IMG/VR virus record: IMGVR_UViG_3300027791_000015
Coordinates: 1 to 64,000 of that record
Direction: 5' to 3' (one strand)
Length of the DNA: 64,000 nt
Source of the DNA: a virus
Shown: positions 1 through 64,000 of the stretch, one piece after another
Layout of the letters: the number at the start of each line of letters is the position of its first letter
How positions within the stretch are numbered: position 1 is the first letter of the stretch
Position numbers and translations under genes: made by a program
The notes under the pieces: generated by a model
The model's database searches: none
What the model saw: the letters and a program-made list of their open reading frames with translations, nothing else
Told to the model about the DNA's origin: nothing

Positions 1-356
1 TTTACGAAGTAGCCAAAGAATATAAGGAGGAAAAAGGTCAGTTCAATACTTGGTTAGGTAACAAAACTTTTTGGACTTGCCACAACTACATGTCTCGCAG
101 TAAAAAGACTTCAGAAATTAACGATTGGGACGGAAATGAGTATTTTAATTCTGATATAGAAGAGATTTATGAATACGTTAAAGAAAATATTTCTAACAAA
201 GAAGACAGGTTTATCTTAATCAAAAGACTAGAAGGTCATACCTTAAAAGAGATTGAAACACTTTTTGATGGCAAATATAGTTATGAATGGGTTAGACAAA
301 AATACAACCGCCAAATTGATAGGTTTAAGAAAATTTTAGTACAAGAGATTTATTAG
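1..356 (+). CDS. Sigma-70-like RNA polymerase sigma factor, 3' part
   Basis: The reading frame is already open at base 3 and runs without a stop to the TAG at 354-356, so the first ATG (base 90) is internal and the true start lies left of the window. The first visible residues (YEVAKEYKEEKGQFNTWLGN) resemble the end of sigma region 2, where a core-binding helix is followed by a 'KG.F.TWL' segment. The last ~45 residues contain LEGHTLKEIETLF and YEWVRQKYNRQIDRFKK, which look like the region 4 helix-turn-helix that reads the -35 box. The family call rests on motif resemblance alone. An unrelated small HTH protein is the alternative. If right, this is a phage-encoded specificity factor and a candidate reader of the repeated late promoter found elsewhere in the window. 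Confidence 0.6.
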   Translation, partial: YEVAKEYKEEKGQFNTWLGNKTFWTCHNYMSRSKKTSEINDWDGNEYFNSDIEEIYEYVKENISNKEDRFILIKRLEGHTLKEIETLFDGKYSYEWVRQKYNRQIDRFKKILVQEIY

Positions 357-387
357 CAGAGAAATAATTATTTAAAAATAAAAAAAA

Positions 388-1482
388 ATGACACAATTAA
401 ATTTACAGCTTCCAATTAATCCAACGAGCCTAGGACAAGTTTCTACAAATATACTTTATGAACTTTTCCTAAAAAAACTAGAACCAAACATTTTTGTTAT
501 TGGAGGCGGAAATATATCTTCTTTTGATGGGCTTCTCTCTGAAGATTTTTCAAAATGGCTTCATCACTGTTGTAGTAAATCTATAACAGAATTTAAATCA
601 AGCGATCCAACTTTGAAGCTTTGGCACATTAATGGTAGTCATGAGACAATAGGAAAGAATAACTTTCTTTACTTTTTTCACGAGCTTGATCAGATGACAA
701 AAACTGAAAAGAATGTTTTAAACAATTTTGAGAAAGTTTTTTCTCCATGCAATTTCACTGAAAATGTTGGAGAAGAATATGGGATAAAAAATATTTCTAC
801 TATTCCACTTGGATACAACTCTCTAGCATTTAAGCCTGTAGAAGTAGAGTCCTATCAAGATAATCCTACCGTTATTGCATTAGCTGGTAAATTCGAACAC
901 CGCAAACGGACAGCTAAAATGATTAATTTATTGGCGAAAAATTGGGGAAATAATCCTAAGTTTAAAATTCATTTGCATGTTTTCAATCCGTTCTATGATC
1001 AACAAAACTCTGAAAAATGTAACGCCATAAATCTTCAGTTAATTCAACAGGCTTGCGAGGGAAATATCCCCGATAATTTTGTTTTAATGGGTCATTTTGA
1101 AAAGTTAACCGAACTAAACAAGTGTTATAATATAGCAGATATTGTGGTTGATGGTTCTGGTGGCGAAAGCTGGTCTCTACCATCCTTTCATATGGCTGGA
1201 CTTGGGAAAAAGGCTGTTGTTCATCTTAATTCTGGTATAAAAGAATGGGCAAACGAGAATAATTCTTGGATTGTAAATTCTAGTGGTAAAATTTCTGCAG
1301 ATGATGGAATATTCTTCAATAAGAACTCTCCCTTTAATGCTGGAAATATCTATGACTTCGAAGAAGAAGAGATGGTAAAACAAATAAACAACGCTTTAAA
1401 ATCAAAAAACAAAAAAAATGACTTGACAAATGAGTTTAGTTATGAGAAGATGGCTACTAAACTACTTGAGAATATCTTGTGA
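388..1482 (+). CDS. GT-B fold glycosyltransferase (GT4-like)
   Basis: A 364-residue protein with the layout of a retaining GT-B glycosyltransferase. The C-terminal Rossmann half starts near residue 160 with a beta strand (TVIALAGKFEHRKRTAKMI) followed by an amphipathic helix. A nucleotide-sugar-site-like segment lies at about 257-280 (GSGGESWSLPSFHMAGLGKK), where the acidic residue before a helix usually contacts the donor sugar. The N-terminal half (IFVIGGGNISSF, residues 35-46) would form the acceptor domain. No signal peptide or membrane segment is visible, so it is probably cytoplasmic. The start is preceded only by A/T sequence, with no Shine-Dalgarno. Two further sugar-transfer genes follow at 4281 and 6263. 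The acceptor could be host surface glycan, virion protein or DNA, and the sequence does not say which. Confidence 0.7.
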   Translation: MTQLNLQLPINPTSLGQVSTNILYELFLKKLEPNIFVIGGGNISSFDGLLSEDFSKWLHHCCSKSITEFKSSDPTLKLWHINGSHETIGKNNFLYFFHELDQMTKTEKNVLNNFEKVFSPCNFTENVGEEYGIKNISTIPLGYNSLAFKPVEVESYQDNPTVIALAGKFEHRKRTAKMINLLAKNWGNNPKFKIHLHVFNPFYDQQNSEKCNAINLQLIQQACEGNIPDNFVLMGHFEKLTELNKCYNIADIVVDGSGGESWSLPSFHMAGLGKKAVVHLNSGIKEWANENNSWIVNSSGKISADDGIFFNKNSPFNAGNIYDFEEEEMVKQINNALKSKNKKNDLTNEFSYEKMATKLLENIL

Positions 1483-1514
1483 GTACATTAATAAAATTAA
1501 AATTATAAAAAAAT

Positions 1515-1715
1515 ATGAAAAATACAGCAATAAAAGGAATCAAAACAAAAAGCAAAGGTCGTTTCAATACTGTTACTATTGGAAATAAAAGTGGCGAAGA
1601 AAGTTTTGTCGGTCGAATCAAGAGTGTTGGCAAATCGTATGTTACGTTTGATAAATACTCTGGAGAGCGTGGAGAAGTAAAGTATCACGTAAATTCAGTT
1701 AGTAAAATCTCGTAA
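1515..1715 (+). CDS. Small basic protein, probable beta-barrel fold
   Basis: This 66-residue basic protein is not recognised. It is built of short alternating beta-prone stretches (RFNTVTIGNKSG, ESFVGRIKSVGKSYVTF, GEVKYHVNSVSKIS), suggestive of a small SH3- or OB-like barrel. It is lysine-rich with no cysteines, signal peptide or membrane segment. It starts at ATG after an A/T-only leader and ends one base before the next small gene, so both are probably co-transcribed. A nucleic-acid-binding role would suit the charge but is a guess. Confidence 0.55.
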   Translation: MKNTAIKGIKTKSKGRFNTVTIGNKSGEESFVGRIKSVGKSYVTFDKYSGERGEVKYHVNSVSKIS

Positions 1716-1716
1716 C

Positions 1717-1857
1717 ATGAGAGGGAAAAGAGCTAAAGAATTAAGAGAAATGGCAGGCTTTTCGGTTAGCTATAACTCTGAAACAAAAAAACTCAAGGAA
1801 TATGTGTCCGCCAAGAGCCGATACAAATCATTAAAAAAAACATATAAAGAAATCTAA
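1717..1857 (+). CDS. Tiny basic protein of the MRGKRAK type
   Basis: A 46-residue ORF, ATG at 1717 and TAA at 1855-1857, placed in the only gap between two good genes. Its stop overlaps the dUTPase start in a TAATG arrangement, the same one-base coupling used elsewhere in this genome, which supports it being real. The protein starts MRGKRAKELR, an opening I associate with small uncharacterised phage proteins, and is strongly basic throughout (ending KSLKKTYKEI). No function can be assigned. Confidence 0.6.
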   Translation: MRGKRAKELREMAGFSVSYNSETKKLKEYVSAKSRYKSLKKTYKEI

Positions 1858-2447
1858 TGTCAAAGAAAAAAACAGTAATTAAAAAAACACCCAAGGTCGA
1901 AAATAAAGACTCTGGCAATAAATCTTCTTCGAAGGAGAAGGTATCTTCACAAGTAAAAACTAAAGCTCCAAAGCCACAGTCGAATGCCTGTTTGATTAAA
2001 GTAAAGAAACTTCATGATAATGCAACTATCCCAGTTCGAGCCCACAAGACCGATGCTGGTTTGGATTTGTTTACCCTTGAAGGATTTCAAATCCAAAGAC
2101 AAGAAAGAAAGCTAGTATCAACTGGAATCGCAGTACAAATTCCTAAAGGTCATGTTGGTTTCGTCAAAGAAAAAAGCGGTCTGGCATCTCGTGGAATTGA
2201 AATTAATGCTGGAGTTATAGACGAGGGTTATACTGGAGAGTTAAAATTATTGATGGTTTATCCTGAAGGGTTTATGTTCGACGAAAGTGACAAAAGAATT
2301 ATTCGCAATGGAAAGATTATGTTCGAAGCTGGAGATAAAATTGCTCAACTAGTAGTTTTGCCCGTAAACTCGTCTGGAGTTCTTGAAGTTAGTGATCTTG
2401 ATGATAGTGATCGTGGTTCTAGTGGATTTGGAAGTTCAGGTGCTTAA
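1857..2447 (+). CDS. dut: dUTP diphosphatase (dUTPase)
   Basis: Hydrolyses dUTP to dUMP and pyrophosphate, keeping uracil out of phage DNA and feeding dTMP synthesis. The homotrimeric dUTPase motifs are all visible in order: motif 1 AHKTDAGLDL (about residues 61-70), motif 2 around VGFVKEKSGLASRGI, motif 3 INAGVIDEGYTGEL with the catalytic Asp, motif 4 GDKIAQLVVLPV, and the glycine-rich C-terminal motif 5 DRGSSGFGSSG. A Lys/Ser-rich extension of about 45 residues precedes the catalytic core. It is low-complexity and longer than usual, perhaps a flexible tail. The start overlaps the preceding stop by one base (TAATG). Confidence 0.93.
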   Translation: MSKKKTVIKKTPKVENKDSGNKSSSKEKVSSQVKTKAPKPQSNACLIKVKKLHDNATIPVRAHKTDAGLDLFTLEGFQIQRQERKLVSTGIAVQIPKGHVGFVKEKSGLASRGIEINAGVIDEGYTGELKLLMVYPEGFMFDESDKRIIRNGKIMFEAGDKIAQLVVLPVNSSGVLEVSDLDDSDRGSSGFGSSGA

Positions 2448-2673
2448 TAAAATTAATATATTCTTATATCGATTTAAGTTTTGGAGACTGTTCAAGGCCA
2501 AACTTGTCCGTCAGGAGAGTCAAGTCGATACTTCAGACATCGACAGTTATTCTATTGATCAAAACCTATTAATAGAGCAAAAGCTTTATAAGCTAAAACA
2601 AATCAGACATAAGATAGGTAATCAAACCTACAATAATAGAAAAAAACAGCTACAAAACGCTAAAATTATATAA
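2440..2673 (+). CDS. Small basic hypothetical protein
   Basis: An open frame runs through here in +1 relative to dUTPase. A TTG at 2383 would give 96 residues but lies deep inside dUTPase and codes for an implausible Val/Leu/Ile run. A GTG at 2440, overlapping the dUTPase end by 8 bases, is preferred and gives 77 residues. The product begins with a hydrophobic/aromatic stretch (INIFLYRFKFWRLF), then a charged helical tail rich in Gln, Lys and Tyr. It is not recognised. The start choice is an inference from overlap length, since no ribosome binding site decides it. Confidence 0.5.
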   Translation: MLNKINIFLYRFKFWRLFKAKLVRQESQVDTSDIDSYSIDQNLLIEQKLYKLKQIRHKIGNQTYNNRKKQLQNAKII

Positions 2674-2677
2674 AAAA

Positions 2678-2905
2678 ATGGCAAATTATATACAAGCAAT
2701 AAAATCAAAATTAATAGGACAACGAGATATTGAAATCGGTGACCTAGAAGTATATCTAAATAATCGCGTGGCTATTGGTGATCACGCTGATATCGGGGTT
2801 GAAATTGAGAGAAAAATTCAAAATATTGATGGCTTCGACTCACAAATTGACACTATTGACCGATACTTTAATAATGAATCTGAAGAAGAAAAGCTAGAAA
2901 CATAA
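2678..2905 (+). CDS. Small acidic hypothetical protein
   Basis: A 75-residue protein starting at ATG after ATATAAAAAA, four bases past the preceding stop. Helical, acidic C-terminus (NNESEEEKLET) and a middle rich in Ile and Asp. No recognised motif. It is the last gene before a clear rho-independent terminator at 2926-2954, so it probably closes the first transcription unit. Confidence 0.6.
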   Translation: MANYIQAIKSKLIGQRDIEIGDLEVYLNNRVAIGDHADIGVEIERKIQNIDGFDSQIDTIDRYFNNESEEEKLET

Positions 2906-2925
2906 TAGTATTATTTTTACATCAG

Positions 2926-2954
2926 CTCGCCCTGCATAGTGGGGCGGGTTTTTT
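2926..2954 (+). terminator. Rho-independent terminator
   Basis: CTCGCCC (2926-2932) pairs with GGGCGGG (2942-2948) with one T-G wobble, loop of nine bases, followed by six T. It ends the unit that finishes with the gene at 2678. Confidence 0.85.
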
Positions 2955-2955
2955 G

Positions 2956-2984
2956 TTGAAAAATATAAACATTGTTCTTATAAT
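2956..2984 (+). promoter_or_regulatory. Sigma-70-type promoter
   Basis: TTGAAA at 2956-2961, a 17-base spacer, and TATAAT at 2979-2984, a near-perfect housekeeping promoter directly behind the terminator and 29 bases before the ATG of the next gene. It differs from the TTTCWC-N16-TGTAAYA class used by structural genes, so it is probably read by the host polymerase early in infection. Confidence 0.65.
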
Positions 2985-3013
2985 AAAAGAAGATAAGTTT
3001 AAAAACGTTTAAT

Positions 3014-3412
3014 ATGCCCTTATATACCTACATAAATCCATCAGACTCGGAAGATATTGCTGAGATCATTCAGTCAATGACTGAAACTCACGAATATATT
3101 AAAGATGGTGTAAAATGGGAAAGAGTGTGGGAAAAGCCCAAGTTTAATAGACAGGGTTCTTCTAAGATAGATGCATTTGATAAAAAAAGATTTATTGACA
3201 AAACGGGAAAAATGAAAGGAAGTTACGGGGATGTTCTTGATTATTCTAAAGAACTGAGCGAAGAGAGAAAGTCTAAAATGGGTTATGACCCCGAACAAAA
3301 AAAGTTTTTTAAAGGCTTCGAAAAAGAAAAAGGATACAAACACCATAAAGATAGGGTCGACAATGTCGAAAATGATTTTATAAAATTTGAAGATCTTACC
3401 GATGATAATTAA
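3014..3412 (+). CDS. FmdB-like N-terminal domain protein
   Basis: A 132-residue hydrophilic protein. Its first ~40 residues (MPLYTYINPSDSEDIAEIIQ then EYIKDGVKWERVW) resemble the FmdB-type putative regulatory domain but lack the CxxC zinc-ribbon cysteines, a form I associate with other phage genomes. The remainder is charged and lysine-rich, ending in an acidic tail (FEDLTDDN). It stands alone between a sigma-70-type promoter and the promoter of the ssDNA-binding protein gene. A role with DNA replication or repair is suggested only by this neighbour. Confidence 0.6.
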   Translation: MPLYTYINPSDSEDIAEIIQSMTETHEYIKDGVKWERVWEKPKFNRQGSSKIDAFDKKRFIDKTGKMKGSYGDVLDYSKELSEERKSKMGYDPEQKKFFKGFEKEKGYKHHKDRVDNVENDFIKFEDLTDDN

Positions 3413-3432
3413 TTCAAAAATGTTTAAATTAT

Positions 3433-3461
3433 TATCACAAAACAGTTGATAAACTGTAATA
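3433..3461 (+). promoter_or_regulatory. Phage-class promoter of the SSB gene
   Basis: TATCAC (3433-3438), 16 bases, TGTAATA (3455-3461). Same spacing and nearly the same boxes as the structural-gene promoters. Here the ATG is about 66 bases away, leaving a real 5' leader that contains an inverted repeat. The spacer also holds half of a small inverted repeat (ACAGTT-GATA-AACTGT, 3442-3457) that overlaps the -10 box. Confidence 0.6.
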
Positions 3462-3484
3462 TATATAGTACAAATAAATTTAAT

Positions 3485-3504
3485 ATATTCCAATTCTGGA
3501 ATAT
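3485..3504 (+). repeat. Inverted repeat in SSB leader (possible operator)
   Basis: ATATTCCA (3485-3492), four bases, TGGAATAT (3497-3504): a perfect 8-base inverted repeat between the promoter and the SSB start. It has no T-run, so it is not a terminator. An operator or mRNA hairpin for autoregulation is possible. Confidence 0.45.
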
Positions 3505-3527
3505 CTAACACAAAAAAAACATAAATT

Positions 3528-4196
3528 ATGGGACTAAATAGAAACACAAATAGTGGGAAATTTCTCGGCGTAACAAACGGCAGAATTTCCCTTCGCGTTC
3601 CTGAGGGAACAGACGGAGCTAAAGAACGTAAGATCACTCAAGGCAAAAACGAAGGTAAAAGCGTATATGAGGTTTTCTTCAATAGCGTAGATGGATACAT
3701 TATCGGAGGAGAGGTCAAACGTAAGGAAGTCGGAGGACTGGTTATTGAATCAATCGTCATTAAGTTTAAAGACGGTGATGAGATTTTTAATCTTAATCTT
3801 CCTTGGAACTCCTCTCTTAGGGATTCTTTTTGCAAATCGGCTCCTAATATCAATATTGAAAAATCTGTAGAAGTTACTATCTTCCCTTCAACTCGTAAGG
3901 GTGAGGAGGGCAAACCAGTAATGATCATTGAGCAACAAGGAGAGCGAGTTAGTTGGCATTATACAAGAGAGAATCCCAATGGATTGCCTCAGCCTGCAAA
4001 GAAAACCGTAAAAGGAAAAGAAGCTTGGGATTTCTCAGAAGTGGAAGACTTTTTATGGGGTAAGACGGAAGAATTCTTTGAACAATTTGAAGGAGATGAA
4101 AAGCCATCTTATCAAGAATCTTCTGAAGATAAGGAAGAGTTTGCTTCTGTTGAAGAGGATAAATCTTCTGATGTAGACGAAGATCTTCCGTTTTAA
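3528..4196 (+). CDS. ssb: Single-stranded DNA-binding protein
   Basis: Coats ssDNA during replication and recombination and recruits partners through its C-terminal tip. The 222-residue protein has a basic, beta-rich N-terminal ~150 residues consistent with an OB-fold-like core. A long acidic, disordered linker follows (EESSEDKEEFASVEEDK region) and ends exactly in DVDEDLPF, matching the acidic 'D-D-x-P-F' tip by which bacterial and phage SSBs bind other replication proteins. The sequence is not a close match to E. coli SSB, so the call rests on the tail and overall architecture. It has its own promoter, leader with inverted repeats and terminator, so it is a single-gene unit that could be controlled separately. 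Confidence 0.8.
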   Translation: MGLNRNTNSGKFLGVTNGRISLRVPEGTDGAKERKITQGKNEGKSVYEVFFNSVDGYIIGGEVKRKEVGGLVIESIVIKFKDGDEIFNLNLPWNSSLRDSFCKSAPNINIEKSVEVTIFPSTRKGEEGKPVMIIEQQGERVSWHYTRENPNGLPQPAKKTVKGKEAWDFSEVEDFLWGKTEEFFEQFEGDEKPSYQESSEDKEEFASVEEDKSSDVDEDLPF

Positions 4197-4218
4197 ATTA
4201 TCAAGACAATTTAATTTC

Positions 4219-4246
4219 AATCCCGTCAGAAATGGCGGGATTTTTT
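4219..4246 (+). terminator. Rho-independent terminator after ssb
   Basis: AATCCCGTC (4219-4227) pairs with GGCGGGATT (4234-4242) with one wobble, six-base loop, followed by a T run to 4246. Confidence 0.88.
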
Positions 4247-4247
4247 A

Positions 4248-4275
4248 TTGTATTTTCACTCTGTTTTGTTATATT
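4248..4275 (+). promoter_or_regulatory. Possible promoter of the glycosyltransferase gene
   Basis: TTGTAT (4248-4253), 16 bases, TATATT (4270-4275), five bases before the ATG at 4281. It overlaps the end of the terminator T-run. The short distance to ATG mirrors the near-leaderless layout of other genes here. Boxes are intermediate between the sigma-70-type and the phage class. Confidence 0.35.
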
Positions 4276-4280
4276 AGTAT

Positions 4281-6200
4281 ATGTCTAAAAAAATCTTATG
4301 GATTAGCAATGCCCTGTGGCTTAAAACAGGTCTTAGCAGAAACACAAAAGCGCTTTTAAAAGAGTGGTATGGTAAATATGAAATAATTCACTTATGTCAA
4401 GGTACCTTAGAGGGAGATCCTAAGTTAGAAATGTATCCTTGGAAAAGCTTGCCCTCACTTTCTAAAAACCCACAAGAACAACATAGATATAATCAGGACC
4501 CTCATTATGGTAGATTAGCTGCTTACGGCGCAACAAATGTAGAAAGTGCGATAAAGGAACATAAGCCAGATATTGTGTGTATATCTGATGACTTATGGGC
4601 GGCACCCCTAGATTATTACACAAATAAAGAATGGTCTAAAGAAGTTAATTTAATTTCTCACATAACTTTTGATTCTTTGGCCTTACTTCCAGAATCTTTT
4701 GAACTTGCTAAAAACTGTCATATTTATTCTTGGTCACCCTTTGGAGAAAAAGCGTTAAAAGAAGGTTTGTCAAAAAAAGAAGTTGAGACGGATTATAATA
4801 TTGGTACTATTCCAGCGGCAATTGAGGTAGATAAATATGAGCCAATATCTGATACCGAAAAAAGAGATCTGCGCAATAAATTTGGAATTCCTCAAGACGA
4901 CATTTTGATTAATTTTGTTGGCAGGAATCAATTAAGAAAAAAATTCGATACTCTTCTTAAATCTCTGGCCTCCTACAAAAAACAGTATCCAGGAGGCAAA
5001 AGGGTGAGATTAGCAATTCATACTTCTTGGACAGAGGGCTGGCCTTTGGCTAGACTTATTGAAGAAAACGGATTAGAAATGTCAGATGTTTTAACAACTT
5101 ACGTCTGTAATAACTGTAAACAATTTGAAATTAAACCATATAGCGGTGAACAACAAGATTGTAGATTTTGCAACAGTAAAAAATCCCAAGATTCAGCATC
5201 TATAAGTAATGGGGTTAGTGATGACGAAATGAAATATATCTATGGTATTAGTGATTGTGCTCTCAGTGTTTACACTTCTGGAGGTTTTGAATATCATTGT
5301 GCAGAAAGCATGTTAAACGCTTTGCCTTTGGCAACTATAGGTTACTCTTGCGGCTCAACATATTTAGAGTGCCCACAGGTAACAGAAATAAAATACGTAG
5401 AGACATCTGAGTGTAACAGTGGTTTTATCAAGGCTGAACCTTCGGTTCAAGATTGTGTTAAGTTTATACGAAAGATCGAACAGATGGAGAAATCTAAAAG
5501 GAAGAAGATAGGAGAAAAGGGCCGGGAGTGGGCACTTAAAAAGTTTGACTCAAAAGTGGTTGCTAAACAGTGGTCAAATATCTTTGATAGTATGCCAGAA
5601 GTAGATTATTCTAAGATTAAATTTGATAATAATAGAAAACAAAATCCTTCTTTTATACCCGATAGATCTTTAGATAAAGAAATATTTATAAAAAGTCTTT
5701 ACTCTGGGTTTTTAGACACGCAGCACCCAGACAACCAAGGAATGAAGCACTGGATTGATAGGCTATCAAACGGAGAGTCTAAAGAGAGTATTATTTCAAT
5801 CTTCCAACAAATATCCTCCAAAGAAGCTCAAACGAAAGAAACAAATTTTGAAGATTCACTTCTTAACAACGGAAAAGAAGATTTATTCTTTGTAATTAAA
5901 GAATCTCTTGGAGATTGCATTATTTGCTTGTCATTACTTAAATCTTGCCGAAATTCTTATCCAGATCACAATATTAACATAGTTACAGAACCTAAATATT
6001 TTAATGTATTTAAGGGCTGTGCTTTTGTTGATAATATGGTTCCCTTTAATCCCCTACTAGAACAAGAAATGTATGTAATCGGTGCCAGTAAAGAAAAAGG
6101 CTTTGGGGTTTTTGTTATGCCTGCTGTTGGCAGTCAAAAACATCTAAATTACCTAAGCAACAATAGTCCAGAAATGCTGGCCGAACCTAATTTCAAATAA
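4281..6200 (+). CDS. Multidomain glycosyltransferase: GT4 + DUF4214-like + GT9 N-half
   Basis: A 639-residue fusion. Residues 1-460 look like a GT-B glycosyltransferase: N-terminal strand KKILWISNALWLKTGLSR, hinge strand INFVGRNQLRKKFDTLL (~214-230) and donor-site region GGFEYHCAESMLNALPLAT. A Cys4 zinc-ribbon-like insert (CNNC ... CRFC, ~276-298) interrupts the C-terminal domain. Residues ~470-520 (SLYSGFLDTQHPDNQGMKHW) resemble DUF4214, a repeat often attached to surface or glycan enzymes. From ~533 the sequence (FFVIKESLGDCIICLSLLKS) looks like the N-terminal half of a GT9 heptosyltransferase, stopping where the second Rossmann half should begin. That half is encoded by the next gene. Possible functions are decoration of a surface glycan or virion protein. 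Domain calls are by eye. Confidence 0.72.
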   Translation: MSKKILWISNALWLKTGLSRNTKALLKEWYGKYEIIHLCQGTLEGDPKLEMYPWKSLPSLSKNPQEQHRYNQDPHYGRLAAYGATNVESAIKEHKPDIVCISDDLWAAPLDYYTNKEWSKEVNLISHITFDSLALLPESFELAKNCHIYSWSPFGEKALKEGLSKKEVETDYNIGTIPAAIEVDKYEPISDTEKRDLRNKFGIPQDDILINFVGRNQLRKKFDTLLKSLASYKKQYPGGKRVRLAIHTSWTEGWPLARLIEENGLEMSDVLTTYVCNNCKQFEIKPYSGEQQDCRFCNSKKSQDSASISNGVSDDEMKYIYGISDCALSVYTSGGFEYHCAESMLNALPLATIGYSCGSTYLECPQVTEIKYVETSECNSGFIKAEPSVQDCVKFIRKIEQMEKSKRKKIGEKGREWALKKFDSKVVAKQWSNIFDSMPEVDYSKIKFDNNRKQNPSFIPDRSLDKEIFIKSLYSGFLDTQHPDNQGMKHWIDRLSNGESKESIISIFQQISSKEAQTKETNFEDSLLNNGKEDLFFVIKESLGDCIICLSLLKSCRNSYPDHNINIVTEPKYFNVFKGCAFVDNMVPFNPLLEQEMYVIGASKEKGFGVFVMPAVGSQKHLNYLSNNSPEMLAEPNFK

Positions 6201-6228
6201 AACAACATTAATTAAAAAATGAAATATA

Positions 6229-6257
6229 TTTCCCATCTAATTCAAAAAAATATTATA
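6229..6257 (+). promoter_or_regulatory. Possible phage-class promoter before the GT9 gene
   Basis: TTTCCC (6229-6234), 16 bases, TATTATA (6251-6257), then five bases and the ATG at 6263. Spacing is identical to the TTTCWC-N16-TGTAAYA class, but both boxes are degenerate. Confidence 0.4.
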
Positions 6258-6262
6258 CTAGT

Positions 6263-7402
6263 ATGAATCTTTTAGAAAGATATTCACTCTCGACTGGGTT
6301 TAAAATCAACAAGCTAGCTCCAAGTGAAGATTTTTATCCAGTCCCTTCTAAATATATTACAATCCAAACCTCGTCTGGGATGGAAAGTAAAAACTATGAT
6401 TATTATAGCGATGTTCTTGATATCATAGCTCCCAAACTAAAAGAAATGGGCTATGAGATTTTACACATTGGTCTTGATTGTAATGAGTATCCTCACTGCA
6501 TAAATTTGATTAACAAGCTTAACATTAACCAAACATTCTATGTATTGCGAAATTCTAAACTGCATGTTGGAAATGATAGTTTTGCTGTTCATCACGCAGG
6601 ACTATACGATATTCCAACTGTTGCTCTTTACGGTCCAACGACTCCTGTTAATCACGGACCTTACTTTAGAAAAAATGCTAAACTAATTGAATCACACAGA
6701 GATGGTAAAAATCCTTCATTTTTGCCCCAAGAATCACCTAAGACTATTAATTATATAAAACCAGAAGAAGTGATTAATTCTATCTTTAATCACTTGGATA
6801 TAGATCCGATAAAGTCAGAGACTATTTTTATCGGCTCTGCTTATGGAAATCAGGTAATCGAAGTAATCCCCAACGTAGTGGTCAATCCCAATGCTCTTCA
6901 AGGGAAAATGCCAATAATGAGATGCGACTATGAGTATGATGAAAAATTTGTCTGTGAAAATTTGTCAAGATGTAAGTATTCAGTTGTTACTGATAAAGAA
7001 ACTCCTTTAAATTTATATCAACAATTTAAAAATAATATTCATGAAATCAGCTTTAAGGTTGACATGAACTCCGATATAGTATATATTAAGAATTTACGTA
7101 AAATTGGGCTCCCAGTTCGCCTATGGTCAGATGATAAAGAAAATATTAAAGACATTAGATTCAGGTTTTTGGACATTGATATGGTTTATATGAACAAGTA
7201 TGAAGAATGTAGTGTTGAAATTCCAGAAGGAGCTAAATATAAAAGCCATAAATATATTCTTAGTGACGGAAAAGTTTATATAAGCAAGGAAGATTGGAAA
7301 AATGATCGCTCGTTAAAAAATCCAGAAGAAAATATTTTAGAAATTAAAGAAAAAAGTCTTGACTTTCTTAAAGAAATACAGCATTTTAGAATCATATGTT
7401 AA
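6263..7402 (+). CDS. GT9 heptosyltransferase-like C-terminal half
   Basis: A 379-residue protein whose first ~165 residues match the C-terminal (nucleotide-sugar-binding) half of GT9/ADP-heptose:LPS heptosyltransferases: the strand YITIQTSSGMESKNYD, and the signature around residues 101-135 (NDSFAVHHAGLYDIPTVALY then GPTTPVNHGP), equivalent to the 'D.G..HlAaAlg.P.valfGpt.P' motif. The usual N-terminal half is missing here but is present at the end of the preceding gene, in a different frame after a 62-base gap with stops. A GT9 enzyme therefore appears split over two polypeptides. Residues ~175-379 are an unrecognised, Cys-containing domain. The substrate is unknown. Confidence 0.68.
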   Translation: MNLLERYSLSTGFKINKLAPSEDFYPVPSKYITIQTSSGMESKNYDYYSDVLDIIAPKLKEMGYEILHIGLDCNEYPHCINLINKLNINQTFYVLRNSKLHVGNDSFAVHHAGLYDIPTVALYGPTTPVNHGPYFRKNAKLIESHRDGKNPSFLPQESPKTINYIKPEEVINSIFNHLDIDPIKSETIFIGSAYGNQVIEVIPNVVVNPNALQGKMPIMRCDYEYDEKFVCENLSRCKYSVVTDKETPLNLYQQFKNNIHEISFKVDMNSDIVYIKNLRKIGLPVRLWSDDKENIKDIRFRFLDIDMVYMNKYEECSVEIPEGAKYKSHKYILSDGKVYISKEDWKNDRSLKNPEENILEIKEKSLDFLKEIQHFRIIC

Positions 7403-7536
7403 TTCAAATTGAATATTGCCAGACAGATCAGGCTTTTTTTTGTCTGTTTCGAGAAAAAACTTTCTGGGGAAACTCTGAAGCAGAATTGCTACTTGAATTA
7501 GCAAAATTTCTAGACCCAAAGGTCTTTTTAAAATAA
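7396..7536 (+). CDS. Possible 46-residue protein
   Basis: ATG at 7396 overlaps the end of the preceding gene by 7 bases, and the frame runs to TAA at 7536. The product (MLIQIEYCQTDQAFFCLFRE, then a Leu/Glu-rich helix) has reasonable amino-acid composition and fills an otherwise empty gap. Against it, a hairpin with a T8 run (7418-7441) lies inside. Either the hairpin is a terminator and this ORF is chance, or the gene is real and T8 encodes its Phe-Phe. Confidence 0.4.
   Translation: MLIQIEYCQTDQAFFCLFREKTFWGNSEAELLLELAKFLDPKVFLK
7418..7441 (+). terminator. Possible rho-independent terminator
   Basis: GCCAGA / TCAGGC stem with one mismatch and loop CAGA (7418-7433), followed by eight T. It lies 16 bases past the stop of the GT9-like gene, where a terminator would be expected, but it overlaps a small ORF. 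Confidence 0.5.
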
Positions 7537-7560
7537 AAACTCCTAACTTAATAAACAATT

Positions 7561-7881
7561 ATGCAATCATCAATATTAAAAAACTCTGAAGATTTCGAGA
7601 AGCTAAAAGAGATGCTTATTCAAGACGCTGAAAGCAGTAATATGAATGCTGGTTTTTTTGACGAAGAACCAGAAGACTATCCTTGTTTGGTAAAAATCAG
7701 AGAACTCAATCATCACGTATTGGATTTACAGATTGATGAAACCGACGACGAAACCGACGACGAAACTGAACCAAATAATATGGAAGAAATGATTAACGAT
7801 GGGCTCGAAGATATGAGTGGCTATTATTATGAATTTCATTTCTTAACACAAAAAGAAATCAAACAATTATTAGACGCTTAA
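7561..7881 (+). CDS. Acidic hypothetical protein with Asp/Glu/Thr repeat
   Basis: A 106-residue, strongly acidic protein. Its centre holds a short perfect repeat (ETDDETDDET) encoded by tandem copies of GAAACCGACGAC, a simple-sequence expansion. It ends with an aromatic, helical segment (SGYYYEFHFLTQKEIKQLL). Not recognised. The next gene begins two bases after its stop, so the two are co-transcribed. Confidence 0.6.
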   Translation: MQSSILKNSEDFEKLKEMLIQDAESSNMNAGFFDEEPEDYPCLVKIRELNHHVLDLQIDETDDETDDETEPNNMEEMINDGLEDMSGYYYEFHFLTQKEIKQLLDA

Positions 7882-7882
7882 A

Positions 7883-8737
7883 ATGCCAAAAAAGAAAAAA
7901 GAATATTACGATCTTAAAAGATATATAAAGGAATCTGGAGTCGGGAATGTGATTCCTCTGGCCAATGATATTTATGAAACTTGGCTCAAAGACAATACTA
8001 AAGACATTATTGAATTAGCTTCTACAAGCATAAAAAATTCTCCATCATCTGAAACAGAAATTATGAGTGAAAAAACAAAACATAAAGCAACTTCCACACC
8101 TTCGATCAATATTACCAAATTTGATTGGGAAAAATATCTAGATGAAAATCCTAAATTTAAGGGCAAAGACGAAAAGTCGGGAGTAGAAGTTCTGTTGTTG
8201 CAATTTTTTAAAGATTTGCTCCACAAAGAGGGCTTTACCTCTATTAGGTATGTTCCCCTAGGAGCCGCCGATCAAGGCTACTGTGGGCTCTCCTGTGAGA
8301 TCCTATGGCAGAATGGGCAACTGACCTCTGGCATTGCAGACACCCATTTTAATAATTGCAAAAGCTTTACAAAATACTATCTCGCCGCAATGAGTGAAAA
8401 TCGATCTTTCATTCGTGCGGTAAAAGCTTATTTTAACATACCCTATCTTGGCAAAGATGAAATTGGTGATGCACCAAAAGAAGATGAACCCAAGCGAGGA
8501 AAGGATGCTCCAACTGGACCCGATGTAACTCTAAAAAATAAGGTTAAGTCTATTCTTAAAATTTCAGAATTTGATAGTTTTAAAACTTTTCTACGGAAAC
8601 AGGTTAAAGAAAATAAAGAAACCGCTTGGCTTAAAGAGGATGAATATTCTGATTGGGCAAGCTATTCCGACTGGCACGAGATTAATAAGAAAAAAATACT
8701 TGAGTTAGTTGGGTTGATCAATCAATACAAGAGATGA
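7883..8737 (+). CDS. Hypothetical protein, possible DNA-annealing protein
   Basis: A 284-residue soluble protein. A structured core at about residues 75-190 includes VEVLLLQFFKDLLHKEGF and the helix-rich stretch CKSFTKYYLAAMSENRSFIR followed by AVKAYFNIPYLG. The 'A.SENR.FIRAV...' pattern is reminiscent of the conserved 'AETRAxxRAL' helix of Rad52/Sak-type single-strand annealing proteins. This similarity is weak and by eye, so I leave the function open. A charged linker (~195-215) and a C-terminal helical domain with Trp-rich DEYSDWASYSDWHEINKKK follow. It ends overlapping the next gene in an ATGA. Confidence 0.6.
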   Translation: MPKKKKEYYDLKRYIKESGVGNVIPLANDIYETWLKDNTKDIIELASTSIKNSPSSETEIMSEKTKHKATSTPSINITKFDWEKYLDENPKFKGKDEKSGVEVLLLQFFKDLLHKEGFTSIRYVPLGAADQGYCGLSCEILWQNGQLTSGIADTHFNNCKSFTKYYLAAMSENRSFIRAVKAYFNIPYLGKDEIGDAPKEDEPKRGKDAPTGPDVTLKNKVKSILKISEFDSFKTFLRKQVKENKETAWLKEDEYSDWASYSDWHEINKKKILELVGLINQYKR

Positions 8738-9057
8738 TGCTAGAAATCATAAACTTAAGTTGCTTAAACTTTTTAATACTTTCTGCCTTCTTTTTAACAG
8801 ACTTCAAGGTACATATTGTAAATACCATTTTTAGAAAAGACTTTGAAAGTGTAAGTCAAGCCGAGAATTATATTTTTCTTCATAAGGATATCAGAATATT
8901 ATGGTCTGACTTCACATTATCTGGACTAATAAGGTGTCCAATTTGTTTTAATATTTGGGTTTCATTTTTTGTTAGCCTTATAGGACTCAATATCATATAT
9001 TTCCCAATAATATTCTTCATCTCGATTATGAGCTTTAAAATATTTAATAAAAAATGA
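8734..9057 (+). CDS. Small membrane protein with CPIC motif (DUF1360-like)
   Basis: A 107-residue protein with an N-terminal hydrophobic segment (SCLNFLILSAFFLTDF) and a C-terminal one (IWVSFFVSLIGLNIIYFPII), predicted to cross the inner membrane. Between them RCPICFNIW, a CxxC just before a tryptophan and a membrane helix, resembles DUF1360-type small membrane proteins. It is coupled to the preceding gene by overlap (ATG at 8734 or 8737) and to the next by an ATGA overlap. Function unknown. A role at the host membrane is possible. Confidence 0.6.
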   Translation: MMLEIINLSCLNFLILSAFFLTDFKVHIVNTIFRKDFESVSQAENYIFLHKDIRILWSDFTLSGLIRCPICFNIWVSFFVSLIGLNIIYFPIIFFISIMSFKIFNKK

Positions 9058-9314
9058 AATGTAAAATAACGAACACCTCAATAATCTTATTAATTGTAAT
9101 CTCATTCGCTGTTGCCTGTTTTAATACAACCAATGGAATCTTTTTTGCAGTATTTACAAATACGATATTAAATTATATTAGCTTTTTAAGACAAAAACCA
9201 ATAAAAACGAAAGCAAAGAAACGAAAAATTTTAACTGTGGATGAATTTCGTCAAAAAGAAATCAAGGCTAATCCACACCGCCCTTATCCATATGCCGACG
9301 AATTTACAGACTAA
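9054..9314 (+). CDS. Small membrane-anchored protein
   Basis: An 86-residue protein with a long N-terminal hydrophobic stretch (IILLIVISFAVACF then IFFAVFTNTILNYISF), probably two short or one long membrane segment, followed by a basic cytoplasmic tail (KPIKTKAKKRK) and a Pro-rich end (ANPHRPYPYADEF). The start overlaps the preceding stop by four bases and its stop overlaps the next ATG by one (TAATG). Not recognised. Confidence 0.6.
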   Translation: MKCKITNTSIILLIVISFAVACFNTTNGIFFAVFTNTILNYISFLRQKPIKTKAKKRKILTVDEFRQKEIKANPHRPYPYADEFTD

Positions 9315-9466
9315 TGAAAAAAGATAATAAATGTTGCGTATGTTCTACCAAGTATGGTTCAATGACCTTTTGGAAGAATAAAGATTTCTGGCAAACGATG
9401 CTCATGTATGCATGTGGTGTAGTTATGCTATTGCTTATGTTAACTCACTGCGGAAAAACAATGTAA
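9314..9466 (+). CDS. Tiny Cys-rich membrane protein
   Basis: ATG at 9314 inside the TAATG overlap, TAA at 9464-9466, 50 residues. N-terminus has CCVC, then a membrane helix (MLMYACGVVMLLLMLTHC). It follows two other small membrane proteins with the same coupling, so the three form one translationally linked group. Function unknown. Confidence 0.6.
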   Translation: MKKDNKCCVCSTKYGSMTFWKNKDFWQTMLMYACGVVMLLLMLTHCGKTM

Positions 9467-9467
9467 T

Positions 9468-9632
9468 ATGAATATAGGAAAATATTGTTTAGACATAACC
9501 GAGTTTGAATCACGTCCGTGGTTTAGAGTGGAGATTGAATATGAAGGAGAAGATGAGGAAAAGGGGTATGCTTACGTCCACCGTGGCTGGTTGTGGTTTG
9601 TGATATCACGTAGAGAGGGCTTTGGCTGGTAA
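9468..9632 (+). CDS. Tiny Trp-rich acidic protein
   Basis: ATG at 9468, one base after the previous stop, TAA at 9630-9632, 54 residues. Tryptophan- and glutamate-rich (FRVEIEYEGEDEEKGYAYVH then RGWLWFVISRREGFGW). No family recognised. Composition and tight packing suggest it is real. The 65 bases that follow hold no further convincing gene. Confidence 0.55.
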   Translation: MNIGKYCLDITEFESRPWFRVEIEYEGEDEEKGYAYVHRGWLWFVISRREGFGW

Positions 9633-9697
9633 GAGTCCCAATAAAAAACAAATCAAGGCGTTGACGACGACAATAAAATTTTTTAAAGTATAAACAA

Positions 9698-10135
9698 ATG
9701 GAAAAAATAGTATTAGTAACTGGTGGCTTTGATCCACTTCATTCTGGTCACCTTGCTTATTTAAAAGAGGCAAGGAAACTTGGGGACAAGCTTATCGTTG
9801 GAATAAATTCTGACGATTGGCTGACTCGAAAAAAAGGTAAAAGCTTCTTGCCAGAAAAAGAACGGCACGAAATATTATCTGCGATTAGATATGTAGATGG
9901 TTGCATCTTGTTTAACGATAGTGATGACACGGCTATTGAAGCTATTAAAAATGTTAAAATGTTATTTCCATTTGCTCAGATAATTTTTGCTAATGGTGGC
10001 GACAGGTCAACCGACAATATTCCAGAATTTGGAGATGACTTGTTTTTCGATGATGTCGAATTTGTGTTTGGTGTCGGCGGTGAAGATAAAAAAAATAGCA
10101 GTAGTTGGATTCTAAAAAAATATGAAAAAAATTAA
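9698..10135 (+). CDS. HldE/RfaE domain II-like nucleotidyltransferase
   Basis: A 145-residue cytidylyltransferase-fold enzyme. The nucleotide-binding signature GGFDPLHSGHLAYLKEAR (residues 9-26) includes the HxGH motif that binds the NTP phosphates. GDKLIVGINSDDWLTRKKG and a C-terminal Ser-rich motif (NSSSWILKK), equivalent to the 'ISSTxI' loop, complete the site. The closest match by eye is the C-terminal domain of HldE, which makes ADP-heptose from heptose-1-phosphate and ATP. This fits a window that also encodes a GT9 (ADP-heptose-type) transferase, so a sugar-nucleotide role is plausible. Glycerol-3-phosphate cytidylyltransferase-like activity is the alternative. Confidence 0.78.
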   Translation: MEKIVLVTGGFDPLHSGHLAYLKEARKLGDKLIVGINSDDWLTRKKGKSFLPEKERHEILSAIRYVDGCILFNDSDDTAIEAIKNVKMLFPFAQIIFANGGDRSTDNIPEFGDDLFFDDVEFVFGVGGEDKKNSSSWILKKYEKN

Positions 10136-10161
10136 AGTATTCGTATAGAAAGTTTTAGAAA

Positions 10162-10431
10162 ATGACCAAATTTGATTATAAAAAGCCCACAGCGCAAATG
10201 CTGGGTAGATGGCAACCTTGGCATAAGGAGCATACTGAATTATTCAAGAAGGCGTTAAGTAAAACTGGACAGATTTGCATTATGTTAAGCCTTGCAGAAC
10301 AAGACGACAGTAATCCATTCGATCCACTCACAGTTACAAATAATATTAAGAAGGTTTTATTGAACGAAGGATATACGTTTAACAAACAATATACCATTAT
10401 TGTTGTGCCAAATATTATAGATATCAGTTAG
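10162..10431 (+). pseudogene. Nicotinamide/nucleotide adenylyltransferase-like gene, 3'-truncated
   Basis: The 89 residues encode a good N-terminal half of a phage-type adenylyltransferase: GRWQPWHKEHTELFKKAL holds the HxxH nucleotide-binding motif, followed by KTGQICIMLS, NPFDPLTV and the strand TIIVVPNIIDI. Family members I know continue ~60 residues further with a 'YGR.VGY' segment and an 'ISATxIR' ATP-binding motif. Here a TAG comes straight after the VPNI strand. The stop overlaps by four bases the end of the convergent LRR gene. The second half of the active site is missing, so the protein is probably inactive, a remnant of a rearrangement that brought in the LRR gene. Confidence 0.65.
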
Positions 10432-13400
10432 GGAGTAGCAGGCTTGGCCTCTTTCCATGCACGAACTGAAAAACCAATCCGATCTCTAATTGCTGTACCG
10501 CCACCAGGGGTGGGATTAGTCTGATCTGCAGTTACCAAAGCATCACCATCAATACTCGCGATTGCCGATATATTACCACCTTGGACAAAACTGGGTGGGG
10601 ACTTGCTGGGGTCATACCAGTAATAACGTATCCTCAAATTGTAGCCCGCCAAAGAACCGGTCGATTTAGCTGTAACTATCGCTCGACCGTATTGCTGACC
10701 ACCGATTGCTTCGCTATTAATAAACTCAACTACTGTTTGGCTATCGTTGTAATTAATACTTGAATTGGTTGAATGTATTGGGGTGTTTATAGTAGAGATT
10801 ATTGCAATGGTATCATCATCATAAAATGGGGTAAAATCATGATTATTGTTTGTGCGAATAGAAGTAAATTCCACAGAATTATTTATATCAAATATTGGTA
10901 TGTATAAATTACTCGGAGTGTGATTTTTATAATAAGCATTGTTATTTGAATCCAAGGCTATATGAATACCCCATCCACTTTTAAAAGAATCATACGTAAC
11001 TTTACCTGAATAGCTCGTCGCGCCTGTTGTTCTGATCGGATCGGTTTCAAAAATTGCTGAAGTAATTTGTACATTGCCTGGGTCATAATATTCATGTGTT
11101 GCAAAGGTTGGAGCGTCTCCTTCAAATCTAACAATTAACAGGTTGTCGCATCCAAAAAACACACGATATCCAATCGAGGTCACATTGTCGGGAATCGTGA
11201 TATCGGTTAGTTTTGAGCATCTAAAGAATGCAAAATCTCCAATCGAGGTCACACCACTGCCAATCGTGATATCGGTTAGGCTAATGCATCTATTGAATGC
11301 GCTCTTCCCAATCGCTGTTACGCTGTCAGGAATGGTAATGCTAGGCAGGCTTGTGCAGGTATTGAATGCATCCCTTTTAATAGTGGTCAAAGTATTGGGT
11401 AGCGTGACACTTACCAGATTTGAGCAGAATCTGAATGTCCCATCTTCAATCGAGGTCACGCTGTCTGGGATGGTAATACTGGTCAGGCCATCGCATTCCC
11501 AGAATGCATTAGTTCCAATCGAGGTCACGCTGTCTGGGATGGTAATGCTGCTTAGGAATGTGCAGTTTTGGAATGCCGCCGTTCCAATCGCGGTCACGGC
11601 TAAGCCATTATAAGTGCTGGGAATATCCAAGGTTCCGAAAGCAGTTTCTATACAATCGGCCACTCTATACGTTCCATCACCCCTTAAGGTAAACGTTAGG
11701 GAAGCTACTGATGCTAGCGTTCTAACACCCAAACCTCCATACTTGCTTACACCATCTCCACCATTAGCTGGGGATATGTAGCTGCTAAACGCTCCAGATG
11801 GGACGCTAGCAAATTGTCCGGAAACATCGGGACTTTCTATACGGCCAAATGGACCCACTAGATAACTAGTAGTGCCCTCAAAGTCAATCTCTAAAACTGG
11901 AGCGGTTGTACCCTCAAAGTTAATTAAAGTGACACTATCTAAGTATCGTAAAGCAGCAAATCCAATATTAGTAACACTGCTTGGTATCGTAATGCTGGTC
12001 AGGCTAGAGCAGCCATAGAATGTCTCCTGTTCAATCAAGGTTACACCGTCGGGTATCGTAATGCTGGTTAGACTACTGCATCTAGTGAATGCCCCTTCTC
12101 CAATCGATGTCACACTGTCGGGAATGGTAATACTGGTTAGGCTAGTGTTACCACCGAATGCAGTATTTCCAATCGAAGTCACGCTGTCTGGGAGGATAAT
12201 GCTAGGCAGGCTAGAGCAGCCGTTGAATGCGCCTTGCCCAATAGAAGTCACGCTGTCGGGGATCGTAACGCTGGTCAGGGAAGTGCAGGAACTGAATACA
12301 CCAATTGCAATCGAGGTCACGCTATCGGGTATGGTAATGCTGGTCAGGCTAGTGCAGTAACTGAAAGCAAAAGCGTCAATCGAGGTCACGCTGTCTGGGA
12401 GGATAATGCTGCTTGCGCTAAAGCAGGATCTGAATGCACTAGTTCCAATTGAGGTCACGCCATCGGGGATCGTAATACTGGTCAGGCTAGTGCATAAAAA
12501 GAATGCAATATCCCCAATCGAAGTCACGTTATCAGGAATAGTAACGTTGGTCAGGCTAGTGCAATTATGGAATGTAGCATTTTCAATCAAGGTCACGGCG
12601 TCGGGGATATTAATGCTAGTCAGGCTAGAGCAGTTTGTGAATGCACTATTTCCAATCGAGGTCAAATTGCTACTACTACCAATCGTTATACTAGTTGCGT
12701 TTTTGCAGTTATAGAATGCCCGTATTCCAATCGAGGCCACGCTGTCTGGCAGCGTAATGCTGGTCAGACTTTGGCAATTTTCGAATGCATTATATCCAAT
12801 CGAGGTCACTGGTAATTCATCCGGTGATTGTGATGTATCTAGATGGGTACTGGGAACATCTATTGTTCCGCTAGCAAATGTCGGGCAATTAGTCACAGAA
12901 TACTCAGTGCCATCATCATTCAAGGTAAAAGTAAGACCGACATTAGAAGCGTCGATTGATTCGTTTATGTCTAAACCTGCGTATGTTGTTCCATTTCCTG
13001 CATTTTGGTAACTTACTATTGTATTCAGTGGGACGGTAATTGTTGTGGTCAAAATGCCTTGCCAATCAGGGTATGGTATTTTGTTGGATAAGACGGGGGC
13101 AGATGTTGCTAGACAGGTTATGCTGCCTAGACTAGAACACTGGTCGAACGCTGAGATTCCAATCGAGGTCACGCTATCGGGAATGGTTATGCTGCTTAGG
13201 CTAGTGCAATTTTCGAATGCATTGTTTCCAATTGTTTCCAAGTCTTCGGAAAGATCAATATTAATTAGGCTAGAGCAGCTTTTGAATGCACTGCTTCCAA
13301 TCTCGGTCACACCGTCGGGGAGGGTGATGTTGATTAGACTTGTGCAGCTTTGAAACGCATTATTGCCAATCGAGATCAATTCTTCGGAAAGGTTAATACT

Positions 13401-15413
13401 GATTAGGTTAATGCAGTTATTGAATGCGTAAGTTTCAATTGCGGTCACATTGTCGGGAATCGTAATACTATTTAGGCTTGTGCATAATCGGAATGACCCA
13501 GATTCAATCGACGTCAAACTGTCGGGAAGGGAAACATCATCTAAGCTAACACATTCATTAAATAACCTACATGCAATCTCGGTCACACCTTCAGGGATTA
13601 CAACTTCGGTTAATCCGGTCCTTTCGAATGCGGCTTCTCCAATTGAAGTCACACTGTCTGGAATTGTGACTCTTCTTAAGAAAAGGCAGTCACGGAATGC
13701 AGCATCCCCAATCGAGGTAATACTGTTAGGAATCACAACACTTGTTAATAAAATGCAGTTTTCGAATGTGCTATCTTCAATCGAACTTATATTTCCGATT
13801 ATGTTTTCAATGCTTTCCAAGCTAATGCAGTTTTCGAACGCAAAGGCCCTAATCCTAGTTAAGCTGTTGGGAGTTACAATGCTTTCCAAACTAGAGCATC
13901 CTTGGAAAGTGTATAGTGGAATTGTTGTTATACCGTCCCCCATATCTACGGTTGTTAGAGCTATACAATCTTTGAATAAAGCTATCCCAATCGAGGTTAC
14001 ACTGTCTGGAATTACTACACTTGTTAGAGCTATGCAATCTTTGAATGCACAGCTTGCAATGGAGGTCACTGGTAATGTATCCTCTGATTGTAATGTGTCT
14101 AGGTGAGTACTTGGAATATCTAATGATCCATTGTATTCTGTTCCACAACTAGTTAAGACGTAAGCCGTACCATCTTCATTTATCTCAAATACTATGTCAG
14201 ATCCTGAATTAGAATAATTATTAGATACCGTCGCCTTTATAGTTGCAAAATATCTTGCATCGTCAGTTGATCCCTTGTCTGCATCTCCCCTAGATGGATA
14301 TTGCACTATACACTCTTCATTTACATTTGCGGAAGCTCCATATACCACTGGAAATCCATTGTTAAACTTATGATATACATTTTCCTCTGGATCATAAGCC
14401 AAAGGTGCCGAAGCTTCAGATGGGCTAAATATGGCAAATTTTTTCAATTCTCCAGTTACATTCAATTCTAATGTAGCTGCATCGGCAAACCAATTATTGC
14501 TTTGAGGAGCAGACAAAAGTCTAGGATCATAAGACCCAAACTCTGCAGGATCAAAATCTAAAGTCTGTTGAATTCTAGTTATAGGATTAAATGCTAAAAT
14601 AGTAGTTCCGTATAATGGCGGAAAAACCGCCCATTCACCAACTGTAGTTGGGGGAGCAAATCTGGAAATAAATGCTGCATCATCAGCTTCACCAGGTGTC
14701 AGTTCTTTTTCAGGGATTTCTTCCGTGTGTACATATAAGTCATTTTGACTTGGATTATAACATATTACGTTCCCAGTGCGTCCAGCCATGACCGCCCAGT
14801 CCCCAACAACAGATGGCCCTGCAAAGAAGTATGGGCCAAGTGTACCATTATCTGCACTTATCTGGGGCTGACCATGTGTAACTTGCTGAACAGATTGAAA
14901 ATATGGATTGACTGCAATAATTTGTGGCGAAAATGTTGGAGCAAAAACTGCCCAGTCTCCTACCGTCGCAGTACCTCCAAATGGATTAGGCGAGGATTGT
15001 GGATCGTAATCTCCAGTATAATTTAGTTCAAAGCCACCCTCATTTACTGGATCAAAACAATAAGCTATACGCTTAGAAACACTATAATCCACTATCTCAA
15101 ATACTGCATATTGTCCAACTCCAGCAACCCCACCAATTGATCTATCAAAACTTAAAGGGAATTGTTTAACAATATCATTTTGTGGATCGTAAAATACAAT
15201 AGAGTCTGGACCGCCAGGAACATTCATCCCCATAGTAGCAAAATTACCAACAGCAGCTATTCCATAGGTAAATCCCCCAGTGACGGTTTGGGATGGTGTT
15301 TGATATAGTCTCTTATATGGGTTGTAAGAGGGTATAATAGAGGTTTCTTCTTCTACGTTATATGATGGTGGAAAAACCGCCCAATCTCCTATAGATGCAC
15401 TTTTTTTTGACAT
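10428..15413 (-). CDS. Beta-propeller/BspA-type LRR tail adhesin
   Basis: A 1661-residue probable receptor-binding or tail-tip protein. Residues ~1-375 hold seven repeats built on 'VGDWAVFPP ... NPxxx' (for example IGDWAVFPP, VGDWAVFAP, VVGDWAVMAG, VGEWAVFPP), consistent with a seven-bladed beta-propeller. Three blocks of 23-residue LRR_5 repeats follow (about 14, 13 and 7 copies of '[22 protein letters not shown]'), each opened by an 'F.L..DGT.Y...C....LDIPST' linker. The last ~230 residues are a non-LRR beta-rich domain ending in VRAWKEAKPATP. There is no signal peptide, as expected for a virion protein. The repeats are near-identical at DNA level. The gene is convergent with, and overlaps, a truncated adenylyltransferase gene. 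Confidence 0.8.
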   Translation of the reverse strand: MSKKSASIGDWAVFPPSYNVEEETSIIPSYNPYKRLYQTPSQTVTGGFTYGIAAVGNFATMGMNVPGGPDSIVFYDPQNDIVKQFPLSFDRSIGGVAGVGQYAVFEIVDYSVSKRIAYCFDPVNEGGFELNYTGDYDPQSSPNPFGGTATVGDWAVFAPTFSPQIIAVNPYFQSVQQVTHGQPQISADNGTLGPYFFAGPSVVGDWAVMAGRTGNVICYNPSQNDLYVHTEEIPEKELTPGEADDAAFISRFAPPTTVGEWAVFPPLYGTTILAFNPITRIQQTLDFDPAEFGSYDPRLLSAPQSNNWFADAATLELNVTGELKKFAIFSPSEASAPLAYDPEENVYHKFNNGFPVVYGASANVNEECIVQYPSRGDADKGSTDDARYFATIKATVSNNYSNSGSDIVFEINEDGTAYVLTSCGTEYNGSLDIPSTHLDTLQSEDTLPVTSIASCAFKDCIALTSVVIPDSVTSIGIALFKDCIALTTVDMGDGITTIPLYTFQGCSSLESIVTPNSLTRIRAFAFENCISLESIENIIGNISSIEDSTFENCILLTSVVIPNSITSIGDAAFRDCLFLRRVTIPDSVTSIGEAAFERTGLTEVVIPEGVTEIACRLFNECVSLDDVSLPDSLTSIESGSFRLCTSLNSITIPDNVTAIETYAFNNCINLISINLSEELISIGNNAFQSCTSLINITLPDGVTEIGSSAFKSCSSLINIDLSEDLETIGNNAFENCTSLSSITIPDSVTSIGISAFDQCSSLGSITCLATSAPVLSNKIPYPDWQGILTTTITVPLNTIVSYQNAGNGTTYAGLDINESIDASNVGLTFTLNDDGTEYSVTNCPTFASGTIDVPSTHLDTSQSPDELPVTSIGYNAFENCQSLTSITLPDSVASIGIRAFYNCKNATSITIGSSSNLTSIGNSAFTNCSSLTSINIPDAVTLIENATFHNCTSLTNVTIPDNVTSIGDIAFFLCTSLTSITIPDGVTSIGTSAFRSCFSASSIILPDSVTSIDAFAFSYCTSLTSITIPDSVTSIAIGVFSSCTSLTSVTIPDSVTSIGQGAFNGCSSLPSIILPDSVTSIGNTAFGGNTSLTSITIPDSVTSIGEGAFTRCSSLTSITIPDGVTLIEQETFYGCSSLTSITIPSSVTNIGFAALRYLDSVTLINFEGTTAPVLEIDFEGTTSYLVGPFGRIESPDVSGQFASVPSGAFSSYISPANGGDGVSKYGGLGVRTLASVASLTFTLRGDGTYRVADCIETAFGTLDIPSTYNGLAVTAIGTAAFQNCTFLSSITIPDSVTSIGTNAFWECDGLTSITIPDSVTSIEDGTFRFCSNLVSVTLPNTLTTIKRDAFNTCTSLPSITIPDSVTAIGKSAFNRCISLTDITIGSGVTSIGDFAFFRCSKLTDITIPDNVTSIGYRVFFGCDNLLIVRFEGDAPTFATHEYYDPGNVQITSAIFETDPIRTTGATSYSGKVTYDSFKSGWGIHIALDSNNNAYYKNHTPSNLYIPIFDINNSVEFTSIRTNNNHDFTPFYDDDTIAIISTINTPIHSTNSSINYNDSQTVVEFINSEAIGGQQYGRAIVTAKSTGSLAGYNLRIRYYWYDPSKSPPSFVQGGNISAIASIDGDALVTADQTNPTPGGGTAIRDRIGFSVRAWKEAKPATP
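12807..12856. repeat. 50-base perfect repeat, copy 1
   Basis: Identical to 16456-16505 over 50 bases. It encodes the linker 'IPSTHLDTSQSPDELPV' that opens an LRR block in the 1661-residue protein. Two different genes sharing it exactly implies recent duplication or gene conversion. Confidence 0.85.
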
Positions 15414-15471
15414 TTTTTTTATTTTCTAATTGATTTGGTTATATTATTTTATCGTATTTTTTACTATAATG

Positions 15472-18400
15472 TTATGCATTCGGTAAACTATATGAGACAC
15501 TTAAACCGTCATAATTTGTTCCATATCCAATTGCATTAGCTGGAACATTAATGGTTGTGGCTGATATCCTTTCAAAATTCGTCGCGTTGGGCTCGGCGAT
15601 GCTTGTGTCTATTGGGTTTAATGTTGGGGCGTTTTTCGAAAGGAAGTTAACTGTGGCTAGATTATTACAATCCTTGAAAGTATAAGGTCCAATCGAGTTC
15701 ACGCTGGCTGGGAACGTAATGGTAGTCAAGTTAGGCATGGTAGTGAAAGCACCCCGTCCAATTTCCCTTACGCCGTTGGGAATCGCAATAGTGTTGAAGG
15801 CAGTGTGGCCGAACGCACCCTCTTCAATCACTTTCACGCTATTGGGAATCGTAAAGCTGTTCAGGCTATCGCAGTGACCGAATGTACCCCTTGGAATTGA
15901 GGCAAGGTTGACGGGTAAGACAGCGCTAGTCAGGCTACTGCAGTCAAAGAATAACTCTGTTCCAAGTGTTTGTACACTATAAGGGATGAAAATACTGGTC
16001 AGGCTACGGCAGTTGGCGAATGCCTGAGCTGCGATCAATTCCACGCTGTTAGGAATCGTAATACTACTTAGGCTAGTGCAGCCTCGAAATGCAAGAGAAT
16101 AAATAAATCTCACACTGTTAGGAATCGTAATGCTAGGCAGGCTAGAGCAGCCGTCGAATGACTGTTGCCCAATATGGGTCACTCCGTCGGGGATCGTAAC
16201 GCTGGTCAGGGAAGTGCAGTTACCTAATAACATACCTGCAATCACTCTCACTCTGTCGCCGAAGGAAATGCTGCTTAGGCTTGTGCAGCGATTGAATGCA
16301 CCAATGTCAATGAAGTTTACGAAGTCGTGGATCGTAATACTGGTCAGGCCAGAGCAGCCAAAGAATGCCCAACTCCCAATTGTGACCACGCTGTCTGGGA
16401 TTATAATGTTAGTTATGTTAGCGCAGTTTAAGAATGCAGAATTTCCAATCGCGACCACTGGTAATTCATCCGGTGATTGTGATGTATCTAGATGGGTACT
16501 GGGAATTTCTTTGTCACCTGAGGCGGATTTAAGACATTCGATTAGAGTATATTCATCGCCTCGATCGTTCAGTTGGAAGGTAAACTCTGGAGCAAGGGCA
16601 TAAATTGTTCTGTCTATATTGAAAAAGTCTCTAATATTACAATTATCATCGCCAAGGAATTCAAATTCATCAATTCTATACTCTCCGATTGCTTCATCAA
16701 AGAGATAACTTGGCCGATCTACATCTCCGAGATTTCTGTAAGGAAAGATATGAATATCAGAGATTTTATTTCCTACATATATCTCTTGATTTAACCCAAT
16801 GCCGTCTATAAATAAATGTGAATCTATAGGATTTGCAGGAATAGTAACATTTGTACCAAAGGATTTGTATATTAATTCGTCCTGCATACTAATATCCCAT
16901 CCTCTATTTAAATTTTCAATATCTATAGATGGATTGTAATAAGAAGATCCAGAATATCCAACACTACCTCCGCTAAACTCAATTGAATACGCATTTTCAT
17001 CAACAAAGCCCAAGGGGTTGATTGTTTTCAACAAACTTCGATCAAAACATATACCAGAATTAAAAACTGCAGCACCAGTTAATAATTTTGGTCTTTCCGT
17101 TATATTTGGAACATAATTATTTTTATTTAAAGATTGGTCTTTCCACTCGGTAACAAAAACCTCTCCACTCTGTGCAAACTGTTTTACATTTTCAATATTA
17201 ATATAGTTATTGTAAAAATAAATATCTTTACTTTCTCCATCACTAGCTCTTTGTACGGTCATAATGCACCCAGTAAAGCCTGGATTCACCCTAGAAAGAG
17301 ATAATAGCAAATTAGCGACGTGAAAGTTATAAGGATAGTTGGTGTTATAGCCTGAAACCTCAATCGTAGGTAGGTCTTCGAAACATGCACCACTTTTAGA
17401 AGCTATGAAATCTCCAGTTAAAGTAAATCCAACGTCATCGCCAGTAGCTTCTGGAAGCTCTCCAAAAACTACTTCACCAACTGTATCCGCCATAAATAAA
17501 TCTTCAAAACCAGAAATAGTCGTGTCATATATTTTTTCATATGTATATACACCTCTTTTAACAGCTGAAAGGAAATTCTGGTCGACTATACCAGTTTCTG
17601 TAATATATCCAGCGATCCCGCTTCCCGTTATATCGTAATATCCAGTGATTTCTCCAGTATATGATATAAATTTTCTTACAATTTCTGTGGTGTATGCGCC
17701 TGGCTGAAGATTCACTTCTCCGTCTGGCAAAAAGTTGGCTGGATCAAAGAAAGATGCGCCGTAACCAGTTCTAATAATCCCAGTAAGCTGTTCTTCGTTA
17801 AAAGTTCCAGTGCCAATAATATTATTGACTATTCCTGTAATTACCTGCGATCCAAAAGGAACGAATCCAGAAAAACGAGTTGTTGACATTCCTGCTAAAT
17901 TAATATCGGTATCAACGATACCACTTCCAAGTCCAGTTAAAAGCAGCTCATAATCATTAACAATCTGTCCAGTAGGTTCAGCATAACCAGTTAAAATTCC
18001 TGTTCCTACGCCAGTTTGAATAACACCAGAAGCATCTAAGCCAGAAACCAAACCAGTCTTAGAAATAGAAACTGTATTTATTCCTGTAACTACAGCATCT
18101 TCGGTATGAGAAAAATCTCTAAAAAAAGCCTTATCTCTAAATATGTCACCAGTCTGCCCAGAAAGATGAGACAGCGAAACACCAATGTTTGCACCATTAA
18201 AATCGGCGTAATAGCTAGTAACAGTAATAGATCCAGATAGTCCGTCGAAGTCTGCAACAAAAGGCTGTATGTTCAAATAAGAACTAGACCTTATAGTTGA
18301 AGGTAAATTTCCTCCAGTTAGACTATAAGCATATTCTATTTGGCCAAAATTTGTATAAAATAATAAATCAGCTACTCCGCTTAAATTTTGTGACTGAGAA

Positions 18401-18972
18401 GGGGTCAAAAGAAATTTTGCTCCGCCTAACAGTTCATATCCCGTTACTTCTTGATAAGTGTCTATGGAAAAATCTACTGGAACATCTGAAGAAACTAGTT
18501 CTCCACTAAATACCGTAAAAGATAATGGTGGGTCAATATTATTTATAAAACCCGTTAAGGTTTCATCGGCTACTATTTTATCAGAACTTGTAGTAATTGA
18601 ATACGATGGGGTTTGTCCAAAAAAAGTAAATCCAATATTTTCTGGTTGCTCGTTAATAGCAAATACTCCAGATATTTTTCCATTCGGTAAGGTTTCTCCT
18701 ACAACTTTTGGAACCCCGTTTATGAAATATTCGTGTTGGTTATTCTTTAAATTTCCAGAAATAATAAAACTACTATTATTAGAATAACTATCTACAAAGC
18801 CCGTGTTTCTGTCAAAAATTTTACCACCAGCAAATTTATAGTCTATGTTATAGTCTCCAGTTAAACCAACATGAATATCTGAAGATCTGGTCTTGGTTAT
18901 AACGTTAAAAACATAACTATAATCACCAGTTTGATCTGCAATGCTTCTAAAATTTTTGCCGCTTAATATCAT
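15472..18972 (-). CDS. Tail fibre/adhesin with arabinofuranosidase-like domain and LRR array
   Basis: A 1166-residue protein. Residues ~1-560 are beta-rich with many short TG/SG turns (SGLDASGVIQTGVGTGILTG), a style shared with the proteins at 22343 and 24686. Residues ~575-690 (LLLSLSRVNPGFTGCIMTVQ ... VFVTEWKDQSLNKNN ... RPKLLTGAAVFNSG) resemble the ArabFuran-catal/GH54-type lectin-like domain common in phage fibres ('G.VTTWYDQSGNGN'). Twelve or so LRR_5 repeats form residues ~890-1130. It begins in a TAATG overlap with the preceding gene, indicating translational coupling. A receptor-binding role is inferred from the domains. Confidence 0.75.
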   Translation of the reverse strand: MILSGKNFRSIADQTGDYSYVFNVITKTRSSDIHVGLTGDYNIDYKFAGGKIFDRNTGFVDSYSNNSSFIISGNLKNNQHEYFINGVPKVVGETLPNGKISGVFAINEQPENIGFTFFGQTPSYSITTSSDKIVADETLTGFINNIDPPLSFTVFSGELVSSDVPVDFSIDTYQEVTGYELLGGAKFLLTPSQSQNLSGVADLLFYTNFGQIEYAYSLTGGNLPSTIRSSSYLNIQPFVADFDGLSGSITVTSYYADFNGANIGVSLSHLSGQTGDIFRDKAFFRDFSHTEDAVVTGINTVSISKTGLVSGLDASGVIQTGVGTGILTGYAEPTGQIVNDYELLLTGLGSGIVDTDINLAGMSTTRFSGFVPFGSQVITGIVNNIIGTGTFNEEQLTGIIRTGYGASFFDPANFLPDGEVNLQPGAYTTEIVRKFISYTGEITGYYDITGSGIAGYITETGIVDQNFLSAVKRGVYTYEKIYDTTISGFEDLFMADTVGEVVFGELPEATGDDVGFTLTGDFIASKSGACFEDLPTIEVSGYNTNYPYNFHVANLLLSLSRVNPGFTGCIMTVQRASDGESKDIYFYNNYINIENVKQFAQSGEVFVTEWKDQSLNKNNYVPNITERPKLLTGAAVFNSGICFDRSLLKTINPLGFVDENAYSIEFSGGSVGYSGSSYYNPSIDIENLNRGWDISMQDELIYKSFGTNVTIPANPIDSHLFIDGIGLNQEIYVGNKISDIHIFPYRNLGDVDRPSYLFDEAIGEYRIDEFEFLGDDNCNIRDFFNIDRTIYALAPEFTFQLNDRGDEYTLIECLKSASGDKEIPSTHLDTSQSPDELPVVAIGNSAFLNCANITNIIIPDSVVTIGSWAFFGCSGLTSITIHDFVNFIDIGAFNRCTSLSSISFGDRVRVIAGMLLGNCTSLTSVTIPDGVTHIGQQSFDGCSSLPSITIPNSVRFIYSLAFRGCTSLSSITIPNSVELIAAQAFANCRSLTSIFIPYSVQTLGTELFFDCSSLTSAVLPVNLASIPRGTFGHCDSLNSFTIPNSVKVIEEGAFGHTAFNTIAIPNGVREIGRGAFTTMPNLTTITFPASVNSIGPYTFKDCNNLATVNFLSKNAPTLNPIDTSIAEPNATNFERISATTINVPANAIGYGTNYDGLSVSYSLPNA
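16456..16505. repeat. 50-base perfect repeat, copy 2
   Basis: Copy of 12807-12856 in the 1166-residue adhesin gene, at the corresponding place just before its LRR array. Confidence 0.85.
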
Positions 18973-21900
18973 TAATTTATAAGTCCTTGTGTAGCCTGAG
19001 TATAATTCGAGTGCCTGCTAGTTCTTCTTTGTAATGAATCTATCAATCTTCTTGTAACATCTATAGAAACTGGCTGCATAATTCTATTTCCAAAAACGTA
19101 ATTTGAAGTGACTCCATCTGAAGATATATTAATATTAAAAGACTCCAGACCTTTAGTTATCATCTCTGACCCTATTTGGTCAGAGATACCAGCAATAGAT
19201 ATTTTTATACTTCTACGAGGTTGTTCAATATTATGTGTCAAATTGAGATTAAACTCTTCATGCAATTTTTCTAATAATTCGTCGCTAGGAGTACATTGTT
19301 GGGTACTTAAATCTTTTCTATAAAATAAATTTAGATCGTCTACTGGAGTTTGATACAAGTTTATATTAAATTTGGCGAAGCTCGTTTCAAATTGTTCTAT
19401 ATTCTCTTGAATCATGTGTTCTACTTTAGGAATAAAAACTTCAACTTGTTTTTGATATTCTAAAATAGCTCTGTAACTTCTAGGGTCGAAAGTGTCCAAT
19501 GAAGGTATCATGATTCGTTTGCCCGATGGAGTGTCAAATCCGTGAGGTGGAGCATAAATTTTAAATCCATTTACTTCCACTCTTGTACATACAGATGATT
19601 GTAAACCCAACTTTTCAATGCACTCTCCCTTTATACATTGGTATTCAGAAAAGGTTTCTCCATCTAGAACATCAAAAGATCCACAGGTTACATCATCTGA
19701 GCAAAAATTGGAATCTACACATTCCCCCTGTTTACATGTATCTCCGTCAATCTCTCTTTTGGTGGCTCTCCAAGCAGTAGAGTTTTCTTTCAACTCACTC
19801 AGTTTAATCTCTAATTTCGCAAGTCTCTCTGGGTTTTTCTCTCCTGAGAAACAATCTGTATCATCTTCACAGTCTCCATAACAGCCAGAAGATACGTCTC
19901 TGCCTCTACTCTCCGTAGAGTTTACTTTTATTGAAGGATGTAATTGATCTCTCTCTATATCGAATCCGCTGCTAAAATCATCTGGATATACAACAAATAG
20001 CTTGACGTTATCATCACTAATATGTTCTGGAGCATAATTTTTTATTAAGTTGGCAAACGTCGCTTTATCTGTTACTTTTATCTCTTTCATCCTCTTCCTT
20101 TCGTAAATATCAAGGAGTGTCTTTATTTCATTTGTAGCGCCTTCCTGCGGGTACCAGTTGTTTGAAGCTTGTTGTATTACTACTCCTTGATCAAAAACAT
20201 TTTCATCATCTTGGACAATTCGAATCTCTTTGTTCTGCACTTTTTCTTGCAATCTTCCAACAACCGAGCCCTGACTGTGACCAAAATCAAATAGAGGGCT
20301 TTCTAAAAACTTTTTAGTACTTGGGTCATCAAAATCATAGTATGTTCCACCCCCTTTTATCGTAATATTCTTTCTGCTATAATCTTTTCGTTTATATTTG
20401 TCATATCCACAAAAACTTAATTTATCAGTGGCGTCTATTTCTTTCGCAAAATATTTTCCAATGAATTCAGATCCTAATCTTTTTTCATTTTCTATGACCT
20501 TGTCCAAGAGCGCATCTTTTCTAGAAGCCAACATAAAATATCCTCTAGAAAAGCTTTCAACAGCAATTGTACTGCCCCCGTCTCCTTCTTGTGTCACAGA
20601 AATATCCTCACCTCCAAAAAGTGGAACCTTAGCGAAAAAGTCTTCTTCTTCTGGAGTAGGGTTCCATAATTCCTTAATTTTACGGATTGCCTTTGCATCA
20701 TGGTCAAGAATCTCACCCGGCCCTTGACCAAAACGAGTTCCCTTGTTATAATATGTCACCGCTGGTGTGTCATCCGCATCCCTAGGAAAAAAGAAAGCCA
20801 AGGCCTTTAGTGATCCAAGCTGCGGAATCCCTCTTTGTTGCGCTATCTCAACCAAAGTGTCTGGTTTCAATCCGTCTATTCCTTCTGATCTTGTAAGTCT
20901 AAAATCTCCGCCTAATCCTTCTTCGCCTTCTATATCATCGCGAAGTTGGAATGTTAGATCTTCTCCCTCTGCACTTGGCGAGCTTGTGGTTTCCGCAGGA
21001 CCTATGTACTGGAGTTGAACAATAGCTTCACGATTCCTATCTGCCCCATACATTTTTCCCCACCAAAAATGTTCTCTTAAAGCTGTGCTATATTTTGCAA
21101 GGGCAATAGATATTTCTAAGTCCTCAAAAGATACTAAATCGCTTCCGTCTTCTGGCTCTTTTCCCATAATGGCTTCATCGTTTGTATCGTTGTATAAGTC
21201 TGATAAAGTGATAGGCTTTAAGTCCAATTTAACACTAGTATTACAGTTATAGACTTTCCTTTCTCCGCCTTGCTTATAAAGAGATACGCTACCAGAATTT
21301 TTAGTATTTTCGATGCTTTGTGTTTCTTCGAAAGTTATGATGTTTTCATTTTCTAGCTCTTCTTTGCCAATAATATCGGCCTCAACTTTGGTGTCAATAA
21401 ATTTAAGAACAGGTTCCCCTTCAGCATTATGCTCGAAATAAAAGTTGAAAGAAAAGTCTGCTCCCCATCTTTTTAGAACTTCCCTCAAGGTTCCTTCATA
21501 CTGTGCATAATACTTATCATTAGTTTCTGGTATACTTTCATCCACTACTATCTCTATATTAGCTTCCTCAAAAAACGCTTTAATTGCTTCGATTAATGAA
21601 GCAAAATTATATCTAACATCAAAAATCTCAGTACACTCCAAATCTAAACATCTTTGACGATCTAAGCTACCATCATATTTATCTTCTGGACAATTTGGAC
21701 ATGGATCACACCCATCTACTTTAAATATATCTTCGTCAAGATTTAAATATCCGTCTCGATTAGTGTCACAGGGATGAAACTCTCTCCCCATTAAAATTAA
21801 AGGTGTAATCTCTTCATCTTCGGTACGTTGAATGTGAAAGGCTGGTCTTTCTTGATCGGAAGCGTCTAGACCATCTAGTGAAGCTAATATATCTTTTTTA

Positions 21901-22301
21901 TTATAGCTCTTCTTTCTTGCTTCTGTCCCACTCTCATCAACGGGGAATCTTGGTATAATTCCGTGCTTCTTGTGTAGTCCAATATAAATTTTATCAAGGC
22001 TCATACTAGCGTCAAAAAAGGTTAGCTCCAGTACTTTCCCCGATTTGTTTACGCTTGTTCGCGTCTTAATTAGAGAGTATTGTCCTAAATTTTTATCCCC
22101 TACTTCTATTTCATAAGCCTCTTGAACAGATCTGGCATTTAGTGTTGGAGTTTCATAATCGCCTGTTTCATTAACAATATTTATAGTAATGGTAGATGGC
22201 GAATTTGAAAAATTATTTGTAAAGGAAGCATTATATATTTTGCCTCCAAATATTTCAGGATTACCGTCAATTTTTATTGCTTCTGTTTCTATTTCTTTCA
22301 T
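18972..22301 (-). CDS. Large tail hub/baseplate-like protein with EF-hand loop
   Basis: A 1109-residue structural protein. The first ~450 residues (ITINIVNETGDYETP..., SLIKTRTSVNKSGKVLELTF) look like the beta-rich hub or tail-associated proteins of long-tailed phages. A perfect EF-hand calcium loop (DTNRDGYLNLDE, bases 21733-21768) lies in a Cys-rich stretch CDPCPNCPE. A second Cys-rich region occurs around residues 805-880 (CYGDCEDDTDC, CKQGECVDSNFC), unusual for a cytoplasmically assembled protein and suggestive of a metal- or disulfide-stabilised surface part. The C-terminal ~200 residues are mainly helical. The stop overlaps the next start (TAATG). Specific function is an inference from position among tail-tip genes. 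Confidence 0.6.
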   Translation of the reverse strand: MKEIETEAIKIDGNPEIFGGKIYNASFTNNFSNSPSTITINIVNETGDYETPTLNARSVQEAYEIEVGDKNLGQYSLIKTRTSVNKSGKVLELTFFDASMSLDKIYIGLHKKHGIIPRFPVDESGTEARKKSYNKKDILASLDGLDASDQERPAFHIQRTEDEEITPLILMGREFHPCDTNRDGYLNLDEDIFKVDGCDPCPNCPEDKYDGSLDRQRCLDLECTEIFDVRYNFASLIEAIKAFFEEANIEIVVDESIPETNDKYYAQYEGTLREVLKRWGADFSFNFYFEHNAEGEPVLKFIDTKVEADIIGKEELENENIITFEETQSIENTKNSGSVSLYKQGGERKVYNCNTSVKLDLKPITLSDLYNDTNDEAIMGKEPEDGSDLVSFEDLEISIALAKYSTALREHFWWGKMYGADRNREAIVQLQYIGPAETTSSPSAEGEDLTFQLRDDIEGEEGLGGDFRLTRSEGIDGLKPDTLVEIAQQRGIPQLGSLKALAFFFPRDADDTPAVTYYNKGTRFGQGPGEILDHDAKAIRKIKELWNPTPEEEDFFAKVPLFGGEDISVTQEGDGGSTIAVESFSRGYFMLASRKDALLDKVIENEKRLGSEFIGKYFAKEIDATDKLSFCGYDKYKRKDYSRKNITIKGGGTYYDFDDPSTKKFLESPLFDFGHSQGSVVGRLQEKVQNKEIRIVQDDENVFDQGVVIQQASNNWYPQEGATNEIKTLLDIYERKRMKEIKVTDKATFANLIKNYAPEHISDDNVKLFVVYPDDFSSGFDIERDQLHPSIKVNSTESRGRDVSSGCYGDCEDDTDCFSGEKNPERLAKLEIKLSELKENSTAWRATKREIDGDTCKQGECVDSNFCSDDVTCGSFDVLDGETFSEYQCIKGECIEKLGLQSSVCTRVEVNGFKIYAPPHGFDTPSGKRIMIPSLDTFDPRSYRAILEYQKQVEVFIPKVEHMIQENIEQFETSFAKFNINLYQTPVDDLNLFYRKDLSTQQCTPSDELLEKLHEEFNLNLTHNIEQPRRSIKISIAGISDQIGSEMITKGLESFNINISSDGVTSNYVFGNRIMQPVSIDVTRRLIDSLQRRTSRHSNYTQATQGLIN

Positions 22302-22312
22302 CTTTTATATTA

Positions 22313-22341
22313 TCTTATAAATTGTTTTTTTTTCAATCAAA
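22313..22341 (-). promoter_or_regulatory. Weak candidate promoter
   Basis: On the minus strand TTTGAT, 16 bases, TATAAGA upstream of the ATG at 22301. Spacing matches the phage class but both boxes are poor. It lies in the 41-base gap before the tail hub gene. Confidence 0.25.
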
Positions 22342-22342
22342 C

Positions 22343-24391
22343 CTATGCTCGCTCTAAATTTTCCCTGTTTTCGGTCAAAAGATTATTTCTATTTTGTAGC
22401 AGTATAGTATTACCCAAAATAGATTCTTGAAAAAACTTGTTTATACTGCCGAAGGAGTCTCCCCTTATTTCAAATATCCCAGATTTTAACCTTTTGTTAT
22501 TGGCTGTTTCTAAATATTCCAAATTATGCAACATCTTTTTACCATTTGAGAATACCATTGAGCTTTTTTCAAAAAATTTATTAAAACTTAAATAATTATG
22601 ATCTCCACTATTAATTTCAAAATCATCATTAAACTCCATAGCTTTGAATTGTCCGACTGGTAGAGTATGAACCGATCCAGAACCGGTCAAGATTGTATAT
22701 AAAGTGTTGTTTTCTCCAGTAAATAGCATAGAAGTCTCACCTGACAGGGTATACGTGTTACTAACATCTCTAATTTTTAACCCAGATAGATTTCCATAAG
22801 TAAAGGCTTCGGAAGAGTTTAGGCCGCTTCCAGTGATTTTATTATCTATTACATCATAATTCTCTCCCGATATCTGCAAGTAACCGTTATAAAATGAGAA
22901 AAAACCGCTATTTAAATCATTTTGTGGAATCTTGAAAGATCTTTTAGTATTATTGTATGTTACAATATTATTTAGGTTTAAATCCCCCGAAGAAACCAAA
23001 GATTGATTTGAAAAAGAGGGGGCCATATTTTTTTTAATAAAAATAGAGTCAAATCCATACTGATCAGTGTAGCCTTCATCAGCATAAAATCCGCACGATT
23101 GATCAACAAGATCATTCGCAACGACTTCCTTAGTGGTTCCGCTCTCAACCGTAGTAGATTCAATACCGCTTATGAAACCAGTTAGAGGTATAAAGTTAAA
23201 ACCACTTATAATTCCAGTGCCACTTTCAAATGAGAATATAGGCTCAACATTTCCACATTCGTTCAAGCAATTGTATTCAAATATAAGATCTGTAAACTGT
23301 CCAGTGCTTAAAGTTATTTGAGTCTCAAAACCAGTAACAAGCTGTCTCTGTAAAAGAATAGAGATATCTTCTTCTTCATTTCGAATATTTGACTCTGTAA
23401 AATTACCGCTATACTCAATAAAAAAGTTTCCTTTTTTTACTCCTATTTTATTTCCATTTCCATAAAGTGTCTCTCTATTTCCACAAAGATCAGAAATGTA
23501 TCCAGTTTTTACAATACTACTATCAAACGGAATGTTCTCTTTTAAAACTGAAAATTGTCCAGAGATATCAGTATATTCTTTAAAAAGGTATTTAACACCA
23601 CTGTTAATATATCCAGTTTGATATACCTGCGTTCCAGTTAAACTGACTAAGCCCAAAGAATCCTCGCTTACAGCGAAAAATCCAGAAAATATCTTATTTA
23701 ATTTTGTAGAATTTATTTTTTTATTGAAATAAACAAAGTTGTCTATTGTTCCGCTAAAACTTGACTCCAATATTTGTTCGTTCGGAGTTCCGCCAATGAA
23801 CCATTTTTCACCATGAGAAATCCCTCCTATTGAGAAGCTCTCTAAGTCAAACTGTTTTCTATCAAAATTATATCTTCCTATATTAAAGTTTGTTCCGTTT
23901 TTATTTACAACCAATCCATTGTAGCTGGCATAATTCAATTTTGAAACAAAAATTCCAGAAGGTGACTCAAGATATAAGTTATGAGTATCATTAAATCCTA
24001 TGTTAAAGCCTTTCTTGCCAGACAGACTGCTAAAGATAATACCATTATTGGTCCCAGACTTGTTAGCGGTAATCATAACTGTCCAGTTTGAAGCGCCAGA
24101 TAAATTATTTGAATTATCAATTTCTAAAAAACTTGAGCTTCCGTTAGAAAATTTATTAAAATTTCCACTGCCCTTTTCGTCATAAAATCCATCATAATTT
24201 TCGCCAATAGCATTATAGGGTGTTATTCCTGAATTTTTATTGTAAACTATGGGTCTATAAGTATCGCCTGCCGCAAAGAAGCCGTTTGATGGTAATTCTT
24301 CAAGGTTTCCAGTTTCAAAATCATAATATATGTCGATGTCCGACAAATTATTACCCTTGCTCCCATAAAAATCCAAAAAATCCTTTACCAT
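22343..24391 (-). CDS. Tail protein with LamG/concanavalin-like N-terminal domain
   Basis: A 682-residue beta-rich protein. Residues ~20-240 have the form of a LamG/concanavalin-type carbohydrate-binding domain (YYDFETGN, NWTVMITANKSGTNNGIIFS, SSFSGTIDNFVYFNKKIN). The remainder carries the TG/SG-turn style (GSGLNSSEAF, LTGSGSVHTLP) shared with neighbours and ends in LLQNRNNLLTENRENLERA, a polar tail of the 'LLxExGxxLLxE' type. Its promoter (24399-24427) lies back to back with that of the plus-strand unit. Likely a tail fibre or tip component. No enzymatic motif is visible. Confidence 0.65.
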   Translation of the reverse strand: MVKDFLDFYGSKGNNLSDIDIYYDFETGNLEELPSNGFFAAGDTYRPIVYNKNSGITPYNAIGENYDGFYDEKGSGNFNKFSNGSSSFLEIDNSNNLSGASNWTVMITANKSGTNNGIIFSSLSGKKGFNIGFNDTHNLYLESPSGIFVSKLNYASYNGLVVNKNGTNFNIGRYNFDRKQFDLESFSIGGISHGEKWFIGGTPNEQILESSFSGTIDNFVYFNKKINSTKLNKIFSGFFAVSEDSLGLVSLTGTQVYQTGYINSGVKYLFKEYTDISGQFSVLKENIPFDSSIVKTGYISDLCGNRETLYGNGNKIGVKKGNFFIEYSGNFTESNIRNEEEDISILLQRQLVTGFETQITLSTGQFTDLIFEYNCLNECGNVEPIFSFESGTGIISGFNFIPLTGFISGIESTTVESGTTKEVVANDLVDQSCGFYADEGYTDQYGFDSIFIKKNMAPSFSNQSLVSSGDLNLNNIVTYNNTKRSFKIPQNDLNSGFFSFYNGYLQISGENYDVIDNKITGSGLNSSEAFTYGNLSGLKIRDVSNTYTLSGETSMLFTGENNTLYTILTGSGSVHTLPVGQFKAMEFNDDFEINSGDHNYLSFNKFFEKSSMVFSNGKKMLHNLEYLETANNKRLKSGIFEIRGDSFGSINKFFQESILGNTILLQNRNNLLTENRENLERA

Positions 24392-24398
24392 GACACAT

Positions 24399-24427
24399 TA
24401 TTACACATTTTATCTGCGTGTAAGAAA
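24399..24427 (-). promoter_or_regulatory. Phage-class late promoter (minus)
   Basis: On the minus strand TTTCTT, 16 bases, TGTAATA, then seven bases and the ATG at 24391. If transcription begins 7-8 bases after TGTAAT the message is leaderless. Confidence 0.7.
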
Positions 24428-24456
24428 TTTCTCTTTTTGTAGGAAAAACTGTAATA
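24428..24456 (+). promoter_or_regulatory. Phage-class late promoter (plus), divergent pair
   Basis: TTTCTC (24428-24433), 16 bases, TGTAATA (24450-24456), seven bases, ATG at 24464. Its upstream box directly abuts that of the minus promoter, forming the near-palindrome AAGAAATTTCTC. Confidence 0.75.
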
Positions 24457-24463
24457 TCCCCTT

Positions 24464-24685
24464 ATGAGAAGGATTATTAGGGATAAAGGAATAGAAAAAA
24501 ATGTTAATGATGTTAATGATGTTGTAAATATTTTTTTTGGACTTAAAAAGGGAAAATTGCCAGAAAAGTTTAAGGATCTTCATGAGCAATATCTTAAAGA
24601 ATTAGAATATAGAGGTGGTTGTTCTGGTTGCAGAAAAAACGCAATTCAGAAGAAGTATAGAAACAACATATTACAAAATAGTTAA
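24464..24685 (+). CDS. Small basic protein with CxxC motif
   Basis: A 73-residue basic, helical protein with GGCSGCRKNAIQKKY near the C-terminus, a CxxC that could bind metal or form a disulfide. It is the first gene of the plus-strand island, seven bases behind a clear late promoter, and its stop directly abuts the ATG of the giant protein. Not recognised. A chaperone or assembly role for the downstream protein is conceivable from position only. Confidence 0.6.
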   Translation: MRRIIRDKGIEKNVNDVNDVVNIFFGLKKGKLPEKFKDLHEQYLKELEYRGGCSGCRKNAIQKKYRNNILQNS

Positions 24686-27600
24686 ATGGGACAGTATTAT
24701 ACATCAACTGGAAGATATGATCTATCTACTGGAGATATTTTGGATGTAGAAACTAATCTATCCTTAGACGCTTTCGAATTACCAGATTTTTTCCAAAAGG
24801 GCAATAGAGTTTCTAGTAATCTCTTGTACGACCCAGATCTTGATGTTGGCAGTTATTATATTGAGCCGTTTAATAAATTTTATCCTGAGACTGCGAGTAC
24901 TGGAAGTTTAGAATATAGAAAAGCGGAAATCGGCATTAACAGTATATGGAAGACCGATTTTGAAAAAAGTAAAAGAATTCACGACTATTATACTTGGACT
25001 GGTATTCACTTCTCTGGAGAAATTGATGGTCACGCTGTTGTTGAGGTCGCTGGTCTTGTATATTCTGGATATTCAGAAGGGACATTGGCTGGAAAATATT
25101 ATCCTGAAACTGGAGAGACTCCGACATTTTCATCTAAGGGCAAAAGCACAGTAATTGTGAGCCGCACAGACGGTGCAAGTTCTTCTAATTTTGCAAAGAC
25201 CTTTTTTAGTGGCTTAAGAGGTGAGGTTCAAGTAGTTCCTCTAGGTAATTCTTGGCAAAACAATCCGTTTGTAAATTCTGAAACAGAAACTGGAAAAGCA
25301 TATTTAAAGGAAGCTTTATCAACTGCGATTGTTAATGGCAATACCACGGCCCCTAAATTTTACAAATGGATATCAACTATCCTTGATAGAATAGACAGTT
25401 CTAGAGATAGTAAGATTTTTATATTGAGAGATTTTGACACTAGCACTGTTAATTATACGGTAGGCGACAAAGTTGTTTCGGAGCAAGACCTAATAGACCG
25501 CATTAAAGGTTTACAGATTCCCGTATACGATTATTATAATACATCCACAAACACTGATGAATCTTCAAACCCTTTATCAGGTATTACTACATTTTCTTCT
25601 GGTTATTCACCTACAGATAATGCCTATGTAGATCGACCTAATCGAATACCCGACTGGATTAGTGATCAACAGATCGATATGGTTGATGAACCTTCTAACT
25701 CCAAATGGCTATCTCCAGAAAATGTTTTTCAGTTTGATACAAGTTTATATAGTTTTGTTGGAAGTGGAATGACTTCAGGACTAAAAACTGGAGAAATTAC
25801 TGGCGGGGGTATAATTAACGCTACTACTGAACCATTACTATTAAAAACCAACACTTATGGCAATTATTACGAGGATAAATTTAGAGGGCATCTAGATATC
25901 TCAGCAAGTGGCCGCATTTCATTTGAAGATATATTTCAGCAATACTTTCTTGGTGATTATAATAGGCCTGCTGGTAGTTATGGACTTAAGGTTTCTGGAA
26001 CAAATCACAGCAATTCATTAGTAACTGGAGATATGTTATATATTCCATATTCTGGAGAGGATTACATAGAGGGAAAACAAACACAAAGAGCTGTTAATTT
26101 TAATGATTTTTGTGTTTTTGCCCCAGTTAACTTGGACGGATTTGAGACCTCCTTCCTTTCTTCAGTTACTGTAACTGGATCCCCGATAATTTCTGGAGAA
26201 GTTTACTTGGCTTCTGGATTGCTTGATATTGACTCTACCTTAAATACTGGGATAACTGGAGAATTTGATTTCTTTGATATAAATTTTTTAACTGGAGACC
26301 CTAAATATTTTGTTGAGACAGAAGGATCTACAGGCATGTTATCTGGAGAACTTTTTCATACTTATCTATTATCAGATACTGGACAGGTAGATTTCGAAAC
26401 TACACTTACATCTGCGAAAATATTGCCTGTAGATATGCCAGAAGGTATTTTTACTACGAGTATAGATCCATTCTTTAGTAATAGTATCTCTGGAGATCAA
26501 GTAGTATCTGGGATTAAGGAAGAGAGGGTCGAGGATTTATTACCAGACAGTACGAATATATTAAAAACTTCAATAAGAGATAAAGGTACGGGTCGTGCGT
26601 TTATAAGCGGAATTTTTCAGGGAGATATGACTTATACTGGGATTTATTACAAAGATGATGATGCTTTAACTGGATACATAAATCCAGCGCATGATTACCA
26701 TTATAAAATTTCAGATTTAAGTGACTTTAACTTAACTAATTTAACGGGCGATGGTAAGGTTAGAGTTGTAGATAATAATGGGGGCAATGTACAAATTTCT
26801 TCAGACGTGGACATCATATTTTTATTTGATCGGTCTGGCTCTATGGGTGACAACATAAGAAGTTGTTCTGCTGCTATATCTGCATCTCAACTTTTTGATT
26901 TTCGCATAATCAATGCAAGTGTCTATTCATATGACTATTATAGCTCATTGCCCTATTACATTCCCGGTGTACGCTTAGCGTATTCAGATAGTGATATGGT
27001 GGAAACTGAAGGCTCTTATGAAAGATTTCAGGGCGTGTTGAATGATATCACTAATTACATTCAAATTGGCGGTGGTTTTGAGAAACTGTCGGAAGCAATT
27101 TTAGAGTTAGATGCTGCTGGTAGATTTGATGGTTATAACGATAGGAACGTGATTTTGTGTGCATTTACAGACGAAATCGATGCTTCCACTACGTCCCAAA
27201 AATCGCAGGCTTTACAGGTCTTGGGAACCAAGGAGATTCAAACTATTTTTTTTACTACGACTTTTGATCAGTATGGATATGCTCATCCCCTAGAGCCTAT
27301 TTATACCGCCTATTTAGATCAGTTACCAGCCGAATGTAATGCTCAATGGATAAATATGTCTAACGTTAGCGCTGCGAATTTCAGTAATCTTATTAATGAG
27401 GTAGCTACTAGGGGTTTCGCTAATCTTGATATAATTTCAATATTATCTATTGATAACCAAGAGTTAAATGATTATTTGCCTGATTTATTTTTTGCAGATG
27501 CTACTTTGTCGAGACAAGAATATTATGCTCCAGGAGCTATATTTGTTACATCATTAGAATTGACAGGAGACACTATGATAGACAGTGGTGGTGATAATTT

Positions 27601-30600
27601 AGATGATGACTTTGCAATACTCAAAAATGACGAAGTAATTCTCTCTCCCGCTAGAAATATAGGGTGGTATTCAAATCAACCGCCTTATTCAGTGTACGTA
27701 GTGGGCGGTAAAATTACTGCAAATAATGTTGACTATCCAATAACAAATTTAAGTAATAATATGGATACAGTATTCAAAGTTACTGATAGTTGGTACGGAA
27801 GGGGGGAATTTAATGTTTCTTATCAAGATAGAATAGATGAAATTGAAGCTTCTAACGGTCCCGTTGAGTCTTCAAGTTTGGAATTGGTAGTGCTTAGTGA
27901 TAGAGACATAATAAGAGGCTGGAACGCAAAGCCAACACTGAATACTCCCGATCAAGATCTTAACAGCTTATCTGTAGGAATTTTTTCACAGCCATCCATC
28001 CCTGATGGTTTTAATTTATCTACGCAAGGTGGTGGTACATTAGATAATGCCTCTAATAGAGGTTCGCAAAGACTTTCTGAAACTTCCAGAGCTTTTCTTG
28101 ATAACAGTATTCCTGATTGGCCTTACAGTGGTGTACAGACTGGAAACTCATCTCCAAACTATGTTTGGTCATACACTGGTAATATTTTTACTGGTGATAA
28201 ATTAGAGGTGGCAGTGTTTGATGGTTGGGGGTCTACACTTAGACTAATTCCTTGGACTGCCAAACTTACTTGGAGCGACGGCTTTACTAGTTTTGTAAAC
28301 GGGGGATATAAAGAATCTTTTCCTAGTGATTCAGCTAAGATTCGTCAACTTCAAGATACAAGTTTAACACAGACACAATATTATTCGGCAGATGGGGGTG
28401 GTCCTTGGGGAGAATCTTATAAATTTTACGAAGGCGGTAGCGGTATAATTCCTGTAACAAGAAATATTGAACAAAAATTTGTTCAAGATATGGCATATCT
28501 TCAATATGACACTAATGAAGTACCCTTTAACATAGTCCAGGGATTTGGTTTTTCTGTTAAGGACAAAGAAACCATTTCTTCCTCTGATCCAATATTTGTT
28601 GGAGACAATAATAGACCCAGAGCAATATGGCAAGACGTTGGTTTTGTTTGTAATTTAGATCCAATTAAGTTTACTGACACCAACGAGAATGAAGAAGATG
28701 GCGACGACGACGGCAAAGATAACGCTTTTGATCCTTGCATCCCAGATCCGGGTTGCCCCGAAGAAGACAGCGGCGGTGGCGGCGAAGGGCCTGGTGATGG
28801 CGGCGGCGGTGGCGGCGACGGAGAGAGATCAAATATAGTTTCTGGGGTTCTTTATAGTGGATCGATAACTTTCAATAAAATGTCTATTGGTGATTATCTA
28901 GAATTTAGTCCATATAACTTTGATTACTCTGGTGATTATCTAGAAGCTTATGGAACTGGTTTTCCTGATATCCATAATTTAGATAATAGGTTTTTTTATG
29001 ACAGAAGAGGTAATAATATAAGTACATTCAGTAATGCTGTAGAGCTAGCCTATTTACTTAATGGTTTTTATAATAATTTTTCATTAGGCACAAATAAAAG
29101 AGGGGTATGGCAAAAATTTAAAACAGAATTTGACGAATATGCTGGGGATACGGCTGGGGATTTTTATAGCGGCGCATTGTTAGAAGCGACGGCAATTACT
29201 CCTAATTTTTTAACAATAAAGTCCCTAATATTCAGTGATATGGGTGCTTACAAAATCAAGTTTCAAGATGACAATCTCTCAATTGCTAGTCAGTATCAAT
29301 ACTCAATGCCTAGGTCAATAGGTTTTCAAGGAAGTTATGACGGTCTGAGGTGGAAAAACCTATTCTTAAAAGATTTTGATTATACCTCAAGCAGCCATGA
29401 GCTCATAACTGACGGATATGAAATAGAAAAAAAACCTATGGAATTTGGTTTTGGTCCCGAATTAAGAGTTGACAACGAGAGAGACGGGGTGGACTCAATA
29501 ACTGTAACTGCAAATGATCACGTAATTGAATCGGGGGATGGAGTGTTTTTAAATCAAGTAGAATCTATAGGGATAACAATTTCAAGTTTTGGAAACGGCG
29601 TATTTAGTGGGGTTGAGTTTCCCTCAGGGATAGACGTGCAAGATTTTTTCGAAGACACTATTCGATATGAATATAGCGGCAATAATTCTGGTTCTTTACT
29701 TGGTTTTATTAGCGGTTACGAAGTAAGAAATCCTCTAGCGAAGGAAGATGATGAAATTGTGATAGAACCCGTTGAGGTTGTTTACCCCTGTCCAGGCCCT
29801 CTGACTACAATAATAAGAACTCGACAGGTCATTGTTGATAGTGGTATTGATGAGTTTGGTAACTACTTCCAAGTTACTCAAGAAGAAGAGGCGGGTTGTG
29901 AATTTTGCTTTGGCTACAAAAAAGTCGCCTTGCCAATCGGTCACGAGGCTAACGAAGGCTTGTTCCCAGGAGACCCAGACTATGTATTTAGTGGCTATTC
30001 ACTCTGCGATGCGGAGGGACTTCCAGAGTTAGGGGAGGAAGAGGAAGAAGAAGATAAATTTCAAACTATAGCATTTAGTGGATTTTTTACAGGTTTTGAG
30101 GGCGAAGAGATATTTAGTTTAGACCTTTATGATTCAGATGACACATTTTTCCGTGGGACATTTAAAGCTCCCTTGGAACCAGAAGCTATTTTTATAGTTC
30201 CAAATCAAACGGCAACTTATTCGATTAATGAATTGGAATTTTTCTTTGATCTAATCTCTGTTAAAGATCGCGAAGCTTTATTCGAACAAGACGAAAATGG
30301 TAATTCCATAATACCAGTAGGACAAGAATCGAACGATACAAACACCAGTTATAGAACTGGATTCATTTTTGACAACGAAAGAGACTACAGGTACTATAGG
30401 TTTATCTACAGCGGATTTAATATTCCAGATGGAAGCAGTTCAGCCGAAGAAACCTTTGCCCCCCAAAGTGGAGTAGTTGTATTCGACGAAGTTAATTTGT
30501 ATGGACCAACTGATTATGAATTTGCTTTGAGTGGAGCACAGGAAATAACTTTATTTGACTCTATTTATTCTGGAGACTTATTGATTCCAGTCAGTGGGCG

Positions 30601-31906
30601 CATGACTGGTATGCATGTTGGCAGTAGCTTTAGTGGAATACTGCCTGTTAACTCAAATAAAACTGAAACTATTCTCGAAGACTTTTTCTCTGGTACTCAA
30701 CAAATTTATCCTACCCAATTTGTTGGGAACTATCAAGACACCTTAACTGGAATAGGAGAAGCTTCTGGAATTATTACTGGATTATTTTATGATACAGGTA
30801 CTAACAGGTTGTTTAATGAAATATTAATTCAACAAACAGTTACTGGATTTGAAAATGTCGACACTGAGGTTAATCGAATAAACGATATCACAGATATATT
30901 AGGTTTAACTGACGAAGAGGTATTTATAGATTTCACGGGCCCAGCAAGATTCACTGGTATTGGGGCGGTCAATGCACTTCAAACTGGAGTTAAAAGCTTT
31001 ACAATAGTCACTGGTACAGAGACTGGATTCATAAATGATGGAAGCGGTAGCTATGATTTTTATAGATCTGAATCTAGACTTTTCGGAGAAAAAATTCTGC
31101 TTCAAGATAGTGGCAAAATTTTAAATCAAGACTTTGGTAATTTACTTCTAGAATCATTAGATACTAGTCAAGTATTTAGTTCTATTCCTTCTGGATATAT
31201 TAATTCCCAATTAACATTAAATTATAACAATCCGATTACAGGTGATAGAGTGATAATTGATAGCAATGGCTTTGTAAGAAGCACAGGTAATCAGCTTCCA
31301 AATTTATTTAAGGATATAACCGGTTTGTCTAAGGTTATTAATAGTGGTGAATTTGGATTTAGCACATCAATAATTGATAATGACACATTACAAATCTTTA
31401 CAAATACCCTAGGTGAGCTTGGCAACTCAATACGGGCTAGTTCAGACGGAAGTCTTAATAAACCAACGTTTGAAACCGATACCTTTACTGGCGGACAAAA
31501 TTTCTATCAACCATTAATTGGTTACGGGTTGTTTTCTGGCAATGCCTTCGAAACAGTTAATAATACTGGGATTTATGAAGTAGATTACACAGGAGAAATT
31601 ACTGGTATAATTAACATATTTACTGGAAATAAAAATTTCAACGATACATGGAATCTTCATACTGGAAAATTCAATAAAAATTATAATTTTAGATCTAATC
31701 TTCCTGATGGAGTTATAACTTCCATCTATGAAGACGGTTTTCATTCTATGGGTATTTACCCAAGTCAATTTGCTACATTTATTGACTACGTTCCTAGCGA
31801 TTTAGTAGACTATAATAATACGGAAAATGAGCCCGATGTCGCTGAATTAATCATTACTGGAATAAATTTAACTGGATATACAATTCCAATACACGGAGAC
31901 AAATAA
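24686..31906 (+). CDS. Giant virion protein with von Willebrand A (MIDAS) domain
   Basis: A 2406-residue structural protein. Residues ~1-690 are beta-rich with recurring 'SG..TG' turns. A von Willebrand factor A domain occupies roughly 705-920: strand DVDIIFLFDRSGSMGDN gives the metal-ion-dependent adhesion site DxSxS, and NVILCAFTDEID supplies the later Asp. VWFA domains bind protein or glycan ligands through a metal ion. A hinge at about 1365-1380 (GGGGEGPGDGGGGGGDGE) lies between the halves and follows an acidic, Ca-site-like run (NEEDGDDDGKDNAFDPC). The C-terminal third again has TG turns and the 'LLQDSGKILNQDFGNLLLE' tail signature. It probably forms a large tail fibre or side appendage. 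Confidence 0.7.
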   Translation: MGQYYTSTGRYDLSTGDILDVETNLSLDAFELPDFFQKGNRVSSNLLYDPDLDVGSYYIEPFNKFYPETASTGSLEYRKAEIGINSIWKTDFEKSKRIHDYYTWTGIHFSGEIDGHAVVEVAGLVYSGYSEGTLAGKYYPETGETPTFSSKGKSTVIVSRTDGASSSNFAKTFFSGLRGEVQVVPLGNSWQNNPFVNSETETGKAYLKEALSTAIVNGNTTAPKFYKWISTILDRIDSSRDSKIFILRDFDTSTVNYTVGDKVVSEQDLIDRIKGLQIPVYDYYNTSTNTDESSNPLSGITTFSSGYSPTDNAYVDRPNRIPDWISDQQIDMVDEPSNSKWLSPENVFQFDTSLYSFVGSGMTSGLKTGEITGGGIINATTEPLLLKTNTYGNYYEDKFRGHLDISASGRISFEDIFQQYFLGDYNRPAGSYGLKVSGTNHSNSLVTGDMLYIPYSGEDYIEGKQTQRAVNFNDFCVFAPVNLDGFETSFLSSVTVTGSPIISGEVYLASGLLDIDSTLNTGITGEFDFFDINFLTGDPKYFVETEGSTGMLSGELFHTYLLSDTGQVDFETTLTSAKILPVDMPEGIFTTSIDPFFSNSISGDQVVSGIKEERVEDLLPDSTNILKTSIRDKGTGRAFISGIFQGDMTYTGIYYKDDDALTGYINPAHDYHYKISDLSDFNLTNLTGDGKVRVVDNNGGNVQISSDVDIIFLFDRSGSMGDNIRSCSAAISASQLFDFRIINASVYSYDYYSSLPYYIPGVRLAYSDSDMVETEGSYERFQGVLNDITNYIQIGGGFEKLSEAILELDAAGRFDGYNDRNVILCAFTDEIDASTTSQKSQALQVLGTKEIQTIFFTTTFDQYGYAHPLEPIYTAYLDQLPAECNAQWINMSNVSAANFSNLINEVATRGFANLDIISILSIDNQELNDYLPDLFFADATLSRQEYYAPGAIFVTSLELTGDTMIDSGGDNLDDDFAILKNDEVILSPARNIGWYSNQPPYSVYVVGGKITANNVDYPITNLSNNMDTVFKVTDSWYGRGEFNVSYQDRIDEIEASNGPVESSSLELVVLSDRDIIRGWNAKPTLNTPDQDLNSLSVGIFSQPSIPDGFNLSTQGGGTLDNASNRGSQRLSETSRAFLDNSIPDWPYSGVQTGNSSPNYVWSYTGNIFTGDKLEVAVFDGWGSTLRLIPWTAKLTWSDGFTSFVNGGYKESFPSDSAKIRQLQDTSLTQTQYYSADGGGPWGESYKFYEGGSGIIPVTRNIEQKFVQDMAYLQYDTNEVPFNIVQGFGFSVKDKETISSSDPIFVGDNNRPRAIWQDVGFVCNLDPIKFTDTNENEEDGDDDGKDNAFDPCIPDPGCPEEDSGGGGEGPGDGGGGGGDGERSNIVSGVLYSGSITFNKMSIGDYLEFSPYNFDYSGDYLEAYGTGFPDIHNLDNRFFYDRRGNNISTFSNAVELAYLLNGFYNNFSLGTNKRGVWQKFKTEFDEYAGDTAGDFYSGALLEATAITPNFLTIKSLIFSDMGAYKIKFQDDNLSIASQYQYSMPRSIGFQGSYDGLRWKNLFLKDFDYTSSSHELITDGYEIEKKPMEFGFGPELRVDNERDGVDSITVTANDHVIESGDGVFLNQVESIGITISSFGNGVFSGVEFPSGIDVQDFFEDTIRYEYSGNNSGSLLGFISGYEVRNPLAKEDDEIVIEPVEVVYPCPGPLTTIIRTRQVIVDSGIDEFGNYFQVTQEEEAGCEFCFGYKKVALPIGHEANEGLFPGDPDYVFSGYSLCDAEGLPELGEEEEEEDKFQTIAFSGFFTGFEGEEIFSLDLYDSDDTFFRGTFKAPLEPEAIFIVPNQTATYSINELEFFFDLISVKDREALFEQDENGNSIIPVGQESNDTNTSYRTGFIFDNERDYRYYRFIYSGFNIPDGSSSAEETFAPQSGVVVFDEVNLYGPTDYEFALSGAQEITLFDSIYSGDLLIPVSGRMTGMHVGSSFSGILPVNSNKTETILEDFFSGTQQIYPTQFVGNYQDTLTGIGEASGIITGLFYDTGTNRLFNEILIQQTVTGFENVDTEVNRINDITDILGLTDEEVFIDFTGPARFTGIGAVNALQTGVKSFTIVTGTETGFINDGSGSYDFYRSESRLFGEKILLQDSGKILNQDFGNLLLESLDTSQVFSSIPSGYINSQLTLNYNNPITGDRVIIDSNGFVRSTGNQLPNLFKDITGLSKVINSGEFGFSTSIIDNDTLQIFTNTLGELGNSIRASSDGSLNKPTFETDTFTGGQNFYQPLIGYGLFSGNAFETVNNTGIYEVDYTGEITGIINIFTGNKNFNDTWNLHTGKFNKNYNFRSNLPDGVITSIYEDGFHSMGIYPSQFATFIDYVPSDLVDYNNTENEPDVAELIITGINLTGYTIPIHGDK

Positions 31907-31908
31907 TT

Positions 31909-32814
31909 ATGGCGGGTCGATTTCAAATTATAAAAACTGGTGCATCTACGGTTCGAGTTGCTGAAAACAGTAGTATTCTTACTTCTAAAATAAGGTATCG
32001 ACCTAATGGCTCTGATGTATTTTTGGGCCACGGTGAGGATGGTAGAGATCAAGATTTGAGGATATCTTCTCGAAGTTTTATGACCGAAAAACAAAAAGAG
32101 GCGGAGAAAGCATCTATTGCATTTGCTACATCTTTAGAGATTGTAGTTGAAGAGAGTATTACAGATGTTATACATAGTAAGGATAATGAAGCACAAACTA
32201 GACAAGCCCCATACGAGGCTTTTCATATTAAAGGCTTGGGAATTGATTTTACACCGAAATACGACGATGATGTGCAAAAAAGGGATTTCATATATTTAGA
32301 ATTGGACCTGCACAGAAGCTTAGATGTTCGTTCCGCAGTAATTGTTGTCGGACCTGTTAATGGTAATGGTCCTGGAAAAATTCCCGGAGAAAGAAATGAA
32401 CGCACTGATTTCATCGAAGAAGATAAAGATTTATTAGGTTGGCCCTCCTTTCCTTCGTCCTATCTTTTTAACATGGATCTAAACAAAGATGGCGAGTTAA
32501 TTTACACTCCCACAAATGCAGAGCCCACCAACGAAGAACTTAGGCAGGGTAAATTTCAGAAAAAAGCATACTTGATGATTGGATATTTAACTAAAGATGT
32601 AGTAGGGGGTAGCGAAGGTCTTGTGATTTTTGATGAAGACAATAGCGACGCCCCCTATATGAATGTAGTTGGCTGTTTAAATACTAACTTAGAAATATCT
32701 CATGGGCTTTCTAACGAATTACCTGTTGTCAACCTTTCTCCAAGCCACGATCCCGTACACTTGAGTTCAAATTATTTTGAGGAAGTTGAGCAAGAATCTG
32801 AATCGGGGGAATAA
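31909..32814 (+). CDS. Structural protein of unknown function
   Basis: A 301-residue acidic protein starting two bases after the giant protein. Mixed alpha/beta, no cysteine cluster, and a Ca-loop-like DLNKDGELIY in the middle. The C-terminus is acidic (EVEQESESGE). Position in the plus-strand tail island suggests a virion or appendage component. No family recognised. Confidence 0.55.
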   Translation: MAGRFQIIKTGASTVRVAENSSILTSKIRYRPNGSDVFLGHGEDGRDQDLRISSRSFMTEKQKEAEKASIAFATSLEIVVEESITDVIHSKDNEAQTRQAPYEAFHIKGLGIDFTPKYDDDVQKRDFIYLELDLHRSLDVRSAVIVVGPVNGNGPGKIPGERNERTDFIEEDKDLLGWPSFPSSYLFNMDLNKDGELIYTPTNAEPTNEELRQGKFQKKAYLMIGYLTKDVVGGSEGLVIFDEDNSDAPYMNVVGCLNTNLEISHGLSNELPVVNLSPSHDPVHLSSNYFEEVEQESESGE

Positions 32815-32815
32815 T

Positions 32816-33706
32816 ATGCACGAAGAAAATAATATTCCCAATACTCATGACCCAGGTCAACCAGAATACTTCGACGAGATTTCTAAGAAACAAAAGAAAA
32901 GTCAGCCCATTAATTTTGAAAATACAATCTGGCAAACTTTGGACCAAAAACCCAGAATAGGAAATCTATATTTCATGGATAGCTTGCTATTCAGTTCTTG
33001 CAAATTTAAGGCAGAAAAAGAATTGGGATATAGCCAAGAAGAAGAAGCTATTAAAGAGAGAGAAGATAGAATCGTAGAACTTTATGAAGAAGAGGATGGC
33101 GATATAGAAAAGTTTACCCGCTCCAATTATTTGACGGCGACCAAAGAACAGATTCATCAAATTACTTTTAGAGATAGAATGTATAGGATAGAAGTTCAGA
33201 TTATTACTATGGAAATGAAGTTTTTTCAAACTGGCTCTCCTTTTATCGGACCTATACCATATTTCCAGCCGCGAACGTATCGAACCACTGGTCGTAGCTT
33301 CCCAGTATTTACAGAAAGTCACGAAAGAATGGCGGGACAAAGACACTCTGGACGAGTCAATATAGATACTACACGTATTATGAGACAACAAAATGGTACA
33401 TATTTAATCAAAGTGACTGTTGTAGGAAATGGTTTTACTACAAGTGGATTTGGCTTTCCTGTGGGAATAATCCCATTTGCAAGTGACAGTATTCCTATCC
33501 TTTTCATAAATGCAAACCCAAATGAAACACCTTTAGCTGCTTTTGGCAGTATTATACCAGTGAATTACAATAGTGATGGCGAAGCAGTTGAAGACGTTTA
33601 CAACTGGTCACTTTCTGAAGAATTAAAAAAACATAAAGATGGGGATATTCCCCTCAATGAGCTGTCTATGCTAGCTCAAGAAACTTTGGACTCTATCGCA
33701 GAATAA
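32816..33706 (+). CDS. Structural protein of unknown function
   Basis: The open frame extends upstream to 32777, but that part overlaps the end of the preceding gene. The ATG at 32816 (MHEENNIPNTHDPGQ), one base after the previous stop, is the natural start and gives 296 residues. A hydrophilic N-terminal ~30 residues precedes a mixed domain with IVELYEEEDGDIEKF and a glycine-rich beta part (NGTYLIKVTVVGNGFTTSGF). It ends 7 bases from the convergent minus-strand gene, and no terminator is visible in between. Not recognised. Confidence 0.6.
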   Translation: MHEENNIPNTHDPGQPEYFDEISKKQKKSQPINFENTIWQTLDQKPRIGNLYFMDSLLFSSCKFKAEKELGYSQEEEAIKEREDRIVELYEEEDGDIEKFTRSNYLTATKEQIHQITFRDRMYRIEVQIITMEMKFFQTGSPFIGPIPYFQPRTYRTTGRSFPVFTESHERMAGQRHSGRVNIDTTRIMRQQNGTYLIKVTVVGNGFTTSGFGFPVGIIPFASDSIPILFINANPNETPLAAFGSIIPVNYNSDGEAVEDVYNWSLSEELKKHKDGDIPLNELSMLAQETLDSIAE

Positions 33707-33713
33707 AACTTTA

Positions 33714-35345
33714 TCAGATGTTAATAAATTTTAGGTCTTCTATACTGTTTACTGGTGATTTGAAATAATCCCAAGAATAATTAAGTGTAATCTTTTTCCC
33801 GAAACTCGGATTTGATCCTATATTTTTTTGGGTCAAAACTTCATCTCCCCCCAAGAAACCCTCTGAGATGCTTATAATTTCATTATGAGCTGACTTTATT
33901 CCTTCTTCGATATCTGTATCGTCATTAATCACGGCATTAACACTAATTGACAATTTGGCTCTTTCATAGGATTCTAGATGTTGAAGCACATATTCTTCTG
34001 AATCTCCTGCTTCTGCTAAATATACTTGACCAACTAGCGCATAAGGTTTCGCTTTAAAGTATGGATTCTCTACATTAATAACATAGTCAAATTTTTCGAA
34101 ACCCTCTGGAGGCTCTTCTTCATCTGTTAAGTTAACGGAAAAATTTATTTCTCCCTTAAACTTGTTTTTTGTAACACTTGCTGATGTATAACGTTTATTG
34201 ATGTTGTCAATATCATAATAATTAGAAAAAAGTCCAATCACATTCTCGCTTTTATAAACATTTATTTTTGAATTGTAAGCTTCTTCTACAAGCGCCCACC
34301 TGTCTGTTAAATCCGATCTGCCCCTTAAAGATCCTTTTAGTGAATATTTTGTTATGTTATCTTCCCCTTTGTTTTCATTTAAAGAAAGTTCCAGTATTAA
34401 TGTATCTTGTCCAATATTAGTTACAGCGTCGTCATATTGTAGAGTAAAAGATATAGACTGATTTATTTCATTTATATTTTTTGTTCTTACAACGGGGGTT
34501 GTATTTAACGTTATATCGTGACATTCTTCTATTTTTGCTATAAAATTATAAGCATCAAAAATCACCTCTAGTTCTGCTAATGTTGTATTTATTCCTCCAG
34601 TAATGCTTCCAGATATAGAAGCCGTGTGAAAGCCCTGAGCCTGTTCATTTATATTGATGCTATAATTAATCTTGGATTTACTGCTTTGAAGCAAATCAAG
34701 CTCATAAACTTCGGTAACAGAATATTCTCCATTAACTCTGTTTATATTCTCTGATCTGCTTATTAATACAAGATTGCTATTGTTAATTGAAACCTCTTCA
34801 GGATTTCGATTTGATCCAGCAGACCTTTCTCCAAAACACATTGATAAGTTTGCAGGAACCGTTGGAGAACCTCCACCAAGGTTGGCAGTAACAAACGTAC
34901 GAGCATTTTCGAATCCCGTTTCATCTAAACCCCCGGTATTTATTCCAGCCGCAGATACTGTATGAGTAACTGTCAAAACCCTCTCTTTGTTCTCTGAAAA
35001 ATCCCATGTATTTGATGGGTTAATTATTCCCTCCGATTCAAAGTAATCTGCTGGATAGCACAGCAAGACTATGGTATAATCAATCTTGGATAAATAATCT
35101 GATGGTGCGAAATCAATGCTTTGTAAAAACACGTTGGTTCTTGTAAGCGTACCATAAGTGAATAAACCATCTGTTATTTCATAAGTTGTAAGAATGGTGG
35201 CTTGCAGTGCCGACAAACTGGTGTAGCCTCCGGTATCAATAGCTTGCCCATTTAAAGTTATGTTTTCTACAAATCCCCATTTTTTATTATAAAAAATAGG
35301 AGAATGAGTAATGGAAATTCTTGGTTCTGTTATTTTAGATGTCAT
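33714..35345 (-). CDS. Tail structural protein (paralogue of upstream gene)
   Basis: A 543-residue beta-rich protein. It shares organisation with the 549-residue product just upstream: an internal 'INR.NGEYSVTEVYELDLL' strand pair, long alternating beta segments, an 'A.......NVYKSENVIGL' helix near the middle, and a C-terminal 'LNYSWDYF.SP.N..ED' end comparable to 'FSVTWSWLREVADIDD'. The pair probably arose by duplication and may form rings at the tail tip. It starts within the last 11 bases of the upstream gene. Function inferred from location only. Confidence 0.6.
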   Translation of the reverse strand: MTSKITEPRISITHSPIFYNKKWGFVENITLNGQAIDTGGYTSLSALQATILTTYEITDGLFTYGTLTRTNVFLQSIDFAPSDYLSKIDYTIVLLCYPADYFESEGIINPSNTWDFSENKERVLTVTHTVSAAGINTGGLDETGFENARTFVTANLGGGSPTVPANLSMCFGERSAGSNRNPEEVSINNSNLVLISRSENINRVNGEYSVTEVYELDLLQSSKSKINYSININEQAQGFHTASISGSITGGINTTLAELEVIFDAYNFIAKIEECHDITLNTTPVVRTKNINEINQSISFTLQYDDAVTNIGQDTLILELSLNENKGEDNITKYSLKGSLRGRSDLTDRWALVEEAYNSKINVYKSENVIGLFSNYYDIDNINKRYTSASVTKNKFKGEINFSVNLTDEEEPPEGFEKFDYVINVENPYFKAKPYALVGQVYLAEAGDSEEYVLQHLESYERAKLSISVNAVINDDTDIEEGIKSAHNEIISISEGFLGGDEVLTQKNIGSNPSFGKKITLNYSWDYFKSPVNSIEDLKFINI

Positions 35346-36984
35346 CTATGTCGGCTACCTCCCTTAGCCAACTCCAAGTAACGCTAAACGTCATTAAATT
35401 TTTTTTAGGAGTGAAAGATGTTTTTGGTGCAGAAGAAATGTGCAGTAATTCTTCGTCTGGCGTATACTTCGAAATATTAGAGTTAACAAACGTGGCATAA
35501 TCAGTGAAAGCGCTCTCTTTTTGGCCCCTTAATTCCATATTCAATGTAGTGTTTCCTACTGTGGCTAAGTTTAGTTTTTGAGATATCTGTTTGTCTTTTA
35601 ATATATTAAAATTATTTTTCAAATCAACTGGATAAGAGTGTGTTACAGTATTTTTGGTTGTAATTTCTTCTGGATTGCCTTCTTTAGGTTCGCTTGAGTA
35701 GGTAAATGCATAAGTAATGGTGCCATCTATTTCGGAATAATTAACATCTTCACTCGAAATAAAGATCTGTCTAAAATCTATTGTATTGTTTCTAAATTCA
35801 GTTTCTACCCTTGTTTGAATGTCAGCCTTTATTGTATCCCAAGCGGTTTTTGCGACATCTATAGAAGAGTTTCCAGCGGGAAATGGTTTTCCGTCTCCAA
35901 CTATCTGCCCTCTTTCAGATATTAAGTAGAAGCTTTCTGTTTTTTTAATTTCACAATTGTAAGACCAACTATAAGTGTCTTGAATAGATATGTCGTTGGA
36001 ATAAGTAACCGTATAATTGATAGTTAAATTTCTCTCGTTTATATCTCTGACTACTGATATTCTTTTATCAACAAGTTGGTTAGGGGAACCATAAGGAGTA
36101 ATGGTAATTCCTGTATTATCAGCATCTCCATCGAAACCTTGAAATGCAGTCCTACATCTCGCAAAAGAATTTGTTTCGATTTGGGTTGTCGCCTCCGTTT
36201 TGAGTTCTCCCATTGAGCTTGCAGTGATTGGTCCGATATGACGAATAACCCCCTTTTCTGTTACTTTCGTTATTCCATCTTGGCCTGTAGAAACCGAAGT
36301 GTCTATTGTTTTATCAAAATTTACGTCATCTTCACCAGTACCTCTCTTAACAAAATCATATTGATGAGATAAAGAGTATGATCTAGATATTTCATCAATA
36401 TTTTCCGTACAATATAATTTATATCCTGTTAGGCTTGGATTATAACCGTCAATCAATTGGCTAGCCAGAGCTTTTGCAATTAAATCTATTGCTAGCGTTT
36501 GCGACAAGTCTAATGGATCATTAGTCTCGCTGTCCAAATATAAAATATTGACTGAATAATTAAAGCTTTTATTAGAGATAGATTCGCTAAAAGAAAAAGA
36601 CTCACTTAAACTTTCTAAAAAATTTGTACTTGCAAACAAACTATTTAATCCATCATCACCAGCAGTTATTGAATTTTCATAAATTTCTATAGTAGCTGAT
36701 ACCTTTTTTAAATTTGGGCTAAGATCATCATCAGAAAAGGAGATTTGAGTTAACTTACCTGTGCCGAAATCTACTTCGTTAATCGTAACACTTTCCATTG
36801 TTGCCGTATCTAGAAAGTCATCAATAGTAGCGATATTGGTTGATGATTCTTCATCTAAAACAGTATCATCAATTAAAAAACCTTCAACCTTTAGGGTTTT
36901 GATTTTTTTATAATTATATAGATTTGACCCGAAATACTTATATTCGGTAGAAGATCCTAATATTGTTGTTTTATCGAAAATCAT
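35335..36984 (-). CDS. Tail structural protein (paralogous pair member)
   Basis: A 549-residue beta-rich protein with SYSLSHQYDFVKRGTG, two 'ERGQIVGDGKPFPAG' and 'INYTVTYSNDIS' type beta hairpins, and a C-terminal FSVTWSWLREVADIDDI. It is directly adjacent to the upstream tube-like gene, with ATG following the stop without gap, and overlaps the downstream paralogue by 11 bases. Likely a distal tail or baseplate component. No known family recognised. Confidence 0.58.
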   Translation of the reverse strand: MIFDKTTILGSSTEYKYFGSNLYNYKKIKTLKVEGFLIDDTVLDEESSTNIATIDDFLDTATMESVTINEVDFGTGKLTQISFSDDDLSPNLKKVSATIEIYENSITAGDDGLNSLFASTNFLESLSESFSFSESISNKSFNYSVNILYLDSETNDPLDLSQTLAIDLIAKALASQLIDGYNPSLTGYKLYCTENIDEISRSYSLSHQYDFVKRGTGEDDVNFDKTIDTSVSTGQDGITKVTEKGVIRHIGPITASSMGELKTEATTQIETNSFARCRTAFQGFDGDADNTGITITPYGSPNQLVDKRISVVRDINERNLTINYTVTYSNDISIQDTYSWSYNCEIKKTESFYLISERGQIVGDGKPFPAGNSSIDVAKTAWDTIKADIQTRVETEFRNNTIDFRQIFISSEDVNYSEIDGTITYAFTYSSEPKEGNPEEITTKNTVTHSYPVDLKNNFNILKDKQISQKLNLATVGNTTLNMELRGQKESAFTDYATFVNSNISKYTPDEELLHISSAPKTSFTPKKNLMTFSVTWSWLREVADIDDI

Positions 36985-37773
36985 TTATCTAAAGCTAATT
37001 ATTGATATATTTGTTGAAACAACGTCTTCAGCACTCAAGCTAAATTCGGTTGATTGAATTTTTCCTTCAATTGAATAGTCCTGTAACTCATTTCCATCTA
37101 AATCTTTTACCGTAAAAGAAGCTGAAGCGTTATCTCCGTGTGTAGTAACAAAATTACTTATATCATTACTTGTAAGGCTGCATTCCGATCTTCTTTCTGT
37201 AATATCAATAAAATCCGGGGAAGTGCCGTCATTAGTTATTAAAAATATAGGGTTTTGTTTTAAGGACACACTGAAAGATAATGCTGATACACCATCAACT
37301 CCTACTACTGGGCTGGCAGCAGAATGACCAACACTCATATCATCTTCAAAGTCAACACTTACCACTTCCTCTGCTTCTTCAATTTGATCATTTATATTTC
37401 CATAGTAAGTTAAACTGGCGCTAGCATTAAAAAGCGAGTTGTCGCTTGCGGAAATGGACAAACTTTGTGGACACAATCCAGTAAATGTATAATCTCCGAT
37501 AATCAATGCCGTGTCAGTTTGATTAGTAAAATTTTGTGATCCATCAAAAAGCCCTGAAAATTCTTGATAAAAGAGGTCTCCATCGCTACCTATTAAATAC
37601 TCTAAATTAATTACAGTAGTAGGCCTTTGATTTGCGTAATACACCCCAGTGCTAGTAGATAAGCGATCTTTGCCAAAACCCAGAGAGTTGGAATTATTAA
37701 TGCTTAAACTTTTGCATAATATTTCTGTACTACCATATGTTACATTAACATCTTTATAGCTTCTATAACCCAT
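36985..37773 (-). CDS. Tail-tube-like protein
   Basis: A 262-residue beta-rich protein. N-terminus MGYRSYKDVNVTYGSTEILC, later ALSFSVSLKQNPIFLIT and a C-terminal 'YSIEGKIQSTEFSLS' beta hairpin, the pattern of the tail-tube/major-tail-protein fold. It resembles in plan the 282-residue product of the upstream gene, to which it is coupled by TAATG. It lies after, not before, the tape measure, so it is more likely a tail terminator, completion or tip-tube ring than the main tube. Confidence 0.55.
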   Translation of the reverse strand: MGYRSYKDVNVTYGSTEILCKSLSINNSNSLGFGKDRLSTSTGVYYANQRPTTVINLEYLIGSDGDLFYQEFSGLFDGSQNFTNQTDTALIIGDYTFTGLCPQSLSISASDNSLFNASASLTYYGNINDQIEEAEEVVSVDFEDDMSVGHSAASPVVGVDGVSALSFSVSLKQNPIFLITNDGTSPDFIDITERRSECSLTSNDISNFVTTHGDNASASFTVKDLDGNELQDYSIEGKIQSTEFSLSAEDVVSTNISIISFR

Positions 37774-38621
37774 TACTCTTCTAACTCCTCCAATGTATTA
37801 ACAAATGATCTAAAATTGATAGTTCCCTCCAAGAAGCCGTTAACATCTGCGGTCAGTCCTTCTGATTCCATTCTGGCTTTTGGCATATGATATACAATGT
37901 CTGAACCCCCTTCACATTGAACTATCTTGATTTCCAAGTCGCTTGATCCGCTAACGAATGCTTCTTCAAAACTGTTTGAAACATTTTGTCTATCATCGCT
38001 GCCGACTATCAAATCTAGACTCAAAGAAAGTTCGAATCCTGCAACACTAGAAACATCGACTGGAAGATGACTTCCCATCGCATAAGATGGCTTCCAATTT
38101 GTTGAAATAGAATACTCAAAAGACTGAATGTGCCCCGACTCTAGTGCGCTGATACCTTCAATAAGAACAGATTTATTTCGCAATCCTAATGCACTTTCTT
38201 CCACCATATCTGCTAGTAATTGGTCCTTTTCGTTTTCTTCTGTAATTGATGCTATCTCTCCGTAAGTAACGAATTCAATAGAGTCGGATGGTGGACTAGA
38301 GATTCCCCCATTCAATTTATAGCTATTTATATATCCACTGGTGAAAGAGAAATTACTAAGATGAGATCCCATAGTTCCAGCAGTTATAATACCACTGTTT
38401 TCAATGAACGTATTGTATAAATTATTTCCTGCAGTTAATATTAAAGCTGATATAGATCCTTCAGACTGGTTTTTGCCCTTGTAACTTCTAGTCGCCAGAC
38501 CCTTTCCAATAATTTCTGTTTTGGGACTAGAATATGAGGAATCAAAAGAAAAAGAGTTTGCTCCCTTAATTCCTTCTCCACCTAAGCTTACAAAAACGTC
38601 TTGACTTCTAGAATACCTCAT
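37773..38621 (-). CDS. Tail-tube-like protein
   Basis: A 282-residue protein with tail-tube features: an N-terminal strand (SQDVFVSLGGEGIKGANSFS), a central 'EYSISTNWKPSYAMG' hairpin, and the closing 'ARMESEGLTADVNGFLEGTI' then NFRSF, typical of major tail protein folds. It forms with the next gene a tandem pair of tube-like proteins. A degenerate promoter precedes it. The main tail tube is probably the product at 46908, so this may be a paralogue for the tail tip. Confidence 0.6.
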   Translation of the reverse strand: MRYSRSQDVFVSLGGEGIKGANSFSFDSSYSSPKTEIIGKGLATRSYKGKNQSEGSISALILTAGNNLYNTFIENSGIITAGTMGSHLSNFSFTSGYINSYKLNGGISSPPSDSIEFVTYGEIASITEENEKDQLLADMVEESALGLRNKSVLIEGISALESGHIQSFEYSISTNWKPSYAMGSHLPVDVSSVAGFELSLSLDLIVGSDDRQNVSNSFEEAFVSGSSDLEIKIVQCEGGSDIVYHMPKARMESEGLTADVNGFLEGTINFRSFVNTLEELEE

Positions 38622-38632
38622 ACCTTGGTATT

Positions 38633-38661
38633 TATTACACTTTTATCGAACCTTATTGAAT
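38633..38661 (-). promoter_or_regulatory. Phage-class promoter, weak upstream box
   Basis: Minus strand ATTCAA, 16 bases, TGTAATA, 11 bases, ATG at 38621. The downstream box is perfect but the upstream box is poor. It overlaps the 3' end of the preceding gene. Confidence 0.5.
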
Positions 38662-39542
38662 TGTGCAGACCTGTCAGCGACTTGAATACCAGCCCTTCTC
38701 AATTTTTCGGAATCAGCTCCTGTAAAACTTTTATTTTTGCCTGTATTTTTTTCGGCTTCGTACCTCATTTGTGCAAATTCAATTATCTCGTCTGGATCTT
38801 CAGATTCAATACCTGGATAGTTTTTAAAAATACTTGAAAATGTATTTGCATTTGTTGCCAAGTTTGTTTGAAAATATGTAATTTGACTAATAGGTTTTCC
38901 AAAATATTGATATGTGTTTTTTGATAGGTCCCAAGAACTTCGAAAAAAATGTTTAATAGATATTCTTTTAATATTTGATTCTTTTAATTTTTCAGTATAT
39001 TTAGTATAACTTTTGTTAATTTTAAATAACTCTTCTGGCTCTATTTCATCAAAGTCTTTTTCATTAAACTTTTTTTGAGAAAGATCTCTGTCTAAATATA
39101 AAGAATTCACAATGTAATGTTCATGCATTCTTCTATCAGTAATTTTTTCTATTGAGCTGGATGTAATTGAGTATTTTTGATCCAACAAATTCTGATATTC
39201 TTTTTCATTCGCTTCAAGTTCACTCTTTGCATGTTTTTTCATGTCTTCCGCCAGTGACTTCTGAATAGTTTTTTTTAGTTGGTCATTTAATTCTTCTAGA
39301 TCTTTAATCTTGCTTTCCTTCTCCTCTGACCACAAATCTTGAGAAATAGCCCTTTCTATTAAACTTTCAGAAGTCTCTACTCCTCTTTTTTTTAATCTTT
39401 CGTAAAAAAAAGAATATACTCTTTCGTAATCTACATGATCATCCAGAGACATGTGTTTTATATAAAGGCTATTCTCAATATCATAAGAATAGCCTTTTAA
39501 TATTTCCGAAAGCGCACTTCGAAGAATAGAATCTTCGTTCAT
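38643..39542 (-). CDS. Coiled-coil tail assembly protein
   Basis: A 299-residue, highly charged, mostly helical protein with a coiled coil around residues 70-120 (KESKIKDLEELNDQLKKTIQ). N-terminal segment YSFFYERLKKRGVETSE and C-terminal FAQMRYEAEKNTGKN. Its start overlaps the preceding stop (TAATG), so it is made together with the 256-residue protein. Position after the tape measure and charge suggest a tail assembly chaperone-like function, but no sequence motif proves it. Confidence 0.5.
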   Translation of the reverse strand: MNEDSILRSALSEILKGYSYDIENSLYIKHMSLDDHVDYERVYSFFYERLKKRGVETSESLIERAISQDLWSEEKESKIKDLEELNDQLKKTIQKSLAEDMKKHAKSELEANEKEYQNLLDQKYSITSSSIEKITDRRMHEHYIVNSLYLDRDLSQKKFNEKDFDEIEPEELFKINKSYTKYTEKLKESNIKRISIKHFFRSSWDLSKNTYQYFGKPISQITYFQTNLATNANTFSSIFKNYPGIESEDPDEIIEFAQMRYEAEKNTGKNKSFTGADSEKLRRAGIQVADRSAQFNKVR

Positions 39543-40312
39543 TACTTCTTACTATCTTTTTTTACTTTCTTTTTAGCTTTTTTTTCTTCTGATTCCGCCT
39601 TGACTTCCTCTACTACTTCTTTTTCTATTTCCTCTTCTTCAATTTCTGTTTCAATTTTTTTACCGAAATTTTCTTTATAAAATCCTTCGAAATCTTGTTC
39701 GGTGTCAGCGATTCCCATAAACCACAAAGTAAATAGAAAAACTAGTTTGTTATAAATTTCAGACCATTCGTCTCCATTTTCGCCATCTTGCTTTTCTTCC
39801 ATATGCTGGAACTGCTCAATCATTCTTTTTTGTGGATGCTCATTATCTGATTCAAACATAGCTTTTTCATCAATCAGAGAAAAGTTTAAAAAAGCATAGT
39901 CAATTGATTTGTTGCGAGCTTTAGTCTCAACAGTATCATCATAAATTGCCGAATAATATTCATTGAAATTTCTAATCTGATCTGACAACTTATTTATCTC
40001 TTCGTATAATTTGATTCTAGTATCTTTGTTTTTATCGCCCGTACTAGTTAGCAAATCTTCTTCTTTTCTTACAAGCTGTTGGCGTAATTTGGTAATTTCA
40101 TACTCATCACCTTTTGTCATCGCTCCGTCGCAATTATCCATGTAATACTTATCAACAGCCGCTTTTGTTTGAACGCCCATGTTCATAAGTTTCGACTTAA
40201 TCGCAGCTTGAAAGATTTCTAAATCTTCCATTTCGCTTCTATTTGGCTTTTTAAGACCAAAATCAAAAGTTTCTTCGCCTATTTTCCCCTTGAATGTATA
40301 TAATTTTTTCAT
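39542..40312 (-). CDS. Possible tail assembly chaperone
   Basis: A 256-residue acidic helical protein with a short beta N-terminus (MKKLYTFKGKIGEETFDFGL) typical of a small folded head domain, a long helical part, WFMGIADTEQDFEGFY, and a low-complexity alternating Glu/Lys tail (EIEEEEIEKEVVEEVKAESE then KKAKKKVKKDSKK). Together with the coupled downstream gene it may serve the role of a two-part tape-measure chaperone. No slippery frameshift site was recognised, and the position after the tape measure is the reverse of the usual order. Low certainty. Confidence 0.5.
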   Translation of the reverse strand: MKKLYTFKGKIGEETFDFGLKKPNRSEMEDLEIFQAAIKSKLMNMGVQTKAAVDKYYMDNCDGAMTKGDEYEITKLRQQLVRKEEDLLTSTGDKNKDTRIKLYEEINKLSDQIRNFNEYYSAIYDDTVETKARNKSIDYAFLNFSLIDEKAMFESDNEHPQKRMIEQFQHMEEKQDGENGDEWSEIYNKLVFLFTLWFMGIADTEQDFEGFYKENFGKKIETEIEEEEIEKEVVEEVKAESEEKKAKKKVKKDSKK

Positions 40313-40321
40313 AAATTTCCC

Positions 40322-40540
40322 TTACCTATTGATTTTATAGTAATTCTCAGCCTGATCTTCGAAAAACCTAGCTTGATCATTGCCAACATCTAGAATTCTC
40401 TGTCTTGCCTCTTCATAATCATCATTAGAAATGCACTTTTTATCAAGTAAATCTTCTAAATGATACAAATATTGTTTAAACATGTATTTGATACACCGTT
40501 TGCCCAAAAAATTGAAATATAAATAATCCTTTTCTTCCAT
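40322..40540 (-). CDS. Small helical protein after the tape measure
   Basis: A 72-residue, Tyr- and charge-rich helical protein (MEEKDYLYFNFLGKRCIKYM). It is the first gene after the tape measure and has its own late promoter (40559-40587), whose upstream box abuts the tape-measure stop. It also has the only good GGAGG sequence seen near a start, placed in the loop of a perfect hairpin that ends at the ATG. Not recognised. Confidence 0.6.
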   Translation of the reverse strand: MEEKDYLYFNFLGKRCIKYMFKQYLYHLEDLLDKKCISNDDYEEARQRILDVGNDQARFFEDQAENYYKINR

Positions 40541-40556
40541 ACCTTGCCTCCAAGGT
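40541..40556 (-). promoter_or_regulatory. Hairpin with GGAGG at the start codon
   Basis: On the minus strand ACCTTG-GAGG-CAAGGT, a perfect 6-base stem with a GAGG loop, directly followed by the ATG at 40540. It could control translation of the 72-residue protein if transcription starts upstream of it. Confidence 0.45.
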
Positions 40557-40558
40557 AG

Positions 40559-40587
40559 TATTACATTTAAAAGGGTAAAATGAGAAA
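40559..40587 (-). promoter_or_regulatory. Phage-class late promoter
   Basis: Minus strand TTTCTC, 16 bases, TGTAATA, 18 bases before the ATG at 40540. The TTTCTC directly follows the tape measure's TAA stop. Confidence 0.8.
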
Positions 40588-43500
40588 TTATGCAGGTGCT
40601 ACAACGTCACCTCTCAATGAGGCTTCTAAACCCTCCAGCCTTGTTCTCATTGATTCGATCATAGCCTCTGTATTTGCAAAGTTTTCTTCTACTCCATCAA
40701 AAGATAATGTAAAATTATTAAATGTCTCCACCTTACTTTCTACACCTTCGTTTAGAGTGGTAATGAATGTGGCAATATTTTGATTCAGATCTGCAAGTTG
40801 TTCAACGTTACTGTTTTGCTTGTCTTGTTTAATTTGCTCTAAAAGCTCACTAAATGTAATTTCTTGATTTTCAACAAGTTTTTGTATAACTGCTTCAAGA
40901 TTTCCCCTATCACCTTGCGTCTTATCTGATGATTTAAAATCGTCTATCGCTTTTATTGCTGTACCCATCTCGTCACCAGTTATAGTTTTATCTGACTTCC
41001 CTTGTTCTAAAGACCTTAAAATTTCTGTCAGAAAGTCGGTATTATTTTTTGACTCTGCAAGCGCCGATAACGCTGTATTAGTTTTCTTAAGTTCTTCTAT
41101 TAAGGGATTTGTGGTTTCTTCAGGTGCTGGCTTAGTATCTTTAACAGCACTGTCTGTTCCATACTGATAAGCGTTAGCATCTCCACCTTCGATTAAATTA
41201 GGAAGTCCCATCATTGATCGGAACGCTGCATTATCTGATTTTCCCTGACTCTGTGAGAACATATAATTTTCCCTTGGATCGTCGAGATCGACGCCGACGG
41301 GTGCCATACTTGCTGCGCCATATCCAAGACGTGCGTTATTCTTATTGAAGTCTAATGGCATTCCACTCTTAATATCAAAATCTCCAGATTCCAAGACAGA
41401 TGAGTTAAATATTTGGTCATACATCTCAGTTCCATGATTAAACATTCCTCGTTCGCTATATGCGTTTTTAAAGGGATTGTTGAAAATGGCACTTTGGTCT
41501 ATTTGATGCCTTTCTGTTGTCTCCATGCCACTTTTAGTATGAAAACTCTTAGGTCCATCGTAACGCCCAAGATTGTTATTGTTTTGTATTCTGGAATATT
41601 CTTTGATATATTGGTCTCGTAACCTTGCCTGTTCTTTGTTTTGGGGGACTACCAATCCACTCAAACCAGCATCCCTGTTTACGACATCTTTTCGTTCTGT
41701 AAATGCTTCTCTTACGCTCGATGGAGTACTTGCAATTAAGGCGTCATTAGTTTTGCCCCTGCTGGTTATTTCGTTTGTTAAGACTCCAAATCCAGCAGTT
41801 TCCATTCGTGAGCCATATTGCCCTTCTCCCATGCGTCTAATAGCTTCGTTAGCTCTTCCAGCAACATCATATTTATTGAATTTAAATTGTCCGTTCTCGT
41901 CAACCTCCGTTCCAGTATTTTTTATATTTCTGTCAAATTCAGATAACATACTTGCTTGCGTAAATCTATCTATTTTAAATTTTCCGTCTTCGTCTTTCTC
42001 TTCCAAGGCAGCAACAAAACCCTCTCTAATTTCTCCAGCCTCATTTGTCAATACTTTCTTAACTCCCTTTGTACTTGTATATTCTCCTTGAGCTCTAACT
42101 TTACCAGCGATAGTTGGATCATCTCTGCCCATCACTTCTGACACGCTCATTCCCATTTCAGATCCTTGTTGAGATCTTACGGATTGGTCTGTTCTTAACT
42201 TCCTAAGAATAGCTTCTTGGTTGTTAGAAATGTTTATGTTTTCCCTTCTATCATTCGACGCTATTTTTTCAAGTTCAAGACTCTCGGCAGCTGATAATAC
42301 TAAACTGTTCAGTGTTGTTTCTACACCCTCGGTCCCAGAGAAAATGTTTTTTAGTTCGGTTCTTATATTATTGAGCTCTTCTAGGCTAGAAATTCCTGTT
42401 GCCATTTTCGCTAGAACTGGGGTCAATTTCTCTTCATCAAAACTAGTGCCAGAAGTAACTATAGGGTTTATGAGTTCGTCTATTCCCCCAATGGTGTCGT
42501 CAAAAATTTTATTTTTGTTTGTTCCAGTTAAGACCTCTTCTTCCTTAACTTTTAATGCTTGTATCTTATTAAAATTATCATCCCTTCCTGAGCCTGTTAG
42601 TCCGAATCTGCTACCAGACATTAATAGAGCACTTCTTTCTCTGTTTATTTCGGTTGGGCCAGATAATTGATCCCTGAATGAGCTTGCATTGTTTATACTT
42701 CTTTGTACATTAAAGTTCTCCATTTGCGCCCTACCAAACGCAGCACTATTAATTCCCAACCCTACCCTTGTTCTTGTCATCGACCTTCGGTTTGCCATGT
42801 CTTGGAATCCACCTCCAGATTTAAAACTTTCGCTTATAATATTACCGTATTCGTGTAGTGCATCAGATGATTCTCTAATCGCAGAAGGCAAATCGTCTAT
42901 GTCAATTCCCAAACGCATTAACGCTTTTTGTATCCCGCCAAAACGGCCGGAACTGAGTCCTTCGGATATAGATTTTGAGAATTCACCTATAGAATCACCA
43001 GAATTCTTCATAGCTTGATCCATTGCACTAAAATCAACATTACTTAAATTTATGTTTTTTAGTTCCTTTTTTTGATCTTCGGATATGTCAGAGAAAGGAT
43101 CGTCCTCTACAATAAAACTGTTGCTACTCATTCCCATCTTCGACAGAAGTTTGTCGAAGCCCTCAAGCATAGAAAGACCACTCGCCCCTTGGCCTTGGCC
43201 GTTTCTGGCTAAATTCATTATCATTTTTTCACGATTTCTGCTAAAATCAGTTTGAACAACTCGACTACCCGTTGTATCTTCGAGTATTTTTGTTACGTCA
43301 AGCCTATTTTTAGCCTCAAATGTTTGCGAATTTAACTGTCTCTGCAATTCCACGGCTACATCGCCCCTATCGTTCGAGGTCGCAGATGTCAATTTTTCAA
43401 TTTGTTCGGATGTTAAACCCGACTCTCTTAAAGTTTTGTTTGTTGCGTCTTCTATACCTAATATTTTCTGCTGATCAAGATCTCCAGAAGATATTAAGTC

Positions 43501-46500
43501 CGAAATTAGAGATTGAGACTGTAAAAAAGATTTAATCGCATTGGCGCTGTTTGCATTTGTTTCTTGAAGCTTGTCAAATTGTGCGGCTAATATATCTGAG
43601 GGTGACTCCTTTTTTCCTGCAGATGAAACACCTCCAAGTATAGCGCCTCCTACAGTCCCAGCTATCATTGCAGGCAGTCCAAACAATGATCCAGCGGACA
43701 TGCCCGTCGAAGCTCCTTGCGCCGCGCCTTCGAAAATATTTCCAGTTCTTTTAGCAGCATCTTCATCTTGACCCGCTTTTCCAGCTATGAATTCAGCGCC
43801 ACGACCTATCGTTGGAGCAGACATACTCAAAACCATACTGCCTAAAAATCCCCTTTGAGCAATTCCTTGGTTTCTTTGGAATCTCCTATTTGAAATATCG
43901 GCTTTTATCATTTTCTTAGCCATAGGTGTCATAGTCTTATCCTGCTCAAAACGTTTTTCTATACCTCTGAAACTCGGCATACCTAATCTCCCTCCTATTC
44001 CTTTACGGCTTTGTTTATCTATTGCTGCTTGAGCTCCCTTAACTTGTTGTTCGGCTATTTGTTGGTCTATTTCAAAAAATCTATTACCAACAGAAGTTTT
44101 AACAGCGGTTCTAACTTGTTGTCTAAGCTTTTTGCCTTCTGGGGTACTATTCAAATCTTTCATGCTCATCCCCCTTCTTCCCATCTGCGTTTTTAACTCT
44201 GATCGATATTCATCATTTAATACCATCGATCTGTCTGCTTGCGAGAACCTAGTATTTGCATTTACTGGAGTTGCGCCTTGGAATCGACTTGTCTGATCTT
44301 GTCTCCTTACGTCTTCTTCTATGTCACGTCGCTGCAGAGCTTTCTCTCTTCGTAGTTCCTGCTCTCTTATCTTTTGCGCTTCAAGTGCTCGCCGTTTCTT
44401 GGCTTCTCTTTCTTGAGCTATACGGTCGGCATTATCAAGACTATCTTGTCTCCTTGCAAACTCACCAAAATTATCGGCTCCAGTTGGAGAACCCCTAGGT
44501 GGTCCAATGAAACTTGAACTTCTAAGGTTTTCAAAAGCTCCTGAAGCTCCTTTATTTATTAGGTTTCTTTTGGTAGCTTCTTTGGCAGTTGGTCTGCCTA
44601 CTGGATTTACTCCCTGAGACCTTTCTTTAAATCTGTTTGTTCTAACAGATCCAATAGTATTATCGGCATAAATACTATTTCCCCCTCTTTTAATAATAGC
44701 ACTAGCCGTAGCGGGTAAAATTTTGTTCTGATTTCTACTTGAAGCCCCTCCTGGATTGGTACCAGCATTCTTTCGTAGCCATTCTTTATCCTTAACGGTC
44801 AAGGGTAACCCGTTTTCTAGTTTGCCTTTTATAGCGATTTCTCTCTTGCTTCCTGCAGCATAATTAAACGTGCTCTTATTCATCATACCGCCCTTCATCA
44901 TTTCTTTATTTAAAACGATGTCCCCAGACTTATTAGGTATGATAAGCTCTTCACTATTTACAACTGCTGGACCTTTTTTTCCTCTGCCATAATTAAATTT
45001 TTCAATAACCCTTGCTTGCGCTTTCGATGTAGCACCTCCTACATTTCTACCAATAGCATTTTGTTCTCTAATAATTGCTTCTGGAATTGTTCCGCCCGCG
45101 TTATTAGACACTCCACGATTAAGCGCGATAGCCTTGGTTGAACGCTTTATATTATATCCTCCAGCGCTACCTGATATAATTAATCCCCTCTTTCTTAAGT
45201 GTTCTGAAAATCTAACTTCGGATCTTTCTTGAGCTTTTTGAATGGCAAGTTGTCTTTCTAAAATACCAAGAATAACTTGTTCTTTTTGTGCTTGCGAAGT
45301 AGCTAAAGCAAACTGCTTTTTCTCTTCTTCCGTACCTTGTTTTAATAAAGCTACAGTAGCGGTTTGAGTTTGTTCTCTATTTTTTTGTCCTTTGTTAAGT
45401 CCAGTTAATGAAAGTAGAGAAGCACCGCCTTGAACCAATGTGTTAGCAAATAGATTTTTAACAACTGCAGCAGCAGCAACAAGTCCAGGTCCACTTAAAA
45501 CCTTCGCGAAGCCTTCTGCGGCATCACGTAAAAAGCCGAAATTCTTGGCTCCTATAATAGCATCATTTAAAAGACCAATGAATGCATTAGACGCACCAAG
45601 TTTGTTTCCTTGAAAAGCTTCTAAAATAGAATTTATGTTCCCAACAAGATCTTTAATTGCGTCACCAGTCCCCAATGCTCCAACGCTGTTAAAAATTTTT
45701 CCAATATTGGAATTAATTTGTTTGCTTATTCCCCCAATAGTTTGGTTATACTCTTCGTTTGCCTTATTAGCTTCATTGGTAGCCTCACCTGATTTTAAAG
45801 CTGCACTATCAGCGACACTATACGCACTAGACAAATCTTGAAATGCGGAGATTAACTTAGAAATTTGAAACCCGCCAGCAGCCACTTGACCAATTTGAGC
45901 AGCTAAAGATTGATTACCTGCATCTTGAGCCGCTTTATAAGCAATTGAGACTTGACGCAATTTTTCCATTCCGCTTGAGTTATCATCAATTGCAACTTTT
46001 AAGTCTTTTAATTCTGCTATACGATTCGGTAAGCTCAGTCTAGTAAAAGCAGTCTTAAGGCCTTGACCCAAGGTTGCGCCACCAAGACCAGTTCTCTGCT
46101 TCATGGCCGTAATAACACCCAGTAACTCATTAAATGAAACTCCAGCACCCTGAGCTACAGCAGCAGAACGAGCCAGCGCAGCTGCTAAATCATCCGAAGA
46201 AACGGCGAAAGATGTTTCAACAGCACGAAGTTTGTTGATAACTTCAGTTGACGTCAGAGCTTCTTTCGCGAAGCCATTCAGGGTTGCCGTAATTGCGGCA
46301 ACTGCTTCGTTAGTTTTTAAAGTTGTTAATCGGACCAGAATTAGGGAATCTTCAGTACGTTTCAATGTTTCTCCCACCGCCAAACCCTGACGAGCAAATT
46401 CTTGAGCAGTTTGTGCTACCGTTTGAAAAGATTGTCCAGTTTTTTTCGCAATATCAAATAATTCATTTCCAAACTTTGAAATTGTACCGCTTGATTGACC

Positions 46501-46809
46501 CAAAATACTATTAATAGCTGTAAGCTGCGATTCAACCTCTACGATTGTACTTACTAGCTTTGTGAAAGATCTTCTTACTCCCTCAATAACTGCAACAGAC
46601 GCTCCGAACGCAATAACACGGGCATTAGAAGCTTCTAGAGACTTAGTAAACTCATCAGCCTTCCCCGTAATACGACCCAAGGCCATCTGACCCTTTTTAG
46701 TGTCTAAATTAACGCCTTTACGTTCGAGTTTGCGGACAGCGGTATTTACGTTCCGATTTAAATTCCGCGTATCCGCTCCTACTATAATGTCTAAGTCGCT
46801 TTGAGCCAT
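40588..46809 (-). CDS. Tail tape measure protein (TP901/PhageMin_Tail type)
   Basis: A 2073-residue protein that sets tail length and is ejected with the DNA. Residues ~40-380 contain the TP901-type core: KKTGQSFQTVAQTAQEFARQ, GLAVGETLKRTEDSLILVRL and TLNGFAKEALTSTEV match the conserved 'A..F.RQG....E..' and 'LNGF' motifs. A 'VVNSEELIIPN' segment lies near 610. An Ala/Gly-rich hydrophobic zipper (EGAAQGASTGMSAGSLFGLP then AMIAGTVGGAILGG, about 1020-1065) could insert into the host membrane. The C-terminal half is helical and polar. By the rule of ~1.5 angstrom per residue the tail would be about 300 nm. It has its own promoter just behind the terminator of the tail-tube gene. Confidence 0.92.
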   Translation of the reverse strand: MAQSDLDIIVGADTRNLNRNVNTAVRKLERKGVNLDTKKGQMALGRITGKADEFTKSLEASNARVIAFGASVAVIEGVRRSFTKLVSTIVEVESQLTAINSILGQSSGTISKFGNELFDIAKKTGQSFQTVAQTAQEFARQGLAVGETLKRTEDSLILVRLTTLKTNEAVAAITATLNGFAKEALTSTEVINKLRAVETSFAVSSDDLAAALARSAAVAQGAGVSFNELLGVITAMKQRTGLGGATLGQGLKTAFTRLSLPNRIAELKDLKVAIDDNSSGMEKLRQVSIAYKAAQDAGNQSLAAQIGQVAAGGFQISKLISAFQDLSSAYSVADSAALKSGEATNEANKANEEYNQTIGGISKQINSNIGKIFNSVGALGTGDAIKDLVGNINSILEAFQGNKLGASNAFIGLLNDAIIGAKNFGFLRDAAEGFAKVLSGPGLVAAAAVVKNLFANTLVQGGASLLSLTGLNKGQKNREQTQTATVALLKQGTEEEKKQFALATSQAQKEQVILGILERQLAIQKAQERSEVRFSEHLRKRGLIISGSAGGYNIKRSTKAIALNRGVSNNAGGTIPEAIIREQNAIGRNVGGATSKAQARVIEKFNYGRGKKGPAVVNSEELIIPNKSGDIVLNKEMMKGGMMNKSTFNYAAGSKREIAIKGKLENGLPLTVKDKEWLRKNAGTNPGGASSRNQNKILPATASAIIKRGGNSIYADNTIGSVRTNRFKERSQGVNPVGRPTAKEATKRNLINKGASGAFENLRSSSFIGPPRGSPTGADNFGEFARRQDSLDNADRIAQEREAKKRRALEAQKIREQELRREKALQRRDIEEDVRRQDQTSRFQGATPVNANTRFSQADRSMVLNDEYRSELKTQMGRRGMSMKDLNSTPEGKKLRQQVRTAVKTSVGNRFFEIDQQIAEQQVKGAQAAIDKQSRKGIGGRLGMPSFRGIEKRFEQDKTMTPMAKKMIKADISNRRFQRNQGIAQRGFLGSMVLSMSAPTIGRGAEFIAGKAGQDEDAAKRTGNIFEGAAQGASTGMSAGSLFGLPAMIAGTVGGAILGGVSSAGKKESPSDILAAQFDKLQETNANSANAIKSFLQSQSLISDLISSGDLDQQKILGIEDATNKTLRESGLTSEQIEKLTSATSNDRGDVAVELQRQLNSQTFEAKNRLDVTKILEDTTGSRVVQTDFSRNREKMIMNLARNGQGQGASGLSMLEGFDKLLSKMGMSSNSFIVEDDPFSDISEDQKKELKNINLSNVDFSAMDQAMKNSGDSIGEFSKSISEGLSSGRFGGIQKALMRLGIDIDDLPSAIRESSDALHEYGNIISESFKSGGGFQDMANRRSMTRTRVGLGINSAAFGRAQMENFNVQRSINNASSFRDQLSGPTEINRERSALLMSGSRFGLTGSGRDDNFNKIQALKVKEEEVLTGTNKNKIFDDTIGGIDELINPIVTSGTSFDEEKLTPVLAKMATGISSLEELNNIRTELKNIFSGTEGVETTLNSLVLSAAESLELEKIASNDRRENINISNNQEAILRKLRTDQSVRSQQGSEMGMSVSEVMGRDDPTIAGKVRAQGEYTSTKGVKKVLTNEAGEIREGFVAALEEKDEDGKFKIDRFTQASMLSEFDRNIKNTGTEVDENGQFKFNKYDVAGRANEAIRRMGEGQYGSRMETAGFGVLTNEITSRGKTNDALIASTPSSVREAFTERKDVVNRDAGLSGLVVPQNKEQARLRDQYIKEYSRIQNNNNLGRYDGPKSFHTKSGMETTERHQIDQSAIFNNPFKNAYSERGMFNHGTEMYDQIFNSSVLESGDFDIKSGMPLDFNKNNARLGYGAASMAPVGVDLDDPRENYMFSQSQGKSDNAAFRSMMGLPNLIEGGDANAYQYGTDSAVKDTKPAPEETTNPLIEELKKTNTALSALAESKNNTDFLTEILRSLEQGKSDKTITGDEMGTAIKAIDDFKSSDKTQGDRGNLEAVIQKLVENQEITFSELLEQIKQDKQNSNVEQLADLNQNIATFITTLNEGVESKVETFNNFTLSFDGVEENFANTEAMIESMRTRLEGLEASLRGDVVAPA

Positions 46810-46820
46810 AACCTAGTTAT

Positions 46821-46849
46821 TATTACATTAAATACAAAACAAAGTGAAA
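46821..46849 (-). promoter_or_regulatory. Phage-class late promoter of the tape measure gene
   Basis: Minus strand TTTCAC, 16 bases, TGTAATA, 11 bases, ATG at 46809. TTTCAC is formed from the end of the T-run of the preceding terminator. Confidence 0.8.
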
Positions 46850-46877
46850 AAAAAATCCCACCGTTTCCAGTGGGATT
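46847..46877 (-). terminator. Rho-independent terminator after the tail-tube gene
   Basis: Minus strand AATCCCAC-(loop)-GTGGGATT-type stem (plus-strand arms 46854-46861 and 46870-46877) followed by nine T. It separates tail tube from tape measure transcription. Confidence 0.85.
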
Positions 46878-46907
46878 TAATAATATATTTTAATAGATCT
46901 TTAATTA

Positions 46908-47981
46908 CTATTCACTACTACCATCCAAGAAAATACCTCTTGTAGTATCGCTAGCCGCTCCAATTGGAACCGTAAAGCTTACCGAACCGTTTCTGTCAGA
47001 ACCAATATCTGTAGAAGTGTTCTCGCTTTCAAAGAATGCGCCTTTAATCTCAATCTTAAATGTCTCAGATTTTGCGCTACCTACACATGGTGAAGCAGTA
47101 ATAGTGAAGTCAAAACTGGTTGCTGAGCAGGAAGTAAAAAGGTCTGAAAGACTACCCTCAACTATGTCGGTTACTGCAAAATCCAAAGATACTGTTGCAT
47201 TAATAGGTGTTTGAAGCGGACGAGCAAATACGAAGTCACTACCAAGTCTTTCCAGCGCCTCACGAGGCAAATCAACAGAAACTGAGAATGATTGAACATT
47301 TGCTTTGCTAAGATCTACACCCAACAAAGTGGTTGGTAGTCCAGCAATTGCAATATCGCCCTTTTTGATAACTGATGGCATCCCAACTTCCCCAGTTGTT
47401 CCAGCAGGTATTGTATAAGTCGTGGTAAGAGCTGTTCCGTCAGTTGGGTTAATCGCAGGAATAACAACAGCTCCAGCCGCGTCTTTAATTGAGTAGTTTG
47501 ATCCTTCGATAGAAACACTAGATTCCATAAATCCTCCAACAGATGCGGAGACGGAGTAAGAGGAAACAAATCCATTTCCGATACCTACAACAAAATCTTC
47601 TGTAGCTACTGGAGTACGACCAACGACATCTACGCCCTGCTTTGTAAACAGAGAGAAATAATTCTTATCATCTTGAGTTCCATCTAAAAAGAAGCTGGCA
47701 ATGGACTTGCTGCCATCGATTGGCATTCCTAATGCTGCTTCATTATGACCGTCAGTTGTGTAATATGTAAACTCCATTGTCGGAGTAGGTGAAGAATTTA
47801 CCACCTTGTCCAAAGCCGCTGTCTGACCAAATTGATTAACGTCCTCCAAGGGGAGGTCAAAAGTGTCACTAACAGATTGGACACGGTGTAATTGTATAAT
47901 AGCGGCGTGAGCGCCTGTTGAAGGGGTGGGACCAACAAAAAGTCCAGCTGATCCATATTTTACTTGTGTTCTTGATGCCAT
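46908..47981 (-). CDS. Major tail (tube) protein
   Basis: A 357-residue beta-rich protein positioned immediately before the tape measure, the usual place for the tail tube subunit. Features: VKYGSAGLFVGPTPSTGAHA at the N-terminus, VSASVGGFMESSVSIEGSNY (a tube-like hairpin), and a C-terminal 'FKIEIKGAFFESENTSTDIG' strand pair before GSVSFTVPIG. No sheath gene neighbours it. Own late promoter and a strong terminator give a monocistronic unit, as suits a protein needed in many copies. The base composition is visibly more G+C-rich than its neighbours. Confidence 0.8.
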   Translation of the reverse strand: MASRTQVKYGSAGLFVGPTPSTGAHAAIIQLHRVQSVSDTFDLPLEDVNQFGQTAALDKVVNSSPTPTMEFTYYTTDGHNEAALGMPIDGSKSIASFFLDGTQDDKNYFSLFTKQGVDVVGRTPVATEDFVVGIGNGFVSSYSVSASVGGFMESSVSIEGSNYSIKDAAGAVVIPAINPTDGTALTTTYTIPAGTTGEVGMPSVIKKGDIAIAGLPTTLLGVDLSKANVQSFSVSVDLPREALERLGSDFVFARPLQTPINATVSLDFAVTDIVEGSLSDLFTSCSATSFDFTITASPCVGSAKSETFKIEIKGAFFESENTSTDIGSDRNGSVSFTVPIGAASDTTRGIFLDGSSE

Positions 47982-48012
47982 AATTTAAAAAATGTTTGAG
48001 GGTTGTATTTTA

Positions 48013-48041
48013 TATTACAAATTTTTTTATTAAATGAGAAA
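48013..48041 (-). promoter_or_regulatory. Phage-class late promoter of the tail-tube gene
   Basis: Minus strand TTTCTC, 16 bases, TGTAATA, 31 bases before the ATG at 47981. TTTCTC follows directly on the TGA stop of the upstream gene. Confidence 0.8.
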
Positions 48042-48896
48042 TCAAATTCTTGGAAATTTATAGCACAACAATCTAAACTCTGCATAACCTAAATAAAAGT
48101 TATCTGCACCCTTAGATGAAATTTTTGTGGTATTAACTATAACTCTATCTACGTTTGCTTTTTGCATTGAATCTGGATATTTCGAATATAAACCAGTATA
48201 ATTAAATTCACCATTTTTCAAATCTCCGTAAATATTAAAAGGTATATCTTCAAAATCTATAATTGGAAAGCAAGTTTGAGTCAAGTCTTCAAAAATACTT
48301 AATGCTCCATCCATTAAATAGGCATTGTCCGAAATAACAACAGCTTGATAATTTGATTCATTCTCGTCCATTCCCCCCAAAGCGAATGGGTTATTTCTGC
48401 TGTCTTTATGGCTTAAAATAACACAGGGAGCATTAATCTTTAGATCGTTTGATCCTGTAATCGGATCTATAGGATCTTCGGAGTTAAAAGATTTCTCCAT
48501 AAATAACTCCACATCTTTTTCGTTTCTAAAGTAAAAGTTTAAGTCTTTCTTTGCATAAGTTGCTGATCCTGAAATAGTTCCGCTATGATATGCTCCTCCG
48601 TTCATAAAGTTTAAATTAACTCCGCTAACATCTCTATCAATAAAATTGGTCACTATTTCGCCTGATACTATCTCTGAATAACTAACCCCAGTAGGAATAG
48701 CGGCTCCCAAAACAGACGAATCATAAACCCATTGTGCGTCAGAACTAGATGAAAAATTCAGTCCATTAAACGGCATTTGGTTAGAAGGATAAAGTTCTCC
48801 AGTTACATTCGTATAAGCCTGCCCTTTGTTAAGAACTTTATGTTCTAAAAAGAAAGCCAAGCTGGAACCTAATTTATGTTTAAACTGTGGATTCAT
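48042..48896 (-). CDS. Neck/tail connector protein, unassigned
   Basis: A 284-residue mixed beta protein between the gp10-like neck gene and the tail tube gene, the position of tail completion or tail terminator proteins. It has AKKDLNFYFRNEKDVELFME and an 'NADNFYLGYAEFRLLCYKFP'-like C-terminal strand (GADNFYLGYAEFRLLCYKFP). It begins three bases after the preceding stop behind A/T sequence. No family recognised. Function is inferred only from order. Confidence 0.55.
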   Translation of the reverse strand: MNPQFKHKLGSSLAFFLEHKVLNKGQAYTNVTGELYPSNQMPFNGLNFSSSSDAQWVYDSSVLGAAIPTGVSYSEIVSGEIVTNFIDRDVSGVNLNFMNGGAYHSGTISGSATYAKKDLNFYFRNEKDVELFMEKSFNSEDPIDPITGSNDLKINAPCVILSHKDSRNNPFALGGMDENESNYQAVVISDNAYLMDGALSIFEDLTQTCFPIIDFEDIPFNIYGDLKNGEFNYTGLYSKYPDSMQKANVDRVIVNTTKISSKGADNFYLGYAEFRLLCYKFPRI

Positions 48897-48899
48897 AAT

Positions 48900-49475
48900 T
48901 TATTTTTTTGTTAAATTTTCTGAGAAATACTTCCTAATTCTTTGGATATATCCCCCATCCATAAGTGGTGTTATTGGGTCTTCAACATTTCCTTTGAGCT
49001 GCAAACCAAATTCTGAACGACCTTTTCCTGGTCTGAAAGCGAACTTTTCTACTCCACCCAATCCTCTTTCAACCCCCTCGACCCAAGTTTTTGATATCCA
49101 AGGAAGACTTAAAATAGATTCTGAGTAAATATCTTTAGAGCTGGGAAACTTTATTTTAAATTCATATGTGGCTTGCCTCGCAGAGGCAGTTTTTCTAGTT
49201 CTTACAGTGCTATTAGAAGTGATTCCAATTCGGCTGTCCACAACTCGTTTTAGGTTTTCTACTGGTAATTCTCCCCCTTCAAAACCAAAATATCCGATAG
49301 TTTTTGGATCTCCTTCTATTTTCCTAGATACAGGATCAGCATCGATATCTGCATCTAACATTGATTTAGCAATATTTACCTGTCTTTCAGCTTTGCGTCT
49401 CATAAAGTTTTTAGCCTTTTGACCAGTCAAACTTTTTTGGATCTTAGCATTTATTCTTCTTTTAAAAATTGCCAT
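48900..49475 (-). CDS. Head-tail joining protein (HK97 gp10-like)
   Basis: A 191-residue basic protein. The N-terminal helix (MAIFKRRINAKIQKSLTGQK) and following QVNIAKSMLDADIDADPVSR, then a beta region (ATYEFKIKFPSSKDIYSE) and WVEGVERGLGGVEKFAFRPG, are the plan of HK97 gp10-like neck proteins, which bridge connector and tail. A late promoter lies six bases upstream of the ATG. Confidence 0.6.
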   Translation of the reverse strand: MAIFKRRINAKIQKSLTGQKAKNFMRRKAERQVNIAKSMLDADIDADPVSRKIEGDPKTIGYFGFEGGELPVENLKRVVDSRIGITSNSTVRTRKTASARQATYEFKIKFPSSKDIYSESILSLPWISKTWVEGVERGLGGVEKFAFRPGKGRSEFGLQLKGNVEDPITPLMDGGYIQRIRKYFSENLTKK

Positions 49476-49481
49476 AGATAT

Positions 49482-49510
49482 TATTACACAAAAGCATTCC
49501 TCCAGAGAAC
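49482..49510 (-). promoter_or_regulatory. Phage-class late promoter
   Basis: Minus strand GTTCTC, 16 bases, TGTAATA, six bases, ATG at 49475. A start 8 bases after TGTAAT would put the 5' end on the A of ATG. Confidence 0.75.
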
Positions 49511-49514
49511 TTTG

Positions 49515-49970
49515 CTATCTTATCTCTTCAAAGTAAAATCTATAAAAATTATCCTTCAAAAGACCGTGTTTTGAAGATTCAGATCTACGACGGTAGTAAC
49601 TTCCATTCCATTCAATCTTTTCTGCATTTTCAAGTAGAGAGTTGCCTGTTGAATCTGTAATAACCTTTAATATTGTCTGTGCAGTCTCTGGCAACGGCTC
49701 CGAATTTCCTGCAAAATTTAGTTTGTAAAAATTTTCAGACCCATTAACAAAGGATGTTCTTGCATAAAATAATCCACTCTGCTTTGTAGTAACAACCTCA
49801 CTATTAAGTGGGGAATTATCATAAAACGCATTATGATTTATATTGTGAGAAACTACCGTTTGAGTGCCTTCTGAAATTGCATAAAAAGGATTTTTCGTAG
49901 CAAAGTTATAATGAAGTTGCGAGAATGCCTCATTTACTGCTGATTCCTGATCTTCTGTCAAATAGCCCAT
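49515..49970 (-). CDS. Neck protein, unassigned
   Basis: An upstream TTG (49979) would add three residues, but the ATG at 49970 sits in a TAATG overlap with the preceding stop, the coupling used repeatedly here, so MGYLTEDQESAV is taken as the start (151 residues). A helical N-terminus and a beta middle (SGLFYARTSFVNGSENFYKL), ending DNFYRFYFEEIR. Order (adaptor, this, gp10-like) suggests a head completion or stopper protein. Confidence 0.55.
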   Translation of the reverse strand: MGYLTEDQESAVNEAFSQLHYNFATKNPFYAISEGTQTVVSHNINHNAFYDNSPLNSEVVTTKQSGLFYARTSFVNGSENFYKLNFAGNSEPLPETAQTILKVITDSTGNSLLENAEKIEWNGSYYRRRSESSKHGLLKDNFYRFYFEEIR

Positions 49971-50425
49971 TATTGCCAATGTCCAGTCCAGCTCTGCCTT
50001 GTATCTCTTGGTCCGCTCCTATTGTGTTTCCACAAATTTGCTAAATTATCAGCTTCCACATCTGACTCTTTAGCCAAATCGCTATAGGCACGAGCCACCT
50101 GTTTAGGCTGAACAAAGGTAACAGAAGATTGATCGTCTCTAAGAGATAAAATGTTATTATTGCTAGTTGACATCAAAGCAGTTCTAGCTTTGTTTTTATA
50201 ATAAAATCCGTAATATATAGCTTTTAAAATACCCTTTTCGTCGTCTCCAAGTTGTGGGTAATAGTCGCCAGATTCGTAACAATAGAAGGTTGAAATTTTA
50301 TTATTTAATTTTCCGACGTTTGATTCTAACCAATAAAAAATACTACCAGTTGTGGGAGTAGCTGGTGCGTCCAGTTCTTGATGTATTTCATAGGCCAAGC
50401 CTGAAATTGGTTGAAATTGTGCCAT
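49970..50425 (-). CDS. Head-tail adaptor protein
   Basis: A 151-residue mostly helical protein: QPISGLAYEIHQELDAPATP, SIFYWLESNVGKLNNKISTF, then GDDEKGILKAIYYGFYYKNK. This plan (short acidic loop, 'WL..N.GKLN', then 'DE..I....Y...Y') matches connector/adaptor proteins that dock under the portal. The frame is open further upstream to a TTG, but that part is the late promoter (50432-50460), so MAQFQPISG is the start, six bases behind TGTAATA. Confidence 0.65.
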   Translation of the reverse strand: MAQFQPISGLAYEIHQELDAPATPTTGSIFYWLESNVGKLNNKISTFYCYESGDYYPQLGDDEKGILKAIYYGFYYKNKARTALMSTSNNNILSLRDDQSSVTFVQPKQVARAYSDLAKESDVEADNLANLWKHNRSGPRDTRQSWTGHWQ

Positions 50426-50431
50426 GTTTAT

Positions 50432-50460
50432 TATTACACAAAAAGGCAAAAATGGAGAAC
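50432..50460 (-). promoter_or_regulatory. Phage-class late promoter
   Basis: Minus strand GTTCTC, 16 bases, TGTAATA, six bases, ATG at 50425. It defines the start of the adaptor gene. Confidence 0.78.
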
Positions 50461-50496
50461 CTTCTTATATTTACTTTTTTATAATTCGGTAATGAT

Positions 50497-51123
50497 TTAT
50501 GGTCTATACGCCCAATTCATTAAACTAACGTCCCTTTTAGAAGGACAAGTAATTTGTCGTCCATCTTTTTTGATATTAGTTTTTTTGCCCTGTTCCATTC
50601 CCTTCATGCGAGATACAAAACTTATTGTCCTGTTTGCGGATTTAACGTCGCTCATAGTCCACTCACTCTTCTTTTTAGATAGTAATCTCAAATTCCTTTC
50701 AATTGGCCCGCGAGATAGACTAGCAGTTTTGCTGCATGGACTTTCTGACCATTTCTTCAAAGAGCTATAACCCATATTTACAGTGCTTTTGTATTTGCTG
50801 TAAACTTCGTCAATCTTATCTTTATTGTCTTCTGCAATAATTTTTTCAACTTCTAAGCCAAATTCTTCACAGTAATTGCTATAATCCCTGTCTGCCGCGA
50901 CTTCAAATTCATAAAGGTCTAAATCAATTTCATAACCCTTTACTAATTTTTTAACCTGCTTGTTGCTAGGCTTCTTACCTTCTTTATTGGTTTTACCTCC
51001 CCGCTTTTCATACTCTTTAAGAACCCACATATGCTTAACATAGGAATTCTTGTTGAATTTTCTATCAGCCTCTTTCTTTACTCGTTCGTAAAGATCTTCA
51101 TTTAAAAAGGTTATTTTTGCCAT
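50497..51123 (-). CDS. Basic virion-associated protein, unassigned
   Basis: A 208-residue very basic helical protein: KRGGKTNKEGKKPSNKQVKK, then YSSLKKWSESPCSKTASLSR and NRTISFVSRMKGMEQGKK, ending SLMNWAYRP. The middle looks like a folded domain with conserved-type residues (Ser/Cys/Arg), possibly nucleic-acid-binding. It lies between the capsid and neck genes, where internal or accessory head proteins often lie. Nine bases separate it from the preceding gene. Not recognised. Confidence 0.55.
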   Translation of the reverse strand: MAKITFLNEDLYERVKKEADRKFNKNSYVKHMWVLKEYEKRGGKTNKEGKKPSNKQVKKLVKGYEIDLDLYEFEVAADRDYSNYCEEFGLEVEKIIAEDNKDKIDEVYSKYKSTVNMGYSSLKKWSESPCSKTASLSRGPIERNLRLLSKKKSEWTMSDVKSANRTISFVSRMKGMEQGKKTNIKKDGRQITCPSKRDVSLMNWAYRP

Positions 51124-51131
51124 AAAGTTTT

Positions 51132-51452
51132 TTATTTACCCTTAGCTAAGATTTTTTCTAATTCCCCTTGTTTTTTCTTGGTCATTTTTTTTCTCTCTCC
51201 AGCCTGTGTAATCTTTTGACCCATTTCTTTTCTAAAAGCGTCTACACAGCGCTTCTCGAAGCTTGGACGGCCTTTTGTACGATTATTAGGCCTTATACCA
51301 TATTGAGACATACCATGTCTGTATAACGAATCTACGTCCATTTTGGCGATCTTACATGCGTAATCTACTGCTCCAGAGCAACCTAAAACTGCCTGTTTAT
51401 TCCCCAGAGCTTTATTAAGCTGGTCATTTCCTATTCTTCCATTTATTTTCAT
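51132..51452 (-). CDS. Small basic protein, unassigned
   Basis: A 106-residue basic protein (GNKQAVLGCSGAVDYACKIA; KRCVDAFRKEMGQKI; a C-terminal Lys-rich helix TKKKQGELEKILAKGK). It is the first gene after the capsid gene's terminator and has its own late promoter. Strong positive charge and position suggest a DNA-contacting or head-internal protein, unproven. Confidence 0.55.
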   Translation of the reverse strand: MKINGRIGNDQLNKALGNKQAVLGCSGAVDYACKIAKMDVDSLYRHGMSQYGIRPNNRTKGRPSFEKRCVDAFRKEMGQKITQAGERKKMTKKKQGELEKILAKGK

Positions 51453-51470
51453 AATTTTACTTTCACCGCT

Positions 51471-51499
51471 GTTTACAGTTAAAACGCCTTTTAGTGAAA
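51471..51499 (-). promoter_or_regulatory. Phage-class late promoter
   Basis: Minus strand TTTCAC, 16 bases, TGTAAAC, 18 bases before the ATG at 51452. It restarts transcription after the capsid terminator. Confidence 0.7.
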
Positions 51500-51531
51500 T
51501 TTATCCACCTCATTCCTCGTAAATAGACAAT

Positions 51532-51556
51532 AAAAAAACCCACTCCGAAGAGTGGG
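51532..51556 (-). terminator. Rho-independent terminator after the capsid gene
   Basis: Minus strand CCCACTC-TTCG-GAGTGGG followed by seven T: a perfect 7-base stem with a stable TTCG tetraloop. Confidence 0.93.
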
Positions 51557-51581
51557 CTTTTGTAAATACTTTGGATATCGA

Positions 51582-52733
51582 TTAGACGATAAGACCGAAC
51601 AGATTGCGAGGCTCTACTGCAAGGTAACCAACTTCAGCTTCACCGAACATGCCAGTCTTGCCCTCACGAGCAACAAACTGATCGTCAGGAGAAACATTGA
51701 AGTTTGCACCAGTTTCACCGTCTGCGATTTCAACCTTAAGAAGACCGTTAACATCAATCTTACGAGAGATGCCTAGAACGAACTGTTCACTTCCACCAGC
51801 AAATACACTGGTTGTGCTAGAGTCGAATTTTTCACCAATATCAGGGAACTCAGTATTACCAGCAAGAGTATCGAAGATGGTATTGAAGTCTTGTCCAAGG
51901 CCCATTTCGTTAAGCTGAATAATTTCAGTTCCGTAGATTGAAGGAAGACCGCCAGCAGCATAGACTGCTTCACGAACGCTTTCAGGAGCAGAAACTGCTG
52001 TTGCACCACTAGTCGTTTCAGTACCAGCGCGAGTATTCATTGGCTGATAAGCAATTGCACGAATCTCTTCGACCATTTCAGGAGACATTACCAGAGTATC
52101 GATAGCACGAGTGCTATTGTCGAGACCTGCTGGTGTATCACCAAGACCAGAACTTAAGACACGAGCAGCCATTGTTTGAAGACGGTTAAAGTCATCAAGT
52201 CCAAGTTGACCTGCTGTGTTCGAACGGATAAGGTGTTTACCACCGTTAGTTGTCGAATTTGCAAGTGAATCTAGGATAGGCTGGATGCCTTGGCGTTTCA
52301 TCTTGAAGCGAACTTCGTTGATAAGCTTGCGGATACCGTTCTCTGCGTGGCTGATACGACCAGCTTTAAGATACTTCTTATAGAACGCAATTGCGGAACT
52401 AATGAAAGCAGTGCTGAAAGCAACGTCGTCTGCACCAGTAAGTTGGTTGTAAGCAAGATCTCCTGGGCGGCTTGAGAACGATACACGAACATAATCTGCT
52501 TCAGAAATGTTATGATAGTCATCAAGAGGGATAGTACGAGGCTCATACTCACCAACAGAAAGAGTGTCGTAGAAACCGTCGATTACGTTTGTTTCATCAA
52601 GTACTTTCTTAGCAAGAGGACCGACAAGACTAGCGAATACTCTCATTGCATCACGAGATGCTTCGTTGTCACGAGATCCCATAGCTTTGATAAGTTCGAT
52701 ATGTTCAGTTTTTTCTTTTAATTTAATTTTCAT
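51582..52733 (-). CDS. Major capsid protein
   Basis: A 383-residue HK97-fold-like capsid subunit. N-terminal helical part (KIKLKEKTEHIELIKAMGSR), a long central helix segment (RISHAENGIRKLINEVRFKM) and the 'DTLVMSPEMVEEIRAIAYQP' loop typical of capsid A-domains, with GISRKIDVNGLLKVEI and FGEAEVGYLAVEP near the C-terminus. It follows the decoration-protein gene and ends at a strong terminator, forming a high-output unit. Codon use is markedly cleaner and more G+C-rich than the surrounding genes (many CGT, GGT, GCT, AAG, ATC), as expected for the most abundant virion protein. Confidence 0.88.
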   Translation of the reverse strand: MKIKLKEKTEHIELIKAMGSRDNEASRDAMRVFASLVGPLAKKVLDETNVIDGFYDTLSVGEYEPRTIPLDDYHNISEADYVRVSFSSRPGDLAYNQLTGADDVAFSTAFISSAIAFYKKYLKAGRISHAENGIRKLINEVRFKMKRQGIQPILDSLANSTTNGGKHLIRSNTAGQLGLDDFNRLQTMAARVLSSGLGDTPAGLDNSTRAIDTLVMSPEMVEEIRAIAYQPMNTRAGTETTSGATAVSAPESVREAVYAAGGLPSIYGTEIIQLNEMGLGQDFNTIFDTLAGNTEFPDIGEKFDSSTTSVFAGGSEQFVLGISRKIDVNGLLKVEIADGETGANFNVSPDDQFVAREGKTGMFGEAEVGYLAVEPRNLFGLIV

Positions 52734-52753
52734 ATAAATAATTCCGTTTCTGA

Positions 52754-53326
52754 TTAGAGGGTTAGTTCGATGTTAACATCGCCTTGGCGAGTTCCAGCGG
52801 AAGAAAGAACTTTAGCTACAAGCGTTCCATCAGCAGCAGCGTCACCCGGAAGTACAACTCTGAATCCACCATCAGCATTAGCTGCAAGACCAGAGCCAGG
52901 CTGAGGGTTACCAGCGATACAGCTGTTAGAAACCCAGAAGTTACCGCGAGTAGCGATTTGGACTGGTTTGCCAGAAGCAACGAAGCCATTTTCGTCAGCC
53001 CAACGTTGGTTGAAGCCGTCGATTTGGTTTCCGTGATCGTCTGTTACTGCAGTTCCTTCTAGTGTGATACCTAGAATGCTACCAGCGAAATCTCCGCTGA
53101 CAGCTTTTTCAACAGTCCAAGGAGATTGGAATTTATTAGAGTAGACGCCGTCATGAGAAGCGCCCACTGATTGACCTTGGGCGTAGTAGTTGTCGTTGTC
53201 TGGGTCAAAAGTTTTAACCTTGACAAGATCACCAGCTACACCAGTAAATTCTGCTCTTAGATGCGAACGAATGTCGTGCGGAGCAATATTACGAGATGGT
53301 TTTAGTTTTAAATCTTTGTATGCCAT
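52754..53326 (-). CDS. Probable capsid decoration/head protein
   Basis: A 190-residue beta-rich protein (RSHLRAEFTGVAGDLVKVKT, SILGITLEGTAVTDDHGNQI, RGNFWVSNSCIAGNP). It shares the biased, G+C-rich codon use of the capsid gene just downstream and has a strong late promoter, so it is made in very high amounts. Such a protein between scaffold and capsid is most often a decoration or stabilisation protein. No specific family is recognised. Confidence 0.6.
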   Translation of the reverse strand: MAYKDLKLKPSRNIAPHDIRSHLRAEFTGVAGDLVKVKTFDPDNDNYYAQGQSVGASHDGVYSNKFQSPWTVEKAVSGDFAGSILGITLEGTAVTDDHGNQIDGFNQRWADENGFVASGKPVQIATRGNFWVSNSCIAGNPQPGSGLAANADGGFRVVLPGDAAADGTLVAKVLSSAGTRQGDVNIELTL

Positions 53327-53346
53327 AATTTTAGTTAGTTAGATGT

Positions 53347-53375
53347 TATTACAATAATTGTTTTACGATGTGAAA
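53347..53375 (-). promoter_or_regulatory. Phage-class late promoter of the decoration/capsid unit
   Basis: Minus strand TTTCAC, 16 bases, TGTAATA, 20 bases, ATG at 53326. TTTCAC directly follows the TAA stop of the protease/scaffold gene. Confidence 0.85.
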
Positions 53376-54089
53376 TTATTTTCCTTCAAGCTCCAATTCA
53401 AAGTTGCTGAACTGGTCTTCAAGTGAAACTTTTTCTTCATGTTGGGTCGATGCTACTTCTTGCTTTACATCTTCTTGTGCAGATGCGATAAGCTTTTCAG
53501 CGTCTTCCTTTTCACGAGATTCTTTTTGCTCTTCAGTTTCTTCAGTTGAAGCTTTGGCTTTTACAGCTTCTTCTTCTTCTTGTTTCTTCATTTCTTCAGC
53601 TTTTTTCATTTTGTAGTCTTTAGACTTTTCTTTGGCAAAAACTTTGAAATCTCCGAGCCAAGCATCGTAACCACCTTCATCAAGACCTTTTATTTGTTTA
53701 GCAATGACTTTAGAGTCATCAGCTTCAAGATCATAATCTTTTTCTAGTGCTTCCATGCGTTCGCTGAAAATGCGACTTTGTTCTTCCGCAACAAGTTTGG
53801 CTTTGATCTCTTCCAGTTCTTTGTCAGAAGCTTCGGATTTCTCCTTGAGCTCTGTAAGTTCTGCTTCAATTTTAGCTTTTTCTTCTGCGGCCATTGTTTT
53901 AGCTTCTTCGAGTTCTTTTTTCTCGGTAGCGAACTTGGCACTCTCATCACGGATCGCATCAGCAATTGCAGAAGCAGTCACTTTATCGAAATTTGCTTCA
54001 AGAGAGGCAAGGAGTTTATGATCAACTTCTTCGCTTTCGCAAACAGAAGCCAATACAGTTTTATAATCTTCTTGATTTTTAATTTTCAT
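53376..54089 (-). CDS. Nested scaffolding protein (in-frame internal start)
   Basis: ATG at 54089 is in frame with the protease fusion and gives a 237-residue product beginning MKIKNQEDYKTVLASVCESE: a charged, coiled-coil-rich, acidic protein of typical scaffold type. A late promoter (54102-54130) with the class spacing lies 13 bases upstream. This is the lambda C/Nu3 arrangement, in which the scaffold is the C-terminal part of the protease gene and is also made in excess from an internal start. Lambda uses an internal translation start, whereas here a dedicated promoter is predicted. Confidence 0.65.
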   Translation of the reverse strand: MKIKNQEDYKTVLASVCESEEVDHKLLASLEANFDKVTASAIADAIRDESAKFATEKKELEEAKTMAAEEKAKIEAELTELKEKSEASDKELEEIKAKLVAEEQSRIFSERMEALEKDYDLEADDSKVIAKQIKGLDEGGYDAWLGDFKVFAKEKSKDYKMKKAEEMKKQEEEEAVKAKASTEETEEQKESREKEDAEKLIASAQEDVKQEVASTQHEEKVSLEDQFSNFELELEGK

Positions 54090-55244
54090 AGCTGTATATT
54101 TCTTTACATTTATTTTTTTTGATTGTGAAATTTTTGCCTTCTTCTTATCTTTCCCTGCCATAGGGTGTGAAGTGGGTAGAAGGTCGGTATCATGTTTACC
54201 ACTTCTAAATTTAAGATTTCTTAGTACGTGTAAAAATGAGTTTACTCTCGCTTGAGCCCATTGTTGTGGAGAACTAACAGTAGGTCTAACGCTAGATGGG
54301 TTAGTATTATAAGCTCCAATACCACGATTGTAAACTATCTTAAGTTTTCCAAGAGTAGTTTGTTTGCGCTTGTCCGAGCCAACTTTTTCCTTATGATCTG
54401 TAAGTTTGGTTTGCAAAGACTTCTCTACTGTTTTGGAAACTTTAGAGCTATTGTCGTTGGCTTCTAATTTAGTTTCTACATCCTCTTTTGTTTCAGTAGT
54501 AAGTATGCCTTTAACATCAGCGGCAGGATTACCCACTATGCCAGCTCCTAAAAATAGCTTCGGGCCTTTAACTAGACGGTAGATCTCTTTGCCCTCATAT
54601 TCTCCAGAGCCTCCATTATCTTTTAAAAACGGAAGACGCTTCTCTATTTCAGATTCATCATCAATTATTTCTGCTTGATCAACAAATTTTGAACCTTCCA
54701 TTATCGAGAATTCTTTAAAATAAACTTCCCAACTGAATGATGCTTGACCATATTTCAAAGAATTTTTATCAGAAGCTTCTACAAGTAACTCAGCCAACTC
54801 TGGTTTGATACTACGCCAAACAAAACCTCCACCAGAAGCAACTATAGGCTTGTTTAAATCTTCGATATCTTCTTCTGAAATCAAATTTCTTTCATTTGCA
54901 TATTCTCTGAATCCATAAGAGAAAAGGGAACCAACAACAACATCTTCGTCGTGTTCAAGGTTTAAATATTTGTGAGGAATCTGCTTGGCTAGTGCTATTG
55001 TGTCTTCAGTCGTTATTGCATGTCCATTTTTATTAGCCATTCCTCCTACCCATAAATCAGCAGAAATGTAAAGAAGATCTCTATTCATCTCTATTTGTTC
55101 TTTAGGTACATCAAGCAATGCTTTTAGAGAATCCAAAGATGCCAGTGCCAGATGTTCGTCTCTTTCTTTAGGATGAACAACTTGATATTCCGCAATTATT
55201 TTCGTGGAAAATGGATAATCTTTTTTAATTTGATCTTTATTCAT
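53376..55244 (-). CDS. Prohead protease fused to scaffolding protein
   Basis: A 622-residue fusion. Residues ~1-250 look like a prohead serine protease: NLEHDEDVVVGS supplies His98 and GQASFSWEV the serine (Ser169 or Ser171), and GAGIVGNPAADVKGI closes the domain. Residues ~298-362 carry a separate motif, YNRGIGAYNTNPSSVRPTV then SPQQWAQARVNSFLHVLRN and DTDLLPTSHP, like a small phage domain of unknown function (DUF5824-like). From Met386 to the end is a scaffold: a long Glu/Lys coiled coil and an acidic tail (DAEKLIASAQEDVKQEVAST). Its internal promoter and ATG allow the scaffold to be made alone. The TTTCAC box of its own promoter abuts the portal stop. Confidence 0.82.
   Translation of the reverse strand: MNKDQIKKDYPFSTKIIAEYQVVHPKERDEHLALASLDSLKALLDVPKEQIEMNRDLLYISADLWVGGMANKNGHAITTEDTIALAKQIPHKYLNLEHDEDVVVGSLFSYGFREYANERNLISEEDIEDLNKPIVASGGGFVWRSIKPELAELLVEASDKNSLKYGQASFSWEVYFKEFSIMEGSKFVDQAEIIDDESEIEKRLPFLKDNGGSGEYEGKEIYRLVKGPKLFLGAGIVGNPAADVKGILTTETKEDVETKLEANDNSSKVSKTVEKSLQTKLTDHKEKVGSDKRKQTTLGKLKIVYNRGIGAYNTNPSSVRPTVSSPQQWAQARVNSFLHVLRNLKFRSGKHDTDLLPTSHPMAGKDKKKAKISQSKKINVKKYTAMKIKNQEDYKTVLASVCESEEVDHKLLASLEANFDKVTASAIADAIRDESAKFATEKKELEEAKTMAAEEKAKIEAELTELKEKSEASDKELEEIKAKLVAEEQSRIFSERMEALEKDYDLEADDSKVIAKQIKGLDEGGYDAWLGDFKVFAKEKSKDYKMKKAEEMKKQEEEEAVKAKASTEETEEQKESREKEDAEKLIASAQEDVKQEVASTQHEEKVSLEDQFSNFELELEGK
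54102..54130 (-). promoter_or_regulatory. Internal late promoter inside the protease gene
   Basis: Minus strand TTTCAC, 16 bases, TGTAAAG, 13 bases, ATG at 54089. The boxes lie within coding sequence for a linker (TVxKI-type Lys/Asn-rich), which may be free to hold them. Confidence 0.65.
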
Positions 55245-55262
55245 TACTAGGCTATCTCTAAA

Positions 55263-55291
55263 GATTACAATTTTTGTTTGCTTTAGTGAAA
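55263..55291 (-). promoter_or_regulatory. Phage-class late promoter of the protease/scaffold gene
   Basis: Minus strand TTTCAC, 16 bases, TGTAATC, 18 bases, ATG at 55244. TTTCAC directly follows the portal TAA stop. Confidence 0.78.
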
Positions 55292-57271
55292 TTAATCGCT
55301 CGGTGCGTCCCTTCTAGAATGCCAAACTAAAGCTCCTAGAAAGGTGTCTAATTCAAAATCATCACAAATCTTATCAATCTCTTCTTGCATTTTTGGGTTT
55401 TCATCAATTGACTTGCTTTTGATGATAGAGGCAACCGCCTTTTCCCAGTCCGCTTTATTATAATTTTCTACAACCTTTTTTGCGATTGAATTGGCAAAAT
55501 CAACTTGAGAGTCTGTAAGCTTCTTAACGTTGTAACTACCCTTAAGTTTTTTAATGGCGTTTTCTTTGATTTTATCCATCTCCGTTAGGCAAGACTGTAT
55601 TTCCTTTAGTGAGATACCTTCAATACCACCAACGACTCTACTTTGTCTAGGTCCACTAATCGGAACCCCACTGCCAGCTGGTCTTCCTTTTTCTTGTTTT
55701 ATTTTAGTTTTACTAGATGGACCAGCTTCTTCATCTATTGGATTGTAATTCATTTGTGGCTCATAAAGACTATCGTTTTTCAATTTGCGATATTCTTTTT
55801 GATTTTTAAGACTTTCATTCTTCTCTGGAAGAATACCATCTTCAATTGCTGTATTCAGCTCTTCTGGAACTAAGAATCCCAACTCAGCCATTCGAGTATA
55901 AACTCTGTTCATTTGTGTTTGGTCTTCAAGGTTTATAGAAGAAAGTTTTACTGTTGGAGCATTCGTGTACCCCATTTCTTTGCAAACATTTCCAATTTCT
56001 CCCTCAAGCCATTCTTTAAAAATAGACTGACCCCTTTTAAGTCTCTGGCAAAATACCCTAACCTTAGTCATTTGATTGGAAAACTTCTCGTTGCTTCCAA
56101 AAATTGACTGTAAACCTTCTCTAATATCCTCATTTACCTGAGCATATTTTTCGGCTCCAACAACTTTGGTAATATCTGGAATAACATAATCAACCTCAGT
56201 GGTGTAATCTGCAACGAGAACTCTCTGAGTTGCCTCACTATTGAAAAGCTGTCTCATATAAGCTAAATGCTCCGGATTGGGAGGAACTTCATTACCGTCA
56301 ACTTTATAGCCCCCCATAGTAACTTTTAGAATCATATTTTCCAGAGTCTTTAAAACTTTTCTATCAGCCTTTTTCATTTCAAGCTTCAATTCAATGTCAT
56401 CTAGTACTCCATAAAAGAGTGGTACTGCAAAATATTCGTAATCTTGTTTTTGATAAAAAGCGGAACTCACATCTTTAAGAGGAACGTAAATAGAAGATGT
56501 TAAAGATAATTCAGAACTATCTTTAATCGCTTGTTTTATTTCTGGACTTAATTTTTGATATAAAATCTTCTCACTTTGAGTTTGAGGATTTTTCAATCTT
56601 TTAATTTCGTAAGGACTTAAAACTTTATAAATGTCTCTATCGCTTGTTAAACCCCCATACAAACTTACTTGGGCTGGATTAAGAACTGTATATTTTACTG
56701 GTATTTCCGCACTAGACGCATACATTTTTAGATTTTTAGTATCTTTGCTATTGATCTTTCCTTTCATTGCATACGGAAAAACATTGCAAGATCTATACAA
56801 TTCTCTATAAAACTGTTCCGCAAACCCATTTATATTAATGGCTTTTAACCAAGTCTCGCAAAAATTTTTAGCACTCTTATTAGAGGACGATAATTTAATT
56901 TTTGACATAGAGAATTCTACCATAGCTTCAATCGTATTTCGAAATAGCTGGAACTCCTGCCAAGCTTTTTGACATAGCCATACAGTTTCATTAATTGTAA
57001 CATAGCCTCCATTATTGTTGTAAAGATTTCCTCCACCAGTTAAATTGGGAAACCTATTCGATAATTGAGTGTTGATCCCTAAAGATTTTACTCCTCTGCG
57101 ACCTAAACCGCCCTTTACCCATTCGCTACCAGCGAATCCAACCATCTTGTTATAATCTTCATTAGAAAAGTCAGATCCCAATGACTTTTGTGGTGCAGAT
57201 TCCTTCTGCTCGTAATATTTCTGCCTGTCAGTGAAATAAAGATTGTCTGCCTTGTAATTATTTTTCCCCAT
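55292..57271 (-). CDS. Portal protein
   Basis: A 659-residue portal (head-tail connector, DNA entry ring). Order and composition fit: an N-terminal polar arm, helix VWLCQKAWQEFQLFRNTIEA, stem-like segments, the clip-domain-like QTQMNRVYTRMAELGFLVPE, and a long C-terminal helical crown (ENAIKKLKGSYNVKKLTDSQ). The region PDITKVVGAEKYAQVNEDIR then EGLQSIFGSNEKFSNQMT is typical of phage portals. It is the first gene of the minus morphogenesis cluster. No terminase gene is present in the window. It has its own near-leaderless promoter. Confidence 0.85.
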   Translation of the reverse strand: MGKNNYKADNLYFTDRQKYYEQKESAPQKSLGSDFSNEDYNKMVGFAGSEWVKGGLGRRGVKSLGINTQLSNRFPNLTGGGNLYNNNGGYVTINETVWLCQKAWQEFQLFRNTIEAMVEFSMSKIKLSSSNKSAKNFCETWLKAININGFAEQFYRELYRSCNVFPYAMKGKINSKDTKNLKMYASSAEIPVKYTVLNPAQVSLYGGLTSDRDIYKVLSPYEIKRLKNPQTQSEKILYQKLSPEIKQAIKDSSELSLTSSIYVPLKDVSSAFYQKQDYEYFAVPLFYGVLDDIELKLEMKKADRKVLKTLENMILKVTMGGYKVDGNEVPPNPEHLAYMRQLFNSEATQRVLVADYTTEVDYVIPDITKVVGAEKYAQVNEDIREGLQSIFGSNEKFSNQMTKVRVFCQRLKRGQSIFKEWLEGEIGNVCKEMGYTNAPTVKLSSINLEDQTQMNRVYTRMAELGFLVPEELNTAIEDGILPEKNESLKNQKEYRKLKNDSLYEPQMNYNPIDEEAGPSSKTKIKQEKGRPAGSGVPISGPRQSRVVGGIEGISLKEIQSCLTEMDKIKENAIKKLKGSYNVKKLTDSQVDFANSIAKKVVENYNKADWEKAVASIIKSKSIDENPKMQEEIDKICDDFELDTFLGALVWHSRRDAPSD

Positions 57272-57277
57272 GACAAA

Positions 57278-57306
57278 TGTTACATTTAAAGTGAGATTTT
57301 GTGAAA
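57278..57306 (-). promoter_or_regulatory. Phage-class late promoter of the portal gene
   Basis: Minus strand TTTCAC, 16 bases, TGTAACA, six bases, ATG at 57271. Transcription would start at or within a base or two of the ATG. Confidence 0.78.
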
Positions 57307-57373
57307 ATGATTGATGTAAAAAATAAATTAAGAAAACCTAAAAACAGACAACTACCATAGTTTATTGCGTTAA

Positions 57374-57401
57374 TTTCTACATTTTTCAAAAATGTGTAAT
57401 A
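57374..57401 (+). promoter_or_regulatory. Phage-class late promoter of the fibre cassette
   Basis: TTTCTA (57374-57379), 15 bases, TGTAATA (57395-57401). One base shorter spacing than the others. The ATG of the first cassette gene is 63 bases downstream, so this unit has a real leader. It diverges from the portal promoter across the 193-base gap 57272-57464, which holds no other feature seen. Confidence 0.6.
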
Positions 57402-57464
57402 TAGTATATGGTAGATTCACGGGATTTAATTGAAAATGGAGTTTAAAATTAATATATAAATATT

Positions 57465-57788
57465 ATGAAAAATATTAGATTATTACAGGACGAAATACAT
57501 ACTTCTTTTGATAAAAGTCTCTTCGAAACTAGAACTTTTGATGCTAAAATTTCTTCTTTATCTACTGATCATCCTATTTCACATCGAAATGATTCTCATA
57601 TGTATACGCATATAGTTCAAGAACTTAATAGAAAATATCATTTTTTTGGTCTTGATTCATTTATTCAAATTCCTGTAGATGCTGGATTTAGACCTGTAAA
57701 CTTAACACCATTTTTCGCTGGTTCAATTTCACTTGAGAATGGATCTAGGCTTCTTTCCGAAGACTCATCTTTATTACTTCTTGAATAA
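57465..57788 (+). CDS. Small protein heading the fibre cassette
   Basis: A 107-residue protein with an N-terminal hydrophilic part and a C-terminal LTPFFAGSISLENGSRLLSE then DSSLLLLE, an 'ISLENGSRLLLE'-like beta tail known from phage structural proteins and echoed in the proteins at 22343 and 24686. It is 24 bases upstream of the first LRR fibre. Possibly a fibre-attachment or chaperone protein. Not recognised. Confidence 0.6.
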   Translation: MKNIRLLQDEIHTSFDKSLFETRTFDAKISSLSTDHPISHRNDSHMYTHIVQELNRKYHFFGLDSFIQIPVDAGFRPVNLTPFFAGSISLENGSRLLSEDSSLLLLE

Positions 57789-57812
57789 TCTAATTAATTT
57801 TTAACAATTACC

Positions 57813-58976
57813 GTGGCAGACAAAACAATAACAGAACTTACAGAAATTACTTCAGCTAATTCGACAAATGACTTTTTACCAGTTGTTGATACTAGCGCCG
57901 TAGAAACTAAGAGGATCATTTTATCTAATTTGCCTATGAGCAACGAAGAGATTGGTCGATCCTACCCCTTTACCACGGACTTTCAAACAGGCAATGAGAG
58001 GACACGGAATGTATCCTCAATTGCATCAAGCGAATTCTTTAATAATACCAATTTAAGCTCTATTTATATTGGAAGCAACGTGACCTTGATTGCATTGTCT
58101 GCATTCAAAAATTGCACAAACCTTAGCAACGTTACAATCCCCGATAGCGTGAGATCGATTAACTCTTTTGCATTCGACAATTGCACAAGCCTAACCAGTA
58201 TTACGATCCCTGAAAGAGGGGTCTCTATTGGAACTAGCGCATTCAAAGGCTGCTCTGGCCTGACCAGTATTACAATTCCCGATGGTGTGACCTCGATTGA
58301 AGGCAATACATTTTTTGAATGCACCGGTCTTACCAGTATTACCATTTCCGACAGCGTTACCGCGATTGGAAGTAGTGCATTCTATGGCTGTTCTGGCGTA
58401 AGCAGTATCACGATTCCCGATAGTGTAACCTCGATTGGGGCCAATGCATTCCGAGACTGCACTAGCCTGACTAGCTTTATTATTGGCAACAGCGTGACCT
58501 CGATTGAAGGTAGTACATTCAAAGACTGCACTGGCCTTGCCAGCATAACCATTCCCGATAGCGTTACCACGATTTCAAGTAATGCATTCAATGGCTGCAC
58601 TAGCCTAGCCAGCGTTACGATTCCTGATAGTGTAACCTCGATTGGCGGTGATGCATTCCGAAACTGCTCTAGCCTTACCAGCATTACGATCGGCAATGGC
58701 TTGACTTCGATTGGACCTGTTGCATTCTTTGGCTGCACTGGCCTGACAAGCGTCACCATTCCCAACAGTATGACTTCAATTGGGATTTTTGCATTCAGTC
58801 AATGCACTAGCCTAGCCACAATCACCTCTCTTGCTACAGATGCCCCAAGTGTTGAAACTACCTCGTTTAATAATGTTACGGCTACCACAATTACTGTCCC
58901 AGCTGGGTCTACACAGAGTTACAAAGATGAAGGAGATGGAACAACATACGGGGGCTTAGAAATCATAGAGGCTTAA
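57813..58976 (+). CDS. LRR_5 (BspA-type) fibre protein A
   Basis: Starts at GTG (57813) following ATTACC. Residues 1-50 (DKTITELTEITSANSTNDFL then PVVDTSAVETKRI and LSNLPMS) are an anchor-like module shared with the next three genes. Eleven or twelve LRR_5 repeats of 23 residues follow ('[20 protein letters not shown]'), then a short beta cap (PSVETTSFNNVTATTITVPA). The N-terminal module is like those linking fibres to a baseplate or collar, and the LRR solenoid is probably the receptor-contacting part. At DNA level the repeats are highly alike. The stop is 4 bases before the next start. Confidence 0.8.
   Translation: MADKTITELTEITSANSTNDFLPVVDTSAVETKRIILSNLPMSNEEIGRSYPFTTDFQTGNERTRNVSSIASSEFFNNTNLSSIYIGSNVTLIALSAFKNCTNLSNVTIPDSVRSINSFAFDNCTSLTSITIPERGVSIGTSAFKGCSGLTSITIPDGVTSIEGNTFFECTGLTSITISDSVTAIGSSAFYGCSGVSSITIPDSVTSIGANAFRDCTSLTSFIIGNSVTSIEGSTFKDCTGLASITIPDSVTTISSNAFNGCTSLASVTIPDSVTSIGGDAFRNCSSLTSITIGNGLTSIGPVAFFGCTGLTSVTIPNSMTSIGIFAFSQCTSLATITSLATDAPSVETTSFNNVTATTITVPAGSTQSYKDEGDGTTYGGLEIIEA
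58377..58452. repeat. ~75-base near-identical LRR unit, copy 1
   Basis: Differs at two positions from 60767-60842 in a different fibre gene. It covers one LRR unit and its neighbours, where ordinary divergence would leave many synonymous differences. Confidence 0.75.
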
Positions 58977-58980
58977 TATT

Positions 58981-59814
58981 ATGTCAGATAAAAAAATATC
59001 AGAACTTACACAAATCATTTCAGCTAATCCGATAACTGACGTTTTGCCGATTGTGGATATCAGTTTAAATCAAACCGATAAAATAACTATAGGCAAGCTT
59101 CCAATGAGTGCTTCTGCTATAGCACGGTCTTATCCCTACACTATAGACTTTATTTCAGGGACAGAACAGACGCGAGATCTGACACTTATTGATACTTCAA
59201 GCGGGTATCAAAGCAATTCGAATTTAGAGCTTATTTACATTGGCAGTCATGTGACCTCGATTGGGGACAGTGCATTCTATAACTCCAATACCCTTACTAG
59301 CATTACCATCCCCAATAGCGTGACCTCGATTGGGAGTCTTGCATTTAGTAACTGCTCTAGTCTAACAAGTGTTACAATTCTTGACGGTGTAGGCGCGACT
59401 TCGATTGGAACTAGCGCATTCGGTGGTAACGCTAATCTAACCAGCGTTACGATCCCAAACAGTGTGACCTCGATTGGAGAGCAAGCATTTTTTAGCTGCG
59501 GCCTAGCCAGCATTACGATCGGCAATGGCGTGACTTCGATTGGAGTTAGTGCATTTTTTGACTGCACAAGCCTGGCTAGCGTTACCATCGGCAACAGCGT
59601 TACCACGATTTCAAGTAATGCATTCAATGACTGCACTAGCCTAGCCACAATCACCTCTCTTGCTGAATCTGCCCCAAGTGTTGAAACTAACTCGTTTAAT
59701 AATGTTGCGGCTACCACAATTACTGTCCCAGTTGGAGCAACAGTAAGTTACCAAAATGCAGGAAATGGAACAACATACGGAGGTTTAATAATCGCAGAAC
59801 TCGAAGAGGCTTAA
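58981..59814 (+). CDS. LRR_5 fibre protein B
   Basis: A 277-residue protein with the same N-terminal anchor module ([20 protein letters not shown] then [21 protein letters not shown]) and only about six LRR_5 repeats, then the same cap domain as protein A ([20 protein letters not shown]) and a NGTTYGGL end. It appears to be a shortened relative of A and C, produced by repeat loss or gain. Its last ~90 bases are nearly identical to those of A, pointing to recent exchange. Confidence 0.8.
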
Positions 59815-59818
59815 TATT

Positions 59819-61438
59819 ATGGCAGACAAAAAAATATCAGAACTTACAGAACTTACTTCGGCTAATGCGGTAACTGACGTTTTACCGATTGTGGATATCA
59901 GTTCTAACGAAACTAAGAAAATTAGCCTAGCTGATTTACCAATTAGCGATGTCGCCATCGCCCAATCTATGCCCCACACTACCGACTCTCAGTTAGGGGT
60001 GGTGCAGACAAGAAATCTGACAACTATTGATAATTCAAGCGGGTATTCAAATAATACCAATTTAGAATCTATCTATATAGGGAATAACGTTACATCGATT
60101 GGAAGTAGTGCATTCTATTACTGCTCTAACCTGACCAGCGTTGTCATACCCAACAGTGTGACTTCGATTGGAGATAATACTTTCATTGGCTGCTTTGACC
60201 TGACCAGTATTAACATCCCAGACAGCGTGACCGCGATTGGATCTCAGGCATACATGTATTGCCAAAGCCTGACCAGCATTAAGATCCCCGACAGCGTTAC
60301 CACGATTGGGAGTAGTGCATTCTATTACTGTACTAACGCAACAAGCATTACGATCGGCGACAGTGTGACCTCGATTGGAAGTGATGCATTCTCTGCCTGC
60401 AATAGTATTACTAGCGTTGATCTACCCGACAGCCTTACTTCGATTGATAGCAGTTTGTTTACAACATGCGCTAACCTCACAAGTATTAATGTATCCAGTG
60501 AAAATGCATTATTTTCATCAATTGACGGTGTTCTATTTAGTAAGTCTGCAGATAATTTAGTTATTTTTCCATATGGTAAAAGTAGTGCATATTCTATTCC
60601 CAATAGCGTGACTTCGATTGGAAATCGGGCATTCAGATTCTGTAATAACCTGACCAGCATTACGATTCCCAGCAGCGTGACCTCGATTGGAGATTCGGCA
60701 TTCCGAAGCTGCTCTGGCCTTACCAGCATTACCATCCCCAATAGCGTGACCTCGATTGGAGATTTTGCATTCTATGGCTGCTCTGGCGTAAGCAGTATCA
60801 CGATTCCCGATAGTGTAACCTCGATTGGGGCTAATGCATTCGCTTTCTGCTCAGGCTCAACCAGCATAACCATTCCCAATAGCGTGACTTCGATTGGAGA
60901 GCGTGTATTCCTTGGCTGCACTAGCCTAACCAGCATTACTATACCCGACAGCGTGACCTCGATTGGAGTGAGTGCATTCCAAAGATGCACTAGCGTAACC
61001 GATATTACCATCGGCGACGGTGTGACCTCGATTGGGGATTTTGCATTCAATCAATGCACCAGCCTAACCAGTATTACCATCGGCGACGGTGTGACCTCGA
61101 TTGGTCAGACCGCCATCTCTCAAACTGGCCTGACTAGTCTTACCATCCCCGATAACGTTACCTCGACTGTATATCAAGCATTTGCCTTTAACACTAGCTT
61201 AACAACCGTTACAATTGGCAATGGTTTGGGCAATATTGCTGGCTTTGCATTCAGAAATTGTACGTCGCTATCAACACTCAGTTGCACTGCTACGGATGCT
61301 CCAACGCTTGGAACTACTCCATTTGATGGCTGTACTAGCTTAAGCGAAATTCAAGTTCCAAATTCAGCAGTAGCGGATTATCAAGCAAAAGGAGAGGGAA
61401 ATAACAAATATGGCGGCCTAGAAATCGTAGGCGTTTAA
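59819..61438 (+). CDS. LRR_5 fibre protein C
   Basis: A 539-residue protein with the anchor module ([20 protein letters not shown] then [13 protein letters not shown]) and about sixteen LRR_5 repeats. Between repeat blocks is an island [20 protein letters not shown] then [17 protein letters not shown], the 'SIDGVLxSKDxxxLxxYPxGK' insertion well known in bacterial BspA-type LRR proteins. It ends in a different cap from A and B ([20 protein letters not shown] then [12 protein letters not shown]), closer to that of the 1661-residue protein (KYGGLGV). Three LRR fibres in tandem suggests alternative or jointly mounted receptor binders. Confidence 0.8.
60767..60842. repeat. ~75-base near-identical LRR unit, copy 2
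   Basis: Second copy of the unit at 58377-58452, lying in LRR fibre protein C. Confidence 0.75.
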
Positions 61439-61465
61439 TACTTAATTTTTTAAACTTTAATAATT

Positions 61466-64000
61466 GTGTCACAAAATACTAAAATATCAAATCTTACCGA
61501 GCTTACAGACCCATCCAGTACGGATTTTATCCCTATTGTAGATACTGTAAATAAAGAGACCAAGAAAATCTCTTACAATAGTCTTACAAGTGGCTTTTAT
61601 TCGGAATCTAGTGATATCTTGCCAGACAGTGACATAACTTATGATATTGGCAGCCCCGATAAAAGATTTAGAGATTTGTATCTTAGTGAAAACTCTATAT
61701 TTTTAGGGGACTCTACAATTTCTTTTTCTGGTGGACCGTCAGGTGGTTTATTTGTCAGTGGTTCAGGCGGAAATGACAGGTTAATTAACGACAAAGAAAC
61801 TGGTCAGTTTTTAAGTAATGGTGGAAGTGGTAATTTTACTGAAGCTTTTATTCAAAGCTCGTTAGACATAGGTAGGTATATTTTCTTAGGTGATGAACTT
61901 AATGAAAGTAAAATACAAATGAAGGGTATGGGTCCTGTTAAGTATGAATTTACTGCGGGTGCTAATGGATTTAAATTTACAGATGAAGATTATGATATTG
62001 ATCTTATAAATATCCCTCACCCATTTATCAATAGCGACGGATCACGGAATGTTATTACGCTTGATTCTACTAGGGTGCAGGGAAACTTTTTAGCAACTGG
62101 AGGAATGTACCACAGTGACAGCATCACTGGCCCACAGTATGGATTTGGAGGAGGCTCAGACCTTCACCTTAAAACAAGTGGAGTTAGTAGATTAGCCGTT
62201 ACAAAGGAGAGTGGTAATGTTGGTATAGGAACTACTTCTCCAGATGCAAGATTACACGTAGATGGCCACTTTAAATTAAATATATCATCTGCAAATCGTA
62301 CACCAGGAAAAAGTGTGGCTTTAATTAAAAGCGATAATGGAACTGCAGCTAATTTAAGAGTCGAAGGGCCAATTGCAGCAACACACGATCTATTTAAAAA
62401 CAGTGGGGCAGATAATGGTTTTGCAGATAACTCAAATCACTTTCATACGGTACAGAAAATTAATCGCATTACCCAACAAGTTGGCGCAGGCAAACCAAAC
62501 GAAAGAGTTCAAGAACAATATTATGCGATTGCAAACAATAATCTTAAAAATAATAAAGCTGCATTTTGGAATTGGCATAGGGTTTCAAGGAGTGTCGCTT
62601 CTGCAAGTGTTAGTTTAACCAACCTAGTAGGATGGAACGTTTCGGCTATTCAAGATACCGATAATCGTTCATCAAATTCTGAAGCTTCGTTTCCCGCAGG
62701 AGGGGCGGAAGCCGCAGTACTTACTTTTGACAGCGAATCAAATAGGTCAGCAGTTTTATCTAATGGAGATCTTTTGCAAGTTACTATTTCAATAGATTTT
62801 GAAGGCGCGATTGTTGCGGCAACACTTTATGCCGAAGTTACTGCTGTAGATGCGGAACAAGCTACCGTAGTTCTTTATGGTGGCAATTATAAATCGATTG
62901 GTCAAGTTCCAGATGGTAATGATCAAATCGCACTAACCAGCGGATTTACTATAAATAAAATTGACGTAAATCAATATATGGGTCTCTCAGACGGGACTGT
63001 TACTGTGTTAACCGACAATACAAGAGCGACCGAAACCGATACATTCTCTCTTTCTTTTTCAAGCGCTCATAGCCTTGAATTAAATGATGTTATTACGGTC
63101 ATAACTGACGGCGACTCCTCTCACGGATTTAAAGATGCTGAAGTGGCGTTTGTAAAAGAGGTTACAAGCACTACTGAAGCAAAATTCGTTTACGGAAGAG
63201 TGTTTGATCCAGCGCCCGCCTCTGCTCGAAACAATGTTACTGGTAGCTCATTTGTTGGTATATTAAGAGGCACCCTTGATGGTCTTCACAGATTTACTGC
63301 AGGTGATCAATTAATGCATTTTAATGCAGATAACCAAGGGCGATACAAAAGTTATCAAATAGGACCAGGCTCTGAGGTCGGTGCAGACTGTATTGCAATC
63401 GGTAAGAACGTTTATAATAAAGACGCTTCGACTATTAAGATCGGTTACGATAATAATATGTTGAACATTGATTCTGCTGGAATTGATGTTGCAGGAACAA
63501 TTAATGCTACTGGAACAATTACTGCTGATGGAGATGTAAAGTTAAGCGATTTTACTTCAACGTCTCGTTCTACAGATGTTTCGGCTTTAGATCCCATACA
63601 GAACAACCAGCCAGCGTCCGATGATACGGTAGCTAACTTATCCGTTGATTCATCGGGCAACGTTGTTAGAGGATCACAAGAAGCAACTTGGACTTTCAGT
63701 CGTGACCAGCTTAACGCATTAACAACTGCTAAAGTAAATTTGTTATCTTCTCCAGGTGCTGGAAAGTGCATTGTAGTTGAAGAAAGTAACTGGCTTATAG
63801 AAGTAGACCTCACAAAAGCAGCACAATCAACTCCAGTTTCTCTTGCATGCGAGATAGTGAATGGGCAGACCCAATACAAAGTAGCAACGCAAATTACTGC
63901 CGCCAACCTAACTCTAATAGCAGGACACATAAAGACTGCTAACACTGATGCATTTGGAATGTATTCTAGAGATGTTCCAGAACTGGATAGAATTTCCAAG
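61466..64000 (+). CDS. Long tail fibre protein, 5' part (runs off window)
   Basis: GTG at 61466 opens a frame with no stop to the last base (845 codons, incomplete). It has the same N-terminal anchor module as the three LRR proteins (TKISNLTELTDPSSTDFIPI then VDTVNKETKKISYNSL). It then has classic fibre sequence: YDIGSPDKRFRDLYLSENSI (the 'DIGSP..RF.DLYLS' motif) and NVGIGTTSPDARLHVDGHFK, the 'GNVGIGTTSP...LHV' motif typical of phage tail fibres. Further stretches are beta-rich and repeat 'ITADGDVKLSDF'-type units. It is thus a conventional fibre mounted by the same adaptor as the LRR fibres. Confidence 0.78.
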   Translation, partial: MSQNTKISNLTELTDPSSTDFIPIVDTVNKETKKISYNSLTSGFYSESSDILPDSDITYDIGSPDKRFRDLYLSENSIFLGDSTISFSGGPSGGLFVSGSGGNDRLINDKETGQFLSNGGSGNFTEAFIQSSLDIGRYIFLGDELNESKIQMKGMGPVKYEFTAGANGFKFTDEDYDIDLINIPHPFINSDGSRNVITLDSTRVQGNFLATGGMYHSDSITGPQYGFGGGSDLHLKTSGVSRLAVTKESGNVGIGTTSPDARLHVDGHFKLNISSANRTPGKSVALIKSDNGTAANLRVEGPIAATHDLFKNSGADNGFADNSNHFHTVQKINRITQQVGAGKPNERVQEQYYAIANNNLKNNKAAFWNWHRVSRSVASASVSLTNLVGWNVSAIQDTDNRSSNSEASFPAGGAEAAVLTFDSESNRSAVLSNGDLLQVTISIDFEGAIVAATLYAEVTAVDAEQATVVLYGGNYKSIGQVPDGNDQIALTSGFTINKIDVNQYMGLSDGTVTVLTDNTRATETDTFSLSFSSAHSLELNDVITVITDGDSSHGFKDAEVAFVKEVTSTTEAKFVYGRVFDPAPASARNNVTGSSFVGILRGTLDGLHRFTAGDQLMHFNADNQGRYKSYQIGPGSEVGADCIAIGKNVYNKDASTIKIGYDNNMLNIDSAGIDVAGTINATGTITADGDVKLSDFTSTSRSTDVSALDPIQNNQPASDDTVANLSVDSSGNVVRGSQEATWTFSRDQLNALTTAKVNLLSSPGAGKCIVVEESNWLIEVDLTKAAQSTPVSLACEIVNGQTQYKVATQITAANLTLIAGHIKTANTDAFGMYSRDVPELDRISK

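Follow-up and report, generated by a model that had tools for sequence, protein, structure and literature searches.

We identified a gene encoding a giant protein of a tailed phage in which residues 698–912 are predicted to form a von Willebrand A (VWA) domain with a putative metal ion-dependent adhesion site (MIDAS) of the integrin-beta type. Metal-dependent host attachment is our leading reading and a plausible one: we assign a probability of about 0.52 to the proposal that the protein sits at the tail periphery and uses its VWA domain to bind a host ligand through a divalent metal. Within this proposal, we infer the presence of the protein in virions, the occupancy of the metal site, adhesion itself and the nature of the ligand. 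The window, meaning the whole stretch of DNA that we analyzed, comprises 64,000 nucleotides and corresponds to positions 1–64000 of a 69,907-base IMG/VR record.

The giant gene and its orthologs

24686–31906, plus strand: giant predicted tail-associated protein with a VWA domain, 2,406 aa, with full-length orthologs

The gene is a single intact open reading frame that starts with an ATG at 24686 and whose stop codon ends at 31906, exactly the boundaries of the 2,406-residue frame in the initial annotation. Orthologs align over their full length at 61–62% identity in three further viral contigs: the 141.7-kb contig L003 (62%) and the shorter contigs L005 and L006 (61%), which are nearly identical to each other. 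The conservation counts given below thus compare three distinct sequences (61–62% identical) in a shallow alignment. Scans of the full-length protein against Pfam, PHROGs and NCBIfam returned no match, and sequence searches of the Protein Data Bank (PDB) gave chance matches only. Relatives of the gene were absent from phage isolates and plasmids searched by tblastn and from bacterial and archaeal genomes searched in two scans. As far as the searched collections show, this phage group appears to be rare and uncultivated, and the phage itself has been met solely as environmental DNA.

Predicted fold of residues 698–912

26777–27421, plus strand: VWA domain, residues 698–912 (AlphaFold, Foldseek and sub-threshold Pfam matches in orthologs)

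Structure prediction by AlphaFold, the check that the initial annotation had named for its proposed domain, returned a VWA fold for residues 698–912 (pLDDT of 75.3, pTM of 0.80), with one of the five models reaching a pLDDT of 75 and the remaining four 52–59. The predicted elements follow the classical VWA order, b1-a1-b2-b3-a2-a3-b4-a4-b5-a-b6-a7. A Foldseek search of the PDB with this model agrees with the assignment, yielding 220 matches at E ≤ 1e-3, of which the best 50 are essentially all VWA-fold proteins, a few entries being identified by complex name only (for example, 9c4f_I). The top matches are Plasmodium TRAP (3.4e-8), Ku80 and integrin beta-1 (1e-7), and ANTXR2, inter-alpha-inhibitor and the LapA adhesin are among the further matches listed. 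TM-scores to solved structures are moderate, at about 0.4–0.63.

Sequence profiles point the same way at lower strength. Pfam gave no VWA match in the window's own giant protein; in the orthologs, VWA_2 and VWA are the best matches to the domain, at the same place, with best scores of 16.6 and 14.1 bits against curated cut-offs of 27 and 23.8, respectively, and neither profile matches any other place in the relatives' records. A VWA/MIDAS regular expression (hydrophobic strand, DxSxS, GG..[TE]....A[ILV], hydrophobic strand, [TSA]D) matches the protein once, at residues 710–830, and matches none of 20,000 composition shuffles of it, a result that is indicative only because the expression was composed post hoc. 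The fold prediction and the Pfam matches in orthologs are independent of this expression and are the better tests. We set aside the idea of a chance motif. The sequence profiles alone are weak, and the fold prediction carries the main support for a VWA domain.

Other parts of the giant protein

25121–25573, plus strand: second alpha/beta segment, residues 146–296, possibly degenerate VWA-like (low-confidence model, alignment)
28658–28840, plus strand: Asp/Gly-rich linker, residues 1325–1385, between the VWA-containing and C-terminal halves (composition)

An AlphaFold model of residues 1–1200 has an overall pLDDT of 28.8 and does no more than hint at a further alpha/beta segment; Foldseek with this model ranks VWA domains first, weakly. 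The segment, residues 146–296, follows a VWA-like order of elements, b-a-b-a-a-b-a-b, without a DxSxS motif (pLDDT of about 40–50 here), and we tentatively suggest that it is possibly a degenerate VWA domain.

The linker is 26% Gly and 20% Asp and corresponds to the Gly-rich hinge described earlier. The description of arms with TG turns is likewise a fair one: the protein contains 47 TG and 47 SG dipeptides, or 3.9 per 100 aa, versus 0.4–2.8 per 100 aa in the head and tail-core proteins compared. A similar motif starting with ILLQ occurs near the C terminus of both the giant protein (residues 2137–2158; 29–31 kb) and its 682-aa neighbor (residues 663–682).

Putative metal site

26828–26842, plus strand: MIDAS loop 1, D715-R-S717-G-S719, at the end of strand b1 (model; invariant)
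27080–27082, plus strand: E799, MIDAS loop 2, in a GGxE motif just before helix a3 (invariant; position from the model)
27167–27172, plus strand: T828-D829, MIDAS loop 3, at the end of strand b4, in FTDE (model; invariant)

The motifs DRSGS (residues 715–719) and FTDE (residues 827–830) each occur once in the protein. In the model, whose numbering plus 697 gives the protein residue number, strand b1 ends at D715 and strand b4 ends at T828, directly before D829. Residues D715, S717, S719, E799, T828 and D829 are identical in all three distinct sequences, and the residues beside E799 vary among them (GGGFEK, GGGKEE and EGGKEN). Loop 1 (DRSGSM) is 100% invariant, and the b2–b3 loop is just 20% invariant.

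Where alpha-I domains have the MIDAS Thr, this protein has Glu799. Integrin beta subunits carry a MIDAS Glu instead of Thr, such as E220 of integrin beta3, and the 30-residue spacing between E799 and D829 is close to that of the integrin-beta MIDAS residues. The putative metal ligands are D715, S717, S719, E799 and D829, which in the model would form a MIDAS of the integrin-beta type. The initial annotation had called the site complete-looking; this holds for the presence of DRSGS and FTDE, the placement of the ligands on the expected loops and their invariance, but not for the Thr found in alpha-I domains, whose place Glu799 takes.

The missing Thr also bears on a different account of the site, in which the VWA fold has been kept as a structural leftover with its metal site unused or degenerate. 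The N-terminal alpha/beta segment, which may be a VWA-like domain that has lost its site, would fit such a history. Nevertheless, every ligand, the substituted Glu among them, is invariant amid changing flanking residues, and we regard a defunct site as improbable.

Gene neighborhood and phage group

10428–15413, minus strand: LRR_5 (BspA-type) protein, 1,661 aa
15472–18972, minus strand: LRR_5 (BspA-type) protein, 1,166 aa
22343–24391, minus strand: 682-aa TG/SG-rich neighbor, divergent, 73–74% identical in relatives
31909–32814, plus strand: 301-aa protein, conserved downstream partner gene
32816–33706, plus strand: protein of about 296 aa, third gene of the plus-strand cluster (likely start at 32816; listed TTG start at 32777)
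40588–46809, minus strand: tail tape measure protein, 2,073 aa (Pfam PhageMin_Tail, 9e-17; PHROG tape measure, 6e-32)
57813–61438, plus strand: further LRR_5 (BspA-type) protein

A run of structural-looking genes occupies the minus strand between about 57 kb and 33.7 kb. On the plus strand lie the giant gene and its two followers, flanked on both sides by minus-strand genes, and the gene order 680-aa/giant/300-aa/300-aa/540-aa/550-aa is kept in the relatives. Each of the six records searched contains a tape measure gene, and two of them contain a large terminase match; these genes identify the group as tailed double-stranded DNA phages. From the tape measure and the conserved gene order, we place the giant gene within the tail module, past the tape measure. 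The 1,109-aa minus-strand protein that follows the 682-aa gene looks tail-hub-like by eye. LRR_5 domains account for 20 matches in the window's own record, and each of the six records searched carries LRR_5 genes, whose products are likely adhesins or fibers.

By inspection, the N terminus of the giant protein has no obvious signal peptide, which fits a protein assembled into virions better than an exported one. The designation as a virion protein in the initial annotation has good support from the tail-module position, the conserved gene order and this N terminus, from which we infer presence in the virion itself. The missing signal peptide and the tail-module position also led us to set aside a host-secreted adhesin acquired by the phage.

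The same neighborhood bears on whether the protein acts outside the virion, as a VWA protein of the MoxR/CobT or chaperone kind that assists assembly or works in the infected cell. Reports on VWA proteins from phages and archaeal viruses most often describe a role of this kind (PMC7824862, PMC7911831, PMC8651126). However, no AAA_5 (MoxR/CobS-type) ATPase gene occurs in the 69.9-kb record or near the giant gene in the relatives, whose records are fragments; a single sub-cut-off AAA_5 match, in record G001, lies more than 15 kb from the gene. At 2,406 aa, the protein is also larger than the fold library lists for most viral VWA proteins (about 200–1,400 residues), and it is TG/SG-rich like two neighbors in the tail region. 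The missing ATPase gene, the size and the context together disfavor a cochaperone of the MoxR/CobT kind, and we consider a role outside the virion unlikely.

Several further genes characterize the phage. Positions 388–7402 (plus strand) and L022:9168–9968 hold two PHROG 2170 glycosyltransferases, a heptosyltransferase-like protein and, just outside the window, a sulfotransferase; the phage may, on the strength of these genes, decorate virion or host glycans. A 622-aa protein (53376–55244, minus strand) contains DUF5824 and an N terminus that is prohead-protease-like by eye. A 96-aa stretch of this protein is 58% identical to a portion of what is annotated as the major capsid protein of Roseobacter phages CRP-831/821; the stretch has matches in Salinibacter phage proteins as well. 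A 207-aa protein (L022:11525–12148) has a weak C-terminal PEP-CTERM motif (E of 0.0064, below the cut-off), an odd feature for a phage that may hint at its host.

Proposed function

We propose that the giant protein is a peripheral tail protein, of the baseplate or a fiber, that is probably beta-rich and modular and that would display a VWA domain with an integrin-beta-type MIDAS in its first half. A divalent cation (Mg2+, Mn2+ or Ca2+) would be held atop the central sheet of the VWA domain, with its coordination completed by an acidic residue of the ligand, for which a protein or glycan on the host cell surface is the most likely candidate. The Gly/Asp-rich linker may permit the VWA half to move relative to the C-terminal half.

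Host adhesion is favored by the adhesion molecules among the fold matches (TRAP, integrin beta, ANTXR2 and the LapA adhesin) and by the other likely adhesion genes (LRR_5) nearby. It is also favored by the invariance of the MIDAS residues, the tail-module position and the lack of an AAA_5 ATPase gene near the giant gene, as well as by the precedent of Salicola phage SCTP-2, in which a giant VWA protein is encoded beside a kelch protein. Other observations weaken it. Surfaces that track host receptors are often variable, and the DxSxS loop is fully conserved here. Many VWA domains work inside cells or in assembly rather than in adhesion. The alignment is shallow, one of five models is confident, TM-scores are moderate and the window's own protein has no Pfam match.

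The conservation of the domain bears directly on the main rival, a metal-dependent contact inside the virion, either between subunits or with the 301- and 296-aa partners, that would stabilize the tail periphery. MIDAS loop 1 is fully invariant, the VWA domain is no less conserved than its surroundings, and the two downstream genes always adjoin the giant gene, all of which suit an internal contact. The many adhesion receptors among the fold matches and the other likely adhesin genes in the region speak against it, while being compatible with such a contact, and we judge it the less likely account, although one with an appreciable share of the probability. A host-surface ligand, at close to even odds, is the most likely partner of the VWA domain. 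More tentatively, and with some doubt, we suggest that this uncultivated group of tailed phages may attach to its host by combining LRR adhesins with an integrin-beta-type, metal-dependent VWA domain carried by a giant tail protein.

Receptor binding by phages is usually ascribed to beta-helical spikes, C-type lectin folds or immunoglobulin-like folds, and in the openly licensed literature we found no description of a phage receptor-binding protein with a VWA domain. If host adhesion is the correct reading, it would represent a receptor-binding mechanism undescribed for phages in that literature, in which adsorption depends directly on divalent cations through a defined site on a tail protein. 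The adhesion fold of animals, malaria parasites and bacterial biofilm adhesins would then also be used by tailed phages.

Comparison with known systems

VWA domains are well known in phages, mostly in smaller proteins, as judged from fold-library matches. Viral VWA proteins are usually reported to act as partners of AAA+ ATPases, and the MoxR-associated or CobT-type proteins (ATV ORF892, HCTV-2) share with ours a virus-encoded VWA fold but differ in having an AAA+ ATPase partner, a smaller size and a replication or assembly context (PMC7911831, PMC8651126, PMC7824862).

The integrin beta I-like domain (3vi4) and the TRAP VWA domain (4f1j) resemble the phage domain in overall fold (E of 1e-7 and 3.4e-8, respectively) and in the DxSxS loop, and integrin beta also in the Glu that replaces the MIDAS Thr. 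Identity is only about 15–16%, and the phage protein lacks hybrid, PSI and EGF domains. The vWFA domain of LapA (9no5; Foldseek rank 43), a bacterial biofilm adhesin, is likewise a VWA fold, set within an adhesin that is itself very large and modular; bacteria secrete LapA, whereas the phage protein has no apparent signal peptide and is encoded in a tail module.

The closest parallel in kind that we found comes from Salicola phage SCTP-2, so the VWA domain in a giant phage protein, which had been noted as unusual, is not unique.

MF360958.1, 139271–148561 (L033:14272–23562): SCTP-2 gp141, whose two VWA domains share 95% identity

This 3,096-aa protein (ASV44156.1), annotated as hypothetical, combines WD40-type beta-propellers with two VWA domains. 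It shares with our protein giant size and, following a hydrophobic strand (VDIGISLDRSGSF), an identical DRSGS motif, and its gene neighbors a kelch-repeat gene and a 3,807-aa gene. It differs in its beta-propellers, in having two VWA domains, in retaining the usual Thr (GSSTALYDSI) and in Pfam scores above the cut-off. Similarity between the VWA domains is undetectable outside the motif, with hhalign aligning 31 columns around DRSGS at a probability of 4.6%; given this limit, we do not claim common descent beyond the fold. SCTP-2 nonetheless provides a precedent in a cultured phage for a giant VWA protein, one that has been annotated as hypothetical only.
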